From Lantana camara (lineage: Eukaryota > Streptophyta > Magnoliopsida > Lamiales > Verbenaceae): a DNA stretch of 64,000 nt. The notes under the pieces are model-generated. The model saw only the letters and a list, made by a program, of their open reading frames with translations. It was not told where the DNA came from and ran no database searches. The stretch lies in the NCBI GenBank assembly GCA_037501455.1, contig CM074856.1, forward strand, positions 16,017,001 through 16,081,000. Direction: 5' to 3'. Of this stretch, positions 1-64,000 are shown piece after piece. The stretch's first letter is position 1. Each line of letters begins with the position of its first letter. A program made the position numbers and the translations under genes.

Positions 1-655
1 TATGTCATCTAGGACTCCTTGGCCAAGGTAGTGGATCAAAACATCAAGAAAGGAGTTTCTTGGATTGAGATCAAATGGATATGAAATGTACTTAACATTA
101 AGATCGAGATTATTAGGGTTCTGATTATTCCCTTACCCTAGATCTTGGTGAGATGGGATGTAGGAGGATTGTATCTCACATGAATCAATGACTTAAAGGT
201 TCTGTCGAACCGAGACTTTCTTATTCAGCTAGGGGTCAAACACCTGTTGCTAGACTATGGTCGTTTGATCTGTGGACTGATTAATTGATTAGGGAATTAA
301 TTAATTAGGGTCACTGCTAATTGAATTAAGAACCTAGAGGGTCACACACAACAACCCGGTCACGTGGGTTAAGGCTTGAATCGATTAAACGAGTTGATCG
401 AACCATTAAGCGAATGGTGGGGTCTACACGTGTGGAGCACGTGTATGACACGTGTCATTATTGACACATGTAGTCACGTGTGAATGTGTATGTGTTTATT
501 AAATAATCTGTTAATTATTTAATGAACTTTGCTTTAATTTTGAATTAATATTAAAGTCCAATTTTGGAGAAATAAAATCTAATAAATAATTAATTATTGA
601 ATTAATTATATTATTAGTCTTCAAGTTATTTGTTGTAAAATAAATAAGAGCAAAT
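1..655 (+). repeat. Truncated LTR copy of the family also at 23895 and 31480
   Basis: This stretch aligns collinearly with about 24630-25265 of the solo LTR at 23895-25817 and with the matching part of the copy at 31480-33426. The shared landmarks are the 'ccttggccaagg' start, the repeated aattaatt tract, and a cluster of CACGTG/ACGTGT cores at about 425-482. It begins outside the window and stops at about 655, where unrelated sequence starts, so neither LTR end nor a target duplication can be checked. It is more diverged than the other two copies. Confidence 0.85.
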
Positions 656-872
656 TATCAAAAACGTCCCGTAAAGTGAGCCATATACGGTTTTGGTCCC
701 AAGAGTGGTCGGTGTCTCACTTTTGGTCCCATAAAGTGGCATTTGTCTCATTTTTGGTCCCATTGACCCATTTCCGTCCAAAATAACGGTTTGATCGTTA
801 AAAAAGTTACTTTTTACCCTATTTTCTTAAAAAATTACTTTTTACTCCGTTAAAAAAGTTAGTTTTACTATT

Positions 873-915
<43 letters not shown>

Positions 916-1114
916 CAATATTTTATAAATATTTTATAAAATATTTATAATATTATATATATATATATTATAAACGTATATATAATATATATATTATATT
1001 ATAGTATATTATATTATACGTATTATACAGATATATATACATACTATATACTATATATTATATTATACTTATTATACATATATATATGTAATATTTGTGT
1101 ATATAAAATATTTA

Positions 1115-1164
<50 letters not shown>

Positions 1165-1167
1165 ACG

Positions 1168-1210
<43 letters not shown>

Positions 1211-1245
1211 TATACGTATTATACAGATATATATACATACTATCT
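656..1245. repeat. Non-coding TIR-element remnant followed by a TA microsatellite
   Basis: Positions 656-860 carry repeated 'tttggtccca' phrases, typical of the terminal regions of plant non-coding inverted-repeat elements; I see no second end. From about 867 to 1245 the sequence is almost pure (TA)n with short variants, and two long uninterrupted TA tracts lie near 877-912 and 1122-1158. I see no gene here. The small open frame of I/Y residues is a by-product of the TA repeat. Confidence 0.7.
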
Positions 1246-1257
1246 TAGCCACGGATC

Positions 1258-4200
1258 GTGCAAGAACCCCCAAATCATGAAAGGGAGGAATTGGAGCCCG
1301 AACAGCCCGACAAAGCGAATGAACGAAGGGTGATACATACCATCGTGGGGGGTCCTACCACGGGAGACAACCGTAACGCGAGAAAGAGATACGTGAGGGT
1401 GTCAGGAATGACCCGGTACGTGGATGGAAAAGATATTATGTTGACATCTCCTAGTCCCAGAATATATTTTGATGATGCTGACCTAGAGCATGTACAGTTC
1501 CCTCACGACGATCCCTTGGTTATCACTATGGACATAGGGTCTTGTGTGGTAGAGCGGGTACTGGGGGATAGTGGAGCTTCGTCTGATATTATAACTGCTG
1601 ATTGTTTGAGAGCCATGGAGCTAGATCTAGCACTTCTAATGCCTTTATCTACACCGTTGAGGGGTTTCGGGGGTTCGGAAGTAACTCCCTTGGGCATGAT
1701 AAATCTCACTACAACCTTGGGGAATGAGCCACTTCGTAAGCAGGTGATGGTAAAGTACGTCGTCGTTGATTCGCCATTAGCGTACAATGTAATATTAGGA
1801 CAGCCTGGGTTGAATGCTTTCAGAGTAGTGGTTTTGACTCAACATTTGAAAGTAAAATTTCCTACGAAGCGGGGTGTTGGTGAAGCACGAGGTGATCAAA
1901 GAGCAGCTAGGGAATGTTATACTGTACAGATTGATGCCCGAAAGTCAAAACCAGTGTCGAAACAGGTTGAGAAGCTAGCCTCGAATAGTAAAATGAAACC
2001 TGAGGAACCGCCCCAGAAGTTCGAAGGGAGAATAGAGCCCTCTGAATATAAAGAGATTCAGTTGAAAGATGGTGATCCGGAGAAGGTGACCAGAATTAGA
2101 ACAGACATGGGTAAAGATATGGAAATCAACCTGATAAACTTATTGGTTGAATATGCAGATCTGTTCGCATGGTCGGCATCAGATTTCGAAGGCATTGAAC
2201 CATCAGTAGTCGTGCATCGTCTGAACATTGATCCTGAAGCACGACCCATTAGGCAAAAAACACGAACACATTGCGCGGAAAATGAGCGGATTATTGAGCA
2301 AGAGGTTGCTAACCTGCTCGAAGCTGGGTACATTGTGGAGGTACAGTACACAGATTGGCTTTCCAATGTCGTCATCGTGCCAAAAGCTGCGGGAAAATGG
2401 AGAATGTGTACTGATTACACAAACTTAAACAAGGCGGCTAAGGATTCATATCCACTTCCTCGCATCGATACGTTGGTTGATTCCACAGTTGGTTGCACAC
2501 TTCTCAGCATGATGGATGCTTATCAAGGATATCACCAGATATTCATGGCTATGGAAGATAGTATCCACACTTCGTTCGTAGTAGCGGGCGGTGTGTACTG
2601 TTATAAGGTGATGCCTTTCGGCTTGAAGAACGCAGGAGCCACCTACCAACGACTTGTTAATACGATGTTCAAAAATCAGATTGGTAACACTATGGAGGTG
2701 TACGTTGATGATATGTTAGTCAAAAGTGTGGTAGAAGCAGACCACGTGGCGCACCTCAAGGAAGCCTTCGATATCATGACACGCTATAGGATGAAGTTAA
2801 ACCCAACGAAGTGCGCTTTCGGCATTCGAGGGGGGAAGTTTTTGGGCTACATGGTCACGGAAAGGGGCATAGAAGCTAATTCGGAGAAAATAAAAGCCAT
2901 CCTCGACATGGAGTCGCCGAAGACCCCGCACGATGTACAGGTGCTAGCCGGGCGAATGGCATCTTTGTCACATTTCATTTCAATGTCTTCGGATAAGGCC
3001 TTGCCGTTCTTCAAAGTATTAAAAAATATTAAAAACTTTGTTTGGAATGAAGATTGTGAAGTGGCATTTCTAGATCTCAAGGTGTATTTGTCTAACCCCC
3101 CATTACTGGTAAAGCCTATCGAAAGGGAAGTGTTATGTGTGTACTTGGCAGTTTCTGAGTACGCTGTTAGTGCAGTTCTGATGAAGGTAGTTGAAAGCGA
3201 GCATCGCCCAGTCTATTACGTTAGCAAAATGCTGCAAGGCGCCGAGAAGCGATATCTGCACATCGAAAAAGTGGCATTAGCACTGGTCACTGCAGCAAGG
3301 AAACTGAAGCCATACTTTCAAGCGCATCCTATTGTAGTTCTGACCTCGGACCCATTAAGGCAGACGTTGTCCAAGCCAGAAGCCTCTGGGAGGATGGTGA
3401 AATGGGCTGTTGAGTTAGGAGAATTCGACATCGAATACCAAAGTAGAACTGCTATTAAGGCACAAGCTGTCGCTCATTTTGTTGTCGATATGACCAAGGA
3501 TGCGGAGGAGGAAGCACAAATGTGGACATTGCATGTAGATGGGTCCTCCATTACGACTGGGGGAGGTGCTGGCGTCGCTGTTGGAGGCCCCAAAGGCCTG
3601 GAAGTCGACGTGGCAATAAAGTTAAGTTTCCCTATGACAAATAATGGAACTGAATACGAAGCTCTCTTACATGGCTTGGATGTGGCCTACGAAGCTGGAG
3701 CTAGGAATCTCGTTGCTTACACCGATTCTCAATTGGTTGCTAACCAATTCGACGGGTTGTACGAAGCCAAAAAGGAGTCCATGAGCGAATATTTGAAATT
3801 GTTACGAGATCAGAGCAGGCTATTCACCAGCTTCGAGTTAAAGCAGATCCCACGGGACGAGAATCGTAGAGCTGATACTCTGTCAAAGTTCGCCAGCTCA
3901 ATGGTAGGCGTTAAAACTCGTCAGGTTACCTTTTTAGAAGCGTCAAAGTCAAAGATTGACGACCGCAACATTGTTAATGAAAAAGCATCATACGTTATGG
4001 ACATTGTCGAGGCGGAGCCAAGCTGGAAGGATGAGCTGATCAAGTATATGTCTTCAGACGAAGTTCCAGGAGATGATGAAACAGCCAGGCGTTTGAGGCT
4101 ACGGGCTGCGAGGTATGTGATTGTGGATGGAGAGTTGTACAAAAGGTCATATTATGGGCCACTGTTGCGTTGTTTGTCTCCTAATCAGGCTTCGTACGTG

Positions 4201-5270
4201 CTATGGAAAATACACCGAGGTAGTTGCGAGAATCATTCTGCAGGAAGATCATTGGCGCAGAAGGTTGTGCGGCAAGGATATTTTTGGCCCATTTGGTTAA
4301 GGATGCTATAGAATTCTCTAAGAAATGCAAAGAATGTCAGTTGTTTTCGAACACGATACATGTTCCAGCAATGGAGCAAACGCCTCTGGGAGCATCGTAT
4401 CCCTTTGATCGATGGGGTATAGACATTGTTGGACCACTACCACAAACATCACATCAAAAGAAATTCATATTGGTGGCGGTAGAATACTTCTCTAAATGGG
4501 TTGAGGCGGAACCCGTTGGAAAAATCTCAGAGCAAACAGTGATGGATTTCATTTGGAAGAACATCGTTTGCCGCTTCGGTGTGCCGAGATACTTGGTGTC
4601 GGACAATGGAACCCATTTTTCGGGAAAGAGGGTGATGCAATGGTGTAAGGAACTCAAGATACAACAAAATTTCACTTCTATGGGGCACCCCCAGTCGAAC
4701 GGGCAAACAGAAGTGACTAATCGAACTTTGCTCAATCATTTAAAGACACACTTAGCGTATTTGAAGAATGCGTTGGTAAGTTCAGGTACGGATTGGGTTG
4801 ATGAGCTGCCAGGGGTGCTTTGGGCATATCGATCGACGCCGCGCACGTCCACTGGGGAATCTCCTTTTAGTCTAGTGTACGGTTCAGAAGCTGTAATTCC
4901 GGTGGAAATAGGCATGTCTAGTTTTAGAGTCAAGCACTATGACCCGTTCAAAAATGAAGAGCTTTGAAGGCTGGAACTAGACATGGCCATGGAAGTGCGA
5001 GATAAGGCACACACATGTATACTACGACACCAAAATTCTATGAAGCGAAATTTTAACAAGAAGGTGAAGCCCCGAGGTTTTCAAGTAGGGGACCTCGTTC
5101 TTAAAAAAGTAGAAGTGACGAAGCATGTTGGAAAGTTAGATGCAAATTGGAAAGGCCCATTTAAGGTGACCCGGATCTCTAGAAATGGAGCATACAAGTT
5201 GCAGAGCATAGAAGGGAAGGATCTGCCTCGTACTTGGAATGTGCAAAATCTGAGAAGGTTCTATGCATAA
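1258..5270 (+). pseudogene. Tat-type gypsy pol polyprotein (PR-RT-RH-aRH-INT), broken
   Basis: The open frame from 1258 to about 4290 contains an aspartic protease with a DSGA active site, a reverse transcriptase with YVDD (near nt 2700), an RNase H, and a second RNase H beginning about nt 3530 with the MWTLHVDGSS and TEYEALLHGL motifs. The dual RNase H points to the Tat lineage. Integrase continues in another frame from about 4290 to 4967, with the catalytic D in GIDIVGPL, D in VSDNGTHF and E in NGQTEV. Its C-terminal part is at 4968-5270. Breaks visible: a single-base-type frameshift within the integrase zinc-finger region near 4290, and an in-frame TGA at 4965-4967. The first in-frame start-like codon is a GTG, so 1258 is a truncation point and not a real start. 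Gag is absent. Confidence 0.9.
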
Positions 5271-6049
5271 AAGAGAGCGTCATAGGAAGAAATGTTTTTG
5301 TTGATTCAATCAAGGCCGACAGGTCAAGTTACCTTTTTGTCATTTTGTTCCTTTAAATTATACACTTGAAAAAAAAGAAACTGAGCTCATGATTAATGTA
5401 TTGTCATTAAGATGTTAACGAGCATTATTTTATCAAGATATATATGTTACGTGCATTCTGGAAAGATTGATGTCCTTCGTCTACTTCTTATTTTCTATGA
5501 TAAGTCAGTGAGGGCAAATGAGGCGTACGAAGTCTCAAATCAATGCATACTACAACAACAGCTTTAAGAAATCTCAGCCAGATAAATACATAACCACGTT
5601 GTAATGAGTTATATGACTAGGGTTAAATAACCAAGGTCGCGACAAGACTTGGAGAAGCTCCAGTCATTAGAGCAATGCTATTTGCTTCTAACAACTAAGG
5701 TTAAAAACATTTCTAACCTGGTTTAGCGAAGCATACTTGAAGCAATGAAGGAAGACGATATACAAATCATGCGAATAAAGGAAAAAAAAAAAAAAAAGGG
5801 AGTAAACAAGGAGAACGATTAAACAGCGAATAAGAAAGCAAGTGACATATATTGATAAGGAAATCTTCATGCCAAAACAAGGAAGGAGGTTTCATAACCC
5901 AACGTATAACACCAAAACGAAAGGAAAGTCAGTAAAACATAGTCCAGCAGGAGTATGAGGGAAAGAAATAGCAAAACAAGCATCGTTTGATAAAAATAAA
6001 AATAAAAAAGGGGGGGGGGGGGGGGGGGGGGGGGGGGGGCTTGATCAAA
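5271..6049. other. Non-coding spacer between pol and the antisense gene
   Basis: No open frame with protein character was found. The stretch ends in a run of 30 consecutive G (6010-6039) immediately downstream of the antisense gene's stop codon. Tat elements commonly have a long spacer here. Confidence 0.6.
6010..6039 (+). repeat. Homopolymer run of 30 G
   Basis: Thirty consecutive G residues follow an A-rich stretch, just after the end of the antisense gene. Such a tract could form G-quadruplex structures and is error-prone in assembly, so the exact length is uncertain. Confidence 0.9.
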
Positions 6050-8566
6050 CTAAGAGGTATCCGGTGCAGTATGAATGTCGGAGGTGAGAACAACGTCAGA
6101 TGTGTCTTGGTTTCCCAGTGGTACACCCGTTTGGGGATCCTCACCCAAAGGCTCGCATTCACTTTCTTGAACGGAGCTGGGGGAATTGCGGAGCAACTTC
6201 TGTACCACTTCGTCGTATTCATCAACAACTTCTTCCACATCGTCCTCTTCTATGTCTTCCAAAGAGTCAGTCTTTGCTGCATTGACGCGAGTGCGATCGA
6301 AGTTAGCTGGAAGGGCGTTGATATGGATAAGTTGATTCAAACAACGCGTGAAGTATCGGACAGCTTTGTCTGAAATCTTATAGGTGGTGTACATCTTGAA
6401 GCTGCCCGACGCGTAAAAGCTCTCAACTATTTCTGTACGAAGCTGTGGCATTCGCTCCTCCAACTGCTGTTGAGCATACTTCTTGCCATCTTCGAACGCT
6501 TGGTCCACACGACTTTGGACATCAGAATTAAGCTGCTCATGTTTGATCATTAATTCCTTGTGTTGTTGCTCAAAAGTGTGATACCGCTCTTCCTGTAACT
6601 TCATAAGATCAGCATGTCTCTTCGACATATCCTCAAACTCCTTCAAAATCACCTTGAGGTTGTTACCTAAGGTGTCGTACAAAGAATTCGAATCTGTGTG
6701 CCATGGCCGGAGCTTGTCGGAAGAAATAGGTTGTTTCTTTAACCATCGAAGAGCACACTTTACTGTCTCGTCTGCTACAGCTCGTTGGTTGCGCCAATAT
6801 AAGTTTTGGTACATCGTAGCACGATATGTTGCAGCAATCTGAATGTGCAATAACAGAAATATATGGTAAGATAATTCTGTAGAAAGAAAGTGATTATACG
6901 AAGCATAGTAAAACCAGAAACCGCCAAGGCTGGGATTTCACCTGTGTAAAAGTTGTTGCAAAGGTGTCATCCAACGCACAAGGATCTCTTTCAATATATC
7001 GCACTAGATCTTTATCTAAGACGTTGTTCTTGAACAGTGATAAAGCGACACTGGGAGTTATCATTGAACTGTCGTACATGACTTCCCACACCGGGGTCAG
7101 CTTTTTGGACTCCTCAAAGGGAGGGACTGGTTTCCTGGAAACTACGGGATGACTTTCACGATGATCCATCTCCATTGCAAGCATATGGTTAAGTGTCTCG
7201 CTGGTTATGGGTCCATTTAATATGCGCTGATATGCTTCGTCAGTGGAGACCCAAGTAGTGCGTGGCGAAGAAATCCCAGCCGCATCGACATCCACAACGT
7301 TGGTAACAGACGGATCTGCAATTGGTACTGTAGCCCTTGGTGTGGAAGATCCGCTACGAGGCTTAGAAGGTGTGGAACCTGCCTTATCTAACGAGGCAAT
7401 ACCTTTCTCCACAACAACTGGCGGCATTGGAGGAACGATGGTCAAAGGTTGAGCATCTATAGCACTGGGAGTAACATCCGACGAAGTTGTGCCATGAGAT
7501 GTGCTTTCAGAAGCTGAACGCGGTTTCTTTTGCTGCTTCTGTTGGCTTTTTATGAGAGCGGTAACAGACGCTCTTTTCCTTGTGCGGACTGGTGCAGGTT
7601 TATTTGAAGCCTCCTTTTGCTGTTTGGCAGAAGTGCGAGTTTGGTCCTTATCCAAAGCAGCCTGCTGCACGATGTCAGCTGAGCAAGATATGGTCTTGTT
7701 AGATGAACGATCAAATGCAAGTGTAATGCAAAAGCAAAATAATTTCCAAGAAGTATAAATAGAAGAACAATGAAGCGTTCACCCAAAGTTAGACGTCCCA
7801 AATTAAACTTGGAAGAACATAAGCCCGCTAATTGAAGGTTGCTTGGAGTAACTAGGAATTCGCTATCATAGTACCTAGTTAAGAAGCGCTCTAAAAACCT
7901 AGGCGGCCAGGTAGGCTCAAGGTCAGAAGGAATAGCGGCTTCTAAATTCCACCCAGAAGGTATATCCCAAGGTTGATCGGTTGGGGGACGAACAAAATAG
8001 TATTCTGATTTCCAACTCCCAAAGGAATTCCTAACTTTATGAAGGTATTTATGATGGGGCTTGGGGCGGAAATAATAGAAGCCCGCTTCGAATTTGCAGG
8101 AAGGCTCTAAGTCATATAGGGCGAAGAAGTTCTCAAGCGACACAGGTTGATTGAAGTGATGCATAAGTATGATGAAAGCGGTGATATGACGATGGCAATT
8201 AGGGCTGAGTTGGGTGAGGCAAAGATTGAGATTATGCAATAAGTCTCTTACGAAGGGGTGAAGCGGTAACCTAAGACCGGCCCTAAAAGCTGCAGCATGG
8301 ATTGTTTGATGGCCAGGAGGGGGTAGATGCATACGATCGGCCTTTTTAGGAGCGATAAAGGTAAAAGATGAGGGGATGAAATATGATTTGTGGAGGATTT
8401 CTGCCTTGGCGAAAGTAGCTTTGCTTCGAATGGTCTTGTAATCGGTTGGTTGGGAAGAAGCATTGGAGTCGTTGGGTTCTGGATCAAAGGGACATAGAAT
8501 CAACTTCAGCTGCAAAAGCCTCCACGATGTTGACAGAGGCGCCTGAAGCACCAAGCAAATCAACAA
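6050..8566 (-). CDS. Antisense additional ORF of the Tat retrotransposon, spliced, function unknown
   Basis: Three collinear minus-strand blocks join through good GT-AG sites with matching phase: about 8542-7783, 7678-6942 and 6838-6050, ending in a stop. The first block holds a conserved-looking globular region (about 220 residues, with FLERFLTRYYDSEFLV-like sequence). The second is Lys/Gln/Pro/Ser-rich. The third is predicted mostly helical, with a coiled-coil-like stretch (KRHADLMKLQEERYHTFEQQ) and an acidic tail (EDIEEDDVEEVVDEYDE). A candidate first exon at 8754-8796 (ATG, MDDRVPATNSASHS, donor GTAAGC) does not match the phase of the next block by one base, so the start is unresolved. 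Antisense genes between pol and the 3' LTR are known from Tat elements such as Grande and Retand; their role is not established. It is unusually open compared with pol. Confidence 0.65.
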
Positions 8567-9031
8567 TCAGGGGTGTACGATACGGAGAGAACCAAGAGTA
8601 GTGCGATAAATAAAATAAAAAAAAAAATAAAAAATAAAAGGAGATCAAAGGTGGGAGGTATATCGTCAACAGAAATGACCCAACACACGTAATATGTAAC
8701 ATCTATTTGGTAGAAATTGAACACAAAGTAAGGAGAATAAAAAAGGAGCTTACCGGAATGAGAAGCAGAATTAGTTGCAGGAACACGGTCATCCATAGCG
8801 GAGGAAATTTCCAGCGGCAGAAGTCAATCGGAGAAGATGGAGATGGCGGAGAAAGGATTAAGAAGAAATAGACCAAGGAAAAAAGGAAATCAAGAGAGCC
8901 GTGACGTGAAGACAGGGAAAAGTCTTTTCAAATTTCGAAATTCGAAAAAGTAGGAGCAAGTACAAGTGAGAGGAAGGGGGAGAGTCCGCCGCCTTTTCAT
9001 TTCGTGCCGGATATCAAAGCATAAAAGAGAA

Positions 9032-9559
9032 TGATTGCGTTGGGCTTTGGAAAATGGGTAATTATCATTAAGATAAAGTATACTCTTATCTAAATAATAA
9101 TTAGGGGACTCATTGATATGGGCTATGGTTTTGGGTCTCGAAATAGCTTTAATATGGGCCTTTATTAAGGGTTACGGAATAAATAAGCCCAAGCTTAACA
9201 GGAATGCATAGTTGTTGGGCGGCAATAAATAAAATGGAAAGGGCCCAGAAGAAAAGGCCCACTTGAAGCGGATGAGCTGAGATTGACACACGTGTAAGGT
9301 CGAGATTAGGCACTGTTCATTAAATATAGCTAGCTGCTCTCCAAATGAGGAAAGATAACTAAGAAAAACTTTCTATTATTGATTCCTTGCTTGAGAATTC
9401 TCTTTGGAATCTGACTTAACTCAGTGGAGGGTCGACGCCGAGATAAACTCGGCTAGCCCTTCTAACGAAGTGTTTCAGTATCTGTTATACAGCTAGGAGA
9501 TTGCGTATCACTGCTGGTGGAGCTACAAGTGATATAAGAGGTACAATCTAGTCGTATCA
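9032..9559 (+). repeat. Probable 3' LTR of the Tat element
   Basis: The stretch starts TGAT and ends ATCA, follows a short purine-rich tract (ataaaagagaa), and stops where homology to the duplicated flank (matched at about 12900) begins. Length is 528 bp. There is no 5' LTR to compare with, so both borders rest on the terminal TGAT/ATCA pair and on the paralogous flank. Confidence 0.55.
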
Positions 9560-12500
9560 ATATATAATTTGTGCATGCTCTTTTACATTTGTTGCCCTTG
9601 ACTTCACTATGGAAAAACTCTCTTCTTCATAGTTCACGGTATTGCCCTGGTGCTAATAACAACAATACTCATGCGTATGTTTGGCTGAGAACCGTTCTAA
9701 AATCTAAAATAAACTTCCAAAATCCAACATAAATCATTAAGACACCATAAAACCGAAGATCCGTACTTAATTCTGAAAAACGATTTATTTATAATATAAG
9801 ATAAAGTGGTATAATCTAACTGTTCTGCACTATATTAGTTTAATCAGCAGTTTCGTTTTCAAGTCTTTTCAGGGGCTAACGTCACCTTATACAACGTGGG
9901 ATCAATTGCCCCCACTAAAAAAAAATTAGTTATATATTTTTTATGTGTTTTTAAATTTGTTAATTTGGAGATAGTTTTTTTTACCACACATAAAAAAAAA
10001 AAAAAAATTTATATCGACCCCATAAAATTTAAATTAGTGTGTAAAATTAAAAAAAGCCCATAACCCAAAAATCTATTTAATGATACTCTAAAATATTTTA
10101 AAAGAAAATCATAAGTTTTAGAAGATTTATCGGTAAGAAAATAATTAAAATTATTTACAAATTAATTTCAGATCTTGTTAATGATGTATTCAATACAAAT
10201 TATTTTTGCTGAAAATGTTTTTACTACAAACAAAAATAGTAGAGAACAATTATGAAACAAATATTTTAAATAAATATTCTACTCTCTTAATAATATATTT
10301 TTATTTAAAATTAAATTTTTTTAACTCCACCCTCGGACAATTTTGAAGTTGTCTAAAGTCGCACCCGGTCTCTCAATGGTATGACCCAATTCACGTATTC
10401 AACATAAATGTTCAACATAACACCCCGTAAATACCAGCCAAAAATAATATTATTGAGCTTTTTCATTTTTTAACATATTTACAAAACTAGGACAAAATAA
10501 AAAATAAATATATATGATTTGACCAAGAGAATAACGACAAGAATTGAAATAAAATGATCTGCATTTTGCTGGGAACACAGACTATTATCTTCAGCAAATC
10601 TTTCCAGAAATGGCCGAAATCAATTCAAAGTACCCAAAGAGCAGAGCGTGATGAAGGACCCTGCCTTTTGATGTGATGGATCGGAGATTAGCAGCTGTAA
10701 AGAACACTAAGCTCAGGAAACTATAAATGCGTCTTCTTTGACCCTCTTCTGCTTCATTTTTTACCGGGAAAAGGCGAGGCCTATGATGCACGGACACGGA
10801 TAAGGCGATACGAATACGATAAGAAACAAATACGGTGGTGGTACGAATTGTTTATTAAATTTACCACATGAGAAGTGTTGGACACAATATTGAGTGTATA
10901 ACACGACACGACACGACAAAATAATATTTTTAAAACTATCTAGAAGCAAGCTCATCACAGCAGGAGTAAACATGTGGAGTCCTTCCCCAGCTGTGGAAAA
11001 GGAGGTTTGTTTGCGAAGTGTTGCATGAGAATTGAGAAATTAGAATATAATCGTTTTATTTACTTTTCGGCAGAAAGAATTACTATATGATTTGGAATTT
11101 GGTCGGGTAGATGAATTTAGTTAAAGCCCTTGAATTCGATTTGTGAATGTAGGTTTATTTGCGAAATGGGAGGATCTTTCTTTGAAGAAGCTGAAGGTGA
11201 AGCTCAAGAGGATGACGTACGTTCATCATCTTACTGCAGGGAAACCATACTTTGATGTGATTCTAGTAGAATCACATTTCAAACCTCGTTACATGATGGT
11301 AAATTGCTCTGGTTCCACTCTGTTCTGTTGTTTTATTGGCTGTAGATGTGATGCTCACAATGTGTTTGTTATATTATCTCTGAACTAAGTGAGAATGTGT
11401 TGCTTATTCGCCTCGAATACTAGTGCTTCTGCGTAATATCCGAATCATGATGTTTTGGCTGGCCTAATTCGAATATTACCAGATCTTTTAAACAATAGTA
11501 TGATTTGATTTATCTTTTGGAGAAACACATGTAACGTGTTTCGTTGGATGTATTTATATGAATTACATCTGTTGATTTAATGATGGGAAACATCCTTTTG
11601 AAATAAAAACTAAGTTTAACAGCGTCATTATGTCGATATATTGATCTACCTCGCAAGAACAGTTCTAATTTACTTGTGTTTTTCATATAGTTCCATGAAG
11701 TTTTAGTTGTTCTGTTGCAACTTTTTGGTTATCTCATAATGCATTTTGTTTATAATGTGTAATAACCCATTACCTGCACCGACAGAGAAAGTACTTCAGC
11801 TGTTATCGACTTATGTTCCGTTCCGTATTAAGACGGACGGTTTACATTTGTGCACCATATGTCGATAACATGTAAACTTACTTACAAATTTCATTGTTAT
11901 TGCTGACAACGACTCCATTCCAGTATTGTAAGTGTTCTTCCTGGTGCCATTGTCCCTGTGGTCCTCAGACATGGTGGCAAGAAGTGGAATCTGTCTTACT
12001 TCGGGGGCAGCAAGCGACCTCTTTTGGACTCTAATTGGAAAACATTTGTCACTGAAAATCATCTCAAGATTGGAGATGCTTGTGTATTTATTTGAAGTAA
12101 TGGACTCCAACAATACGAATCTTACATTCAAAGTTCATATCCTCAGGGATGATTTGCCACCGAAATTGCTGATGGCCGTTGATTCCCGTGGTAAGACAAA
12201 AGAGATAACTCTTGACTAGATTCAGATTTTAGGGTTCAAATGTTCCAAGTTTGTGAAATGGATTTGTGTGTATGTCACAAATATCTACTGTTGTTTTTGG
12301 TGAACTGTTTAAGTCAAGTGTATTAAGCTCTTTTACGCTTTTCTTCTAGCTTGTCAAGTTGTATTTGAGAAATATTTTTGGTATTGATTCTAATGAAACT
12401 GTTCTCCCGGTGGTACTCTATCTAAGATTCTTATATGAATATGGTGTTTGGCACCACCTATGATCTTGATGTTCCAGATATATTGAATTATGTAATTTGA

Positions 12501-12870
12501 TTTGTTTTGAGTGAATTGAAAATGTGGCAAAATTTAACTTATAAGTGAGGCTTAAACCTGATGTGCCAAGAATCACCCACAACCAGTGTTCTACTATGAG
12601 GTTGCACATAATTACACAAACTTCCCCTAAAATGTAAGAAATTACAACAATTCCCCCTAGCATATCCTGAGATTCTGCCAGATGGAAACTTACATTATAA
12701 CCATGAATTTACAACCAAAATACTCACTAGTAACAAGAGAAAAATAGGGGAACTTTTTGATCCGGATGTAATGTAAGTTCTTGATAGGGGAAGTTTTTGT
12801 AATTTCTCAAACCTAAGGAGAAGTTCGTGTACTTGGATCAAAATCTCATGAGTGTAATGGTTCGTTCTGA
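9560..12870. repeat. Segment copy D1 (paralogous to D2 and D3)
   Basis: This unit includes non-coding sequence (9560-10560) and the B3 pseudogene (10972-12219). Its left half is repeated at 12895-13063 plus 18288-18986 (copy D2, split by MULE-1). Its right half is repeated at 54860-57310 (copy D3). Apart from the B3 remnant I see no gene. A roughly 175-bp insertion at about 10770-10945, with repeated 'acacg' and 'gatacg' phrases, is absent from D3. Confidence 0.8.
10972..12219 (+). pseudogene. B3-domain (REM-like) gene, degenerate copy in D1
   Basis: Exon 1 is MWSPSPAVEKE at 10972-11004, with a GT donor. Exon 2 (about 11150-11300) encodes PYFDVILVESHFKPRYMM, the start of a B3 DNA-binding domain. 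Exon 3 (to 12219) encodes the rest of the domain and a tail ending in KTKEITLD. Compared with copy D3 it has a 4-base insertion in exon 2 (gtac, near 11217), a changed splice acceptor before exon 3 (gacaac in place of gacag), and an insertion making a stop in the motif that follows GDACVF. It can no longer encode a B3 protein. B3/REM proteins are plant nuclear transcription factors. Confidence 0.8.
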
Positions 12871-13073
12871 TATCGAATAAGTTGGAAATCTAAAAATCAA
12901 ATAAAAATATAACCTGTGCATTCTCTTTTACATTTGTTGCCCTTGACTTCACTATGAAAAACTCTCTTCTTCATAGTTCACAGTATTATCCTGGTGCCAA
13001 TAATACCAATACCCATGCATATATTAGTGGTTAATAACCATTCACCTAAAATAAATTGCATCATAATTCATTA

Positions 13074-13156
13074 GGGAAAATTACATCTACCTACCCTCAC
13101 TTTAGGCCAAATTACAACGCAGGACCTCTTGTTTCGTTTTTTACATATTAGTCCCT
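13074..13156 (+). repeat. MULE-1 left terminal inverted repeat
   Basis: 83 bp, starting gggaaaattac, identical as inverted complement to 18195-18277. The two ends diverge immediately inside this point. Confidence 0.95.
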
Positions 13157-13936
13157 ATAAGACTTGTTTGGCTTGAGGTCCAAAACGGAAAATGTGAAAA
13201 GACATAAATAACCCTGACGGATTGTCTAGCTTTTTATTAAAAATAAAAAGTAATTATATGAAATATTAAAAGATATAACTATCCCTACCCTTACATCGTA
13301 AAACACACCCGGTTAATATTAGAGTTTTAATCCCCAAAAATCTTCTAACTCCAACTCATTTCCACACTTAACAAGACACTGTAAAAACCCTAGGAGAAAC
13401 ACTTCATCTTCCTTGATTTTGAGGAGGAAACCCGTCTTGTTCCCCTTGTTTGGCTGGTGCGAAATCGTAAATAGGAGGGAGAGTTCGTCGATTTCTGGAA
13501 GGAACTCGTGTAGGTAGGTGATTTGTACATCATGAACTCGAAACCCCCATTTTTCATTTGTTTTATGGTTGCCAGTTTTTCAAAAAAAAAATTTTTTGAG
13601 TTTTGACGTCGGAAACAATGGTTATTTGTGTATGTTGACACATTTTTGCTTGAAGATTTCATTTCTGAGAAAACCCACTTCATTACTAGTGTTCTTCTTG
13701 CATTTTTTTTGATTTTTTTTGGCTAAAAACCCTTGCATGTTAGTTTTTTTTGGCTAAAAACCCTTTTAGTTCTTCATTTAGTTTGAAATTTTTAGGTGCC
13801 ATGGAAAACCCCTAATTTTACATTGTAGGGCATGTTAAATTTTCGAATGTCTGCATGTTGTGGATTATTTTACAATTTCTAATTTTTTCTTTAATGATTG
13901 AGTTTACTTAATTCATTTTTACATTTCACAGGTTTG
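13157..13936 (+). promoter_or_regulatory. MULE-1 5' region and leader of the transposase gene
   Basis: No open frame of protein character occurs before the ATG at 13937. A pyrimidine-rich stretch ending in ttcacag at 13931, six bases before the ATG, is a good 3' splice site, so the leader probably contains an intron. Promoter elements cannot be fixed by eye. Confidence 0.5.
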
Positions 13937-16900
13937 ATGGGTGACAAAACCTACACACTGGTGGTTCATTTTGAGGACCAAATTGCTAGCCTGTATGACA
14001 TCGACCCAGATAAGTACAGCCTTTTCGACTTCCAATTTGACATTAAGAAGCTATTTAATCTGGGTGATGATCTGTTTAGGATTCATGTATCTACAATCGG
14101 TTGTAGGGATAAGATGTCTGTTGAGACTGATCTTGATGTCTTAAAAATGTTTGAAAAGAACTCTGGTACTGATCTGTTTGATGTATTTGTTGTGTGTGTA
14201 AGGAGAGTTGCTACTGTGAATATACAAAATATTGATGCTTCAGTTAATATAGAAAATGTGGATGCGAGGGTTCAACTACAAGGCATGTCTGGGAAAGTTG
14301 TAGTCAACAATGTAGTTGGTTCAAGCAAAAACAATGGTATTACGAATAAGGGAAAAGGTAAAGTTGTTGATGAAGGGGGTTCTGAAAAGAATGGAATGGG
14401 AAGTAGTAAAAGAACAAACAACACTGATTTGTCTGATGAGGAGGACTATAACTCAGATGATAGCTTATATGTACCTGATTTAGATGTTGAAAACATTGAC
14501 AACATTCCCTTAGAAGAAGATAATGATTCTGATGAATTGTCCAACTATGGATCTGATGATTATTGTGAAGCTGAAAACATATCTGATGTGGAGTTTGATG
14601 ATGATCCATTAAAGGGTAGCTTCAATTATCCTTCTTGTGATTTTGATGAGGGTAGTGGTAATGTTGAACTGAGGGTGGGTAAATACTATTTAGATGTTCA
14701 TCATTTGAGGAGAAGGTTGAAGGACTATGTGATTCAGGAAGGTTTCAACATGATTAGAAGGAAGAATGATTTAAGGAGAGTAACTGTTGAATGTGCAAAT
14801 GCAGGATGTTCATGGAGATTACATGCATCTGTTTTATTAGACAATGTTACTTTTCAGATTAAAACATACAATGGGCTTCATACATGTCTTAGGAGTGATT
14901 GTACAAAGGAAGCTAGTGCAAAATGGATAGCTTCCAAAGTTGTTAATATGCTGAGAAAAACTCCTGAGATAACTCCTAAAGAAATTGAGGCTAAGTTGAA
15001 AAAATACAATATAAAACCACAGTACATGCAAATCTATAGAGCAAGACTGAAGGCCAAAGAAGAAATTGAGGGTAGTCATAGGAATTCATTTGGGAGACTG
15101 CCCTATTATGCAAGGCTTGTGCCACAGTACATGGAGGGGAGCATTGTCACACTACAATCACACATTCCTCCTGGACCTAGCCTGAATTTGACACCCACTT
15201 TCTTGAGATTTTTTGTTGGTTTGCATCCTTTAAAGGAAGGTTTCTTGGCTGGTTGTCCCCCTTTCATTGGTTTTGATGGCTGCCATTTGAAGGGGGAATT
15301 TGGTGGAGTATTATTGGCTGCTATTGGACTAGATGGAAATAATGGCTTATATCCATTAGCTTATGCTGTTGTCGAAACAGAAAATAAGGAGAGTTGGACA
15401 TTTTTTTTTGAGAATCTGAACAGGATGCTTGGAGGGTTTGATGTAAATAGGCCCTGGACATTTATGAGCGACAGACAAAAGGTACATTCTCTTTTTAGTT
15501 ACTTACACACTGTTTAAGTTTTGTAATTCTAAGATACTTTACTGCATCTTAATTCCAAATTATTTTATTTCTGCAGGGATTGACCGAGACCATCAACCAG
15601 GTTGTACCACATGCAAATAACAGAAGATGTGCTAGACACATCTATGCCAATTTCAGACTGAAGTTTGCTGGCCATGCACTAAAGAAATATTTCTGGGAAG
15701 CTGCAAGGAGTTACAATAGGAGAGGTTACAATTTTGCAATGATGAAGGTAAAAGAGTTAAATCCCAGGGCTTATGCTTACTTGGATGCAATACCACCTTC
15801 AATGTGGAGTAGGCATGCTTTTGACCCATCAGTGAAGAATGATCATTGCACAAATAATATTGCGGAGTCATTCAATCACTGGGTAGGGAAGCTCAGAGGT
15901 AAACCAATTCTCTCTCTGTTAGATGGTCTTCGAGCTAAAATCATGAGTAGGCTTAATCAGAGAAGGGTTAGAGGATTGACTTGGAAAAATCAGATTGTCC
16001 CTACTGTTGTCAAAAAACTTAACAAGATTAGAAGTGACACTAGAAAATGTTCTATCTTGATTGCTGGGGATGACAAGTACGAAATTCAAGATGGACCTAC
16101 ACATTACGTTGTTGATATGTGTGGAAAGAGTTGTCAGTGTAGGGAATGGGATATTTCTGGGATTCCTTGTATGCATGCACACACTTGTATAGCTTACAGG
16201 AGGGAGAGATTAGAGGATTACACTGCTTCTGTGTACACTAAAGATAAATACATGCAATGTTATTCTCACATGATTACTCCTATCCCTGATGAGTCCTTCT
16301 GGGAAGAAATGCCTGATGTGATGCCAAGAGATTTGCTTCCACCCAACAAAAAGAGGTTGCCAGGAAGACCCAAAAAGAATCGAAGAAAAGAACCTGGTGA
16401 GGGTCAGATAATTCCTAGGGCTGCTGTGGTAAGATGCAAGCTTTGTATGGGTCTGGGGCATAATAGGAGGACATGTCCATTGAGAGTACAGGTAATTTAA
16501 TGTTGTTTCAATTAATTTCTTTTGTTGTATAACAATATCAGTTATTGAATAATGATTCTGCCTTCAATTTGCTCTAGCACAATGTGGAACCAAGTGGCGC
16601 TTCAAATAGGGCAAGTCAGGAGCAAAGCAATACACCATTGATGGATCATATGGATGACTGGAATGAAAGTGAATTAGATGCACTTTATGCAAGTTTGGAT
16701 CAGTATGATGCTCAAGTAGATGCTCAAGTAGATGCTCCTATCAATAGTGCTACAGTTGATGGCCCTGTTGCAACTGATGAACCTAATATTGTTTCCACAC
16801 TTGACAATGACATCCCAAAGATGGCCACAAATAAGAAAAGGGCACTTTCTGATCTGAACAAAGAGGCAACGGGTATATTTAACATACTTAGATATCATGT

Positions 16901-17314
16901 ATCTTATAGTTATTTCTAATTTAACATTTTATTACTTGTTTCTATCTTTAATTTTCAGAGCCACGTGTGAAAAAGGGAAGAAAGACAATGGAAAAGATCC
17001 GTGGCAAGACTCGATCTCCTGCCAAAGGGATTCAAATCAGAGAACCAGTGACCTCACAACACAAGAAGTCTTCAACTTCCAAAAACAAGGTCAAGGGAAA
17101 AGCTCAAGTCGCATTGTCCCAACCCGAACCTACTCTCAAGACTCAACAAATACTGTCAAAACTAAGCAGGGGAGATGGAATCAGATCCTACAGCCAACCA
17201 ACAGCACACTCAATTGGGAAACAAAAGGAAAAAGTCCCCTTCTCAGCTTCTAAGGATAAAGGAAAGGAAGTGGACTTTGGACTTCAAGCTTTGAAAAGGA
17301 ATTGGAGAATCTAG
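13937..17314 (+). CDS. MuDR-type MULE transposase, spliced, apparently intact
   Basis: Four exons, 13937-15481, 15577-16491, 16578-16872 and 16959-17314, join through GT-AG introns of 86-95 bp with matching phases to give about 1036 residues. Residues 1-90 look like the PB1-like N-terminal domain. About 150-240 is acidic and low-complexity. About 250-335 is the MuDR N-terminal domain. The DDE-type MULE catalytic domain follows, with D in GFDGCHLK (about residue 446) and D in MSDRQ (about 510, right at the first exon junction). A SWIM zinc finger, CQC…CMH, lies near 702 and a CX2C zinc knuckle (CKLCMGLGH) near 801. A basic Ser/Lys-rich tail completes it. I chose the ATG at 13937 because the frame upstream has only a non-ATG codon and a splice acceptor lies just before it. 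I found no stop or frameshift. It should bind its own TIRs and cut and join DNA in the nucleus. Confidence 0.9.
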
Positions 17315-17522
17315 TTTGCCTAATGTTATCTTTTTGTCGTCTAATCTTTTTGTCTAAGTGATACAATTATGTTGGTTTGATCACTTACTGCCTACCAAAC
17401 AATTGCAGAATTAGATGCATTTTGGACAGTAGCTATCATATGTATGCAATTAATAGTATGCTTCTGAACAATTACATTAGCTTTCTTATGATTCCAGTCC
17501 ACTTACTAATCTTGCATTTACA
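17315..17522. other. Intergenic gap between convergent MULE-1 genes
   Basis: About 200 bp separate the stop of the transposase and the stop of the minus-strand GRF gene. The 3' ends of the two transcripts may overlap here, which could give double-stranded RNA. Nothing else was seen. Confidence 0.5.
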
Positions 17523-17888
17523 TTACATAATAGCTTTGAATAAGAATACAACCAAAAGCAGGGCTAATAAACACATATTGCATACCAACAACCTATATAT
17601 CACATTTGAATGCATTTGAGCTTGTCCATCTTCAAATCTTCCAGCAGGTCTGCTAGTTGCTTCATCTTCCTCTCTTGATGACATGTTAAATTCCATCTCT
17701 TCTAATGGAATACACCAATGAGAAAAACCGTGGATATCACAACAATAGAATAATTTCCCACGATTATTATTGTTTTTCTCGACCACTTTGATTGTGGTCC
17801 AACAATTACAATTTCCTTGTCGACATCTCTCATTCCTATATTTTAATGAGCTGCTACGTGAATATGAGGAGCTATAAGAAGTCACCAT
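17523..17888 (-). CDS. Small GRF-type zinc-finger protein with C-terminal membrane tail
   Basis: 121 residues from an ATG. Residues 1-20 are Ser-rich. The middle has the GRF zinc-finger pattern: C-x-CWTTIKVV, then NRGKLFYCC and HGFSHWC. A charged linker follows, and the last 25 residues are strongly hydrophobic (VCNMCLLALLLVVFLF) ending FKAIM, a likely tail anchor. GRF fingers bind single-stranded nucleic acid in several characterised DNA-repair and RNA proteins; what this one does is unknown. It sits inside MULE-1, convergent with the transposase, in the position that mudrB holds in maize MuDR, but it does not look like MURB. A homologous gene with the same architecture lies in MULE-2 (30991-31329). 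Three AACGG-core motifs lie upstream. Confidence 0.8.
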   Translation of the reverse strand: MVTSYSSSYSRSSSLKYRNERCRQGNCNCWTTIKVVEKNNNNRGKLFYCCDIHGFSHWCIPLEEMEFNMSSREEDEATSRPAGRFEDGQAQMHSNVIYRLLVCNMCLLALLLVVFLFKAIM

Positions 17889-17943
17889 GTTGTTTGTGTG
17901 TTAGAGGCACGAAAATGGCACCAAAAATATATATTAGAAGCAG

Positions 17944-17978
17944 CCCCAACGGCTATAAACGGCCATAAACGGCTATAT
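17944..17978 (-). promoter_or_regulatory. MSA-like AACGG motif cluster upstream of the MULE-1 GRF gene
   Basis: Three AACGG cores occur in about 30 bp, 56-90 bp upstream of the ATG (plus-strand reading). The first, CCCAACGGCTA at 17945-17955, fits the mitosis-specific activator consensus YCYAACGGYYA recognised by plant MYB3R factors. The same ATAGCCGTTGG sequence, in gene orientation, occurs upstream of the MULE-2 homolog. Function is inferred only. Confidence 0.55.
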
Positions 17979-18194
17979 TTTAACTTATGACTCAATATTA
18001 CAAATTAATCCCTCATGATCATATTTTTTAACAAAACGATCCCTCAATTATATGGAATCAACAAATCAGTCCCTGAGGGCATTTTAGTAATTGCATAAAT
18101 AAAAAAAATTAAAAAGGGTATTATAGGAATTACAGAGGTTAAATATGACGGAACACTAACGGACTCGAGGGACCTCTAACGGAATTTAACGGAG
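17979..18194. other. MULE-1 subterminal non-coding region
   Basis: Sequence between the GRF promoter motifs and the right TIR. It has 'cggaatttaacgg' phrases but no open frame. Confidence 0.5.
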
Positions 18195-18277
18195 AGGGAC
18201 TAATATGTAAAAAACGAAACAAGAGGTCCTGCGTTGTAATTTGGCCTAAAGTGAGGGTAGGTAGATGTAATTTTCCC
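18195..18277 (-). repeat. MULE-1 right terminal inverted repeat
   Basis: Exact inverted complement of 13074-13156, followed by the 10-bp target duplication at 18278-18287. Confidence 0.95.
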
Positions 18278-18287
18278 TAATTCATTA

Positions 18288-18986
18288 AGACACCATAGAC
18301 GGAAGATAATTCTGAAACACAATTTATATATAATATAAGATAAGTGGTATAACTTAACAGTTCGGCGTTATATGAGCTTAATCAGAAATTTAATTTTTTA
18401 GTTTATCCAGGGGAGACGCCACCCTCTGCAAGGTGGGGTCAATTGACAACACTAAAAAAAATAATTTTGTTATATATTTTTTGTGTGTTTTTAAATTTGT
18501 TATTTTGGAAATAGCTTTTTTGATCCCACATGAGAAAGGAAAAAATTGTATCGACCCCATAAAATTTAAATTAGTGTGTAAAATTGAAACAAATCCATAG
18601 CCCAAATAAAAGTCTGTTTAATGATACTTTAAAGTATTTTAAAAGAAAATCACAAGATGATTCATTGGTGAAGAAAATAATTAAGATTATTTGCGAATTA
18701 GTTACATATATTGAGAATGACGTATTCATTACAAATTATTTTTAATGAAAATGCATTTAGTACAAATAAATTTTTTTTGATAAAATAAATATTTTATTTT
18801 TTTAACAATATTTTTATTTATAATTAAATTTTTTTAACCGTGTCACAGTGGGTCTCTCGATGCGCGATGGTATGACTCCATTCAGAAATTCAGTACGAAT
18901 GTCCAACATAACACCACACGTCAATCATATCCAAAATAATATTATTGAGCTTTCTTCACTTTTTAACATATTTACCAAAGTAAAAG
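18288..18986. repeat. Segment copy D2, continuation
   Basis: Aligns with 9745-10490 of copy D1 with many substitutions and small indels; its left part is 12895-13063, on the other side of MULE-1. Non-coding. Confidence 0.8.
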
Positions 18987-20328
18987 GGAAAATATCATTT
19001 TTTGTTCTCTAAAAATGTTCTTTTTCGATTTTGGTCCTAATCTTTTAATTTTTCTCACATTGCATCTTTTTTTATTCGGGGTTTCTCAATTTTAGTCCTC
19101 AGAAATTTGGGGATTTTTCTTAATTTTTCCGTAAAAATCTGAGTTGGCATATGACGTGTAATATTAATGTTTAAGAAATAAAAAATAAAAAAATGTCACG
19201 TAATTACATAAACCATTCTTATTTAATAAAATACCACTCTATTATAGTTTTTTGTTATAATTTTACCCCAACTTCCATCTCCTTTCTCAATTAAAATAAA
19301 AAAATCCAACTTTTCTAATTTTACCGCCATTGTAACCTTTGCGCCGGCGCTGTTTCGTTGTCCGGATAAATTGGATGATGGAACCACACGGTTCAACTAG
19401 TCTCATCGAGACGTTCGAAACGCCTACCAATTTGACCCCATTCCATCGTCGGAAACGACTGTTTAGGGCCCTAAAAGTTGCACCACCGGCCGCCCTCCGG
19501 CGTCGTCTTCAAACGGCGATATCTTCGCCAAAATAGCACGTCAATCCTCGAGACCACTCCCAATAGATTCCTCTTGAAGCATACTACAATTCCCATGTCG
19601 TGGGTGCTCCGATTAGCCGCCGAACTCTCTAGAAACGAAGCCTGAAAGTCACGCCTGTTGCACGTGTCATTAGCGGCCACTTCGCCTGCCAATATCTCCG
19701 TCGTTTGGCCGTTTCAGGCCATGAAACCACTCCCAAGTTGTAGCTCTCGTTCAACAGATGAATTTTCATACCCGAATTCCGTCACTGGAGTTGGTCGCAC
19801 GACTTGTTCAAAGTTTCAGCTGATTTAAGCCGCGATCAGCCATGTTTAACTGGTCATATCTCTTAAACCGTCAGCCGGATTTCGATTATGTCTGTGTCAT
19901 CGTGTTCCTTGCGTTGCGGTGTTCGATTTACACTACTCGTTCGCAAGATTCTGTAAAAAACTAACGATTTTGGTAGTGTGTGTCATCGATACATATGTAT
20001 ATTGGGAAAGAAGAGAGAGAGAACAAGAGAGGAAAGAGAGGAGAGAGGTGCGCTAGGAGAAGAAATTGGGGTAAAATTAGAAAAAAAACACTATACTAGA
20101 GGGGTAATTTATTAAATAAGAATAATTATGTAATTAGCTGAATTTTTTTAATTTTTTTCTTAAACATTAATAATCCGCGTCATATGCCAACTCAAATTTT
20201 AAAGGGAGAATTGGAGGATTAAAATTGAAAAAAATCAAATAAAAAAGAATGCAATATGAGAAAAGTTAAAAGATCATAATCAAGGTCGAAAAAGGACATT
20301 TTTAGATAATTAAAAATGATAAATTTCC
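18987..20328. mobile_element. Foldback element FB-A (long TIRs, GC-richer core), non-coding
   Basis: The first and last roughly 100 bp are imperfect inverted complements (atcatttttt…ctaaaaatgt near each end). The core at 19320-19990 is GC-richer than its surroundings and has a distinctive 'cactcccaa…gctccgattagccgcc' sequence. A second copy, FB-B, lies at 47039-48706. No reading frame long enough to be a transposase was found, so it is non-autonomous. The target duplication could not be defined. Confidence 0.75.
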
Positions 20329-20402
20329 TTAAATAAGTGACTAATAAATCTGAAAAACAGAAAACTACAAGAATAAAATGAAAATGATATACATAGTTTC
20401 TA

Positions 20403-20461
20403 GGGGGGATTCGGTTAAAAGGGACGCCCAAGTCTTTTTTTAGTTATGTAACCCCTAGTTT
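20403..20461 (+). repeat. MULE-2 left terminal inverted repeat
   Basis: Imperfect but clear inverted complement of 41311-41367, with an identical block GGGACGCCCAAGTC followed by T7 and a diverged 'ataaccc' stretch. The 11-bp target duplication lies directly outside. Confidence 0.88.
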
Positions 20462-21331
20462 CACAAGAATTGGTTATATAACCCTTTGCTTGATTAGCTC
20501 TTAATTAATTACTCAGCTTAATTAAATAGTTGCCACGTCAGGATTTTGCAGACTCTTTTTGGCCCCAAAATTTATACAAAATTAGAATCTAGCCCCAAAT
20601 CACATTCAACCAATTCTCTCAATTTCTCTCTCCTTCCTGTATGTGCGACGAAAACCCTATTTTTCTGATATTTCTTCTCCGATCGAAGTGCTTTGCAGTG
20701 TTCGTTTGATTCTTCAAAAACCCTAAGCATCACCCACCTCTCTCTGATTACACGTACAATGGCAAACAACAACAATCAAAGGTATTGAAAGGTTTCGGTT
20801 CGTTTGAATTTTTTCTGAACCCTATTTTTTGAACTGCGTTTTCACTGAATGATTGAATTGAGTTTTTTCTGAACCCCATCTATCTGGGTTTAATGCAGCA
20901 CATTCCTTAACCTGTTTTGGACGCTAATACAACGCCAATACAAAGTGATCGCGCACTCGATTTTATTAATCGCTTGCGCGATTTCTCAAAATCGATCACG
21001 CGATTAGGTAATCGATCACGCGATTCATTTGAATTTTTTCTCAAACCTATTTGTTGAACTACGTTTTCAATTAATGATTGAACTGAGTTTTTTCTGAACC
21101 CCATCTATCTGGGTTTAATGCAGTACATTCCCTAACCTGTTTTGGACGCCAATATAACAACAATACAACATGATCTTGCACTCGATTTTATTAATCGCTT
21201 GTCCGATTTCTCAAAATCGCTCACGCGATTTTATTAATCGATCACGTGATCAAATTTTTTGTTTCTCAGTTTTGTACTGCATGCATGGTTAATTTTTTTT
21301 TTTAATGTTGTAAAGGAACGACGACTGGGTT
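20462..21331 (+). promoter_or_regulatory. MULE-2 left subterminal region with a 225-bp tandem duplication and motif copies
   Basis: A pyrimidine-rich tract (about 20610-20640) precedes the transposase leader. Two similar units follow, about 20805-21028 and 21030-21252. Each contains 'ccccatctatctgggtttaatgcag', which ends as a splice acceptor, and each ends in four AATCGC/GCGATT-type motifs. The ATG of the transposase is at 21332. Promoter elements are not resolved. Confidence 0.6.
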
Positions 21332-22202
21332 ATGTCAAAATTTGTTATTGGATTTGAATTTGGAGTGTGGGAAGAAGAAATTACGTGTTTGAATTCGATT
21401 GCGGACAACAAGCAAACTTCTGCTATTCTTGTGAGCAATCAGACTACATTCCAAATGCTGATAAGTGATATTATAGAACAATCAGGACTTACTTGCTCCC
21501 ATGATGATGTGCACGTGAAATATTTTCTTACAAGTGCACCTCCAACCTGTTATCCAACTGAAATAAAGTCTGATCACGACCTACAAGTTTATTTTGCCGA
21601 TATCTCTCCTCAAGGTTGGAGGCCCGTTTTGAAGGTTTCCTTGGATAGGAAGGAGAGTCAAACAGAATCCGAACATGTTGGTACAACCGGGTTTACTTCT
21701 CAGGATGAAGATCAATACCAGCATCAGTATGAAGACTTCAGTCTCCCTAATATCAACGATCAAGACTTCAATCTTCCCGATAACACCCTTGCTATAAACG
21801 AAGAAATGGTAGATCGTTGTAATGAAGATCTTCAAAATCCTTCTGAAAATGTAATCGAGGAAGAAGTGCCCAATCAATGTATTAATTGTTGGGATTAGTG
21901 CCCTGAAAATCCAATTTCTTTGTAAATACTTCGTATTTTGTTGGATTAATAAAACTGAAATTATCGCAAGTTATGAATATATTAACATAATTAATAACGT
22001 GTGATGATATTCTTATATGAAATGTGTTTCATAGGAAAGGACTTTGGATATCAAAATCACGTGTTATTAAAGTTCTAGTCGATATGATAAGAATAAGTTC
22101 TTATCGAGACTATAATGTCTTATATAAGATGATTAGTCTTTCGTCATAGGGAAATGGAGTTTCCAGTTATAACACATTGATGATTTTCAATAGATTTGGA
22201 AA

Positions 22203-23483
22203 GAGTTAACTGCACCTAACCCCCTGTGTTAGTTTCATTTTGCAGAAAAGACCCTCAGTTATAAAAATTAATTAAAAAAACCCTGCGTTATTTTAAATTT
22301 TGCACACCGCCCCTCGAACTCATTTGGTCAAATGTAAAATGTGATAACCCTAAAATACCCTTACTTTATATATTAAAATAATATTAAAAATGTAAATATT
22401 TAATGTATAGAATAAATCATAAAATATTATAACTATATTATTTTTAAAATATACATATTTAATATATGCATATTATATTAACAAATAAAAAATATATAAA
22501 TATTAAAAATAATTTTTAACAGTTTTAAATATATATTAAAATATAGATATAAATGAATAATTATTTTTAAAAATATTATTAATAAATAAAAATATACATA
22601 GATATTATTTATATATTTTCATTAAAACATATATATATATATATATATATATATTACTTATACATATATATACTAAATAAATATATACATAATACAAATA
22701 TTTTATATTTATATATTATATTATATGTGTATAATGTACTTCTATTATTTAAAAATATTATTAATAAATAAAAATATACATCGGTATTATTTATATATTT
22801 TCATTAAAAAATATATTATTTATATATATATATATACAATTACTTATACATATATATACTAAATAAATATATACATAATACAATATACAATATACAATAT
22901 TTTATATTTATATATTATATTATCTATTTATAATGTATTTCTAATATTTAAAAATATTATTAATAAATAAAAATATACATAGATAATTGTTTATATATTT
23001 TCATTAAAAAATATATTATTTATATATATATGTATATAAAATATTTAATATTAAAAACATTCACCACCCCCCTCCCCCCCCCCCCCCCCCTCTTCTTCTT
23101 CTTCCCCATTCACCTGCGCAGACCTACCAGCCATCTCCTTCCCCTCAGCCTCTCCCCACCCCACCACTCTCTTCCTTCCCCGCCCAACACTAAACAACCG
23201 CCGCCCTTCTCCTCCCACGAACCGCCGCCGCCGACCCCCTTCTCCTTCCCCGATTTACAGTCGCGGCCGCCGCCTCACTCTTCTCCTTCTCCTGATTCGC
23301 CGGCGGCGGCGGCCACTCACTCTTCTCCTTTCCCGACCAACAGCCGCCGCCGGCCCCTTCTCCTTCCCCGACCAACAGCCGCCGGAGCTCCCCAACACAA
23401 ATGCACACACAGACATACATATATATATACATACATACGTACATATATATATATATTATATGTTATATGTGAATTCACATATA

Positions 23484-23514
<31 letters not shown>

Positions 23515-23742
23515 AAATATATATATTATATTTTATATATGAATCATTAAGGGCATTATAGACATTTTACCCCAAAAAAACCAATTACTACACGCAGTCA
23601 ACGCGCGTGTGTCACACACAACGCGCTCAGGGTTTTTTTTGTAAACTTTTACAAAACACAGGGTTGTTTGGATGATATTCCATATGTCGGGGTTTTTTCT
23701 ACTCTTTTCGCCTAACACAAGGTAGTTTTTAGCAATTTACTC
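22203..23742. mobile_element. Non-autonomous MULE-like element with a GC-rich pocket
   Basis: Its ends are inverted complements (GAGTTAACTGC on the left against GAGTAAATTGC read inward from the right). A 10-bp direct repeat, gatttggaaa, flanks it at 22193-22202 and 23743-23752. The interior is AT-rich (22370-23040), with a unit of about 190 bp present three times around 22560, 22750 and 22945. A C17 run and a GC-rich, CCGCCG-bearing pocket at about 23060-23400 follow. No transposase is present. Confidence 0.85.
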
Positions 23743-23894
23743 GATTTGGAAACATCGAACTGGACCACTAAGATAGTTCATTTTAAACTACTATCTAAAA
23801 TGAACAAATCTTATGGAGCATTGAACTCTTAATCCTGGTAGTATTTCGACTTTAGGCATGTAGTGTTAATCATTGTAACTTACTCATAAGTGAG

Positions 23895-25817
23895 TGTTAG
23901 GAATAGTGCCCTAAAAAGCCGATTGTATATCCGCTTTGTGCTTTTCCTTATAGTAATCACAGACAATCTTTGAATGAAATAACGAATTGAGGCAACACTT
24001 CTTTATATGCTCTTGTTTGGTATCCGTTTACTTTAGCTGTGCATGTATGAGAACTCCCCTAATCCTGATGACTTTAGGACTCTACCATTTAGGTGAAATG
24101 GTTCATGAAACGAGCCCTATATCACATGAGTCATGATTAGTAAAATACTCCAAGTCGATGAGTCCTACAGACAGTGGGAGTGTCAACCTGACTCCTCTAA
24201 GGCTTGCTTGTGTGATCACGCCCTTAAGAAGGACCACCTTGTTTCATGGAGGTGCAAAGTGTATAGTTGATACGTGCGTGATACATGAGGGTGCTTACTT
24301 TAATAAGTAAGTTCACTGAGGTGCCCCGTGTGAGAACATTCCTAAATGGGAAAGGAAGTTTCTATTTCAGGAAATAGAAACTTCCAGATTAGGAAATATC
24401 TCACGAGTCATTGATGTGATTAATCGATCCTTAGACTTGAGGTTCCTTATCACTTTATGAGTTAACTCTGTAGTCTTAGGTATAAGCTTTAAAGGGTGTC
24501 GCCTTAGACAACTGATTCAAGGCTTATGCTGGGGCTGCACAAGTGATTTATGAAAGTGAATGAGAATCAAGAAAGGACCTACTCTTGCATTTGCAAGGTG
24601 ATCTCTTATTGTGTAAGTCATTCATATGCCATATGGAGTCCTTGGCCAAGGCAGTAGATCAAGACATCAAGAAAAGGGTTTCTTGGATTGAGATCAAATG
24701 GATATGAAATGCACTTAGCTTTAAGACCGGATTATTATGGTTCTGATTATTCCCTTACCCTAGATCTTGGTTGAGAGATAGTAAGTAGGAGGATTGTATC
24801 TCACATGAATCAATGACTTAAAGGTTCTGTCGAATCCGAACATTCCAATTCAGCTAGGGGTTAAACACCTGTTGCTAGACTATGGTCGTTTAATTTGTGG
24901 ACTGATTAATTAATTAGTGAATTAATTAATTAGGGTCACTGCTAATTGAATTGAGAATCTAGAGGGTCACACACAACAACTTGGTTACATGAGTTGAGGC
25001 TTAAAAATGATTAAACGAGTTAATCGGGCCTAGAGGGTTCCACACGTGTGAAACCACACGTGTGGGTCACGTGAGTGACACGTGTGAATATATATATTGT
25101 ATATATATATTAAATAATTGAATGTGTTAATTATTTAATAGACTTTGGTTTAATTTTGAATCAAAAAGAAAGTCTTATTTTGGAGAAAATAATCTAGTTA
25201 ATTAATTATGAATTAATTAATTAGATAAAAATAAGTTATTTATTTTAAATAAATAAAGTATAAAATTATCCCAAAATAGTTAAGATATTTTTAGCTCTCT
25301 TGAAAGTTGATTTGAATTATAATTCAAAGTCAAAGTCAAAATTACTTGATGATCAAGTAATAGGAGAGAGAGAGACCAAAATCCTAGCCCATTAAGGACT
25401 AGGAATTTCAGCACTCCCCCTCTTATAAATAGGGGAGCTCGAGCTCCTCTAGGAGCTAATGGACAATTCTTTTGGTTCATGTGTTGAACACCTTCCTTTC
25501 TCCAAGATCAAATAAATCCTAGGTTAAGCCTAAACACTAACTAGAGAACTAGCATCCTTACTAGTTAGATTGTGATCAAGTTGGTGGACTATCTCTAGAT
25601 AGCTTCAAGTTAGAAGTTTAAAGATTCGAGCTTTACCAAGGAAAGGGGATCAAGCCGCGAGAAGAGCGTTCTTGGGTGGCTTGAAACGCTTCAAGAAAGA
25701 ATAAAAGAAAAGTAAGTTTTCTATCTCTACGAATTTGGTTACATGATTGCGAGTCCAAGATCCTTTTGTTGGGAAAATTTTTAAATTCCGCTGCTTTCTG
25801 ATTCGTGTTTTCCAACA
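23895..25817 (+). mobile_element. Solo LTR, 1923 bp (family copy 2)
   Basis: It starts TGTTAGGAATAGTGCCC and ends TTTTCCAACA, and is flanked by the 5-bp repeat gtgag (23890-23894 and 25818-25822). It matches 31480-33426 along its whole length with few differences. There is no internal region or second LTR, so it is a solo LTR left by recombination. A TATA box (tataaatagggg) is at 25423-25434. Confidence 0.93.
25040..25088. promoter_or_regulatory. G-box/ACGT cluster in the LTR (copy 2)
   Basis: Several CACGTG or ACGTGT cores occur within 50 bp, about 380 bp upstream of the LTR TATA box. The same place in the 31480 copy (32625-32700) and in the copy at the window start (about 425-482) also carries such a cluster. 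ACGT cores are binding sites of plant bZIP and bHLH factors. Confidence 0.6.
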
Positions 25818-28800
25818 GTGAGGTCTCAATATCGAATGACCGAAACCTTTGTACGTTCAGTGATTACATGAAATGTGCTAAAGAGAAATATTGATCGAGA
25901 AATTTGTGGCTTTGCTCGAAAGTTAAAAGATATTCCTGAAATAGATTTGCAAAGTTCGAATTAAAATTTTGGCCAAAGTACTTCGTGTGATGCGTCACTG
26001 AAGTTGTATGTTGAATGTGTTTCACGTACAAGAGATTTGAACTTAAGGCGAATCAGGAAATTTCAAATTAGAAATGAAAAATAAATGATAGTAGTATTAA
26101 TTTATTTTTCATGGATATCTACACGGAGGAGCAAAATGCAAAATTATTCTAGATCGAATAATTCGTGAGTAATTTAATTAATTTTAGAGTGCAACAATAT
26201 TTATTTAGTGGAATTAAATATTGTTAAACGGTAATTAATTATTATCATGGGATGATAATACATTAACCCGTTTGGAGCTAAAATTAATTAGTCCTGCAGG
26301 TCCCCCTGCAAGCCCCAATCGAAAACCCGAAGATAAAACGTTAAAAGGAATGAAAGAAATAAATTTTCAAAGTGTTTGAAAATAGCCAAGAAATTTATTT
26401 TAAGAAAATAAATTGTAATTCCAAAGAGTTGGAAATGCCCGGAATTTTATTTTGGAGAAAATAAAATTTCAAAAAAAAAAAAAAAAGGTGACGTGGCACT
26501 GACGTGTCACGCCACGTCAGCAAGTGGGCCCAGGCGGCGCTGACTGGGCAGCCGCGTGGCACGCCACGCGGGCGACACGTGGACGGTCCAGATTTGATAT
26601 GGAGCGGGTCGGTCAAACGGGTCAGGGCCGGGTCAACGATTCGGTTCGCGGATAGGGTCGGACCGGGTCGGACCAGACCCGGACATGTGGCAGCTCCAGA
26701 AGAGGCCACGTCACCGGAAACCCTAAACCGCAAGTGATCACACGCGCCCGCCTTGTGGCCGCACGTGTGGGCGCGTGACAGCTCAGATCGGCGAGCGGCC
26801 GGCGGCGTTGGACTCGTGGCTGAGAGATCTACGACGTGGTCACCTTGGTTTTCGTGCCCAAGTTGCACACGCAAGTGGGGGGTGAAATTACTATTTTGCC
26901 CTCGGTTTTTTCCCTGTAAATAGGGGCCTTGGCATTTCATTTTTTCCATCCAACTTTGGGAGAGGTTATGGCTGAGATCTCGGCTTTGAAACCATATCCC
27001 ATTCTCCTAGTTAATTCCGATTTATTTTGGAATTAATTTTAATTAGGTATTTATATATAAACGCCTAATTTCGGGAGAATAAACCCTGAAAAGGGTTTTT
27101 AGTTTAAAGTTTTATTTTCTCTAAGTATTTAGAGAAATACTTTCGGAGCCCACATTCCGAGGGTGTCCCTGGGGTAATTGCAGGGAAGCTCTGTCGGTTT
27201 CGCGAGGAGATCGGGAATCGGGTTCTCGGGAGGCGAACTCCGGGCGCAGTAGCCATCTTCGGTGAAAGGTATTTTTATATTGTTTTTATTTAAGCATGAT
27301 GAATTAGGTGCTCTTAAGTGTTAATTGCATGTTTTATTTATCTGCTTTGTGATTTAAAATTTATTATCAATTGCATGTATATACTTGAGTAGTTCCGGCT
27401 AGTCTTCCGTTGTTTGTATTTAAATATTTTAGAAATATTTTGATACTTGTATATTAAAGTAAAAGTTTAAAGTATGGTCCCGGACTGCTACTGTTCTGGG
27501 CCCACCTCCCAGCATTAATGAGGATGAAGCCATTATATGTTATGATAATCCAGAGGCCAGGATTGAAAGTCATACATGGGATGATGGCTCAGGTTTTAAT
27601 GATGATGAAGAGTTTATAAACAAAGAAGATGCCATCATGAAGATCAACCTAGTTGCATGTAAGGGAAGCTTCCAATTACGAACAATAAAATCTACAAAGT
27701 CCCTTCTTGTTCTGGGATGTTATTCCCAGGATTGCAAGTGGTGGTTTCGGTGTGTTAAATATGTTAATTCTGACTGATTTATCCTCAGAAAGTATAATCG
27801 GATTCACACTTGTGGGTTGGAAGAAGCAACTACCACTCATCAATAGGCAACCGCAAAATTGATTGGGGACTTAGTGAAGCCATTGTTTTTTGACAAGAAA
27901 GGTCCCACACCAGGCGAAATTAAAAAGTATGTCGAAGCTCAATTGGGGGCCAAGGTTAGTTACTGGAAATGTTGGATGGGCAGAATACATGCAAAAAAGA
28001 TTATCAGGGGATCACCTGAGCATGGATATGCAATTATAGATGCATATCGTTATATGCTAACTGTTAAGAATCAAGGAAGCATCACTGAATTGGTTCTTGA
28101 CAACAAAAACAGGTTTCTTCATTTTTTTGTTGCCTTCGGCCCATGCATACGGGGTTTTACGTACATGCGCAAGGTGTTAGCCGTTGATGGTTGTTTCTTA
28201 ACCGATAAATATAATGGTACTCTCCTATTGGCTACTGCACAAGATAGTGAGAACCATACCTATCCTATTGCATGGGCAGTGGTTGATTCCGAAAATAATG
28301 CATCATGGGAGTGGTTTTTTATAAATTTAAAAAGGATAGCACCGGATAGTGATGATCTCTGTATAATATCGGATAGACATGTCTCCATTAAAAATGCGGT
28401 TGCTAAGATTTATCCTAAGACTCATCATGGATTTTGTTCGAAGCACTTATCGGAGAACTTGAGACAACGTTTTAAAAAAAGTGCAATCCTTGAGCCATTT
28501 TTTAGGGCAGTTAAAGCATACACCGATGAAGATTTCATGGAGCACTACAAAGAGATCGACCGTATTCACAAACGTGCTGCAGAGTACTTGAAGGATGAGG
28601 TTGGTTTTGAGTTATGGAGCAGGGTGCATTCTAAAACAAACAGGTATGATGTTCTGACTAGCAACATCGCCAAGTCTGTTAATTCTAGGATTCGATTTGA
28701 AAGGGAGTATCCTATCCCTGCTCTGTTTGAGTCTATCATAAGAATATTGGCTGATTGGTTCCACACCCGGAGAACGGACATGATCAACTGCAGTACAGTA

Positions 28801-29334
28801 CTGGTGCCATCAAAAGAGAAACTTCTGCGGAGTAATCTGGAGAAATCTAAAGGATGCATTGCACAACAGTTCAATGCTCATGAATTTTCTGTTCGCGGAT
28901 TTGGAGCAGAGGTTATGGTTGACTTGAACAATATGACGTGCACATGTGGTGTCTTCCAGATGGATAAGATCCCCTGCCCCCATGCATTATCGGCGTTAAG
29001 GGAGCAAAACCCAATAGGGTTTGGACAAAGAATATATACCCTATGCTCCCAATTTTACACTGTTGAGTACTACATACTTGCATATTCTGAGACAATATTT
29101 CCTACACCTCCAGAGTTACAGTGGGAATTGCCTGAAGATATAGGTGTAAAACAAGTACTGCCACCTCCACTGAAGGTGCGTGTTGGAAGAAAAAGGATGA
29201 CTAGATTTCGGGCACCTTCTGAGAGAAGAAAAATGTACAATACCTGTTCAAAGTGTGAAGGAAAAGGTCACAAAAAAACTACATGTTATCAGAATGTCAT
29301 GTAGATAAATAAATTGTATAATACAACTTTATTT

Positions 29335-30140
29335 TTTAATTAATCGCGCAGACGATTTATTGAATTGCACACTCGATTTAATGAATCGCTTACGCGACCT
29401 AATTAATCGCGCAATCGATTCTTCAGCCAATTGGGCACATTTCTTTTTTTAATTAATCGTGAACAAGATTTAATGAATCGCGCACTCGACTTAATTAATC
29501 GCGCAAGCGATTCTTCAGCCAAGTGGCATATTTCTCTTTTTAATTAATCGTGCACAATATTTATTGAATCGCACACTCGATTTAATGAATCGCTTACGCG
29601 ACCTAATTAATCGCCCAAGCTATTCTTCTGCCAATTGGGCACATTTCTTTTTTTAATTAATCGCGAACAATATTTAATGAATCGCGCACTCGACTTAATT
29701 AATCGCGCAAGCGATTCTTCAGCCAAGTGGCATATCTCTCTTTTTAATTAATCGCGCACAAGATTTATTGAATCGCACACTCGATTTAATGAATCGCTTA
29801 CGCGACCCAATTAATCGCGCAAGCGATTCTTCAACCAATTGGGCATATTTCTTTTTTTAATTAATCGCGGCCAAGATTTACTTAATCGTTAACTCGTCTT
29901 AATTGCTTGTTTTTTGTATAATATGATCCCAGATTGTTAATTTGAATAATTTTATTAATTCCATTAATATATTATAATATAATAAAATTTGGAATTTAAT
30001 TCGATTTAAGACACTTTAAAACCACTCAGCTTGGTCCATTAATTTATTTTTTAAATTATCGCGCTCATGATTTAGTGAATCGCTCACTGAATTTAATGAA
30101 TCGCGCAACCGACTTAATGAATCGCGAATGCGATTCTTCA
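29335..30140. repeat. Tandem array carrying AATCGC/GCGATT motifs
   Basis: A unit of about 205 bp, made of two related halves (about 113 and 93 bp), occurs roughly two and a half times between 29335 and 29890, followed by diverged copies to 30140. Each half carries three or four 16-bp motifs such as AATCGCGCAAGCGATT or AATCGCGCACTCGATT. It lies directly downstream of the transposase. Confidence 0.85.
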
Positions 30141-30204
30141 GCCAAGGGGGTTTATTAACATATAAATATTAATAGATCTATCTGTCTTCCTCCTTAATCA
30201 CAAA

Positions 30205-30660
30205 ATCTGTCGTATTTGATTGAAATGTTCATGAAAATCGTCATTTCCGTAGGACTTGTTGCCAAACAGTAACAATCAATAGATTTCTTTGTTTGATCTT
30301 GCAATAGATCATTAGACATTGTAGAAGAACTATGCAACGTGCAATACAGAAGAGAGCTTTGAGAGCTTTGTGCAGCCTGTTCATAACAATGGAAAGAAAC
30401 CCTGGAAAATTCAATTGAATATTTATTATAGATTTTAAATCTGTAATAAATCTTCAATTGCATTTTCCACGGTTTCTTTCCAATTGTTATGCACAGGCCG
30501 CACAAAGCATCTCAAAACTCTCTCATGTACTGCCCATCGTATAGTTCATCTACAACGAGTAAACACTACATGGACCAAACAAAGAAACATCTATTGATTG
30601 CTACTGTATGGCGGAAATCATACAACAAACATGATAATTTTCGAGAGCAATTCAAACTAA
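30205..30660. repeat. Long imperfect inverted repeat (hairpin)
   Basis: Left arm 30205-30430 and right arm about 30440-30660 are inverted complements with scattered mismatches. The best match lies close to the centre, around 'gctttgtgcagcctgttcat' on the left and 'gcacaggccgcacaaagc' on the right. The loop is about 10 bp, so a transcript would fold into a long hairpin. It lies upstream of the GRF gene. Confidence 0.8.
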
Positions 30661-30885
30661 TAGGGCAGACTCTTACAGATCTGCGAAGGATTGTTCCTTT
30701 GGATTGGAGACGGCGGCGGAAATATTCAAGATAAGAGGATGGAAGAGAAAAAAATGAATTAGGGTTTCGCAAAAGTAAACAAAACAAATTTATATTTGAG
30801 TAGGAGGGGCTCGAGCGTCGATTGGAGTGCGTAAATTTGTGAGTTTGCAAAAGAGCCCCCGGAAGATGATAATATTATAAAATAT

Positions 30886-30941
30886 TATAGCCGTTATATT
30901 ATGGCAGTTATACACTGTTTATCCTAATTATAGCCGTTGGT
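30886..30941 (+). promoter_or_regulatory. AACGG-core motifs upstream of the MULE-2 GRF gene
   Basis: Two copies of TATAGCCGTT (AACGGCTATA on the other strand) occur at 30886-30895 and about 30929-30938, 50-105 bp before the ATG at 30991. The second extends to ATAGCCGTTGG, which is also found upstream of the MULE-1 GRF gene. A TATA-like 'actatataat' lies at about 30950. Confidence 0.55.
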
Positions 30942-30990
30942 GAGGATCACTATATAATTCTTCTGATTATCATTAAGGAATTTAAAGATC

Positions 30991-31329
30991 ATGGCAAGTT
31001 CAAATAGCTCAACTTTTACACGTAAAAGTTCTCTTAGATATAGAAAGGAGAAATACAGGGATTGCGATCAGTGGGCTACAATCAAGGTGGTTGATAGAGC
31101 AGATAATTCCAACAGGGGAAGATTATTTTATTGTTGCAATTTGCATGGCTTTTCTCAATGGTGTAATCCAATACAAGAGCCACAAAACGATGAAGGTGAA
31201 GTCTCAAGAAGGAGGACACCACTCATTCCAGAAGAAAGAGAACAGAATATTGTGAACTAGTTGATAATAGTCAATTTGTTGTTTTTAGCATTATTTTTAT
31301 TGATTTGTATCTGGAAATCCATAATGTAA
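30991..31329 (+). pseudogene. GRF zinc-finger protein of MULE-2, tail cut off by a TAG
   Basis: From the ATG at 30991 the frame encodes 89 residues with the same architecture as the MULE-1 protein: a Ser/Arg-rich start, then CDQWATIKVV, NRGRLFYCC and HGFSQWC. It stops at TAG 31258-31260. Reading on in the same frame to TAA 31327-31329 gives a strongly hydrophobic stretch (LLFLALFLLICIW) ending KSIM, which matches the hydrophobic tail of the MULE-1 protein ending KAIM. The TAG is therefore most likely a disabling mutation that removes the membrane tail. The remaining finger is intact, and a soluble product remains possible. Confidence 0.8.
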
Positions 31330-31479
31330 CTTGTCTTAATGATTTGTAATTGGAAATTTATATTGTAATCATTTAAGTTACTAAATCGCTCAACTGATTT
31401 AAGGAATCGACCAAGCGATTCCTCAGTTAAATTTGATATGAGCCCCATCGTGATTCTTCTCCGTGGGGTATGATGTATT

Positions 31480-33426
31480 TGTTAGGAATAGTGCCCTAGA
31501 AAGCCGATTGTATATCCGCTTTGTGTTTTTCCTTATTGTAATCACAGAAAATCTTTGAATAAAATAACGAATTGAAGCAACACTTCTTTATATGCTCTTG
31601 TTTGGTATGCGTTTACTTTATCTGTGCATGTATGAGAACTCCCCTAATCCTTATGACTTTAGGACTCTACCATTTAGGTGAAATGGTTCATGAAACGAGC
31701 CCTATATCACATAAGTCATGATTAGTAAAATACTCCAAGCCGATGAGTCCTACAGACAGTGAGAGTGTCAACCTGACTCCTTTGAGGCTTGCTTGTGGGA
31801 TCACGCCCTTAAGAAGGACCACCTTGTTTCATGGAGGTGCAAAGTGTATAGTTGATACGTGTGTGATACATGAGGGTGCTTACTTTAATAAGTAAGTTCA
31901 CTGAGGTGCCCCGTTTGAGAACATTCCTAAATGGGAAAGGAAGTTTCTATTTCAGGAAATGGAAACTTCCAGATTAGAAAATATCTCACGAGTCATTGAT
32001 GTCATTAATTGATCCTTAGACTTGAGGTTCCTTGTCACTTTATGAGTTAACTCTGTAGTCTTAGGTATAAGCTTTAAAGGGTGTCGCCTTAGACAACTGA
32101 TTCAAGGCTTATGCTGGGGCTGCACAAGTGATTCATGAAAGTGAATGAGAATCAAGAAAGGACCTACACTTGCATTTGCAAGGTGATCTCTTATTGTGTA
32201 AGTCATTCATATGCCATATGGAGTCCTTGGCCAAGGCAGTAGATCAAGACATCAAGAAAAGGGTTTCTTGGATTGAGATCAAATGGATATGAAATGCACT
32301 TAGCTTTAAGACCGGATTATTAGGGTTCTGATTATTCCCTTACCCTAGATCTTGGTTGAGAGATAGTAAGTAGGAGGATTGTATCTCACATGAATCAATG
32401 ACTTAAAGGTTCTGTCGAATCCGAACATTTCAATTCAGCTAGGGGTTAAACACCTGTTGTTAGACTATGGTCGTTTAATTTGTGGACTGATTAATTAATT
32501 AGTGAATTAATTAATTAGGGTCACTGCTAATTGAATTGAGAACCTAGAGGGTCACACACAACAACTTGGTTACATGAGTTGAGGCTTAAAAATGATTAAA
32601 CGAGTTAATCGGGCCTAGAGGGTTCCACACGTATGAAACCATACGTGTGGGTCACGTGAGTGACACGTGTCCTTGTGACACGTGTCCCACACGTGTGAAT
32701 ATATATATTGTATATATATATTGAATAATTAAATGTGTTAATTATTTAATAGACTTTGGTTTAATTTTGAATTAAAAAGAAAGTCTAATTTTGGAGAAAA
32801 ATAATCTAGTTAATTAATTATGAATTAATTAATTAGATAAAATAAGTTATTTATTTTAAATAAATAAAGTATAAAATTATCCAAAAATAGTTTGGATATT
32901 TTAGCTCTCTTGAAAGTTGATTTGAATTAGAATTCAAAGTCAAAGTCAAAATTACTTGATGATCAAGTAATAGGAGAGAGAGATACCAAAATCCTAGCCC
33001 ATTAAGGACTAGGAATCTCGGCACCCTCTCTCTATAAATAGGGGAGCTCGAGCTCCTCTAGGAGCGAATTGGCAATTCTTTTGGTTCATGTGTTGAACAC
33101 CTTCCTTTCTCCAATATTAAATAAAACCCTAGGTTAAGCCTAAACACTAACTAGAGAACTAGCATCCTTACTAGTTAGATTGTGATCAAGTTGGTGGGCT
33201 TTCTCTAGAGACTTCAAGTTAGAAGTTTGAAGATTCGAGCTTTACCAAGGAGAGGGGATCAAGCCGCGAGAAGAGCGTTCTTGGGTGGCTTGAAATGCTT
33301 CAAGAAAGAATAAAAGAAAAGTAAGTTTTCTATCTCTACGAATTTGGTTACACGATTGCAAGTCCAAGGTCCTTTTGTTGGGAAATTTTTTAAATTCCGC
33401 TGCTTTCTGATTCGTGTTTTCCAACA
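31480..33426 (+). mobile_element. Solo LTR, 1947 bp (family copy 3)
   Basis: TGTTAGGAATAG…TTTTCCAACA, flanked by the 5-bp repeat gtatt (31475-31479 and 33427-33431). It is a near-identical partner of 23895-25817. The uninterrupted insertion site is present at about 33726-33775 in the next unit of a local tandem repeat. A TATA box is at 33033-33040. Confidence 0.95.
32625..32700. promoter_or_regulatory. G-box/ACGT cluster in the LTR (copy 3)
   Basis: This copy has one more CACGTGT pair than copy 2: the insert 'ccttgtgacacgtgtcccacacgtgt' is present only here. The cluster is about 330 bp upstream of the LTR TATA box. Confidence 0.6.
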
Positions 33427-33429
33427 GTA

Positions 33430-34000
33430 TTGCAAACCTAAGTCATAATCCCAAACAAATCTTAACATCATCTTTGTTACCATGTAGAAAACATTGTGAT
33501 TGATACATTCAAATCAAGCTTGGGCATAACCAATTATACAATGATCCCATTACAAATTTGATTCAAGTCTCCTAAGGTTGTTGGCCATTACACACATCGT
33601 GAAACTTGAATTTGGCCACAAAAATTATTAAATCGCTCACGCGATTCTTAATCTAGGTCGCACGTATTATTGTTTTATATTATTTTGTTAGTCCCCTAGC
33701 ACGTTTCAGTTAAATTTGATATGAACCCCATCGTGATTCTTCTCCGTAGGGTATGATGTATTGCAAACCTAAGTCATAATCCCAAACAAATCTTAACATC
33801 ATCTTTGTTACCATGTAGAAAACATTGTGATTGATACATTCAAATCAAGCTTGGGCATAACCAATTATACAATGATCCCATTACAAATTTGATTCAAGTC
33901 TCCTAAGGTTGTTGGCCATTACATTTATCGTGGAACTTGAATTTGGCCACAAAAATTATTAAATCGCTCACGCGACTTGAATTTAGTCCCCTAGCTAACA
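33430..34000. repeat. 331-bp tandem repeat, about 1.7 copies
   Basis: The unit starting 'ttgcaaacctaagtcataatc' at 33430 begins again at 33761 with very few differences. Each unit has an AATCGCTCACGCGAtt-type motif. The end of a further unit precedes the solo LTR at about 31419-31479, so the LTR split this array. Confidence 0.85.
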
Positions 34001-34366
34001 ACTTTATTTAAATAATCAAATACTCGAAAATAATAATTTAAAAAAAATAAAATATCGCTCTTGTAATATACATGTCCGATAAGGCGGCAAACATTGTGTA
34101 TATTATATTAAATTTCTTTTTTTTTTGTCTGACAGTTATTTATATTTAATATATATATCACCACATGAGTCAAACCAATCACATCATTAATTAATTTGAT
34201 AACAGTTATAAGCAAACTTTAGCGAGAAAGAGGAAAAAGGTAAAAGGAAAGGACTGTTCTCCTTCTTCTTCTTCATCTTCCTCACAAGCAAAAGAACAAA
34301 CTAGGGTTTTCATCCATTTTCTCTCCCGTATTGAGTATTATCACATTTTTCGATCAACCAAACAAG
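34001..34366 (+). promoter_or_regulatory. 5' region of the DUF1985-Ulp1 gene
   Basis: AT-rich sequence, then a CTT-rich pyrimidine tract (34260-34290) typical of a plant leader just before the ATG at 34367. No other feature was recognised. Confidence 0.45.
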
Positions 34367-35809
34367 ATGTCATCAGCGGGAGCAAACCAAAGCCCCGTAA
34401 GGGAAGAAGAAGGCATTATTGATCCCATGCAGATATCCCAAGAGGCCGAGTACAACGTAATGGTCCTTTGTTTTTTGTTTTCCGTTTTTGTTCTGGACTT
34501 GATACTATATACTCTTGTTTATATACTGTATTTTTGGTTGTTTATTTCGAAAGAATCTCTTAGTTGCTTAATCGATTGATTGAGTCGCGTACGCGATCAA
34601 AATGGCGCCTTTTATATATTTCAAATATTTTATATTTACAAACGGTATTTTGATACATTTCAGGAGTTTATAGATGATGAACAAACCGGAGATGAAGAAT
34701 CTGCAGAAGGGACCTTCTACATACGGAAAAATAGGAGTAAGCGAAGGCATTCGAACAATATGGGTATGATGGGGTTATTTGATGATGCGGAGGATGATGA
34801 CGAGGAGTTACAGGTAGGATATGAAGAAGAGGTCACCCGAAGCATTGATTTTTCAAAATTCAACATGCGCCCTTTCTGGGAAAGGTACTTCTTCTCTGCA
34901 ACTGTGAGGATCACAGTCCGGTCATCATGGGAGCGCCTTTCCCTAGTAAAAGAATTCCTTGAAGAGAACGAAATAAATTTCAGAGGAGTATTTAGAAAAT
35001 ATACCCAAGAGTTGCCTTCTGGTTGGAAGCGGTTTTCAGGCAGCCTCCTTCATTATCTTATGATGTACTCCCTACCCACCAAGAAAGAGCATTAGCTGTG
35101 GGTCTTGATAGGAGAAAAGCCAGTTAGGTTTGGCTTAAGGGAGTTTGCTCTTGTCACTGGGCTTTATTGTGGTGCTGGTAAGATGCCCGATAGAGCTGAT
35201 GAGTTGAGTGTTATAAATAATGCCGAGGATTTTCTTAAGAGGATCCTACAAAAGAAATGGAAATCCAAAGTGAAATATACTGAATTGGAAAAGTTATTAT
35301 TCAATAAAAAGATTGCGGTGGAGGATCGTTTGAAGATAGCTCATGTGCTTTTTGTACAAAACATTTTGCTGGGTATTGAAAAGGGAAGAGTTGTAAATAG
35401 GGATCATATTTGTTTTGCCAGTGATTTAGATTTTTTTTATTCATATCCTTGGGGACTATTGTCATTCAATGTGACAATGGCATCAATAAAAAAAAGGGAA
35501 AAGGATATTGCTAAATGGTTGCCCCCTACAGAAGATGACTCTAAAGTGAAGACCTTTCATGTTTCAGGTTTTCCATGGGCCTTGCAGGTGATTATGATCA
35601 TCATATTTCTCTGCAATTCAATTTTCTTAATCAGTTAAATCGCTCACGCGATTTGTTGAATCGCTCACTCGATTTTAATGAAACAAAATCTATAATACAT
35701 CTTTTTTGCTGTTTGTTCCTTTTAAGCGTGGGCTTATAAAATGTGCCCAACGATAGCAAGTTCTTATGGGGGCGGCCTAGTCCCTAAAGATTCCCACATG
35801 TCCAAACTG

Positions 35810-36285
35810 CCACTCCCCAGGATGTTCAGATGGCTGCACAGTAGAGGGAACCCAATTGATATTGAAGAACTGCGGCAAAAGATAAATAACCATGGACCTG
35901 AGGTTTGAACAAAATTTATATTATTTTCTTTGGCATGGATCACTGAATATCTTTAACATCTATTATTTTTTGATGTAACAGGATCAGGTACGTCCATTTT
36001 TGTTTCCCTCCAGCAGTGAAAAGAATATGAGTTATATCAGGGACCTTCCACTCCCCAGGATGTTCAGATGGCTGCACAGTAGAGGGAACCCAATTGATAT
36101 TGAAGAACTGCGGCAAAAGATAAATAACCATGGACCTGAGGTTTGAACAAAATTTATATTATTTTCTTTGGCATGGATCACTGAATATCTTTAACATCTA
36201 TTATTTTTTGATGTAACATGATCAGGTACGTCCATTTTTGTTTCCCTCCAGCAGTGAAAAGAATATGAGTTATATCAGGGACCTT
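35810..36285. repeat. 238-bp tandem duplication within the Ulp1-type gene
   Basis: 35810-36047 and 36048-36285 are the same apart from one base that I could find (aacag against aacat at the splice acceptor). The unit includes an exon end, an intron and the start of the next exon. Confidence 0.92.
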
Positions 36286-36626
36286 CATGAACAAACAAGT
36301 TTAGAAGAAGATGATGCACCCATTGATTATCTACATCAATGTTTAAAAGGGTGCACCCGTTTGATCATTGGGGATGAATTGCCCCCGAGAACAAATGCCC
36401 CTCCAGTCCAAGAAGATGATAATCTCATGAATTCTAACATGGATTGGTTGCCCTCACCATCACATCCAACTACATCACCACCTGCCGCTACAATTGATTG
36501 GGGAACCGCACCCCAACTGCCACAGCACCTGACACCCTACCCCCAAATGCCACATCACGATCACCTGCACCAGCTGCTGCATTGCAAATACCTTTTGAAA
36601 TTCAACAGTTTATACAGAAAGCGTAA

Positions 36627-36938
36627 GCTAATTCTGAATCTTTGAATGCAACTGTTGAGAAAATATGGCTGCATTTGGAGAAGGAAAAACAAGACCAAGC
36701 TGAAGCTAATTCTGAATCTTTGAATGCAACTATTGAGAAAATATAGCTGCATTTGGAGAAGGAAAAACAAGACCAAGCTGAAGCTAATTCTAGATCTTTG
36801 AATGCAACTGTTGAGAAAATATGGCTGCATTTGGAGAAGGAAAAACAAGACCAAGCTGAAGCTAATTCTGAATCTGTGAAGGCAACTGTTGAGAAAATAT
36901 GGCAGCATTTGGGGAAGGAAAAGCAAGACCAAGCAGGC
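36627..36938 (+). repeat. 78-bp repeat, four copies, coding for coiled coil
   Basis: Each 78-bp unit encodes 26 residues with the core ATVEKIWLHLEKEKQDQAEA. One unit has TAG in place of the Trp codon and the first unit is preceded by TAA. Confidence 0.88.
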
Positions 36939-38339
36939 CGTAGTGTAATGGTGCAGGAGGTTGAAGGGTCTAAACGTCAAAGACCAAAGAGAAATAAAAG
37001 AAGGCCCACATACCTCCTGTCGCCATATACGCAGCAACTTAAGAGGATTTGCACAGCTAGAGCCAGAGCTAGAGTCAAGGCTAAAGAAGCAACAACGGCT
37101 TTAACGGCTCAGCCCCAACTGCCTTGTCCGCAAACCGCAGAAACCATCTCTCAATCTCACAACAGATGGTTATCCAAAAATACGGACAAATCTGGTTCTA
37201 GCTACTTATACAACTGGGTTCTTAGTGCAGAGTCGGGAGACCGAATTCCTGGACAAAGTCAGGATTTCGACGCAGAATTCTTCCTAACCATCCTCAGAAA
37301 TGGGAAATGGTTGATATCCGAGGTAAACTTCTTATATAGTTTATGTTAGTCAATACATGTATGATCCTTGTTTTTATTGTTTTTATTTTGGTTCACTCGT
37401 TGCAGCATTTGGAAGAGTGTTTGGCCAATATAAGGCTTAAACAAAAAAGGCTCCCAGATCAATATGCTCAGGATTGTTTGGTCCTCGATGAGACTTTCTT
37501 CCAACATCTTAAAACGAATTATTATCTATCAAGGGGGCTCATTACAGAGGAAGATTCAATTGGTATTGGTGAAGATGGCAATATCATAATTACAAATAAG
37601 CCAAATACTGTTACCAATGCTCCGAGGGGAGCCAAAGCTGGAGTTAGGGTTGCTACCAAGAGTACCAAGGGTGTGAGGTCTGTGAATGTATCCAAAGAAG
37701 ACCTCCGGACTGCCTCGCATTCATTTGATGTGATGCGTAGGATCTGGAATAATCCCATCAAGTGGAAGGAGGACACTGTTCTGCCGTATACAACTGATTT
37801 TCTACCATTTTTGCATGGTCGTGCATGGGAAGGAGCTAATAAATTTTATGGCGTAGTCAACGTAGGAAATTGCCATTGGGTGGCCGTTGAGATTTTACCC
37901 CAAGAGGGAGTCATCAAAGTTTACGACAGCGGTAGTGGTTCCCTTGACCACAGGAATTACTAAATTGCTTTTAACCATCTGTGTGTTTTCTTTCCCAAAT
38001 TGTTGGCCCACACAGGAAAGTTCAGGCATTTAGGTGACAGCCTCAACCACATGTGGAAGTTGCAACTTGCTCCGTGTCCAAAAAATAAACGAAGGTACAT
38101 ATAAAATTTACTAACTTAAAAAATTTTTATTATATTTTTATTTAATTTCTATTTTTTTTTTTTTCAGTGGCGATTGTGGACTTTATTCCTTATATTACAT
38201 TGAGCTTCTCATGCGTGGGGAACCGATGGAAATTCTGGATGACGATAATACCTATTTTTTAAGGTTACGTTTAGCATCCGAAATAATTTTTGGAGTTGAT
38301 AAATACAATATTTAAGTTCCACAGTATGTATTCATAATA

Positions 38340-40410
38340 TTTATGTCCAATTCCTTAATGAATCGCGCGCGCTATTCTTCATCTACATCTAGTTATTTAT
38401 TTGATTTAAATATTTATAGATTTATTTTTACCCTAAAAATTTAATTAATCGCGCAAGCGATTCATCTACATGTAGTTATTTATTTGATTTAAATATTTAC
38501 CCTAAACCCTAAAAATTTGATATAGTCGAATGCATCTGCAAAGTACGAACCGAATAATATTGAATGCATGTAGCCCTAATTTTTTTCCTATAAAATGTAC
38601 AATTCCCTAATAAATCGCGCAAGCGATTTAATTAATCGCGCAAGCGATTCTTCATCTACTTCTAGTTATTTATTTTATTTAAATATTAATTATTTATTTT
38701 CAGTAATTAATCGATCGCGCGAGATTGATTCTTCTTCTAAATCGAAATATTTTTTTTAATTATTTAATCGTAATAATTAAATTGCTTGAGCGATTAAATC
38801 TATCGCGTGAGAGATTTAATGAATCGCGCAAATGGGATTATTTATTTTTTTAATTTAATGCATGTAACCCTAAATTTTTCTATAAATACTCCAATTACCT
38901 GTCACACCTTCCTTCAAGTAAAACCCTAGCCGCTTTCTCTCTCCCCTTCTTTCTTCTTCTTCTTCAACAGAGGCAGACGAACGCGAAAGCAAACCACCAG
39001 TGTCGGAGTTGAGCTTGGAGATGAAATATCGAGGATTGGGCTTCATGAATGATCTTAATACAATCCTTGATATTTCAACTTCAAGCTCCACTCCTGTTCT
39101 GGCTCAAACGCTATTTCAATCAAATTCGGCCCATTAAAGATGTGCAGACGACGTAAACAAATCACCATTTTGGAGCTTGGAGTTCTAGCGTTTACTGAAT
39201 GGGGTTTCATGAAGCTCAATAAGTACCTTGCTCATGAAGCCTAATCCTTAGATGCTCGACTTCAAGCCCCACTCCTGTGGTCTGGGTCAACTTCAAATAC
39301 ATGATGGTGATGCTGATATGGTATACTATCTAATAATCTATAGCAGCAAAAAGAAAAAAAATGTTGAAATTTGTATTTACATGTTTATTATTTTATTTAA
39401 TTTACAAGAAAAAAATTAAAATGTTGAAATTTGTATTTATGTGTTTATGATTTGAATTAATTTAGAAATAATTGAATGCATATATCCCTAATTGTTCATA
39501 TAAATAATTCAGTTCCCAAATAAATCGTGCACTCGATTTAATGAATCGCTCTTTGATTTTGTGCCTATATCCAATTATTTATTTTTTAAATGAATCGCTC
39601 ACTCGATTTATAGAATCGCTCCCTCGATTTTTGAGCTAAATGGGATTACTTAATTTTTTAAGTGAATCACGGACTCGATTTAATGAATCGCTCATTTGAT
39701 TTTGTGCCTACATCCAATTATTTATTTTTTAATTTTACCCTACACCCTAAATTTGATCTAATCGAATTCATTTTCCACTTACGAACCGAAAAATACTGAA
39801 TGCATGTAGCCCTGATTTTTCCTGTAAAAAAACCCAATTCCAAATAAATCGCGCAAGCGATTCTTCAGTTATATCTTGTTATTTATTTTATTTAAATATT
39901 ATTTTGATTTATCTTTACCCTAAACCCTAAATTTGATATAATCGAATTCATCATCGCGCAACCGATTTAATGAATCCCGCAAGCGATTCTTCATCTATAT
40001 CGATTTTTTTTTTTTTTTTTTTTATTTCACCCTACACCCTAAATTTGATATAATCGAATTCTAATTACGAACCGAAAAATACTGAATTCATGTAGCCCTA
40101 GTTTTTCCTATAAAAAACCCAATTCCAAATAAATCGCGCAAGCGATTCTTCATTTATATATTGTTATTTATTTTATTTAAATATTATTTTGATTTATTTT
40201 TACCCTAAACCCTAAATTTCATATAATCGAATTCATCATCGCGCAAGCGATTTAATGAATCCCGCAAGCGATTCTTCATCTATATCGAGTTATTATTATT
40301 TTTTTTTTCACCCTACACCCTAAATTTGACATAGATGAAGAATCGCTTGCGCGATTTATTTCGAGTTAATTATTTGATTTATTTTTTTACTAATCGCGCA
40401 ATTGATTTCA
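38340..40410. repeat. Right-hand motif array of MULE-2
   Basis: AATCGCGCAAGCGATT-type motifs are scattered in a background of 'ccctaaaccctaaatttgatataatcgaattc' phrases. Between about 39726 and 40330 a unit of about 300 bp is repeated twice. A separate stretch at 38880-39330 has two diverged copies of 'cttcaagctccactcctg' and a CTT-rich leader-like tract, but no frame I can recognise. Confidence 0.8.
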
Positions 40411-40612
40411 TGAATTGCTAGATTGATTGCATTGCCAAACCAATCATCATAGTATTGAATGCATTGCCAACCAATCGTCAAAATAATTAATGCATTGTCA
40501 ACCAAATTAATTGAATGCATGCAGCCCTAAATTAATTCTTTCTTTAAATAGTCCAATTACGAAGCTCATCCTCACAACATATCTCGTATGGTAGATTATT
40601 TTTATTGATTTA

Positions 40613-40716
40613 TATGTGCTTTAGCTCTCACGGATCTGTGCATTCCCAATATGTCCGTTCAATGGGCAGACTTGAGACAGTCTATGAACAGGTCGGTGAG
40701 AGCTATAGCACACTTA
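40613..40716. repeat. Short hairpin, MIR-like shape
   Basis: 'tgtgctttagctctcac' near 40615 pairs with 'gtgagagctatagcaca' near 40696; the whole stem is about 32 bp with a 40-base loop. Expression is unknown. Confidence 0.6.
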
Positions 40717-40943
40717 AATGAATCTAATCACAGCGCGCGATTCATTGAATTTAGTGATAAAAAGATTTTTTCAATAACTTGAATCGCGTGCTCGATTAAT
40801 GGAATCGCGCACTCGAATTTACTCAAGAAGCTGATCTACATTGTAAGTTCTATTAAATAATAGAGTACAACCTGATTTTGTCGGTTCAATTTCAATTTCT
40901 GCAACTTCCTTCCTCTATGCGTTGTTGTTGTCTTCAAACTCGA

Positions 40944-41030
40944 ATAAATAATACAGTTGATATTGATGATTCGGTGTTATGATACAAACACCGAACCATC
41001 AATACCACCATTATTATTTAAAGTTTGGCA
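40944..41030. repeat. Second short hairpin near the right end of MULE-2
   Basis: Arms of about 35 bp ('attgatgattcggtgtt' against 'aacaccgaaccatcaat') with a loop under 10 bases. It is immediately followed by GC-richer sequence and the subterminal region. Confidence 0.6.
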
Positions 41031-41310
41031 AGATCAATAAAAATGCTTTCCAAAGCAGCGGCGACGGCGACAAGAAGAGAGACAGATCTGGGGGATGTCG
41101 GCGAAGAAAATCGACGGGATAAGAGAGGAAGAGGAAAGGAAGGAAAAATGTTAGATTTAGGGTTTTTGATTTTGTTATAACTTATAAATTTATTTTATTT
41201 GCCAAAGGGCCCTTAAAGTTTCTTCCTTTTACAAAATTAGTTAATCGCAACTTGATTAGTATGTAAAGATGCCACGTCGGAAAATATTGGGGAAAGAAAA
41301 AGGGAAAAGA

Positions 41311-41367
41311 AATTGAGGGTTATATCCCTAAAAAAAGACTTGGGCGTCCCTTGGGGCCTAATTCTCT
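41311..41367 (-). repeat. MULE-2 right terminal inverted repeat
   Basis: Inverted partner of 20403-20461; the 11-bp target duplication follows at 41368-41378. Confidence 0.88.
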
Positions 41368-41723
41368 CATAGTTTCTACCCAAAACTTCTAATGCATACA
41401 CACGGAAGCAGTATAAATACAAAATTTAAAAATTCAATAAATAGCTACACTACGATTAATACATGACTGACTAAAATAAAGGAAACAATCGAGCAATTTC
41501 TAATGAATTTTGTCTCGCAAAGAATTTTCTGTAGAAACGATCTTTGATGAAGAAGGGAAAATGACTAGCGGAGAAATCATATTCACAAGTGACAAGAGTC
41601 GGTACAAGTGAGCAAACCTCCCACAAGGACAAGTGAGATTCAAACCTTATTACGGAGAATGAATCTATTCCGTGTCTAATAAAACCTCACACAATTTCAG
41701 TCATACAAGCCAATTAGCCAACA

Positions 41724-42080
41724 ATGGCAACTAAACGTGAATTAATATTTCTACTACTCTTCCCCACCCTTCTCCGAATCACCTCCGCCGGCGGAGGCCC
41801 CGTCGTCGGCGTCTACTGGGGCCAACACAAAAATGAGAGCACCCTCGCCGACTTATGCTCCACGGCTAAATATTCCTACGTCAACATCGGCTTTCTCACC
41901 ACTTTCGGCGGCGGCCAAACACCGGAACTCAACCTTGCCGGCCACTGCGATCCTCGAGCTCCAAACTCCTGCCGCTCCCTCGGCCACGAAATCCAAGCCT
42001 GCCAGAATAGCAACGTAACAGTCATGCTGTACATCAAAATAGTTGAGAGATACAAAAGCTTTTTACAAATAATGTTTTGA
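41724..42080 (+). pseudogene. Class III chitinase (GH18, hevamine-type) N-terminal fragment
   Basis: ATG at 41724, then a signal peptide of about 22 residues (ELIFLLLFPTLL…) and the GH18 class III start VVGVYWGQHKNESTLADLC, followed by YVNIGFLTTFGGG and LGHEIQACQNSNVTVML. The similarity ends at about 42025, where the family would continue into its SIGG region. The catalytic DxxDxDxE motif is missing. After that come a short unrelated stretch and non-coding TE sequence. The same strand carries a membrane-spanning kinase from 44989 on, so this may be the split ectodomain of a chitinase-like receptor kinase; equally it may be an independent truncated gene. Class III chitinases act on chitin outside the cell. 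Confidence 0.75.
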
Positions 42081-42295
42081 AACCGCACGATAGTTGCAGA
42101 AACGTTAATATCAATAGATCCATGATGAGGGTCGAGAGAAATTATAAAAGTAGTCAAATTGAATTAAGTATCAGCAATTACTTGGTTAGCACCAGAATAG
42201 TATAAATACCTCATTTCCTATGAGGAATATCAATTTTTACAAAGCAACATTTGTGAGAATTTTTTAAGTGAATTGCTATTCCCTTAAAACTTAGA

Positions 42296-43500
42296 GGAAA
42301 TTGTTATTTTGGTCCCATAAACTACCCTCTTTTTTATTTTGGTCCCAACCATTATTGATTTCTCAATTTCAATCCCATATTGTCTGATTTTTGGCAAGTT
42401 TAATCCCAACGTTAATTTACCGTCAATTACAAAGAAAAATAATTACAATTTACCCCGTTATAAAATATTTTATTTTCATTTAAGGCCCTACAAAAAAATT
42501 TAATATATTAGTTATTTTTCATTTAAAACAAAATAATATATTAATTTATATGAAAATAAAAAATCACTATATTAATATAATATGTATACAATATTTTTAT
42601 TACCATTACAAAATAGTTAAATAAAATTATTAATTTATAAAAAATTACTAAAATAAGTTACATAAAAATTATATATATATATATATACACATGTGATCAT
42701 ATTTTTAAAAAATTATATAATAACAACTCGAAGAAAATACGTCAATATTTATGTATATACATTTACATTATTACATATAATTAAAAAGATAAAATTTAAG
42801 AAAAAAAAAAAACCAATCACCCTCTCTCTCTCTTACTATATATATATATATATATATACATAACAATTCTTAAAAATAAAATATAAAATAAAATTAAAAC
42901 AAAAAAAAAAAGATAAAAGAAAACACATCAACACACACCCTCCCCCAACCCTCTACGCCCACACCAACCCCCACCCCCACCCCCACCCCACTCCCACAGG
43001 TGCAGTATTGCCGGAAAACCCAACACGCACAAAACCCCCTTCCCCCTTCTGCAAATCTGCCATGGAAAATTCGTGTGGCGGTGGATTTGGTAAGGTGGCG
43101 GTAGCAACTTGATGTGATAGTAGTGGTGGCTGTGGTGGAGATTTGTTGGGAGTGTGTTGGTATTGGTGGCGGAGCCTGCGATTTGCGAGGTAGGCGGCTT
43201 GATGTGACAGTGGCGGTAGCGGTGACTATTTGCTGTAGTGGTGGTGGCGGCGGCGATGGTATTTTTTGTTTTTGTTTTTTATTTTTTTTAATTTTTTTTT
43301 TTAAAAAAAAGTGGCCTTAATGCGTATGTATGTAATACTTTGGGGGTTTATATGGAAATAAATTATTTTGTAGAGGTCAAAATAATATTAGTTTTAACGG
43401 AATATTCTCTATGGGGTGAGATTTGCAAAAAAACGGACAATATGGGATTAAAATTGAGAAATCAGTAATGATTGGGATCAAAACTAAAATTGAGAAGTCA
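42296..43500. mobile_element. Non-coding TIR element with a CA/GT-rich core
   Basis: Left end 42296-42400 ('ttattttggtcccataaac', 'tttctcaatttcaatccc') is inverted and repeated at about 43427-43490 ('gggattaaaattgagaaatc'). The core has a C-rich tract at 42940-43010 and a GTGG-rich tract at 43075-43260. The right end is cut by the element at 43505. No transposase. Confidence 0.65.
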
Positions 43501-43504
43501 GTGG

Positions 43505-44117
43505 CGGTAATACCGACCGAACTGACCGAAACCGAAAATTCGGTACTAATTCGGTTCGGTATTCGGTATGACAATTTTAAAAATTTCGGTTTTCGGTTCG
43601 GTATCGGTAATTATGTGCGTTATACAGAACCGACCGAAATACCAAAATATATTTTTTTTAATATTTTACATATATATTTTTAGATATTATTATAATTTTT
43701 TATATACATATATAATATATTATATATTGATTCATATATAATATATTATATATCTTACTAGTAGGTGTACAATTATTTTTTTTTTAACTTTTTAACTCTT
43801 CAAAAATGTATTGAAACTTTTAATTCCGAAATCCCAATTTCTGTTCTATTAGTCATAATATGAAAATTAAGAGTTTGAGATTTGAAAGTTTAAAGTGTCA
43901 AATCTAAGAGTTCCGAGTGTTTCTGTGACATGAATTTTTTTTTCCTTTTTTTTTTAATTTTTATTTATATTTCGGTAATTCGGTATTATACCGAACCGTA
44001 CCGAAATAATTTCGGTAAAAACCAAACCGAACCGATAATTTCGGTTCGGTATTCGGTACGCGAAAATGGCGTACCGAAATTTCGGTTCGGTATGTACCGA
44101 ATGAACACCCCTACTTG
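43505..44117. mobile_element. CGGTTCGGT-type non-coding transposon fragment
   Basis: Many copies of TTCGGTTCGGTA in both orientations at 43505-43640 and 43970-44105, and an end 'tgtaccgaatgaacacccctac', the usual terminus of a widespread plant non-autonomous DNA element (read outward as TAGGGGTGTTCATTCGG). The left terminus is not present in that form. Confidence 0.6.
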
Positions 44118-44988
44118 ACACATATGTTGAAGGTGTATTGTATGTGACTTTTAGGAAACCATTCATGGTAGGAGCAATAGAAATTTTAAGGACATGGATT
44201 ACTCATGTCAATCCTCTGTTTTCATTATTATATTGAAGATTTTGTTTTATTATGATACGTATGTAATTACGATAGTATCGAATGAGAGACTTCGGAGTAG
44301 TCTGGGCTTAGAAATATAGGGAAGAAGGGAAGATTCCGGTAAGATCGACCGGCCGGAGAATTTGGGGAGGGAGAAAAAAGACTTGAGATATAGATTGGAA
44401 AATAGGAATTGTTATTCTGCTTTTTGATACTCGACACAAAAGCAACCCAACAATATATAAGTAAAAGTCATTAACCCTGCGGACTCCTAATTAAACATAA
44501 ATCCCCTAAAGCAAACTATCTTACGCCTAAAATAACTCTTAGGCTAATTAAATAAAAGACAACCTAATTCACTAGGAGTCTTGCATCAAAAGGAAACTAA
44601 CATAAATAAACCAATACTAACAACTGGCCACTAATGAACAACGTAATTAACGCATTACAAATTCTTCTTGCCACTTTGGTGCCTTAATCATCCTTCCACT
44701 TCTACGCGCCATTTCTCTGTTATCCATTTCTTCTTCTTCCACAACTGCTGCTTCAACCGTATCATATTAAATACTTTTGGAATTTCATCTATACTTGTGT
44801 TTTTCCAATTTTTCCTACCAAGAAGGATTGGCTTAACTTATTTAATTATGTTGTTGTAAACTCTCATATCTTATTTATGAGATATATGTAGATTAAACTT
44901 ACAAACAAATCAAACCTTCTTATATAGCGGGTTATTTTTCTTACATTTTTTCTGGGAGTTAACTTATTCGTGATATCATTTGTTCCAG
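44118..44988. other. Unassigned AT-rich sequence
   Basis: No gene recognised. Some of it may be intron of the chitinase/kinase gene. Diverged repeats of 'acttatttaa…tcttattt(a/g)' resemble the introns further on. Confidence 0.4.
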
Positions 44989-46789
44989 GAACAGTTACAA
45001 AGAACACATCTGCTCCTCCACTGATAGTATCCGGTAAATCATTGTAGAAAGGGCGCCTTAACTTATTTAAATATGTTTTTATAAATTTTCGTATCTTATT
45101 TAGGAGATATGTCTTGAGTATAAAAGAAGACAAGATACATTTAGTTCGGAAAACTATTTCATGTTTTAAATTTACAAGTTCGGCTAACTTATTTTTTCAT
45201 TTTTCGATCAGCTAATAACTCTGCTCCGGGTCCTAGCTATCCCCCACAACCACAAACTAACGACAGCAGCAACGGTGGCGTCATTTATCCGCCGCCTGGA
45301 TTTGATGGTTCACGCAGCTTTGCATTCTCTTGCAATTATCCGTTTGTATATATATATATATATTTGGGAACTAACATATTTCTCATATAATTTGTCCCAG
45401 GAACACTTCCAGAAACAGATCCAAGGAAGTCATCAGCTACAGTTGGGATTATAGTAGGTAAATCATTGTAGAAGGTGGCTATTTGGCTAAACTTATTTAA
45501 AGGTTGTTATCTATTTTGATATCTTATTTGGTTAATGAACTCTTTATTTCAAATAAGCTTAGCCAACTGCCCTTTAAATCTCTTCGAAATTAATCTATAA
45601 ATTACTATTCCATTGTTGGATAACATAACCAATATGCAATCTTTATATATTCTCAGGGGTTGTACTAGGTATAGCTGGTTTGGTTATAGTATCCATTATC
45701 ACGTACTGTTTGTTCAAGAGACGACTTTCGCCAAGTGGCAAGGAAACTGATCAAGGTATGGAGAACATTCTGCTTCAGCATGGATCTCTGGCTCCAAAGA
45801 GATACAAATACTCAGAAATCAAGAAAATAACAAAATCCTTTAGTGATAAGCTTGGTCAAGGAGGATTTGGTAGTGTCTACAAAGGAATGCTAAGTGATGG
45901 CACCCTCGTCGCTATCAAGGTTTTGAGTGAGACGGATAGTAATGGAGAAGAATTCATTAACGAAGTTGCCAGCATCAGTAGAACATCCCATGTCAATATT
46001 GTCAATCTCTTGGGGTTTTGCTTAGATAAAAACAAGAGGGCTTTAGTATATGAATATATGCCTAAAAAATCATTGGACAGGTTCATAAGCAGTAATGCAG
46101 GTTGTCAGCTTGATTTAAATACATTATACGAGATTGCAGTTGGAGTTGCTAAAGGACTGGAATATCTGCATTCCGGCTGCAACACTAGGATTGTGCATTT
46201 TGACATCAAGCCTCAGAACATTCTTTTAGATGAAGACTTTTGTCCCAAAATCTCGGATTTCGGGCTTGCTAAACTGTGCAAGAAAAAGCAGAGTATACTG
46301 TCGATGCTTGGGGCAAGAGGCACCATTGGCTATATGGCTCCCGAAATATTCTCGAAGAATTTCAGAGGAGCTTCTCATAAGTCTGATGTGTATAGCTTCG
46401 GAATGATGATTCTTGAAATGGCTGGAGCTAGAAAAATAGAGGAAGCTCTGACAACCAATTCGAGCAAGAACTATTTTCCGGACAAAATCTACGAGCAAAT
46501 AGTAGTACAAAACGCTAGGAAGAAACTAGATTGTGCCATGGTTGAAGAGGAAGAAGGGAAAGCAAGGAAAATGTTCCTAGTAGGATTTTGGTGCATTCAG
46601 ACTATTCCATCTGATAGGCCAACCATTTCTAAGGTTGTGGAAATGTTAGAAGGAAGTATTCAATCCTTGCATATTCCTCCCAAGCCAACTTTATATATTC
46701 CTAATACTCTGTCCGGACAAGAAATCTCCTCATCATTGTCGGAAGATGCAGAGACAGGCAGCTTCGCTGAAGATATTGTGGAGACATAG
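44989..46789 (+). CDS. LRK10L-type receptor kinase (transmembrane and kinase part)
   Basis: The main exon, 45657-46789, encodes a transmembrane helix (GIAGLVIVSIITYCLF) and a complete kinase domain. It has GQGGFGSVYKG, Lys in VAIKVL, HFDIKPQNILLD (HFD in place of HRD, usual for the LRK10L/PR5K group), DFGLAKL and GTIGYMAPEIF. The exon before it (45401-45457, GTLPETDPRKSSATVGIIV) joins in phase. Further upstream, 44989-45033 (GTVTKNTSAPPLIVS) and 45212 on (NNSAPGPSYPPQPQTNDSSN) look like juxtamembrane exons, but the splice after 45212-45340 does not fit well. The ectodomain is not adjacent; the chitinase fragment at 41724 is the only candidate. The C-terminus ends after a Ser/Glu-rich tail. 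It would sit in the plasma membrane and phosphorylate cytoplasmic targets. Kinase frame intact; the full gene is uncertain. Confidence 0.75.
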
Positions 46790-47038
46790 TTTAAATATTA
46801 TTGGCTGATGTAAACTGCATTCTTCCATAAGTTCCAACTTCATATCTGAATATATGTGCACCATAGATACAACACAAAGACACCGATTTTTAATTAAATT
46901 TAATACATGATACGTGCCTGTGTCTGATACGATATTTAATATTTTACATTACCTTAATGTAATATTTTTAGAATATATTACACATAAGTTGATCGAAAAA
47001 GTTCCATACTTGATTAGGTCATTCATAATTAACGCAAG
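46790..47038. other. 3' flank of the kinase gene
   Basis: AT-rich, no gene. A 'gatacgtgcctgtgtctgatacg' phrase resembles the insertion in the D1 B3 copy at about 10780. Confidence 0.4.
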
Positions 47039-48706
47039 CGAAAATATCATTTTTTGTTCTCTAAAAATGCTATTTTTCGATTTTGGTCCTAAACTTTTAC
47101 CTTTTTCTCACATTACATTCTTTTTTATTCGATTTTTCTCAATTTTAGTTCTCCATATCATACGTGGAAGAAATTTGCAAATTTTTCCTGATTTTCCTGA
47201 GTTGATATATGACTTGTATTATTAATGTTTAAGGAAAAAAAATTTAAAAATGCCACATAATTACATAAACTATTCTTATTTAATAAAATATCCCTCTATT
47301 ATAGTTTATTTTCTAATTTTACCTCAACTTCATCTCCTTATTCAATTAAAATAAAAAACCCAACTTTTCTAATTTTACAGCCGCTGCCACATTTGAGCCG
47401 TCGTTGTTTCGTTGTTCGGATGAATTGGACAACGGGACCACCACGGTTCAATTCGTCTCGTCGAGACATTCAAAACACCTATCAAATTGACCCCATTCTA
47501 TATCCGAAAACGCCCGTTCGGGGGCCTAAAAGTTGAGCTATCGCGCTCCCGCCGGTGCTGTCTTCAAACGGTGATATCTCCACCAAAACAGCACGACATT
47601 CCTTAAGACCACTCCCAATAGATTTCTCTTGAAGTGTACTACAATGCCCATGTCGTGGGTGCTCCGATTAGCCGCCGGAAACGAAGTCTAAAAGTCGTGC
47701 CTGTTGCGTGTGTCGTTGGCCGCCACTTGGTCAGCCAATATCTCTATTGTCCAGCTGTTTCAGGCCATTAAACCACTCCCAAGTTGTAGCTCTCGTCGAG
47801 TAGATGAATTTCCATAAACCATTCACCGAATTCCATCATCGGAGCTGGCCGTACGACTCGTTCAAAGTTTCAGCTGATTTGAGCCGCAATCAGCCATGTT
47901 GGGTTTTTTTATTTTAATTGAGTAAGAAGATGAAGTTGGGGTAAAATTAGAAAAAAAAAATAGGGTTAATTATATCTAGACCCCTTCCGAGTTTAGTATA
48001 TTACAATTGGACCCCTGTTAGTCATTTTATTACAGTTTGACCCCTTCTAAAATTTCAAAATTACTAAACGGTGAAGAAAAGGTACGATTCCGTTAAATAT
48101 TTCACATTATATTCCAAATAATTGCGTTATATTCCAAATAATTGTGAAATGACCATTATGTTTGGTTCTAAGATCATGTTTTATAAAAGTTGGAAAAAAA
48201 AATCACGTTTTTTTAGAATAAATAAACGTTTAAATAAACAATTATTTCACAATTATTTTGAATATAATGGTAATTTCACAATTATTTGGAATATTCCGTG
48301 AAATATTTAACGAAATTGTAACTTTTCTTCACCGTTTAGTAATTTCGAAATTTTAGAAGGGGTCAAACTGTAATAAAATAACTAACAGGGGTTTAATTGT
48401 AATATACTAAATTCGGAAAGGGTCTAGATGTAATTAACCCAAAAAAATATAATAGGGGAATATTTTATTAAATAAGAATAGTTTATGTAATTATGTGGTA
48501 TTTTTTTTATTTTCTTCCTTAAACATGAGTAATTCACGTCATATGCCACTTAGATTTTGGAGAGAAAATTAGAAAAAATCCCCAAATTTCTGTCACGTGA
48601 ATGCAAATGATTAAAATTGAGAAAAATCAAATTAAAAAGGATGGAATGATAGAAAAGGGAAAAGTTTGGTATCAAAATCGAAAAATGACATATTTGGACA
48701 ACGGAA
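47039..48706. mobile_element. Foldback element FB-B with a nested MITE
   Basis: Second copy of FB-A, with inverted ends at 47039-47130 and 48610-48706 and the same GC-richer core (47390-47900). It is split by a 478-bp inverted-repeat element (47963-48440). Non-coding. Confidence 0.75.
47963..48440. mobile_element. 478-bp foldback MITE
   Basis: Starts GGGTTAATTATATCTAGACCCC; the end is its inverted complement, and the arms (about 130 bp) match closely. It lies in an A-rich stretch of FB-B, so a target duplication cannot be separated from the poly-A. Confidence 0.8.
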
Positions 48707-48954
48707 ATGCCCAAAGCAAAAACTAGGAAAATAGAAAATAAATATATATGATTTGAGCAAATTACATTTTTGGTCCCATAGGATTGGACGATTTGCAATT
48801 TTGATCCCATTGTTTTAAAAACTGACAATTTTGGTCCCATTGGATTCAATTTGTGACAATTTTAGTCTCACCGTCAAATTTTGGATGGAACCGTTAAATC
48901 CATTTCGGCAGGAAAGAGTCAAATAATTTTTGTTGACATAAAAAAATGAATATA

Positions 48955-49020
48955 TGCTGGTAGCCCAATTGGTTGATATGTGCCCTTACATACATGAGGT
49001 TTGGGGTTCGAACCCATGCC
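48955..49020 (+). other. tRNA-like sequence (SINE head type), left arm of FB2
   Basis: A box TAGCCCAATTGG followed about 35 bp later by B box GGTTCGAACCC. No acceptor stem that pairs across, so it is not a working tRNA gene; it is tRNA-derived or convergent. Confidence 0.6.
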
Positions 49021-49560
49021 TTACAATTTTGCCTTATATTTTTTCCTTACATTTTTTTTTTTCAAATAATATTATTATGTTAAAATATAAATATATAATA
49101 TATTTTAAAATAAATATATATATATTATATATTATATATTTTTTGTTCAAATAATATTACTATGTTAAAATATAAATTAGTTGTAATAATAATATAATAT
49201 AAATATATAATATATAGTAAAATAAATATATTACACGTAGATATAAAATATTAATATTAAATATATATATATTATATATTATATATTATACACATTATTA
49301 TAAATATATAATATGTTTAAAAATAAATACATATATAAATTATATATTATATATTTTTTGTTCAAATAATATTACTATGTTAAAATATAAATTAGTTATA
49401 ATAATAATATAATATAAATATATAATATATATTATAATAAATATATATCACGTAGATATATACATATTTTGTTCAAACAATATTACTATGTTAAAATATA
49501 AATTAATTGTAACAATAATATAATATAAATATATAACATATTATAAAATAAATATATACA

Positions 49561-49633
<73 letters not shown>

Positions 49634-49793
49634 TTTGTGTTCAAATAATATTACTATGTTAAAATATAAATTAATTGTAGTAATAATATAATATATGTTA
49701 AAATAAATATATTACACGTAGATAAATTATATATTAATATTAAATATATATATTATATTATACATATTATTATATTATTATTACAATAATTTA

Positions 49794-49855
<62 letters not shown>

Positions 49856-49984
49856 GTGTAATATATTTATTTTAACACATATTTTATATTATATTATTTC
49901 TATAATAACATAATAATGTGTATAATATATAATATATAATATATGTTAAAATAAATATATTACACCTAGATATATTATATATAT
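49021..49984. repeat. AT-rich repeat array with long TA microsatellites
   Basis: The phrase 'tgttcaaataatattactatgttaaaatataaatta' recurs four times (near 49145, 49360, 49470, 49640). Pure TA tracts lie at about 49568-49625 and 49798-49852. No gene. Confidence 0.8.
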
Positions 49985-50531
49985 TGATGCGTCTCAAAAT
50001 TCACACCACCCTATTTGTATGAGAATTCTGAACTATAAATGTTAGAGAGAAATAAACCTGCAAAACAATGGTTAACGAAGAAAATAGTCTACGAAAATAG
50101 AGATTAATAATAGAAATTAATATGCGCGTAATGAGATAACAATATTAATAGGCAGAATAATTGACTAAATAACTCGAGAAATTAAAGATGTCGTCCCCGA
50201 TGTGGATCTCCAAGGATGAGCAGATTTCTTAAATAGATTAAAGAGAAAGAAAAGAGAGAATATTGAGAGAGAGAGAGAGAGAAGAGAGAATTCTGTATAT
50301 TTCGTAACGTAATTCCCCCATAATACAAATCTGAACTCCTATTTAAGGAGATCTCTAGGGTTTTACACTTTGTTAGGGTTTCCTATCTTCTAGGGAAGTT
50401 GGGTAGTTAGAGAATAAAGTGGGGTAGTTTAGTGGGTATCTACACGTTATAAGGGTGAGGTTTAATTTCTTGTGGGAAAAGACTCCTAAAAAATAGGTAC
50501 AACTGATTTATTCTAATTTTAGGGTGCATCA
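49985..50531 (-). repeat. Left (3') LTR of the gag-only element
   Basis: 547 bp, TGATGCGTCTC … GGTGCATCA. It contains a (GA)n tract. Confidence 0.88.
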
Positions 50532-50602
50532 TAATTCCCCCCCACTCTCTTAGTCAAAATGAAATTTAGGCTAAGAGAGTAGAGAAGGTAGCCTCTATGT
50601 CA

Positions 50603-50860
50603 AATTCGCGGCTTCCTTCCTCTTTTAGGATGAATAAGAGCTTGCTAGCCTCCTTCCTCTCCAGGAACAAACAAGAGGTTCGCGGCTTCCTTCCTCCTCT
50701 GGGATGAACAAGAGCTTGTTGGCCTCCTTCCTCCTCATCCTTCCTCCTCGGGGATAAACAAGAGTTTTGCGGCTTTCTTCCTCTTCAGGGATGAACCAAA
50801 GCTTTTCGGCTTCCTTCTTCTTCAAAACTTTCGTGGCTTCCTTCCTCTTCAAGGATAATG
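50603..50860. repeat. Minisatellite 1 of the gag-only element
   Basis: About seven irregular units of 'gcggcttccttcctctt…ggatgaacaagagctt', roughly 35 bp each. Confidence 0.75.
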
Positions 50861-51403
50861 GTACTTGTTTAAAGGGTAACCTTATCAGCTCTTTCTGGCA
50901 AAACGTCTTCGAATAGTTTCCTGAAATGTTAGACAACCATACTACCAAGGAAATCGGGATGATCAAATGTTTAGAGCTTTTAAGAATTAAAATTCTATTA
51001 ACAAGATTTTACGAAGTAGAATTATTCAAAGGATTTTTTGCCTTTTATAAAGAGAAGCATACGTGAAAACATAATTCATGTGAAATATAGAGTAGGAAGA
51101 ATCAATACTGATAATGTTTTAGGATAATACGGCTAACCGTGATGCCTAGGAAGGTGTTATCTAAATCCAAGCAACATCTTGACATCCTTTGTAAGGGTGA
51201 TGATACCACTGAGCCTCCTGTTATCAGCGCTCCTCCTCTTGTGAGACGTTTCAAGAATAAGGCGACAGGTATAAGTAGCAACATCTTCGAGCCTTCCTGG
51301 GAAGTACAGGAAACCTTCTCCCTATTGCAAAAGAGGGACGCTGATTTGAGGCGCTTCTTCCTCCAAGAAGTCTTGTAGGGTGGTTCCATAAGATCTTTGT
51401 GCA

Positions 51404-51820
51404 AGGACGTTCGTCCTATAAGACTTCCATATAAGGACGTTCGTTCTTTGAATTTTTCACTAGGATGTTCGTCCCTTGAATTTTGCACTATCACGTTCGT
51501 CACTTGAGTTTTGCAATAGGGCGTTCATCCTTTGAATTTCGCACTAGGACGTTCGTCCCTCGAATTCTGAAATAGGACGTTCGTCCCTTGAATTTTGCAC
51601 TAGGACGTTCGTCCCTCGAATTTTGTAATAGGACGTTCGTCCCTCGAATTTTGCACTAGGACGGTCGTCCCTTGAATTTTGTACTAGGACGTTCGTCCCT
51701 TAAATTTTGTAATAGGACGTTTGTCCCTCGAATTTTGAAATAGGACGTTCGTCCCTTGAATTTTGCACTAGGACGTTCGTCCCTTAAATTTTGTAATAGG
51801 ACATTTGTCCCTTGAGGAAT
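51404..51820. repeat. Minisatellite 2: 28-bp unit, about 14 copies
   Basis: Unit of the form 'taggacgttcgtcccttgaa' plus 'ttttgcac', with small changes between copies. It lies between gag and the 3' LTR. Confidence 0.9.
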
Positions 51821-52220
51821 GAGCTCATTGAGTTTGTATGTCGTCTTTGGACGATTATGCCATCCTCCCTAAGTATGAGGAGGCACGATTTGGTCGTCTT
51901 AGACTTTTGTTGTTGTCCTTGCCAGTTTTACTTGACAGGGCGTAATGGAACCTTTTAGGAAAAGAACTTCTTCAGGTTGCTTGTATTTCTGGAATGCGAT
52001 GGTTTCCTGCCTTCTATATCTGCTATTCTGCCTTACGATCTCCTGGCATCCTCACGGGGGTTGGTCTCCTCGCTGAAGTCTTCCTGTGGTCCAGGCGGCG
52101 TCCTGTCTTTCGAAGCCTTTCTCAGGATCCTAACCTATCGACTCTGTTAGGAGTCCTTCACGCACCAATCGCTCAATCTCATTCTTCAAGTGACGACACT
52201 CATCGGTGTCATGCCCGTAA

Positions 52221-53894
52221 TTATTGTGGGATCGACAGAACTTGTTTCGATGGGGGGTTAGTAGGATCGTTGTCTACACTTCGAGGATGGTTTAAAAGTC
52301 TAGTTCCTTCTAGCTGCATGAGGATGTGAGATGGTGTTGCTTTCATTGGAGTGTGATTATCGAACCTTGTATGATGGGTAGTGCGAGTTTCCTGATGCTC
52401 CATCACCCTAGGTTTTTTAGTAGTGATCCAAGGAGTCCTGTCGTCCTTCCTTTCCCTATGTCCTCCGTGTTGCTCGCGTTCCTTTCCCCATTCGGCCTCC
52501 TCCAGGTGAATGTATTTCCCTACTCTAGCCAGGAGGTCGTCGTATCCAGTAGGGGGCTTTTTTACTAGAGACTTGAAGAAGTCTCCTCGGCGTAGTCCTT
52601 GAGTCAGGATGCTTACACGGGTCTCCTCTGAGGCTGAAGGGACCTCCAGGCTTGCAGCGACGAACCTATCTAAATAGCTTCGCAATGACTCATGTTCTTC
52701 CTGTTTCACGGTGAATAAAGCCATAGTGGACTTCAAATGTTTTTTGCTGCTTGTAAATTAGTTCAAGAACATTGATCGGAATCCTTCGAAGGAATGGATG
52801 GAGTCTGGAGGCAGTTAACTAAACCACTGTTGGGTTGCCGTTGTAAGCGTTATCAGGAACGCTCTACATTTCACTCCATCTGTGTATCCATGCAGCATTG
52901 CCATATTCTCGAATTCAGTCACGTGTTGCTCGGGGTCCCCCGTTCCATCATACTTGGATAGATCAGCCCTTCTAAAATTTATTGGGAGTTCCTCCTCCAG
53001 GATGCGTGCACTGAAGGACAATCCTCTTCTGGTGGTTGGCGGTCTTCTGGTCATCCTTTGTCTAACTTCTTGTAGTTCCTGTTGCATCCTAACGGTCCAT
53101 TCAGGGGGATCCTCCGCTCTGATCCTTGCTTCCTGATGCAGATTAATATTATGGACGTTTACGTCTATGTGAGGGTTGGTTTGAGTTCCCCCTGCTTGGT
53201 CCACTCCAATTTGAGCTAGTTGAAGCGGCCTGAACCTCTCCGGTCGAATTCCAGTCCCATTGTTAGCAGGAGACCTCTCCCACGCTGGAGGTCGTAGGAT
53301 GCCCTGATGAGGGATTTCCTCTTGCACGTAGGAAGGCTGGTTTCCTCGTACTCGATCATCTCCTCCTGTTTGGGTGCGTCCTGGTGCAATTACTTCTCTT
53401 ACTACTTCCAAGACTTCTTCTCGCACGCAGGATCGGACCACTTCGGCTATCCTCTGATTCAGTTCATCCCAAGGCAACCGCGTTCCTCCTGTGGATGTTC
53501 GTCTGGTATTGGCGGCAGTGCTCCCAGTGGGTAGAGTGGTTTCCTGCGGGTTAGTGACTGTCCCGGGAGCGGAGAATTGAAGTCCCATGCTCGTAGTGGA
53601 AGGTGCTGAAATGGTAGGATGGCCAGCGACCGACGTTCCTGGAGGCTGAATCCCGGTAACTTTGCTTCCTGCAGGATGGATCGTCCTGACGAACTCAGTC
53701 GCTCCTGCAGTTGGTTACTCAGTGGATCTGGTTGCGGGAGTATTCTCCGGGGTAGGCGTGATTCCTGTGATTCCTACACTTGCGGAAGCTTCAGTGTTGT
53801 TTCCTCCTCCGCGTGCTTGGATGGTACTTGCAGGGATGGGGCGGAGGATCTCTCCGGTAGCAGATTCGGTGTTGCTAGATGTCGAGTTCGCCAT
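52221..53894 (-). pseudogene. Retrotransposon gag, degenerate
   Basis: From the ATG at 53894 the frame reads MANSTSSNTES…, meets a TAA near 53715, then continues in the same frame through a Pro/Thr-rich part. The Retrotrans_gag core follows (RADLSKYDGTGDPEQHV, FLITLTTATQQWF). Two more stops fall near 52810 and 52765 before the last part (EEHESLRSYLDRFVAASLEV, ending about 52221). No zinc knuckle was seen. Its frame is unbroken by shifts, only by stops. Gag would form the particle that packages the element's RNA. Confidence 0.8.
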
Positions 53895-53955
53895 GTAAAG
53901 TCCGGATCTAACTTTCTCACGTCTATAGCTCAATGTTCCCACAGACGGCGCCAGA

Positions 53956-54480
53956 TGATGCGTCTTAAAATTCACACCACCCTATTTGTATGAGAAATCT
54001 GAACTATAAATGTTAGAGAGAAATAAACCTGCAAAACAATGGTTAACGAAGAAAATAGTCTACGAAAATAGAGATTAATAATAGAATTAATATGCACGTA
54101 ATGAGATAACAGTATTAATAGGCAGAATAATTGACTAAATAACTCGAGAAATTAAAGATGTCGTCCCCGATGTGGATCTCCAAGGATAAGCAGATTTCTT
54201 AAACAGATTAAAGAGAAAGAAAAGAGAGAATATTGAGAGAGAGAGAGAGAAGAGATAATTCTGTATATTTCGTAACGTAATTCCCCCGTAATACAAATCT
54301 GAACTCCTATTTAAGGAGATCTCTAGGGTTTTACACTTTGTTAGGGTTTCCTATCTTCTAGGGAAGTTGGGTAGTTAGAGAATAAAGTGGGGTAGTTTAG
54401 TGGGTATCTACACGTTATAAGGATGAGGTTTAATTTCTTGTGGGAAAAGACTCCTAAAAAATAGGTACAACTGATTTATT
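53956..54480 (-). repeat. Right (5') LTR of the gag-only element
   Basis: 525 bp, matches the left LTR up to 'actgatttatt' and then runs into TA-rich sequence, so its outer about 19 bp are missing. Confidence 0.85.
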
Positions 54481-54587
54481 ATATTATACACATTATTATG
54501 TTATTATAGTAATAATATAATATAAATATAAAATATATGTTAAAATAAATATATTATTTGAAGAAAAATTGAAGGGAAATAAACGGG

Positions 54588-54656
54588 AGGCCTGGGATTC
54601 GAACCCAGACCCTCTGGTGTGTAAGGAGACCACCCAACCAACTAGGCCACCAGCAT
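54588..54656 (-). other. tRNA-like sequence, right arm of FB2
   Basis: On the minus strand: A box TGGCCTAGTTGG, then B box GGTTCGAATCC. Better conserved than the left-arm copy. Confidence 0.65.
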
Positions 54657-55171
54657 TTTCACGTTTATATATGTCAACAAACATTATTTGACTCTTTCAT
54701 GTCGAAATGGATTTAACAATTCAAATCCAAAATTTAACTGTGGGACTAAAATTATCATAAATTGAATCCAATTGGATCAAAATTATCAATTTTTTAAATA
54801 ATGAACCAAAATTGCAAATCGCCCTGGACAAAAAATGTAATTTGCTCTATTCGATTTATACATGAGAATAACGACAAGAATTGAAATAAAATGATCTCCA
54901 TTGCGAGCTTTGCCCATTCATGGAATTGGATACATTTTTGCTGGGAACACAGACGATTTTCTCCAGAAAATCTTTCCAGAAATGGCCGAAATCAATTCAA
55001 AGGTCCCAAAGAGCAGAGCGTGATGAAAAACCCTGCCTTTTGATGTGATGGATCGGAGATTACCAGCTGTAAAGAACACTGAGCTCGGGCAACTATAAAT
55101 GCGTCTTCATCGACCCTCTTCTGCTTCATTTTTGACCAGGAAAAGGCAAGCTCATCACAGCAGCTGTAAGC

Positions 55172-56452
55172 ATGTCGAGTCCTTCCCCGGCTGTTGAAAA
55201 TGAGGTTTGTTTGCGAAGTGTTGCATGAGAAATTAGAGTATAATCGTTTTAGTTGCTTTGTCGGCGGAAAGAATTACCGTATGATTTGGAATTTGGCTCA
55301 GGTAGATGGATTTAGTTGAAGCCCTTGAATTTGATTTGATTTGTGAATGAAGGGTTTATTTATTTGTTTGCAGGTTTGCGAAATGGGAGAACCTTTGGTT
55401 AATGGAGAGATTTCACAGGCTCGGATGGCTCGAGTTCTGAAGGTGGTGATGGTGAAGCTAAAGAGGATGACGTTCATCATCTTACTGCAGGGAATCCATA
55501 CTTTGATGTGATTCTAGCAGCAACACATTGCAAGCCTCGTTACATGATGGTAAACTGCTCTGGCTCCACTCTGTTCTGTTGTTTCTATTGGCTGTAGATG
55601 TGATGCTCACAACGTGTTTGTTATATTGTCTCTGAACTAAGTGAGAATGTGTTGCTTATTCGCCTCGGATCCTAGTGCTTCTGCGTAATATCCGAATCAT
55701 GATGTTTTGGCTGGCCTAATTCGAATATTACCAGATCTTTTATGCAGTAGTATGATTTGATTTATCTTTTGGACAAATCGTTGGGCATATTTATATGAAA
55801 TACATCTGTTGATTTAATGATGGGAAACATCTTTTCGAAATAAAAACTAAGTTTAATGGCGTCATTATGTCGAGATATTGATCTAGCTTACAGGAACAGT
55901 CCTAATTTACTTGTGTTTTTCATATAGTTCCATGAAGTTTTAGTCGTTCTGTTGCAATTTTTTGGTTATCTAATAATGCATTTTGTTTATAATGCATAAT
56001 AACCCATTACCTGCACCGGAAGAGAAAGTACTTCAGCTGTTATCGACTTATGTTCCGTTCCATATTAAGACGGATAGTTTACATTTGTGCACCATATGTT
56101 GATAACATGTAAACTTACTTACTGATTTCATTGTTATTGCTGACAGCAACTCCCTCCAAGTCTTGTAAGTGCTCTTCCTCGTGCCATTGTCCCTGTGGTC
56201 CTCAGACATGGTGGCAATAAGTGGAATCTGACTTACTTCGGGGGCAGCAAGCGACCTCATTTTGATGCCAACTGGAAAGCATTTGTGACTGAAAATCATC
56301 TCAAGATTGGAGATGCTTGTGTATTTGAACTAATGGACTCCAGCAGTACGAATTTTACATTCAAAGTTCATATCCTCACGGGTGATCTGCCACCGGAATT
56401 GCTGATGGCCGTTGATTCCCGTGGCAAGACAAAAGAGATAACTCTTGACTAG
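55172..56452 (+). pseudogene. B3-domain (REM-like) gene, copy D3, nearly intact
   Basis: Exon 1, 55172-55204 (MSSPSPAVENE). Exon 2, 55374-55549, ending in the B3 start PYFDVILAATHCKPRYMM. Exon 3, 56147-56452, with LPPSLVSALPRAIVPV, then GGNKWNLTYFGG, FVTENHLKIGDACVFEL and a tail ending KEITLD. Exons 2 and 3 join in phase. Exon 1 and the B3 part of exon 2 are not in the same frame; one base appears to be missing near 55404, and reading the B3 frame backward meets a TAA. So it is either a pseudogene with a single lesion or starts differently. B3/REM factors bind DNA in the nucleus. About 150 residues is short for REM proteins, which usually have several B3 domains. Confidence 0.75.
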
Positions 56453-56456
56453 ATTC

Positions 56457-56876
56457 AGCTTTTAGGGTTCAAATGTTCCAAGTTTGTGAAATGGATTTGT
56501 GTGTATGTCACAAATATCTAATGTTGTTTTTGGTGAAATGTTTAGCTCAAGTGTATTCACCTCTTTTAAGCTTTTCTTCTAGCATGCCAAGTTGTATTTG
56601 AGAAATATTTTGGCATTGATTCAGATGAAACTGTTGTCGCTATGGTACTCTATCTAAGATTCTTATATGAATAAATGCCAAAAGTTTCATCCTAATCAAT
56701 GCCAAAATATTTTTCAAATACAACTTGACATGCTAGAAGAAAACCTTGAAAGCGCTAAATACACTTGAGCTAAACATTTCACCAAAAACAACGGTAGATA
56801 TTTGTGACACATTCACAGATCCATTTCACAAACTTGGAACATTTGAACCCTAAAAGCCAAGATTCTTATATGAATA
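56457..56876. repeat. Inverted duplication of the B3 gene's 3' flank
   Basis: 56457-56640 (from 'gcttttagggttcaaatg') reappears inverted at about 56674-56858 (ending 'catttgaaccctaaaagc'). The inserted inverted copy is bracketed by the direct repeat aagattcttatatgaata (about 56656 and 56859). D1 lacks it. Confidence 0.85.
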
Positions 56877-57411
56877 TGGTGTTTGGCACCACCAATGAGC
56901 TTGATGTTTGAGATATATCAAATTATGTAATTTGATTTGTTTCGAGTAAATTGAAAATGTGGCAAAATTTAACTTATAAACTGTTAAATAAGTGAGGGCT
57001 AAACCTGATGTGTGCAAAGAATCACCCACTCAACCAGTATTCTACTATGAGGTTCGACATAATTAGGCAAACTTCCCCTAGCATGTAAGAAATTACAACA
57101 ATTTAACCTAGCATATCCTGAGATTCAGCCAGATAGAAACTTACATTATAACCATGAATATACAACCAAAAACTGACCAGTAACAAGAGAAAAATAGGGG
57201 AACTTTTTGATCCGGATGTAATATAAGTTCTTGATAGGGGAAGTTTTTGTAATTTCCCAAACCCCAGGAGAAATTCGTGTACTTAGGTCAAAATGTCATG
57301 GGTGTGATGATCCCTTTCTTGTATGATATTTTTGAGTTGACTCATTGATCCTTTTCATAATCTCACTTTTTTCGATTACAATCTAGCAACAGCTTGTGGA
57401 AAGCACAAAAA

Positions 57412-60400
57412 TTAACTCCCGTTAGAAGAAGAAAATGATTTCAATGAAGTACTTTGAGTTCTATGTTTTCTTTTATCCAACCGGTTGTAAGCACCCTTAG
57501 TTCTAACGAAGAGCAACGAACTAGAAGTTAAACCTATCAACGATATCCACATCCACCACACAAATGTTTCGTGGTAGCAATCCTTGCCTATGCAAACCAT
57601 AGATCCATCCTTTGATACATTGTTGTTTGAGTTTCCTATGTTTGCCTCATATATTATAGCTGCAAGAAGACTGTAGAGTAGTGAGCCAATTGGGATGTTT
57701 GTAATGAGAATGTTGTGATTGACACCAGCTCTGTTGGGGCCGAATAGCTCTGATGTTATGGACACTGCTGTTGAAAATACAAATCCCGAGCTTAGTCCAA
57801 TCAAGGCTGTTGCAGTTATCAAAGTTGCCTTAGCGTCTGATGATACGAGCATGAGGAACGATAATGGAGTTGGAATAAGGGCCCATGCTAGCCATCCCGT
57901 CCTTGCGTGGTATAATTTTCTGCATAGTTTGAAAAGTCATTAGGGTGTTGAAAATGGAATGATTAAGAAGCTCATAATTCGATATTCTTAAACCTTACCC
58001 TCGTAAGAATTCCGGGGCAGTAGAAAGCAAGCGACCGAAGAACGAGCATGCAGAATAAATCGAAACAAGTGAACTAACATCCGAACCATAACCTAATGAT
58101 TCACAAATTTGGCCAAGATTGTTGCTATAAACCAGTCCCAAAGTCCCACCGCAGAAGTAGGCAACATAGTAAAGCCAGAAATCCAACCTGGAAACAAGCA
58201 TCCTAGTCGAGTGTTCTTCTCCTAGTTTAAAATCCTCATTGTCCAAGAAATCATCAAAACTCTCTCTCTCATCTCTTTCCATGAGACCTTGATGAACCTC
58301 AAGTTCATCATATCCAAAACCCGCAACCTTTTTCCCGATTCCCAAAACAGAGACGATCCAAGGTGTTAACATCGGAATTACTAGCAAAACAATAGCTCCA
58401 AATAGCACGAAACGGGCCATATAAGCATTTGATGATATTGAGTTTAGGACAAGGAGATACAGGCCTGTAATGATGGACACTGCAGTCAGGAAGATGAAGT
58501 TGGCAGGGTTCTGATCCCGTGCGGCGTCGGATGGAGAGGAGTGGTGCTTGATTGGTGGAAATGAAATGAGTGATATGATGAGAGGGAGAAGGGCATTTAG
58601 AAGAAGGTATACTTTACTGTCAATGGGGTTGATGGAGTTGGCTATGAGGTTGTAGATTGCTGCACTGACACCGTTGAAGCTTACGCCGAGGGAAATAGCT
58701 AATGCTCTGTTTGTTGTGAAGTGTTTTATGCAGAGGACATAGCAGACTGTGTTGAACCAGCAGATGCTGCAGCCTGATAGCAGAGATAGTAGAAGTACCT
58801 GGAATTTTTTATAAAAATAAATAAATATGAGTTATTTCAGTTTGGTTCGGTCTGATATCGAATCAGTTGGAAATCTAAAAATTAAATAAAAAATATAACT
58901 AATATTTTGACATACTAAATCTTGAAAGTTGAAAGATTCATGCAAGAACTAAGCATGAAGTTGAGCTTTAAGCTGCAGAGTCCTTTGTTGCTTGAATTCA
59001 ACTATTTCAATTGAAAAAGAATAAACTTGCATCAATTGATTAATATTGCAGTGCCCTCTACTCTAAGTATTGAACATGACTAGCTCAACATAAAATGTAG
59101 AATGATGTACAATGATAGAGGCAAGAGGATTGGCCCCCCTAAACTTTAATTTGCAGCCCTTCATTTCCTTTCTTGATGTATTTTTGTAGTTCTACTTATA
59201 TATTATATATATAATGGCCCGTAGAAATGACTCATTCATTTATTTAGGAGCTGGAACTCTAACTCTATGTATAAACAATATTAAATTTCATGTTCATGGT
59301 TAGTTATCCCAACCTTTGAATTGCATATAATTCAACGAGAAACTAATTATTATAGTCGACGGTGAATGACCTAATTTTTTAAAAAAATTGGATATACTTA
59401 AATTCTAAAATAATTTCGGGTATCAAATCAGTATGTACCAAACTAAGATTTGAAACATACACAAAATTTGATTGGATTAAGTACAACAAACTGTGCAAAT
59501 CACCAATGTTGATTGATTGAGAATGAAATGTAAAGAAATTTCTACCACTTTTGCGTCACGTTAGCGACAAAATCTTGCTATTTATTTTATTTTGCTGCAG
59601 CTACTGGACATAGTTGTTGTGTCCGCAATTATTTAACTAAACTATTTAAAACAAATAAAATAACAATGCTAGTCCTTGAAGCATAAAACAAACAACCATT
59701 ATAAATAAGCTTACTTGGCGCACCTAACACTACATTAATCTCCAATATAGCGACACTTCTAAAAATATAATTTTGTTATATTGTATTTTATTGTGTCGGA
59801 TATTATGTCCGGCACGAAATTAAAAAAAATCCAGAACACCCTATTGTATATCATAGACATTAACAGATGCAATAGAGATTAGAGCCTAGAGGCCAAAACC
59901 GGTTGTGAAGTTGGTACATTTTTTTTTTTTTTTTGACAACATGAAGTTGGTACATTTTGGTAGGTGGATATATGTTGGTTATTCTTATGCACTCTGATAG
60001 CTCACCTACTCCTAACGAACATTTATCATTATTCATTCAAGCATTTAATCGTCATTATTAAATATTAATAACCCAATTCTGAATTTCAAACTAAAAATTA
60101 GCATAATTCCAAATTTTCTATTGAATTTGCTATCAGTTCTAATTGACGTTTTTTGGTATAAAGCTTAAAGAAAAGGATTTTGTTAGAATATTTATTGTTA
60201 AATACGAGATTCTTTATCTTAAAAACAAATTAATAACCAAAATTTAAAATTACTTAAAATTATATATATATATATATATGACAAGAAATCTAGACACATT
60301 TCTCCGATGAAGATTGGTTTTTATAAGAAAGGCAGCCCAGAATGAATGCATCATGAAGGATGATCACATTAGAACTACGAAGAAAATCAATGGAGCCAGA

Positions 60401-60880
60401 ACATGAAGAACATTGAAACATTTGAAAAGGTAATTAGAATTAGCGCGAGAGAGAGAGGCAAAAACATACCAGAAAATAAGGCAGAGTGATGATTTCCTGA
60501 ATGAGGAGCCATTGGAGGCCATATCCAAGGAGACCCATGAAAGCAGCGACAAACATAACCCCCCATACCGGAAAATACATAAGCGAAACGCCCGAGCACC
60601 ACCCGAACGCCTTCCCCATATCGGACGCCACCGAGATATAGTTCAGCTGCACCTGCGATATGCCCAGGGCAGATTTCAGATCCGTCGAGTAGGACGAGAA
60701 GTCCAAATTCGTCCCCGTAAACGCTTGAATCCATGTCGTCGCCACCAACACCATCCATTTTCTGGATTCCCACGTCATTTCGTGACCGCGCGGCGAGGAA
60801 ATGGGGGTGGATTTCGAAGGGGGGTTTCTCGAAATTGGCAACAATGGCGTCTCGAGGTTTTGCTGGCGCCTGAGCTTCAT
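57412..60880 (-). CDS. NFD4/nodulin-like major facilitator transporter
   Basis: Three exons on the minus strand: 60880-60470, 58798-57999 and 57919-57412. They join through GT-AG sites with matching phase to give about 572 residues, the usual size of NUCLEAR FUSION DEFECTIVE 4-like proteins. The start is the ATG at 60880; the frame upstream has only a non-ATG codon. The N-terminal half has the nodulin-like domain (KWMVLVATTWIQAFTGTNLDFSSYS, LNYISVASDMGKAFGW). The C-terminal half has MFS helices (LDFWLYYVAYFCGGTLGLVYSNNLGQI, GLSSGFVFSTAVSITSELFG). There are about twelve hydrophobic segments around an acidic central loop. No stop or frameshift. Substrate unknown; some relatives act in organelles or at the plasma membrane. 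A sequence from its 1.67-kb first intron (58851-58907) also occurs at 12858-12912. Confidence 0.9.
58799..60469 (-). other. First intron of the NFD4-like gene
   Basis: Non-coding, AT-rich, with a T19 run near 59919-59937 and a short TA microsatellite near 60262-60280. No nested gene seen. Confidence 0.75.
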
Positions 60881-60988
60881 GGAGGCGCTATAAAAGAGGG
60901 AGGGAAGAGGAGAATTGTTGGTTGGGGAGTTTGAACAAACACTTTGCGGGCATGCTTTGGGAAGAGGACGTTTAACGGCACCAACCAA

Positions 60989-61528
60989 TACAATTGGTTA
61001 TGTTTTGTGCTCAATTATAATTTCTTTCTTATATAATCAAGTTGAGCCCTTGGATCCATATTATATTAATTTACTCAAATTACGTATTTAAAAATTTTAA
61101 TATATACTAACATTTTAATTTAAATAACTCGAATTGTAATAGGATATAAAACAATGTGTATATACATATAGATTATAGTCAATGAAAAAATTATACTTTC
61201 CTTTCTTCCTTTTTTTTTTTAGACAAAAACCCAGAAATAAATTATAGTTAATTATGTCTTTTATTTAAAGATTTTTGAAGAATTATTTGAAAGATTTAAT
61301 TTATATAATTATGGGATTTTGTCATAATGTTCCACATAAATTTAATACCAAAAATTGACTATTTTGGTTAGAATTATGTGGGATATCATTTAGAGTCAGA
61401 TTTAATATCAAAGATTGATAATTTCTGTTAGAATCAAGTGGAGCACCACTCTAACTCAGTCTACAAGTAAAGTTTTTTTCAAGTAGTTGTGTCGAACTTC
61501 TAACTTTTTAAAAATAAAATAAAAACTA
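60989..61528. other. Upstream region of the NFD4-like gene
   Basis: AT-rich; I see no gene and no distinct element. Confidence 0.5.
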
Positions 61529-62256
61529 TGTTTTGAAACCGGGACCTCTAACTGGTTACTGGTTTTACTAGTTCGACCGATCGGACCATCGGTCGGACCG
61601 GTATGACGTCATAATTATGTAATATTATAAATATTAATTAAAAATAATCAAATAAGCTAAATAATATAAAAAATTAGATATAATTTTAAATTACTCCCAA
61701 GTACTTATTAATTTTTAATTCATATTTCTAATAATAAAATTTTATATTATAAATCTATAAAAAAAAATATTATATTTTTATCGTAGATAAAAAATAAAAA
61801 ATATCACATGTACATTTATATTTTATTGATATATATTATAAAAAATACTACATATTATTTTATTTATATTTAAATTGAATCGTATAATATATTATAATAT
61901 TTATTGTCATAATTAATATTTTTTAATTTTTAATTGTAATTTATAAAATTGATGAGTTTATTTTTATGGAAAATTTTCCAACAACTTATCCGTTAAAAAA
62001 GAACTAATTTTTTCTCAATGGAAAAGTAGTAAGTATCTCTTTACATAATCTGTACTAATATCAAAATTTAAATTTTACATAACAACAATTGAGGTATCCA
62101 AGTTGGTTTGTACATCAATATCTTGTCCTTGGAACATAGGTTCGAATCCCAGTATACTTCAACATTTTGAATTTTTACAAAAAAAAAATCCGGTCCAACT
62201 GATTTGCGAAGCGGGCCGGTCACCGGTTGAACCGGTCCAGTCCGGGTTTCAAAACA
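61529..62256. mobile_element. CCGGT-rich TIR element with tRNA-like B box
   Basis: Ends TGTTTTGAAACC(G/C)GGA in inverted orientation; both ends are rich in accggtcc. About 62090-62150 has 'tatccaagttgg' and 'ggttcgaatcc', the same pair of tRNA-like boxes as FB2. Non-coding, 728 bp. Confidence 0.7.
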
Positions 62257-62829
62257 CAAAATAAAATTCATCCATTGTGAGTTGAGAATTAAATTAACGG
62301 ATCATTATCGGAAAATTGACTCATAAATTGTGACCAAACTCTTATAATGGTTTTAGTCTCCAAAACTCTATTTTCTATTTTACTTTTGTATTTTTTTATA
62401 TCCCTTTGAAATATTTTCCAATCTTTCTTAAAAATATTATTTTTAATTTGAAAAATTTTAAATTAACAAATTATTGTATATCTGTATCCCCGTTAACAAT
62501 ATAAGTTCACCACATTACTATTAAAGTATTACGATTTGAAAATATTATCATTTAGACATTTCTATTTTGGTTGTCATCTACATTATGTCAAAGCTAAATA
62601 AAATACCCATAAGGAGCAAATTCCATTGAAATATTTTCATAAAAATTTAATTTGCATTGCGCTACTAGACTATTATCTCTCAATACAAACTTATTCCTCA
62701 TAATCACCTATAGACAAATTTTAATTTATTCTTATAAAAATTGGCTTATACAGGTAAATTAAACTCGTAATTCAACATAGATCAATTATTGTTATTGTCA
62801 TTTCAATTTCACATTCACTACCGATTATA

Positions 62830-63745
62830 GAAAATTGTTCATTTCATCCACCTGGAATATCCGACTTGAAATCTTCAAACATATTTTTGGGTTTTGCAAA
62901 TGTAAGTACTTCAATTTTTTATTTGGTAACATTATAGGACAAAAATTACCGGAATCTCCTTTACCTTGCCGGAAATGATAACGTGTTGGTCGTAATGACA
63001 CATCGACTGCCATGTGGAATTTTTTTGCACATCACAATTTTTTTAAGAAAAAAAATTGAATAAAAAAATTCAATCGTTTTATATATAATTATTAACTTTT
63101 CTTTTAAGTTTCTCGTTACACCCCTAGAAATCATTACATCCGTCGACCTCCTCCTCCTCCTCCTCCATCAAACTTGCCAGATTTTCCAGAACCAAAAAAT
63201 ATTCACGTCACGCAGGCACTCAGCTAACACCGTCGATGAGGGTTGGTGACGAGCACAACCCATTAGTAGCTTTCCTTCATAAAAACTTCCTCTCATGGAC
63301 GAATTCAAATTGGCTTCTTTTCAGTTTTCAATACAGTTGCAGAGGTTAACAAACTCGGATTAACATATTTTCGACGAAAATTAAATATTCCAGTTTGGAC
63401 AAATACCGGTCCTTGATTGTTGTTGGTAGAAGATAGAGCAAGAACAGGAAGGCAAATAGGCAATCAAGCATTAACCCCAAAGAATGCATCAAATGGATGG
63501 ACAAAAAACAACCAAATTATTATTATTTTTTTATTTTGTGATGTGGAAAAAAAATTGCCACATGGTTGCCCATGTGTCATTCCGGCCGACACCTCATTAT
63601 TTTTGGCGAGGTAAAAGGATTCCGATAGGCCTTTGTCTTATAATTTCACCAAATAAAAAATTAAAGTTCTACATCTGCAAAAGTCCAAATTTATGTCTGT
63701 AAATTTCAAGTTAAATATTTCGAACGGATGAAATGAACAATTTTC
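62830..63745. mobile_element. Foldback element with arms of about 220 bp
   Basis: GAAAATTGTTCATTTCATCC at 62830 is exactly inverted at 63726-63745. The similarity continues inward with changes (ccacatgg, cgtgttggtc). The flanks 'cactaccgattata' and 'cactaccaattatta' look like an imperfect target duplication. Non-coding. Confidence 0.75.
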
Positions 63746-63839
63746 CACTACCAATTATTAGGCTGAAGTTATCAATAGTTTTTTCAAACAAAAAACACAC
63801 CAAAATATCTCATAGTGATTTGTAACGTCTTATATAATT

Positions 63840-64000
63840 TAAAGGGCTAATTCCAGTCACCCCCAAACCTTGGGGGGGTGGGGGTGCACTTTACCCCCTA
63901 TACTTTCAATCGGTGCACTTACCCCCCTCACCTTTGAAAAATGTTCACTTAACCCATTTCCGACGGAATATTCCGCAGGACTTTATGAATAAATTTTTAC
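63840..64000. mobile_element. Left end of another non-coding TIR element, cut by the window edge
   Basis: Starts 'gggctaattccagtcacccccaaacc' and has repeated 'gtgcacttacccccct' phrases, like ends of plant non-autonomous MULE-type elements. The other end lies outside. Confidence 0.5.

Follow-up and report, generated by a model that had tools for sequence, protein, structure and literature searches.

What recognizes a short palindrome-like motif that recurs throughout the non-coding DNA of a Mutator-like element (MULE) of Lantana camara, and could it be the target of a transposon-encoded anti-silencing protein? In the 64-kb stretch of DNA that was analysed (hereafter the window), AATCGC-N4-GCGATT is a 16-bp dyad with two-fold symmetry and a fixed 4-bp spacer, and the corresponding pattern AATCGCNNNNGCGATT has 14 exact matches, 33 with at most one mismatch and 52 with at most two. 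The original prediction, which had put their number at about 60, was thus right that the dyads are real and right about where they lie. All 52 fall within 20947-40818, inside one element, and all 52 are non-coding (Table 1). Twenty dinucleotide shuffles of the element yielded no exact and no one-mismatch dyad, and a mean of 0.55 with two mismatches. Exact half-sites are spaced by 4 bp 14 times and by no other distance from 0 to 24, the few pairs at 25-26 corresponding to the adjacent array unit. The claimed absence of the motif from exons, later insertions, the comparison element MULE-1 and DNA outside the element also holds at up to two mismatches. Exons together with the approximately mapped gene body (6.3 kb) have no dyads, nor does the later-inserted DNA (7.5 kb). 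Densities of 2 to 14 dyads per kb were counted in the seven non-coding stretches, two of which are introns of the DUF1985 gene (exon/intron borders drawn by eye). Most dyads are arranged in tandem arrays with a pitch of about 21 bp (24 of the 36 inter-dyad distances below 120 bp are 20-22 bp), the densest of which lies between the transposase and GRF genes.

Table 1. Features of the window; dyads are counted at up to two mismatches.
Feature	Positions	Strand	Remarks
MULE-1, comparison element	13061-18290		MULE transposase and GRF-like gene; no DUF1985 match, no dyads
Mutator-like element with all dyads	20402-41369	+	Ends uncertain by one base
Left terminal inverted repeat, aligned part	20419-20462	+	44 bp, 86% to right repeat
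6 dyads	20947-21230		5' of transposase gene; within 225-bp tandem duplication
First transposase exon	21314-21886	+	PF10532 match weak, under its cut-off
Later-inserted DNA with LTR-like repeat (23895-25819)	21887-27458		No dyads; absent here in copy B
MULE transposase	27463-29301	+	PF10551 1.2e-21, SWIM 2.9e-7
18 dyads	29342-30135		Transposase-GRF intergenic; 204-bp tandem units, 21-bp sub-period
GRF zinc-finger gene	30991-31257	+	PF06839 9.4e-5, just under its cut-off
2 dyads	31384-31420		3' of GRF gene
Solo-LTR-like insertion, GTATT flanks	31481-33428		No dyads
2 dyads (33631, 33962)	33631-33977		5' of DUF1985 gene; one per copy of duplicated segment
1 dyad	34583-34598		DUF1985-gene intron 1 (intron by eye)
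DUF1985 exon	34838-35560	+	PF09331 2.2e-24 on 35096-35635; broken by in-frame TAG 35093-35095
2 dyads, 21 bp apart	35638-35674		Following DUF1985-gene intron (by eye)
Exon/intron tandem duplication, 238-bp, DUF1985 gene	35810-36286	+	
Coding tandem repeats, 78-bp (26-residue)	36625-36934	+	
Ulp1-like C-terminal pieces	37406-38312 (37406-37960, 38169-38312)	+	Align to related copies
21 dyads	38361-40818		3' of DUF1985/Ulp1 gene
Right terminal inverted repeat, aligned part	41309-41352	-	Alignment to left repeat

The element has a 9-bp target duplication, seen as an 11-base identity (CATAGTTTCTA) between 20392-20402 and 41368-41378. Among its genes, the one encoding a DUF1985 protein is of particular interest for the question asked here. 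A profile of the family's DUF1985 sequences (14 rows) matches the solved VANC21 (PDB chain 9lnj_A) with an E-value of 2.3e-21, copy B on its own does so with 1.8e-12, and PF09331 matches copy B (3.6e-27) as well as the window piece. These proteins are thus homologous to VANC21 and the dyads lie where VANC motifs do, so that the comparison with VANC made in the original prediction is well supported by sequence. A protein search with the DUF1985 exon returned 1105 candidates, none at E <= 0.001, and an AlphaFold model of the window's DUF1985 piece alone was set aside (mean pLDDT 40.9). The Ulp1-like pieces of the window copy had no Pfam match on their own, and Peptidase_C48 was found on the joined exons of two related copies (9.6e-13 and 4.3e-13). 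No DUF287 domain was matched in the gene pieces scanned, each short of a whole spliced protein; in Arabidopsis VANCs this domain is shown alongside DUF1985 in the part of the source used here (PMC5735166). Because its DUF1985 gene is broken, the window copy would depend on protein supplied by other copies.

The tandem arrangement of most sites would be expected of a neutral satellite spread within the family by amplification. However, when one half-site is given its partner is 67-90% conserved and the spacer and linker only about 50% (identical 47-base contexts collapsed), and the arrays occupy separate introns and intergenic stretches while avoiding exons. The inverted halves with their 4-base loop could also fold into hairpins, whether in RNA or in DNA, or small RNAs could arise from the 21-bp units, 21 bp being a common siRNA length. 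Among 153 distinct frames from copies with the GC-type half-site (identical 40-base contexts collapsed), 68 are perfect, 65 carry one-sided changes, 19 are of other kinds and only one has a complementary two-sided change, and the hairpin or small-RNA reading was rejected as the main account on this ground; we consider it highly improbable. With half-sites kept, spacers and linkers variable and one-sided changes so predominant, the dyads would be neither a plain satellite nor a stem. A satellite lacking conserved half-sites, named at the outset as one finding that would overturn the proposal, is therefore not what was found: the arrays are mostly tandem, yet it is the half-sites that are conserved and not the spacers.

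Comparisons between copies are less one-sided. Spacers differ more often than half-sites, by a factor of 2.2-2.4 (22/136 for spacers, p 0.002, in one comparison and 33/120, p 0.0003, in the other, with array units possibly mispaired in the alignments). Half-sites, however, differ as much as the remaining non-coding DNA (28/409 versus 337/4490, or 6.8 versus 7.5%, p 0.69, in the first comparison; 44/351 versus 364/3047, or 12.5 versus 11.9%, p 0.73, in the second), which counts in favour of a satellite and gives no support to purifying selection on single sites. CpGs within half-sites differ less than other CpGs, non-significantly (10/147 versus 25/194, p 0.07; 17/130 versus 20/112, p 0.37). 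A sister clade that repeats the same frame with another half-site (see below) nevertheless speaks against neutral amplification, which we regard as very unlikely.

A genome-wide count had been proposed as a check on enrichment, with a mixed outcome. The exact dyad occurs 8844 times as against 3 for the reversed pattern, but a control dyad invented to have the same shape, AATCCGNNNNCGGATT, occurs 9076 times as against 25. Since the control is equally frequent, the raw count is weak and was rejected as evidence, and clustering and spacer variety were used in its place. These do set the motif apart: the first 50 matches listed form four clusters with 18 different spacers, whereas 47 of the first 50 listed for the control have one spacer and are singly dispersed, its high count evidently coming from one dispersed repeat. 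In clusters A, B and C, all dyads with at most two mismatches (11/11, 47/47 and 27/27) lie between the family's inverted repeats. Clusters A and C, in which no genes were matched, are short gene-less derivatives that retain the arrays, and cluster D has the family's genes, its inverted repeats not being seen within the 20 kb read. When copies were sampled by their 5' end (40 of 749 candidates scored, 30 read), dyads were found inside 29 of 30 and flanking DNA was free of them in 26 of 30.

Transposition of such gene-less derivatives requires cis sites, and the retention of the arrays in them would fit a scenario in which the transposase or the GRF zinc-finger protein binds the dyads, for transposition or promoter control; both genes are in the element, with the densest array between them. 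Against this, MULE-1 lacks both a DUF1985 match and dyads, albeit as a single family, although a MULE transposase is present there along with a GRF-like gene (54% over 67 residues), and dyads are also present in introns of the DUF1985 gene. In addition, three loci of a deeper DUF1985 lineage have large half-site clusters directly 3' of that gene. We therefore hold this alternative to be unlikely. By homology and from the one family represented by MULE-1, DUF1985 is the better candidate for the dyad binder.

How the motif varies with the protein was addressed by scoring 150 of 895 DUF1985 candidates and reading 15 places besides the window and copies B and D, hand-picked for their differing scores (five as 7-kb stretches and ten as two short pieces, one of the ten extended to 10.8 kb). 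In the DUF1985 tree stops were treated as X, L061 sits on a long branch, and three sequences (L061, L063 and L065) are out of frame in their upstream parts. A sister clade, whose DUF1985 is 61-66% identical, has ATCTA-N4-TAGAT in all three loci read. Frame and pitch are unchanged, and the inner dinucleotide is altered in both halves (GC versus TA). The sister-clade element read has 15 such sites, none of which fits the full 16-base AATCTANNNNTAGATT. GC/TA hybrid sites occur in this clade and would break a stem, a further argument against hairpins. In the deeper lineage (33-39%), GCGATCGC was found in six of nine loci read, often in few copies (only 2-3 in four of the nine), and no array was seen in L047 (7 kb read) or in L051 and L055 (2.3 kb each), which weighs against a DUF1985 protein as the binder. 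Among the loci read, repeat units of 343 bp in L071, 186/372 bp in L046 and 53 bp in L050 are not independent. That the GCGAT half-site is common to distant families would suit sites for a host transcription factor used for the element's own expression, with which the sequence is compatible. However, different half-sites (GC versus TA) in related families of one host are unexpected for one factor, and no use of the motif outside the family was seen among the first 50 of 8844 matches listed; the probability of this explanation is very small.

We thus think it probable, from sequence and homology, that the family's own DUF1985/Ulp1 protein, a VANC21 homologue, recognizes the dyads. It would bind them with two-fold symmetry along arrays of 21-bp pitch and so remove DNA methylation from the family's copies. 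This protein would bind the 16-bp dyads either as a dimer, as would fit the two-sided conservation of half-sites and the two-sided change in the sister clade, or as an ordered array on one face of the helix. Binding would then remove silencing from all motif-bearing copies while remaining limited to this transposon family, demethylation being a role predicted for the DUF1985 protein. A more detailed proposal, possible but rather doubtful, is that DUF1985 proteins form symmetric dimers, aligned along the transposon with one unit every two helical turns, and that these read an address with two sides, ATC-xy-N4-x'y'-GAT. Its frame and 21-bp pitch would be fixed, and the inner dinucleotide, GC or TA in the two sister families, would be swapped in both halves via hybrid GC/TA arrays. 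Each new family would so gain a private anti-silencing code shared with its gene-less derivatives.

If true, this would be an anti-silencing system that a transposon encodes and directs by sequence, and its code of symmetric half-sites, fixed spacer and fixed pitch would be legible. The co-evolution of a silencing antagonist with its target would become testable in a single genome, since a single dinucleotide distinguishes the half-sites of sister families and the DUF1985 domains of these families are 61-66% identical. Swaps of probes and proteins between them could reveal specificity residues and the role of symmetry and helical phasing, and short arrays of such dyads could serve locus-specific epigenome editing.

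Some other plant DNA transposons carry subterminal repeats bound by their transposase, which resemble the dyads as many short repeats in non-coding ends. Unlike these, the Lantana dyads occupy introns and intergenic DNA as well, and they are missing from a related element that lacks DUF1985. Sasaki is said to have reported motif density and helical periodicity in 2022, so the 21-bp pitch is probably not new. The ends of the element (44 bp at 86%, 9 bp) fit those of VANDAL elements, whose inverted repeats are lacking or short and degenerate and whose target duplications measure 9 bp; group 45 MULEs include members with inverted repeats of 46-174 bp, according to the part of the source used (PMC6446971). 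Ulp1-bearing VANC forms are described for eudicots, and the Kaonashi elements of Arabidopsis are described as non-TIR MULEs (PMC13317346). The Lantana element shares with these a DUF1985 gene with an Ulp1-type C-terminus in a Mutator-like element, but differs from Arabidopsis Kaonashi in that its ends bear inverted repeats, albeit short ones, next to a target duplication of 9 bp. In Arabidopsis, VANC21 is associated with arrays of YAGTATTAY in VANDAL21 and VANC6 with arrays of AGTTGTCC/AGTTGTAC in VANDAL6 and its relatives, and these motifs form tandem arrays in introns, intergenic and terminal non-coding DNA and are not described as palindromic, again as far as the sections consulted go (PMC5735166). 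YAGTATTAY had no match in three Lantana sequences checked; as a separate observation, and only a lead, TAGTACTA resembles it. The likeness extends to a MULE-encoded DUF1985 protein, a dense and often tandem short motif in the same kinds of non-coding DNA, related families with different motifs and a VANC gene with coding tandem repeats. What differs is the motif: in Lantana it is a 16-bp dyad with two-fold symmetry, a spacer fixed at 4 bp and a pitch that is commonly 21 bp. The best reading of the dyad arrays is that a VANC-type anti-silencing system would target them in cis, one comparable to those of Arabidopsis with a different motif. Systems of this kind are already known; what looks new is the variant seen here, a half-site code with two sides.

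In the 64-kb window the 16-bp dyad AATCGC-N4-GCGATT has 14 exact occurrences, 33 at no more than one mismatch and 52 at no more than two, and all 52 dyads are confined to a single Mutator-like element (see table), dinucleotide shuffles of which give 0 exact sites, 0 at one mismatch and 0.55 at two. Exact halves pair only at spacing 4 (spacings 0 to 24 were checked), and 24/36 of the distances under 120 bp between dyads in the window are 20-22 bp. The original prediction restricted the motif to non-coding DNA and was borne out by the exon map for 52/52 dyads; exons with gene body (6.3 kb) and later insertions (7.5 kb) are free of sites with up to two mismatches.

Features of the window and distribution of the dyads (at most two mismatches)
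Feature	Position in window	Remark
MULE-1, comparison element	13061-18290	
Element with dyads	about 20402 to 41369	9-bp target duplication (11 identical bases)
All dyads	20947-40818	52
Dyads 5' of transposase gene		6
Dyads in transposase-GRF interval		18
Dyads past GRF gene		2
Dyads before DUF1985 gene		2
Dyads in DUF1985 introns		3
Dyads after DUF1985 gene		21
Transposase stretch compared with L047	27463-29301	
In-frame stop in DUF1985 exon	35093-35095	
DUF1985 stretch compared with L047	35096-35563	
28-bp tandem repeat, outside element	51434-51815	13.6 copies

The element is bounded by inverted repeats that are short and imperfect (44 bp, 86%) and carries a MULE transposase (PF10551, 1.2e-21), a GRF gene (9.4e-5, just under the cut-off) and a DUF1985 gene (PF09331, 2.2e-24) that runs on into Ulp1-like exons. 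Within the DUF1985 gene are a 238-bp duplication and, in coding sequence, tandem repeats of 78 bp. The assignment of the 3' exons as Ulp1-like rests on related copies, which align to the window's pieces and contain Peptidase_C48 (9.6e-13 and 4.3e-13); the window's own pieces, when scanned, gave no Pfam match. The window's DUF1985 exon is interrupted by an in-frame stop; across the genome, a Pfam search in which 150 DUF1985 places were scored of 895 candidates found no stop in the matched stretch of 138/150, a list that covers several families. Compared with the genomic locus L047, DUF1985 is 39% identical and the transposase 55-61%, which suggests more rapid divergence of the VANC-like gene.

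Among the genomic places and copies read, the dyads likewise keep to the family. Of the exact motif matches in the 1.27-Gb genome, the 50 listed first group into four clusters (A-D) with 18 different spacers, and in A, B and C every dyad with at most two mismatches lies between family inverted repeats (11/11, 47/47 and 27/27, respectively). A and C are short derivatives without a gene match and B is a gene-bearing copy; D, read over 20 kb, has the family genes and showed no ends. Among copies found by their 5' end, dyads are present inside 29/30 and there are none outside in 26/30; in the remaining 4/30 (L019, L024, L033 and L042) a second family copy abuts, no more than about 35-65 bp away from the inverted repeat, and by position the outside dyads belong to it. 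Such abutment in 4/30 copies looks as if the family inserts beside itself. The genome-wide count of exact dyads (8844 vs 3 for the reversed pattern) is weak evidence by itself because a made-up control dyad of the same shape is equally frequent (9076 vs 25). Arrangement tells the two apart: the control dyad has one spacer in 47/50 of its first-listed places, which are singly scattered. AATCCG-TCCT-CGGATT, in most of these 50 of about 9000 scattered places, marks one high-copy repeat that carries a perfect dyad.

Both half-sites are conserved. When the left half is fixed, the right half is 67-90% conserved per position, against 48-55% for the spacer and 48-52% for the linker, and at least 5/6 right-half bases are kept at the right distance in 197/262 distinct sites (perfect dyads being counted on both strands) vs 0-7 sites when any of nine alternative distances is tried. 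In comparisons between copies, the rate of difference in spacers is 2.2-2.4 times that in half-sites (p 0.002, 0.0003), but the half-site rate equals that of other non-coding DNA (p 0.69 and 0.73), so that no slow evolution of single sites is evident. A plain satellite does not predict this pattern of half-site conservation. Nor does a stem: among 153 distinct frames, 68 are perfect, 65 have one-sided changes and 1 is complementary on both sides.

Related families have motifs of their own. A tree of 18 DUF1985 rows splits into two lineages. In the window's own clade, GC-type dyads are present in 6/6 members read (the window's copy, B, D, L059, L061 and L067), and in its sister clade, 61-66% identical, ATCTA-N4-TAGAT is found in 3/3 loci read (the TA clade, with L063, L065 and L069). 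One sister element, read over 10.8 kb, has 15 such cores, located between exon-like DUF1985/Ulp1 gene pieces, where many are 21 or 22 bp apart, and in an upstream array, together with GC/TA hybrids such as AATCGCGTGCTAGATT; no full AATCTA-N4-TAGATT site occurs in these 10.8 kb. The upstream array (L071:1-5600, 5' of the DUF1985 gene) consists of about sixteen 343-bp tandem units; each contains a TAGAT half-site, and most have either the whole ATCTA-N4-TAGAT core or a hybrid of TA and GC. Of 9 loci from the deeper lineage, at 33-39% identity, 6 carry GCGATCGC (19, 11, 3, 2, 2 and 2 copies). In L046 the copies lie at distances of 42, 62 and 82 bp, each a multiple of roughly 20.5-21; six TCGC-TTAA-GCGA-type sites with a spacing of 4 are additionally present in L050, and no GCGATCGC array was seen in L047 (7 kb), L051 or L055 (2.3 kb each). 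Genome-wide, AAAGCGATCGCTTT occurs 1804 times vs 0 for the reversed pattern, and its first-listed places include two large clusters on C1. The start of one lies 2.9 kb 3' of a DUF1985 place; for the other, near 5.93 Mb, the 150 scored places include no DUF1985 neighbour. The words TCAGACGAA / TTCGTCTGAA, repeated beside a DUF1985 gene at L049:880-1300, might be another motif family.

A profile built from 14 of the DUF1985 domains, compared with solved proteins, had a single good match, Arabidopsis VANC21 (9lnj/9lnk), at E 2.3e-21, the runner-up scoring 0.12. PMC5735166 describes VANC proteins as binding to short motifs that recur in the non-coding parts of the VANDAL family each belongs to, and as causing DNA methylation to be lost there; the motifs differ between related VANCs, and VANC variable regions contain tandem repeats. 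VANC genes that bear Ulp1 are named Kaonashi in PMC13317346. The DUF1985/Ulp1 gene resembles VANC in its homology to VANC21, a repeated non-coding motif and coding tandem repeats. MULE-1, with a transposase and a GRF-like gene, has no DUF1985 match and no dyads, and this single comparison points to the DUF1985 protein as the putative binder. On the simplest account, the dyad would be bound by the DUF1985/Ulp1 protein, probably in the form of a symmetric dimer, on arrays whose 21-bp pitch would put neighbours on one helix face, and binding would lift silencing from motif-bearing copies, gene-less ones included. A further reading, in which DUF1985 dimers read a two-sided address whose inner dinucleotide is swapped in both halves to give each family a private code, is less likely than not; that exactness of the sister motif is limited to its 14-bp core counts slightly against it.

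This kind of system, VANC-type anti-silencing, is already known. Sasaki reportedly found in 2022 that VANC motifs recur with helical periodicity and that domains have turned over among eudicots, and the 21-bp pitch and Ulp1 are therefore probably not new. The apparently new aspect, relative to the accessible portions of PMC5735166 and PMC13317346, is that the target has two-fold symmetry and that, from one sister family to the other, both halves change in step at constant frame and pitch.
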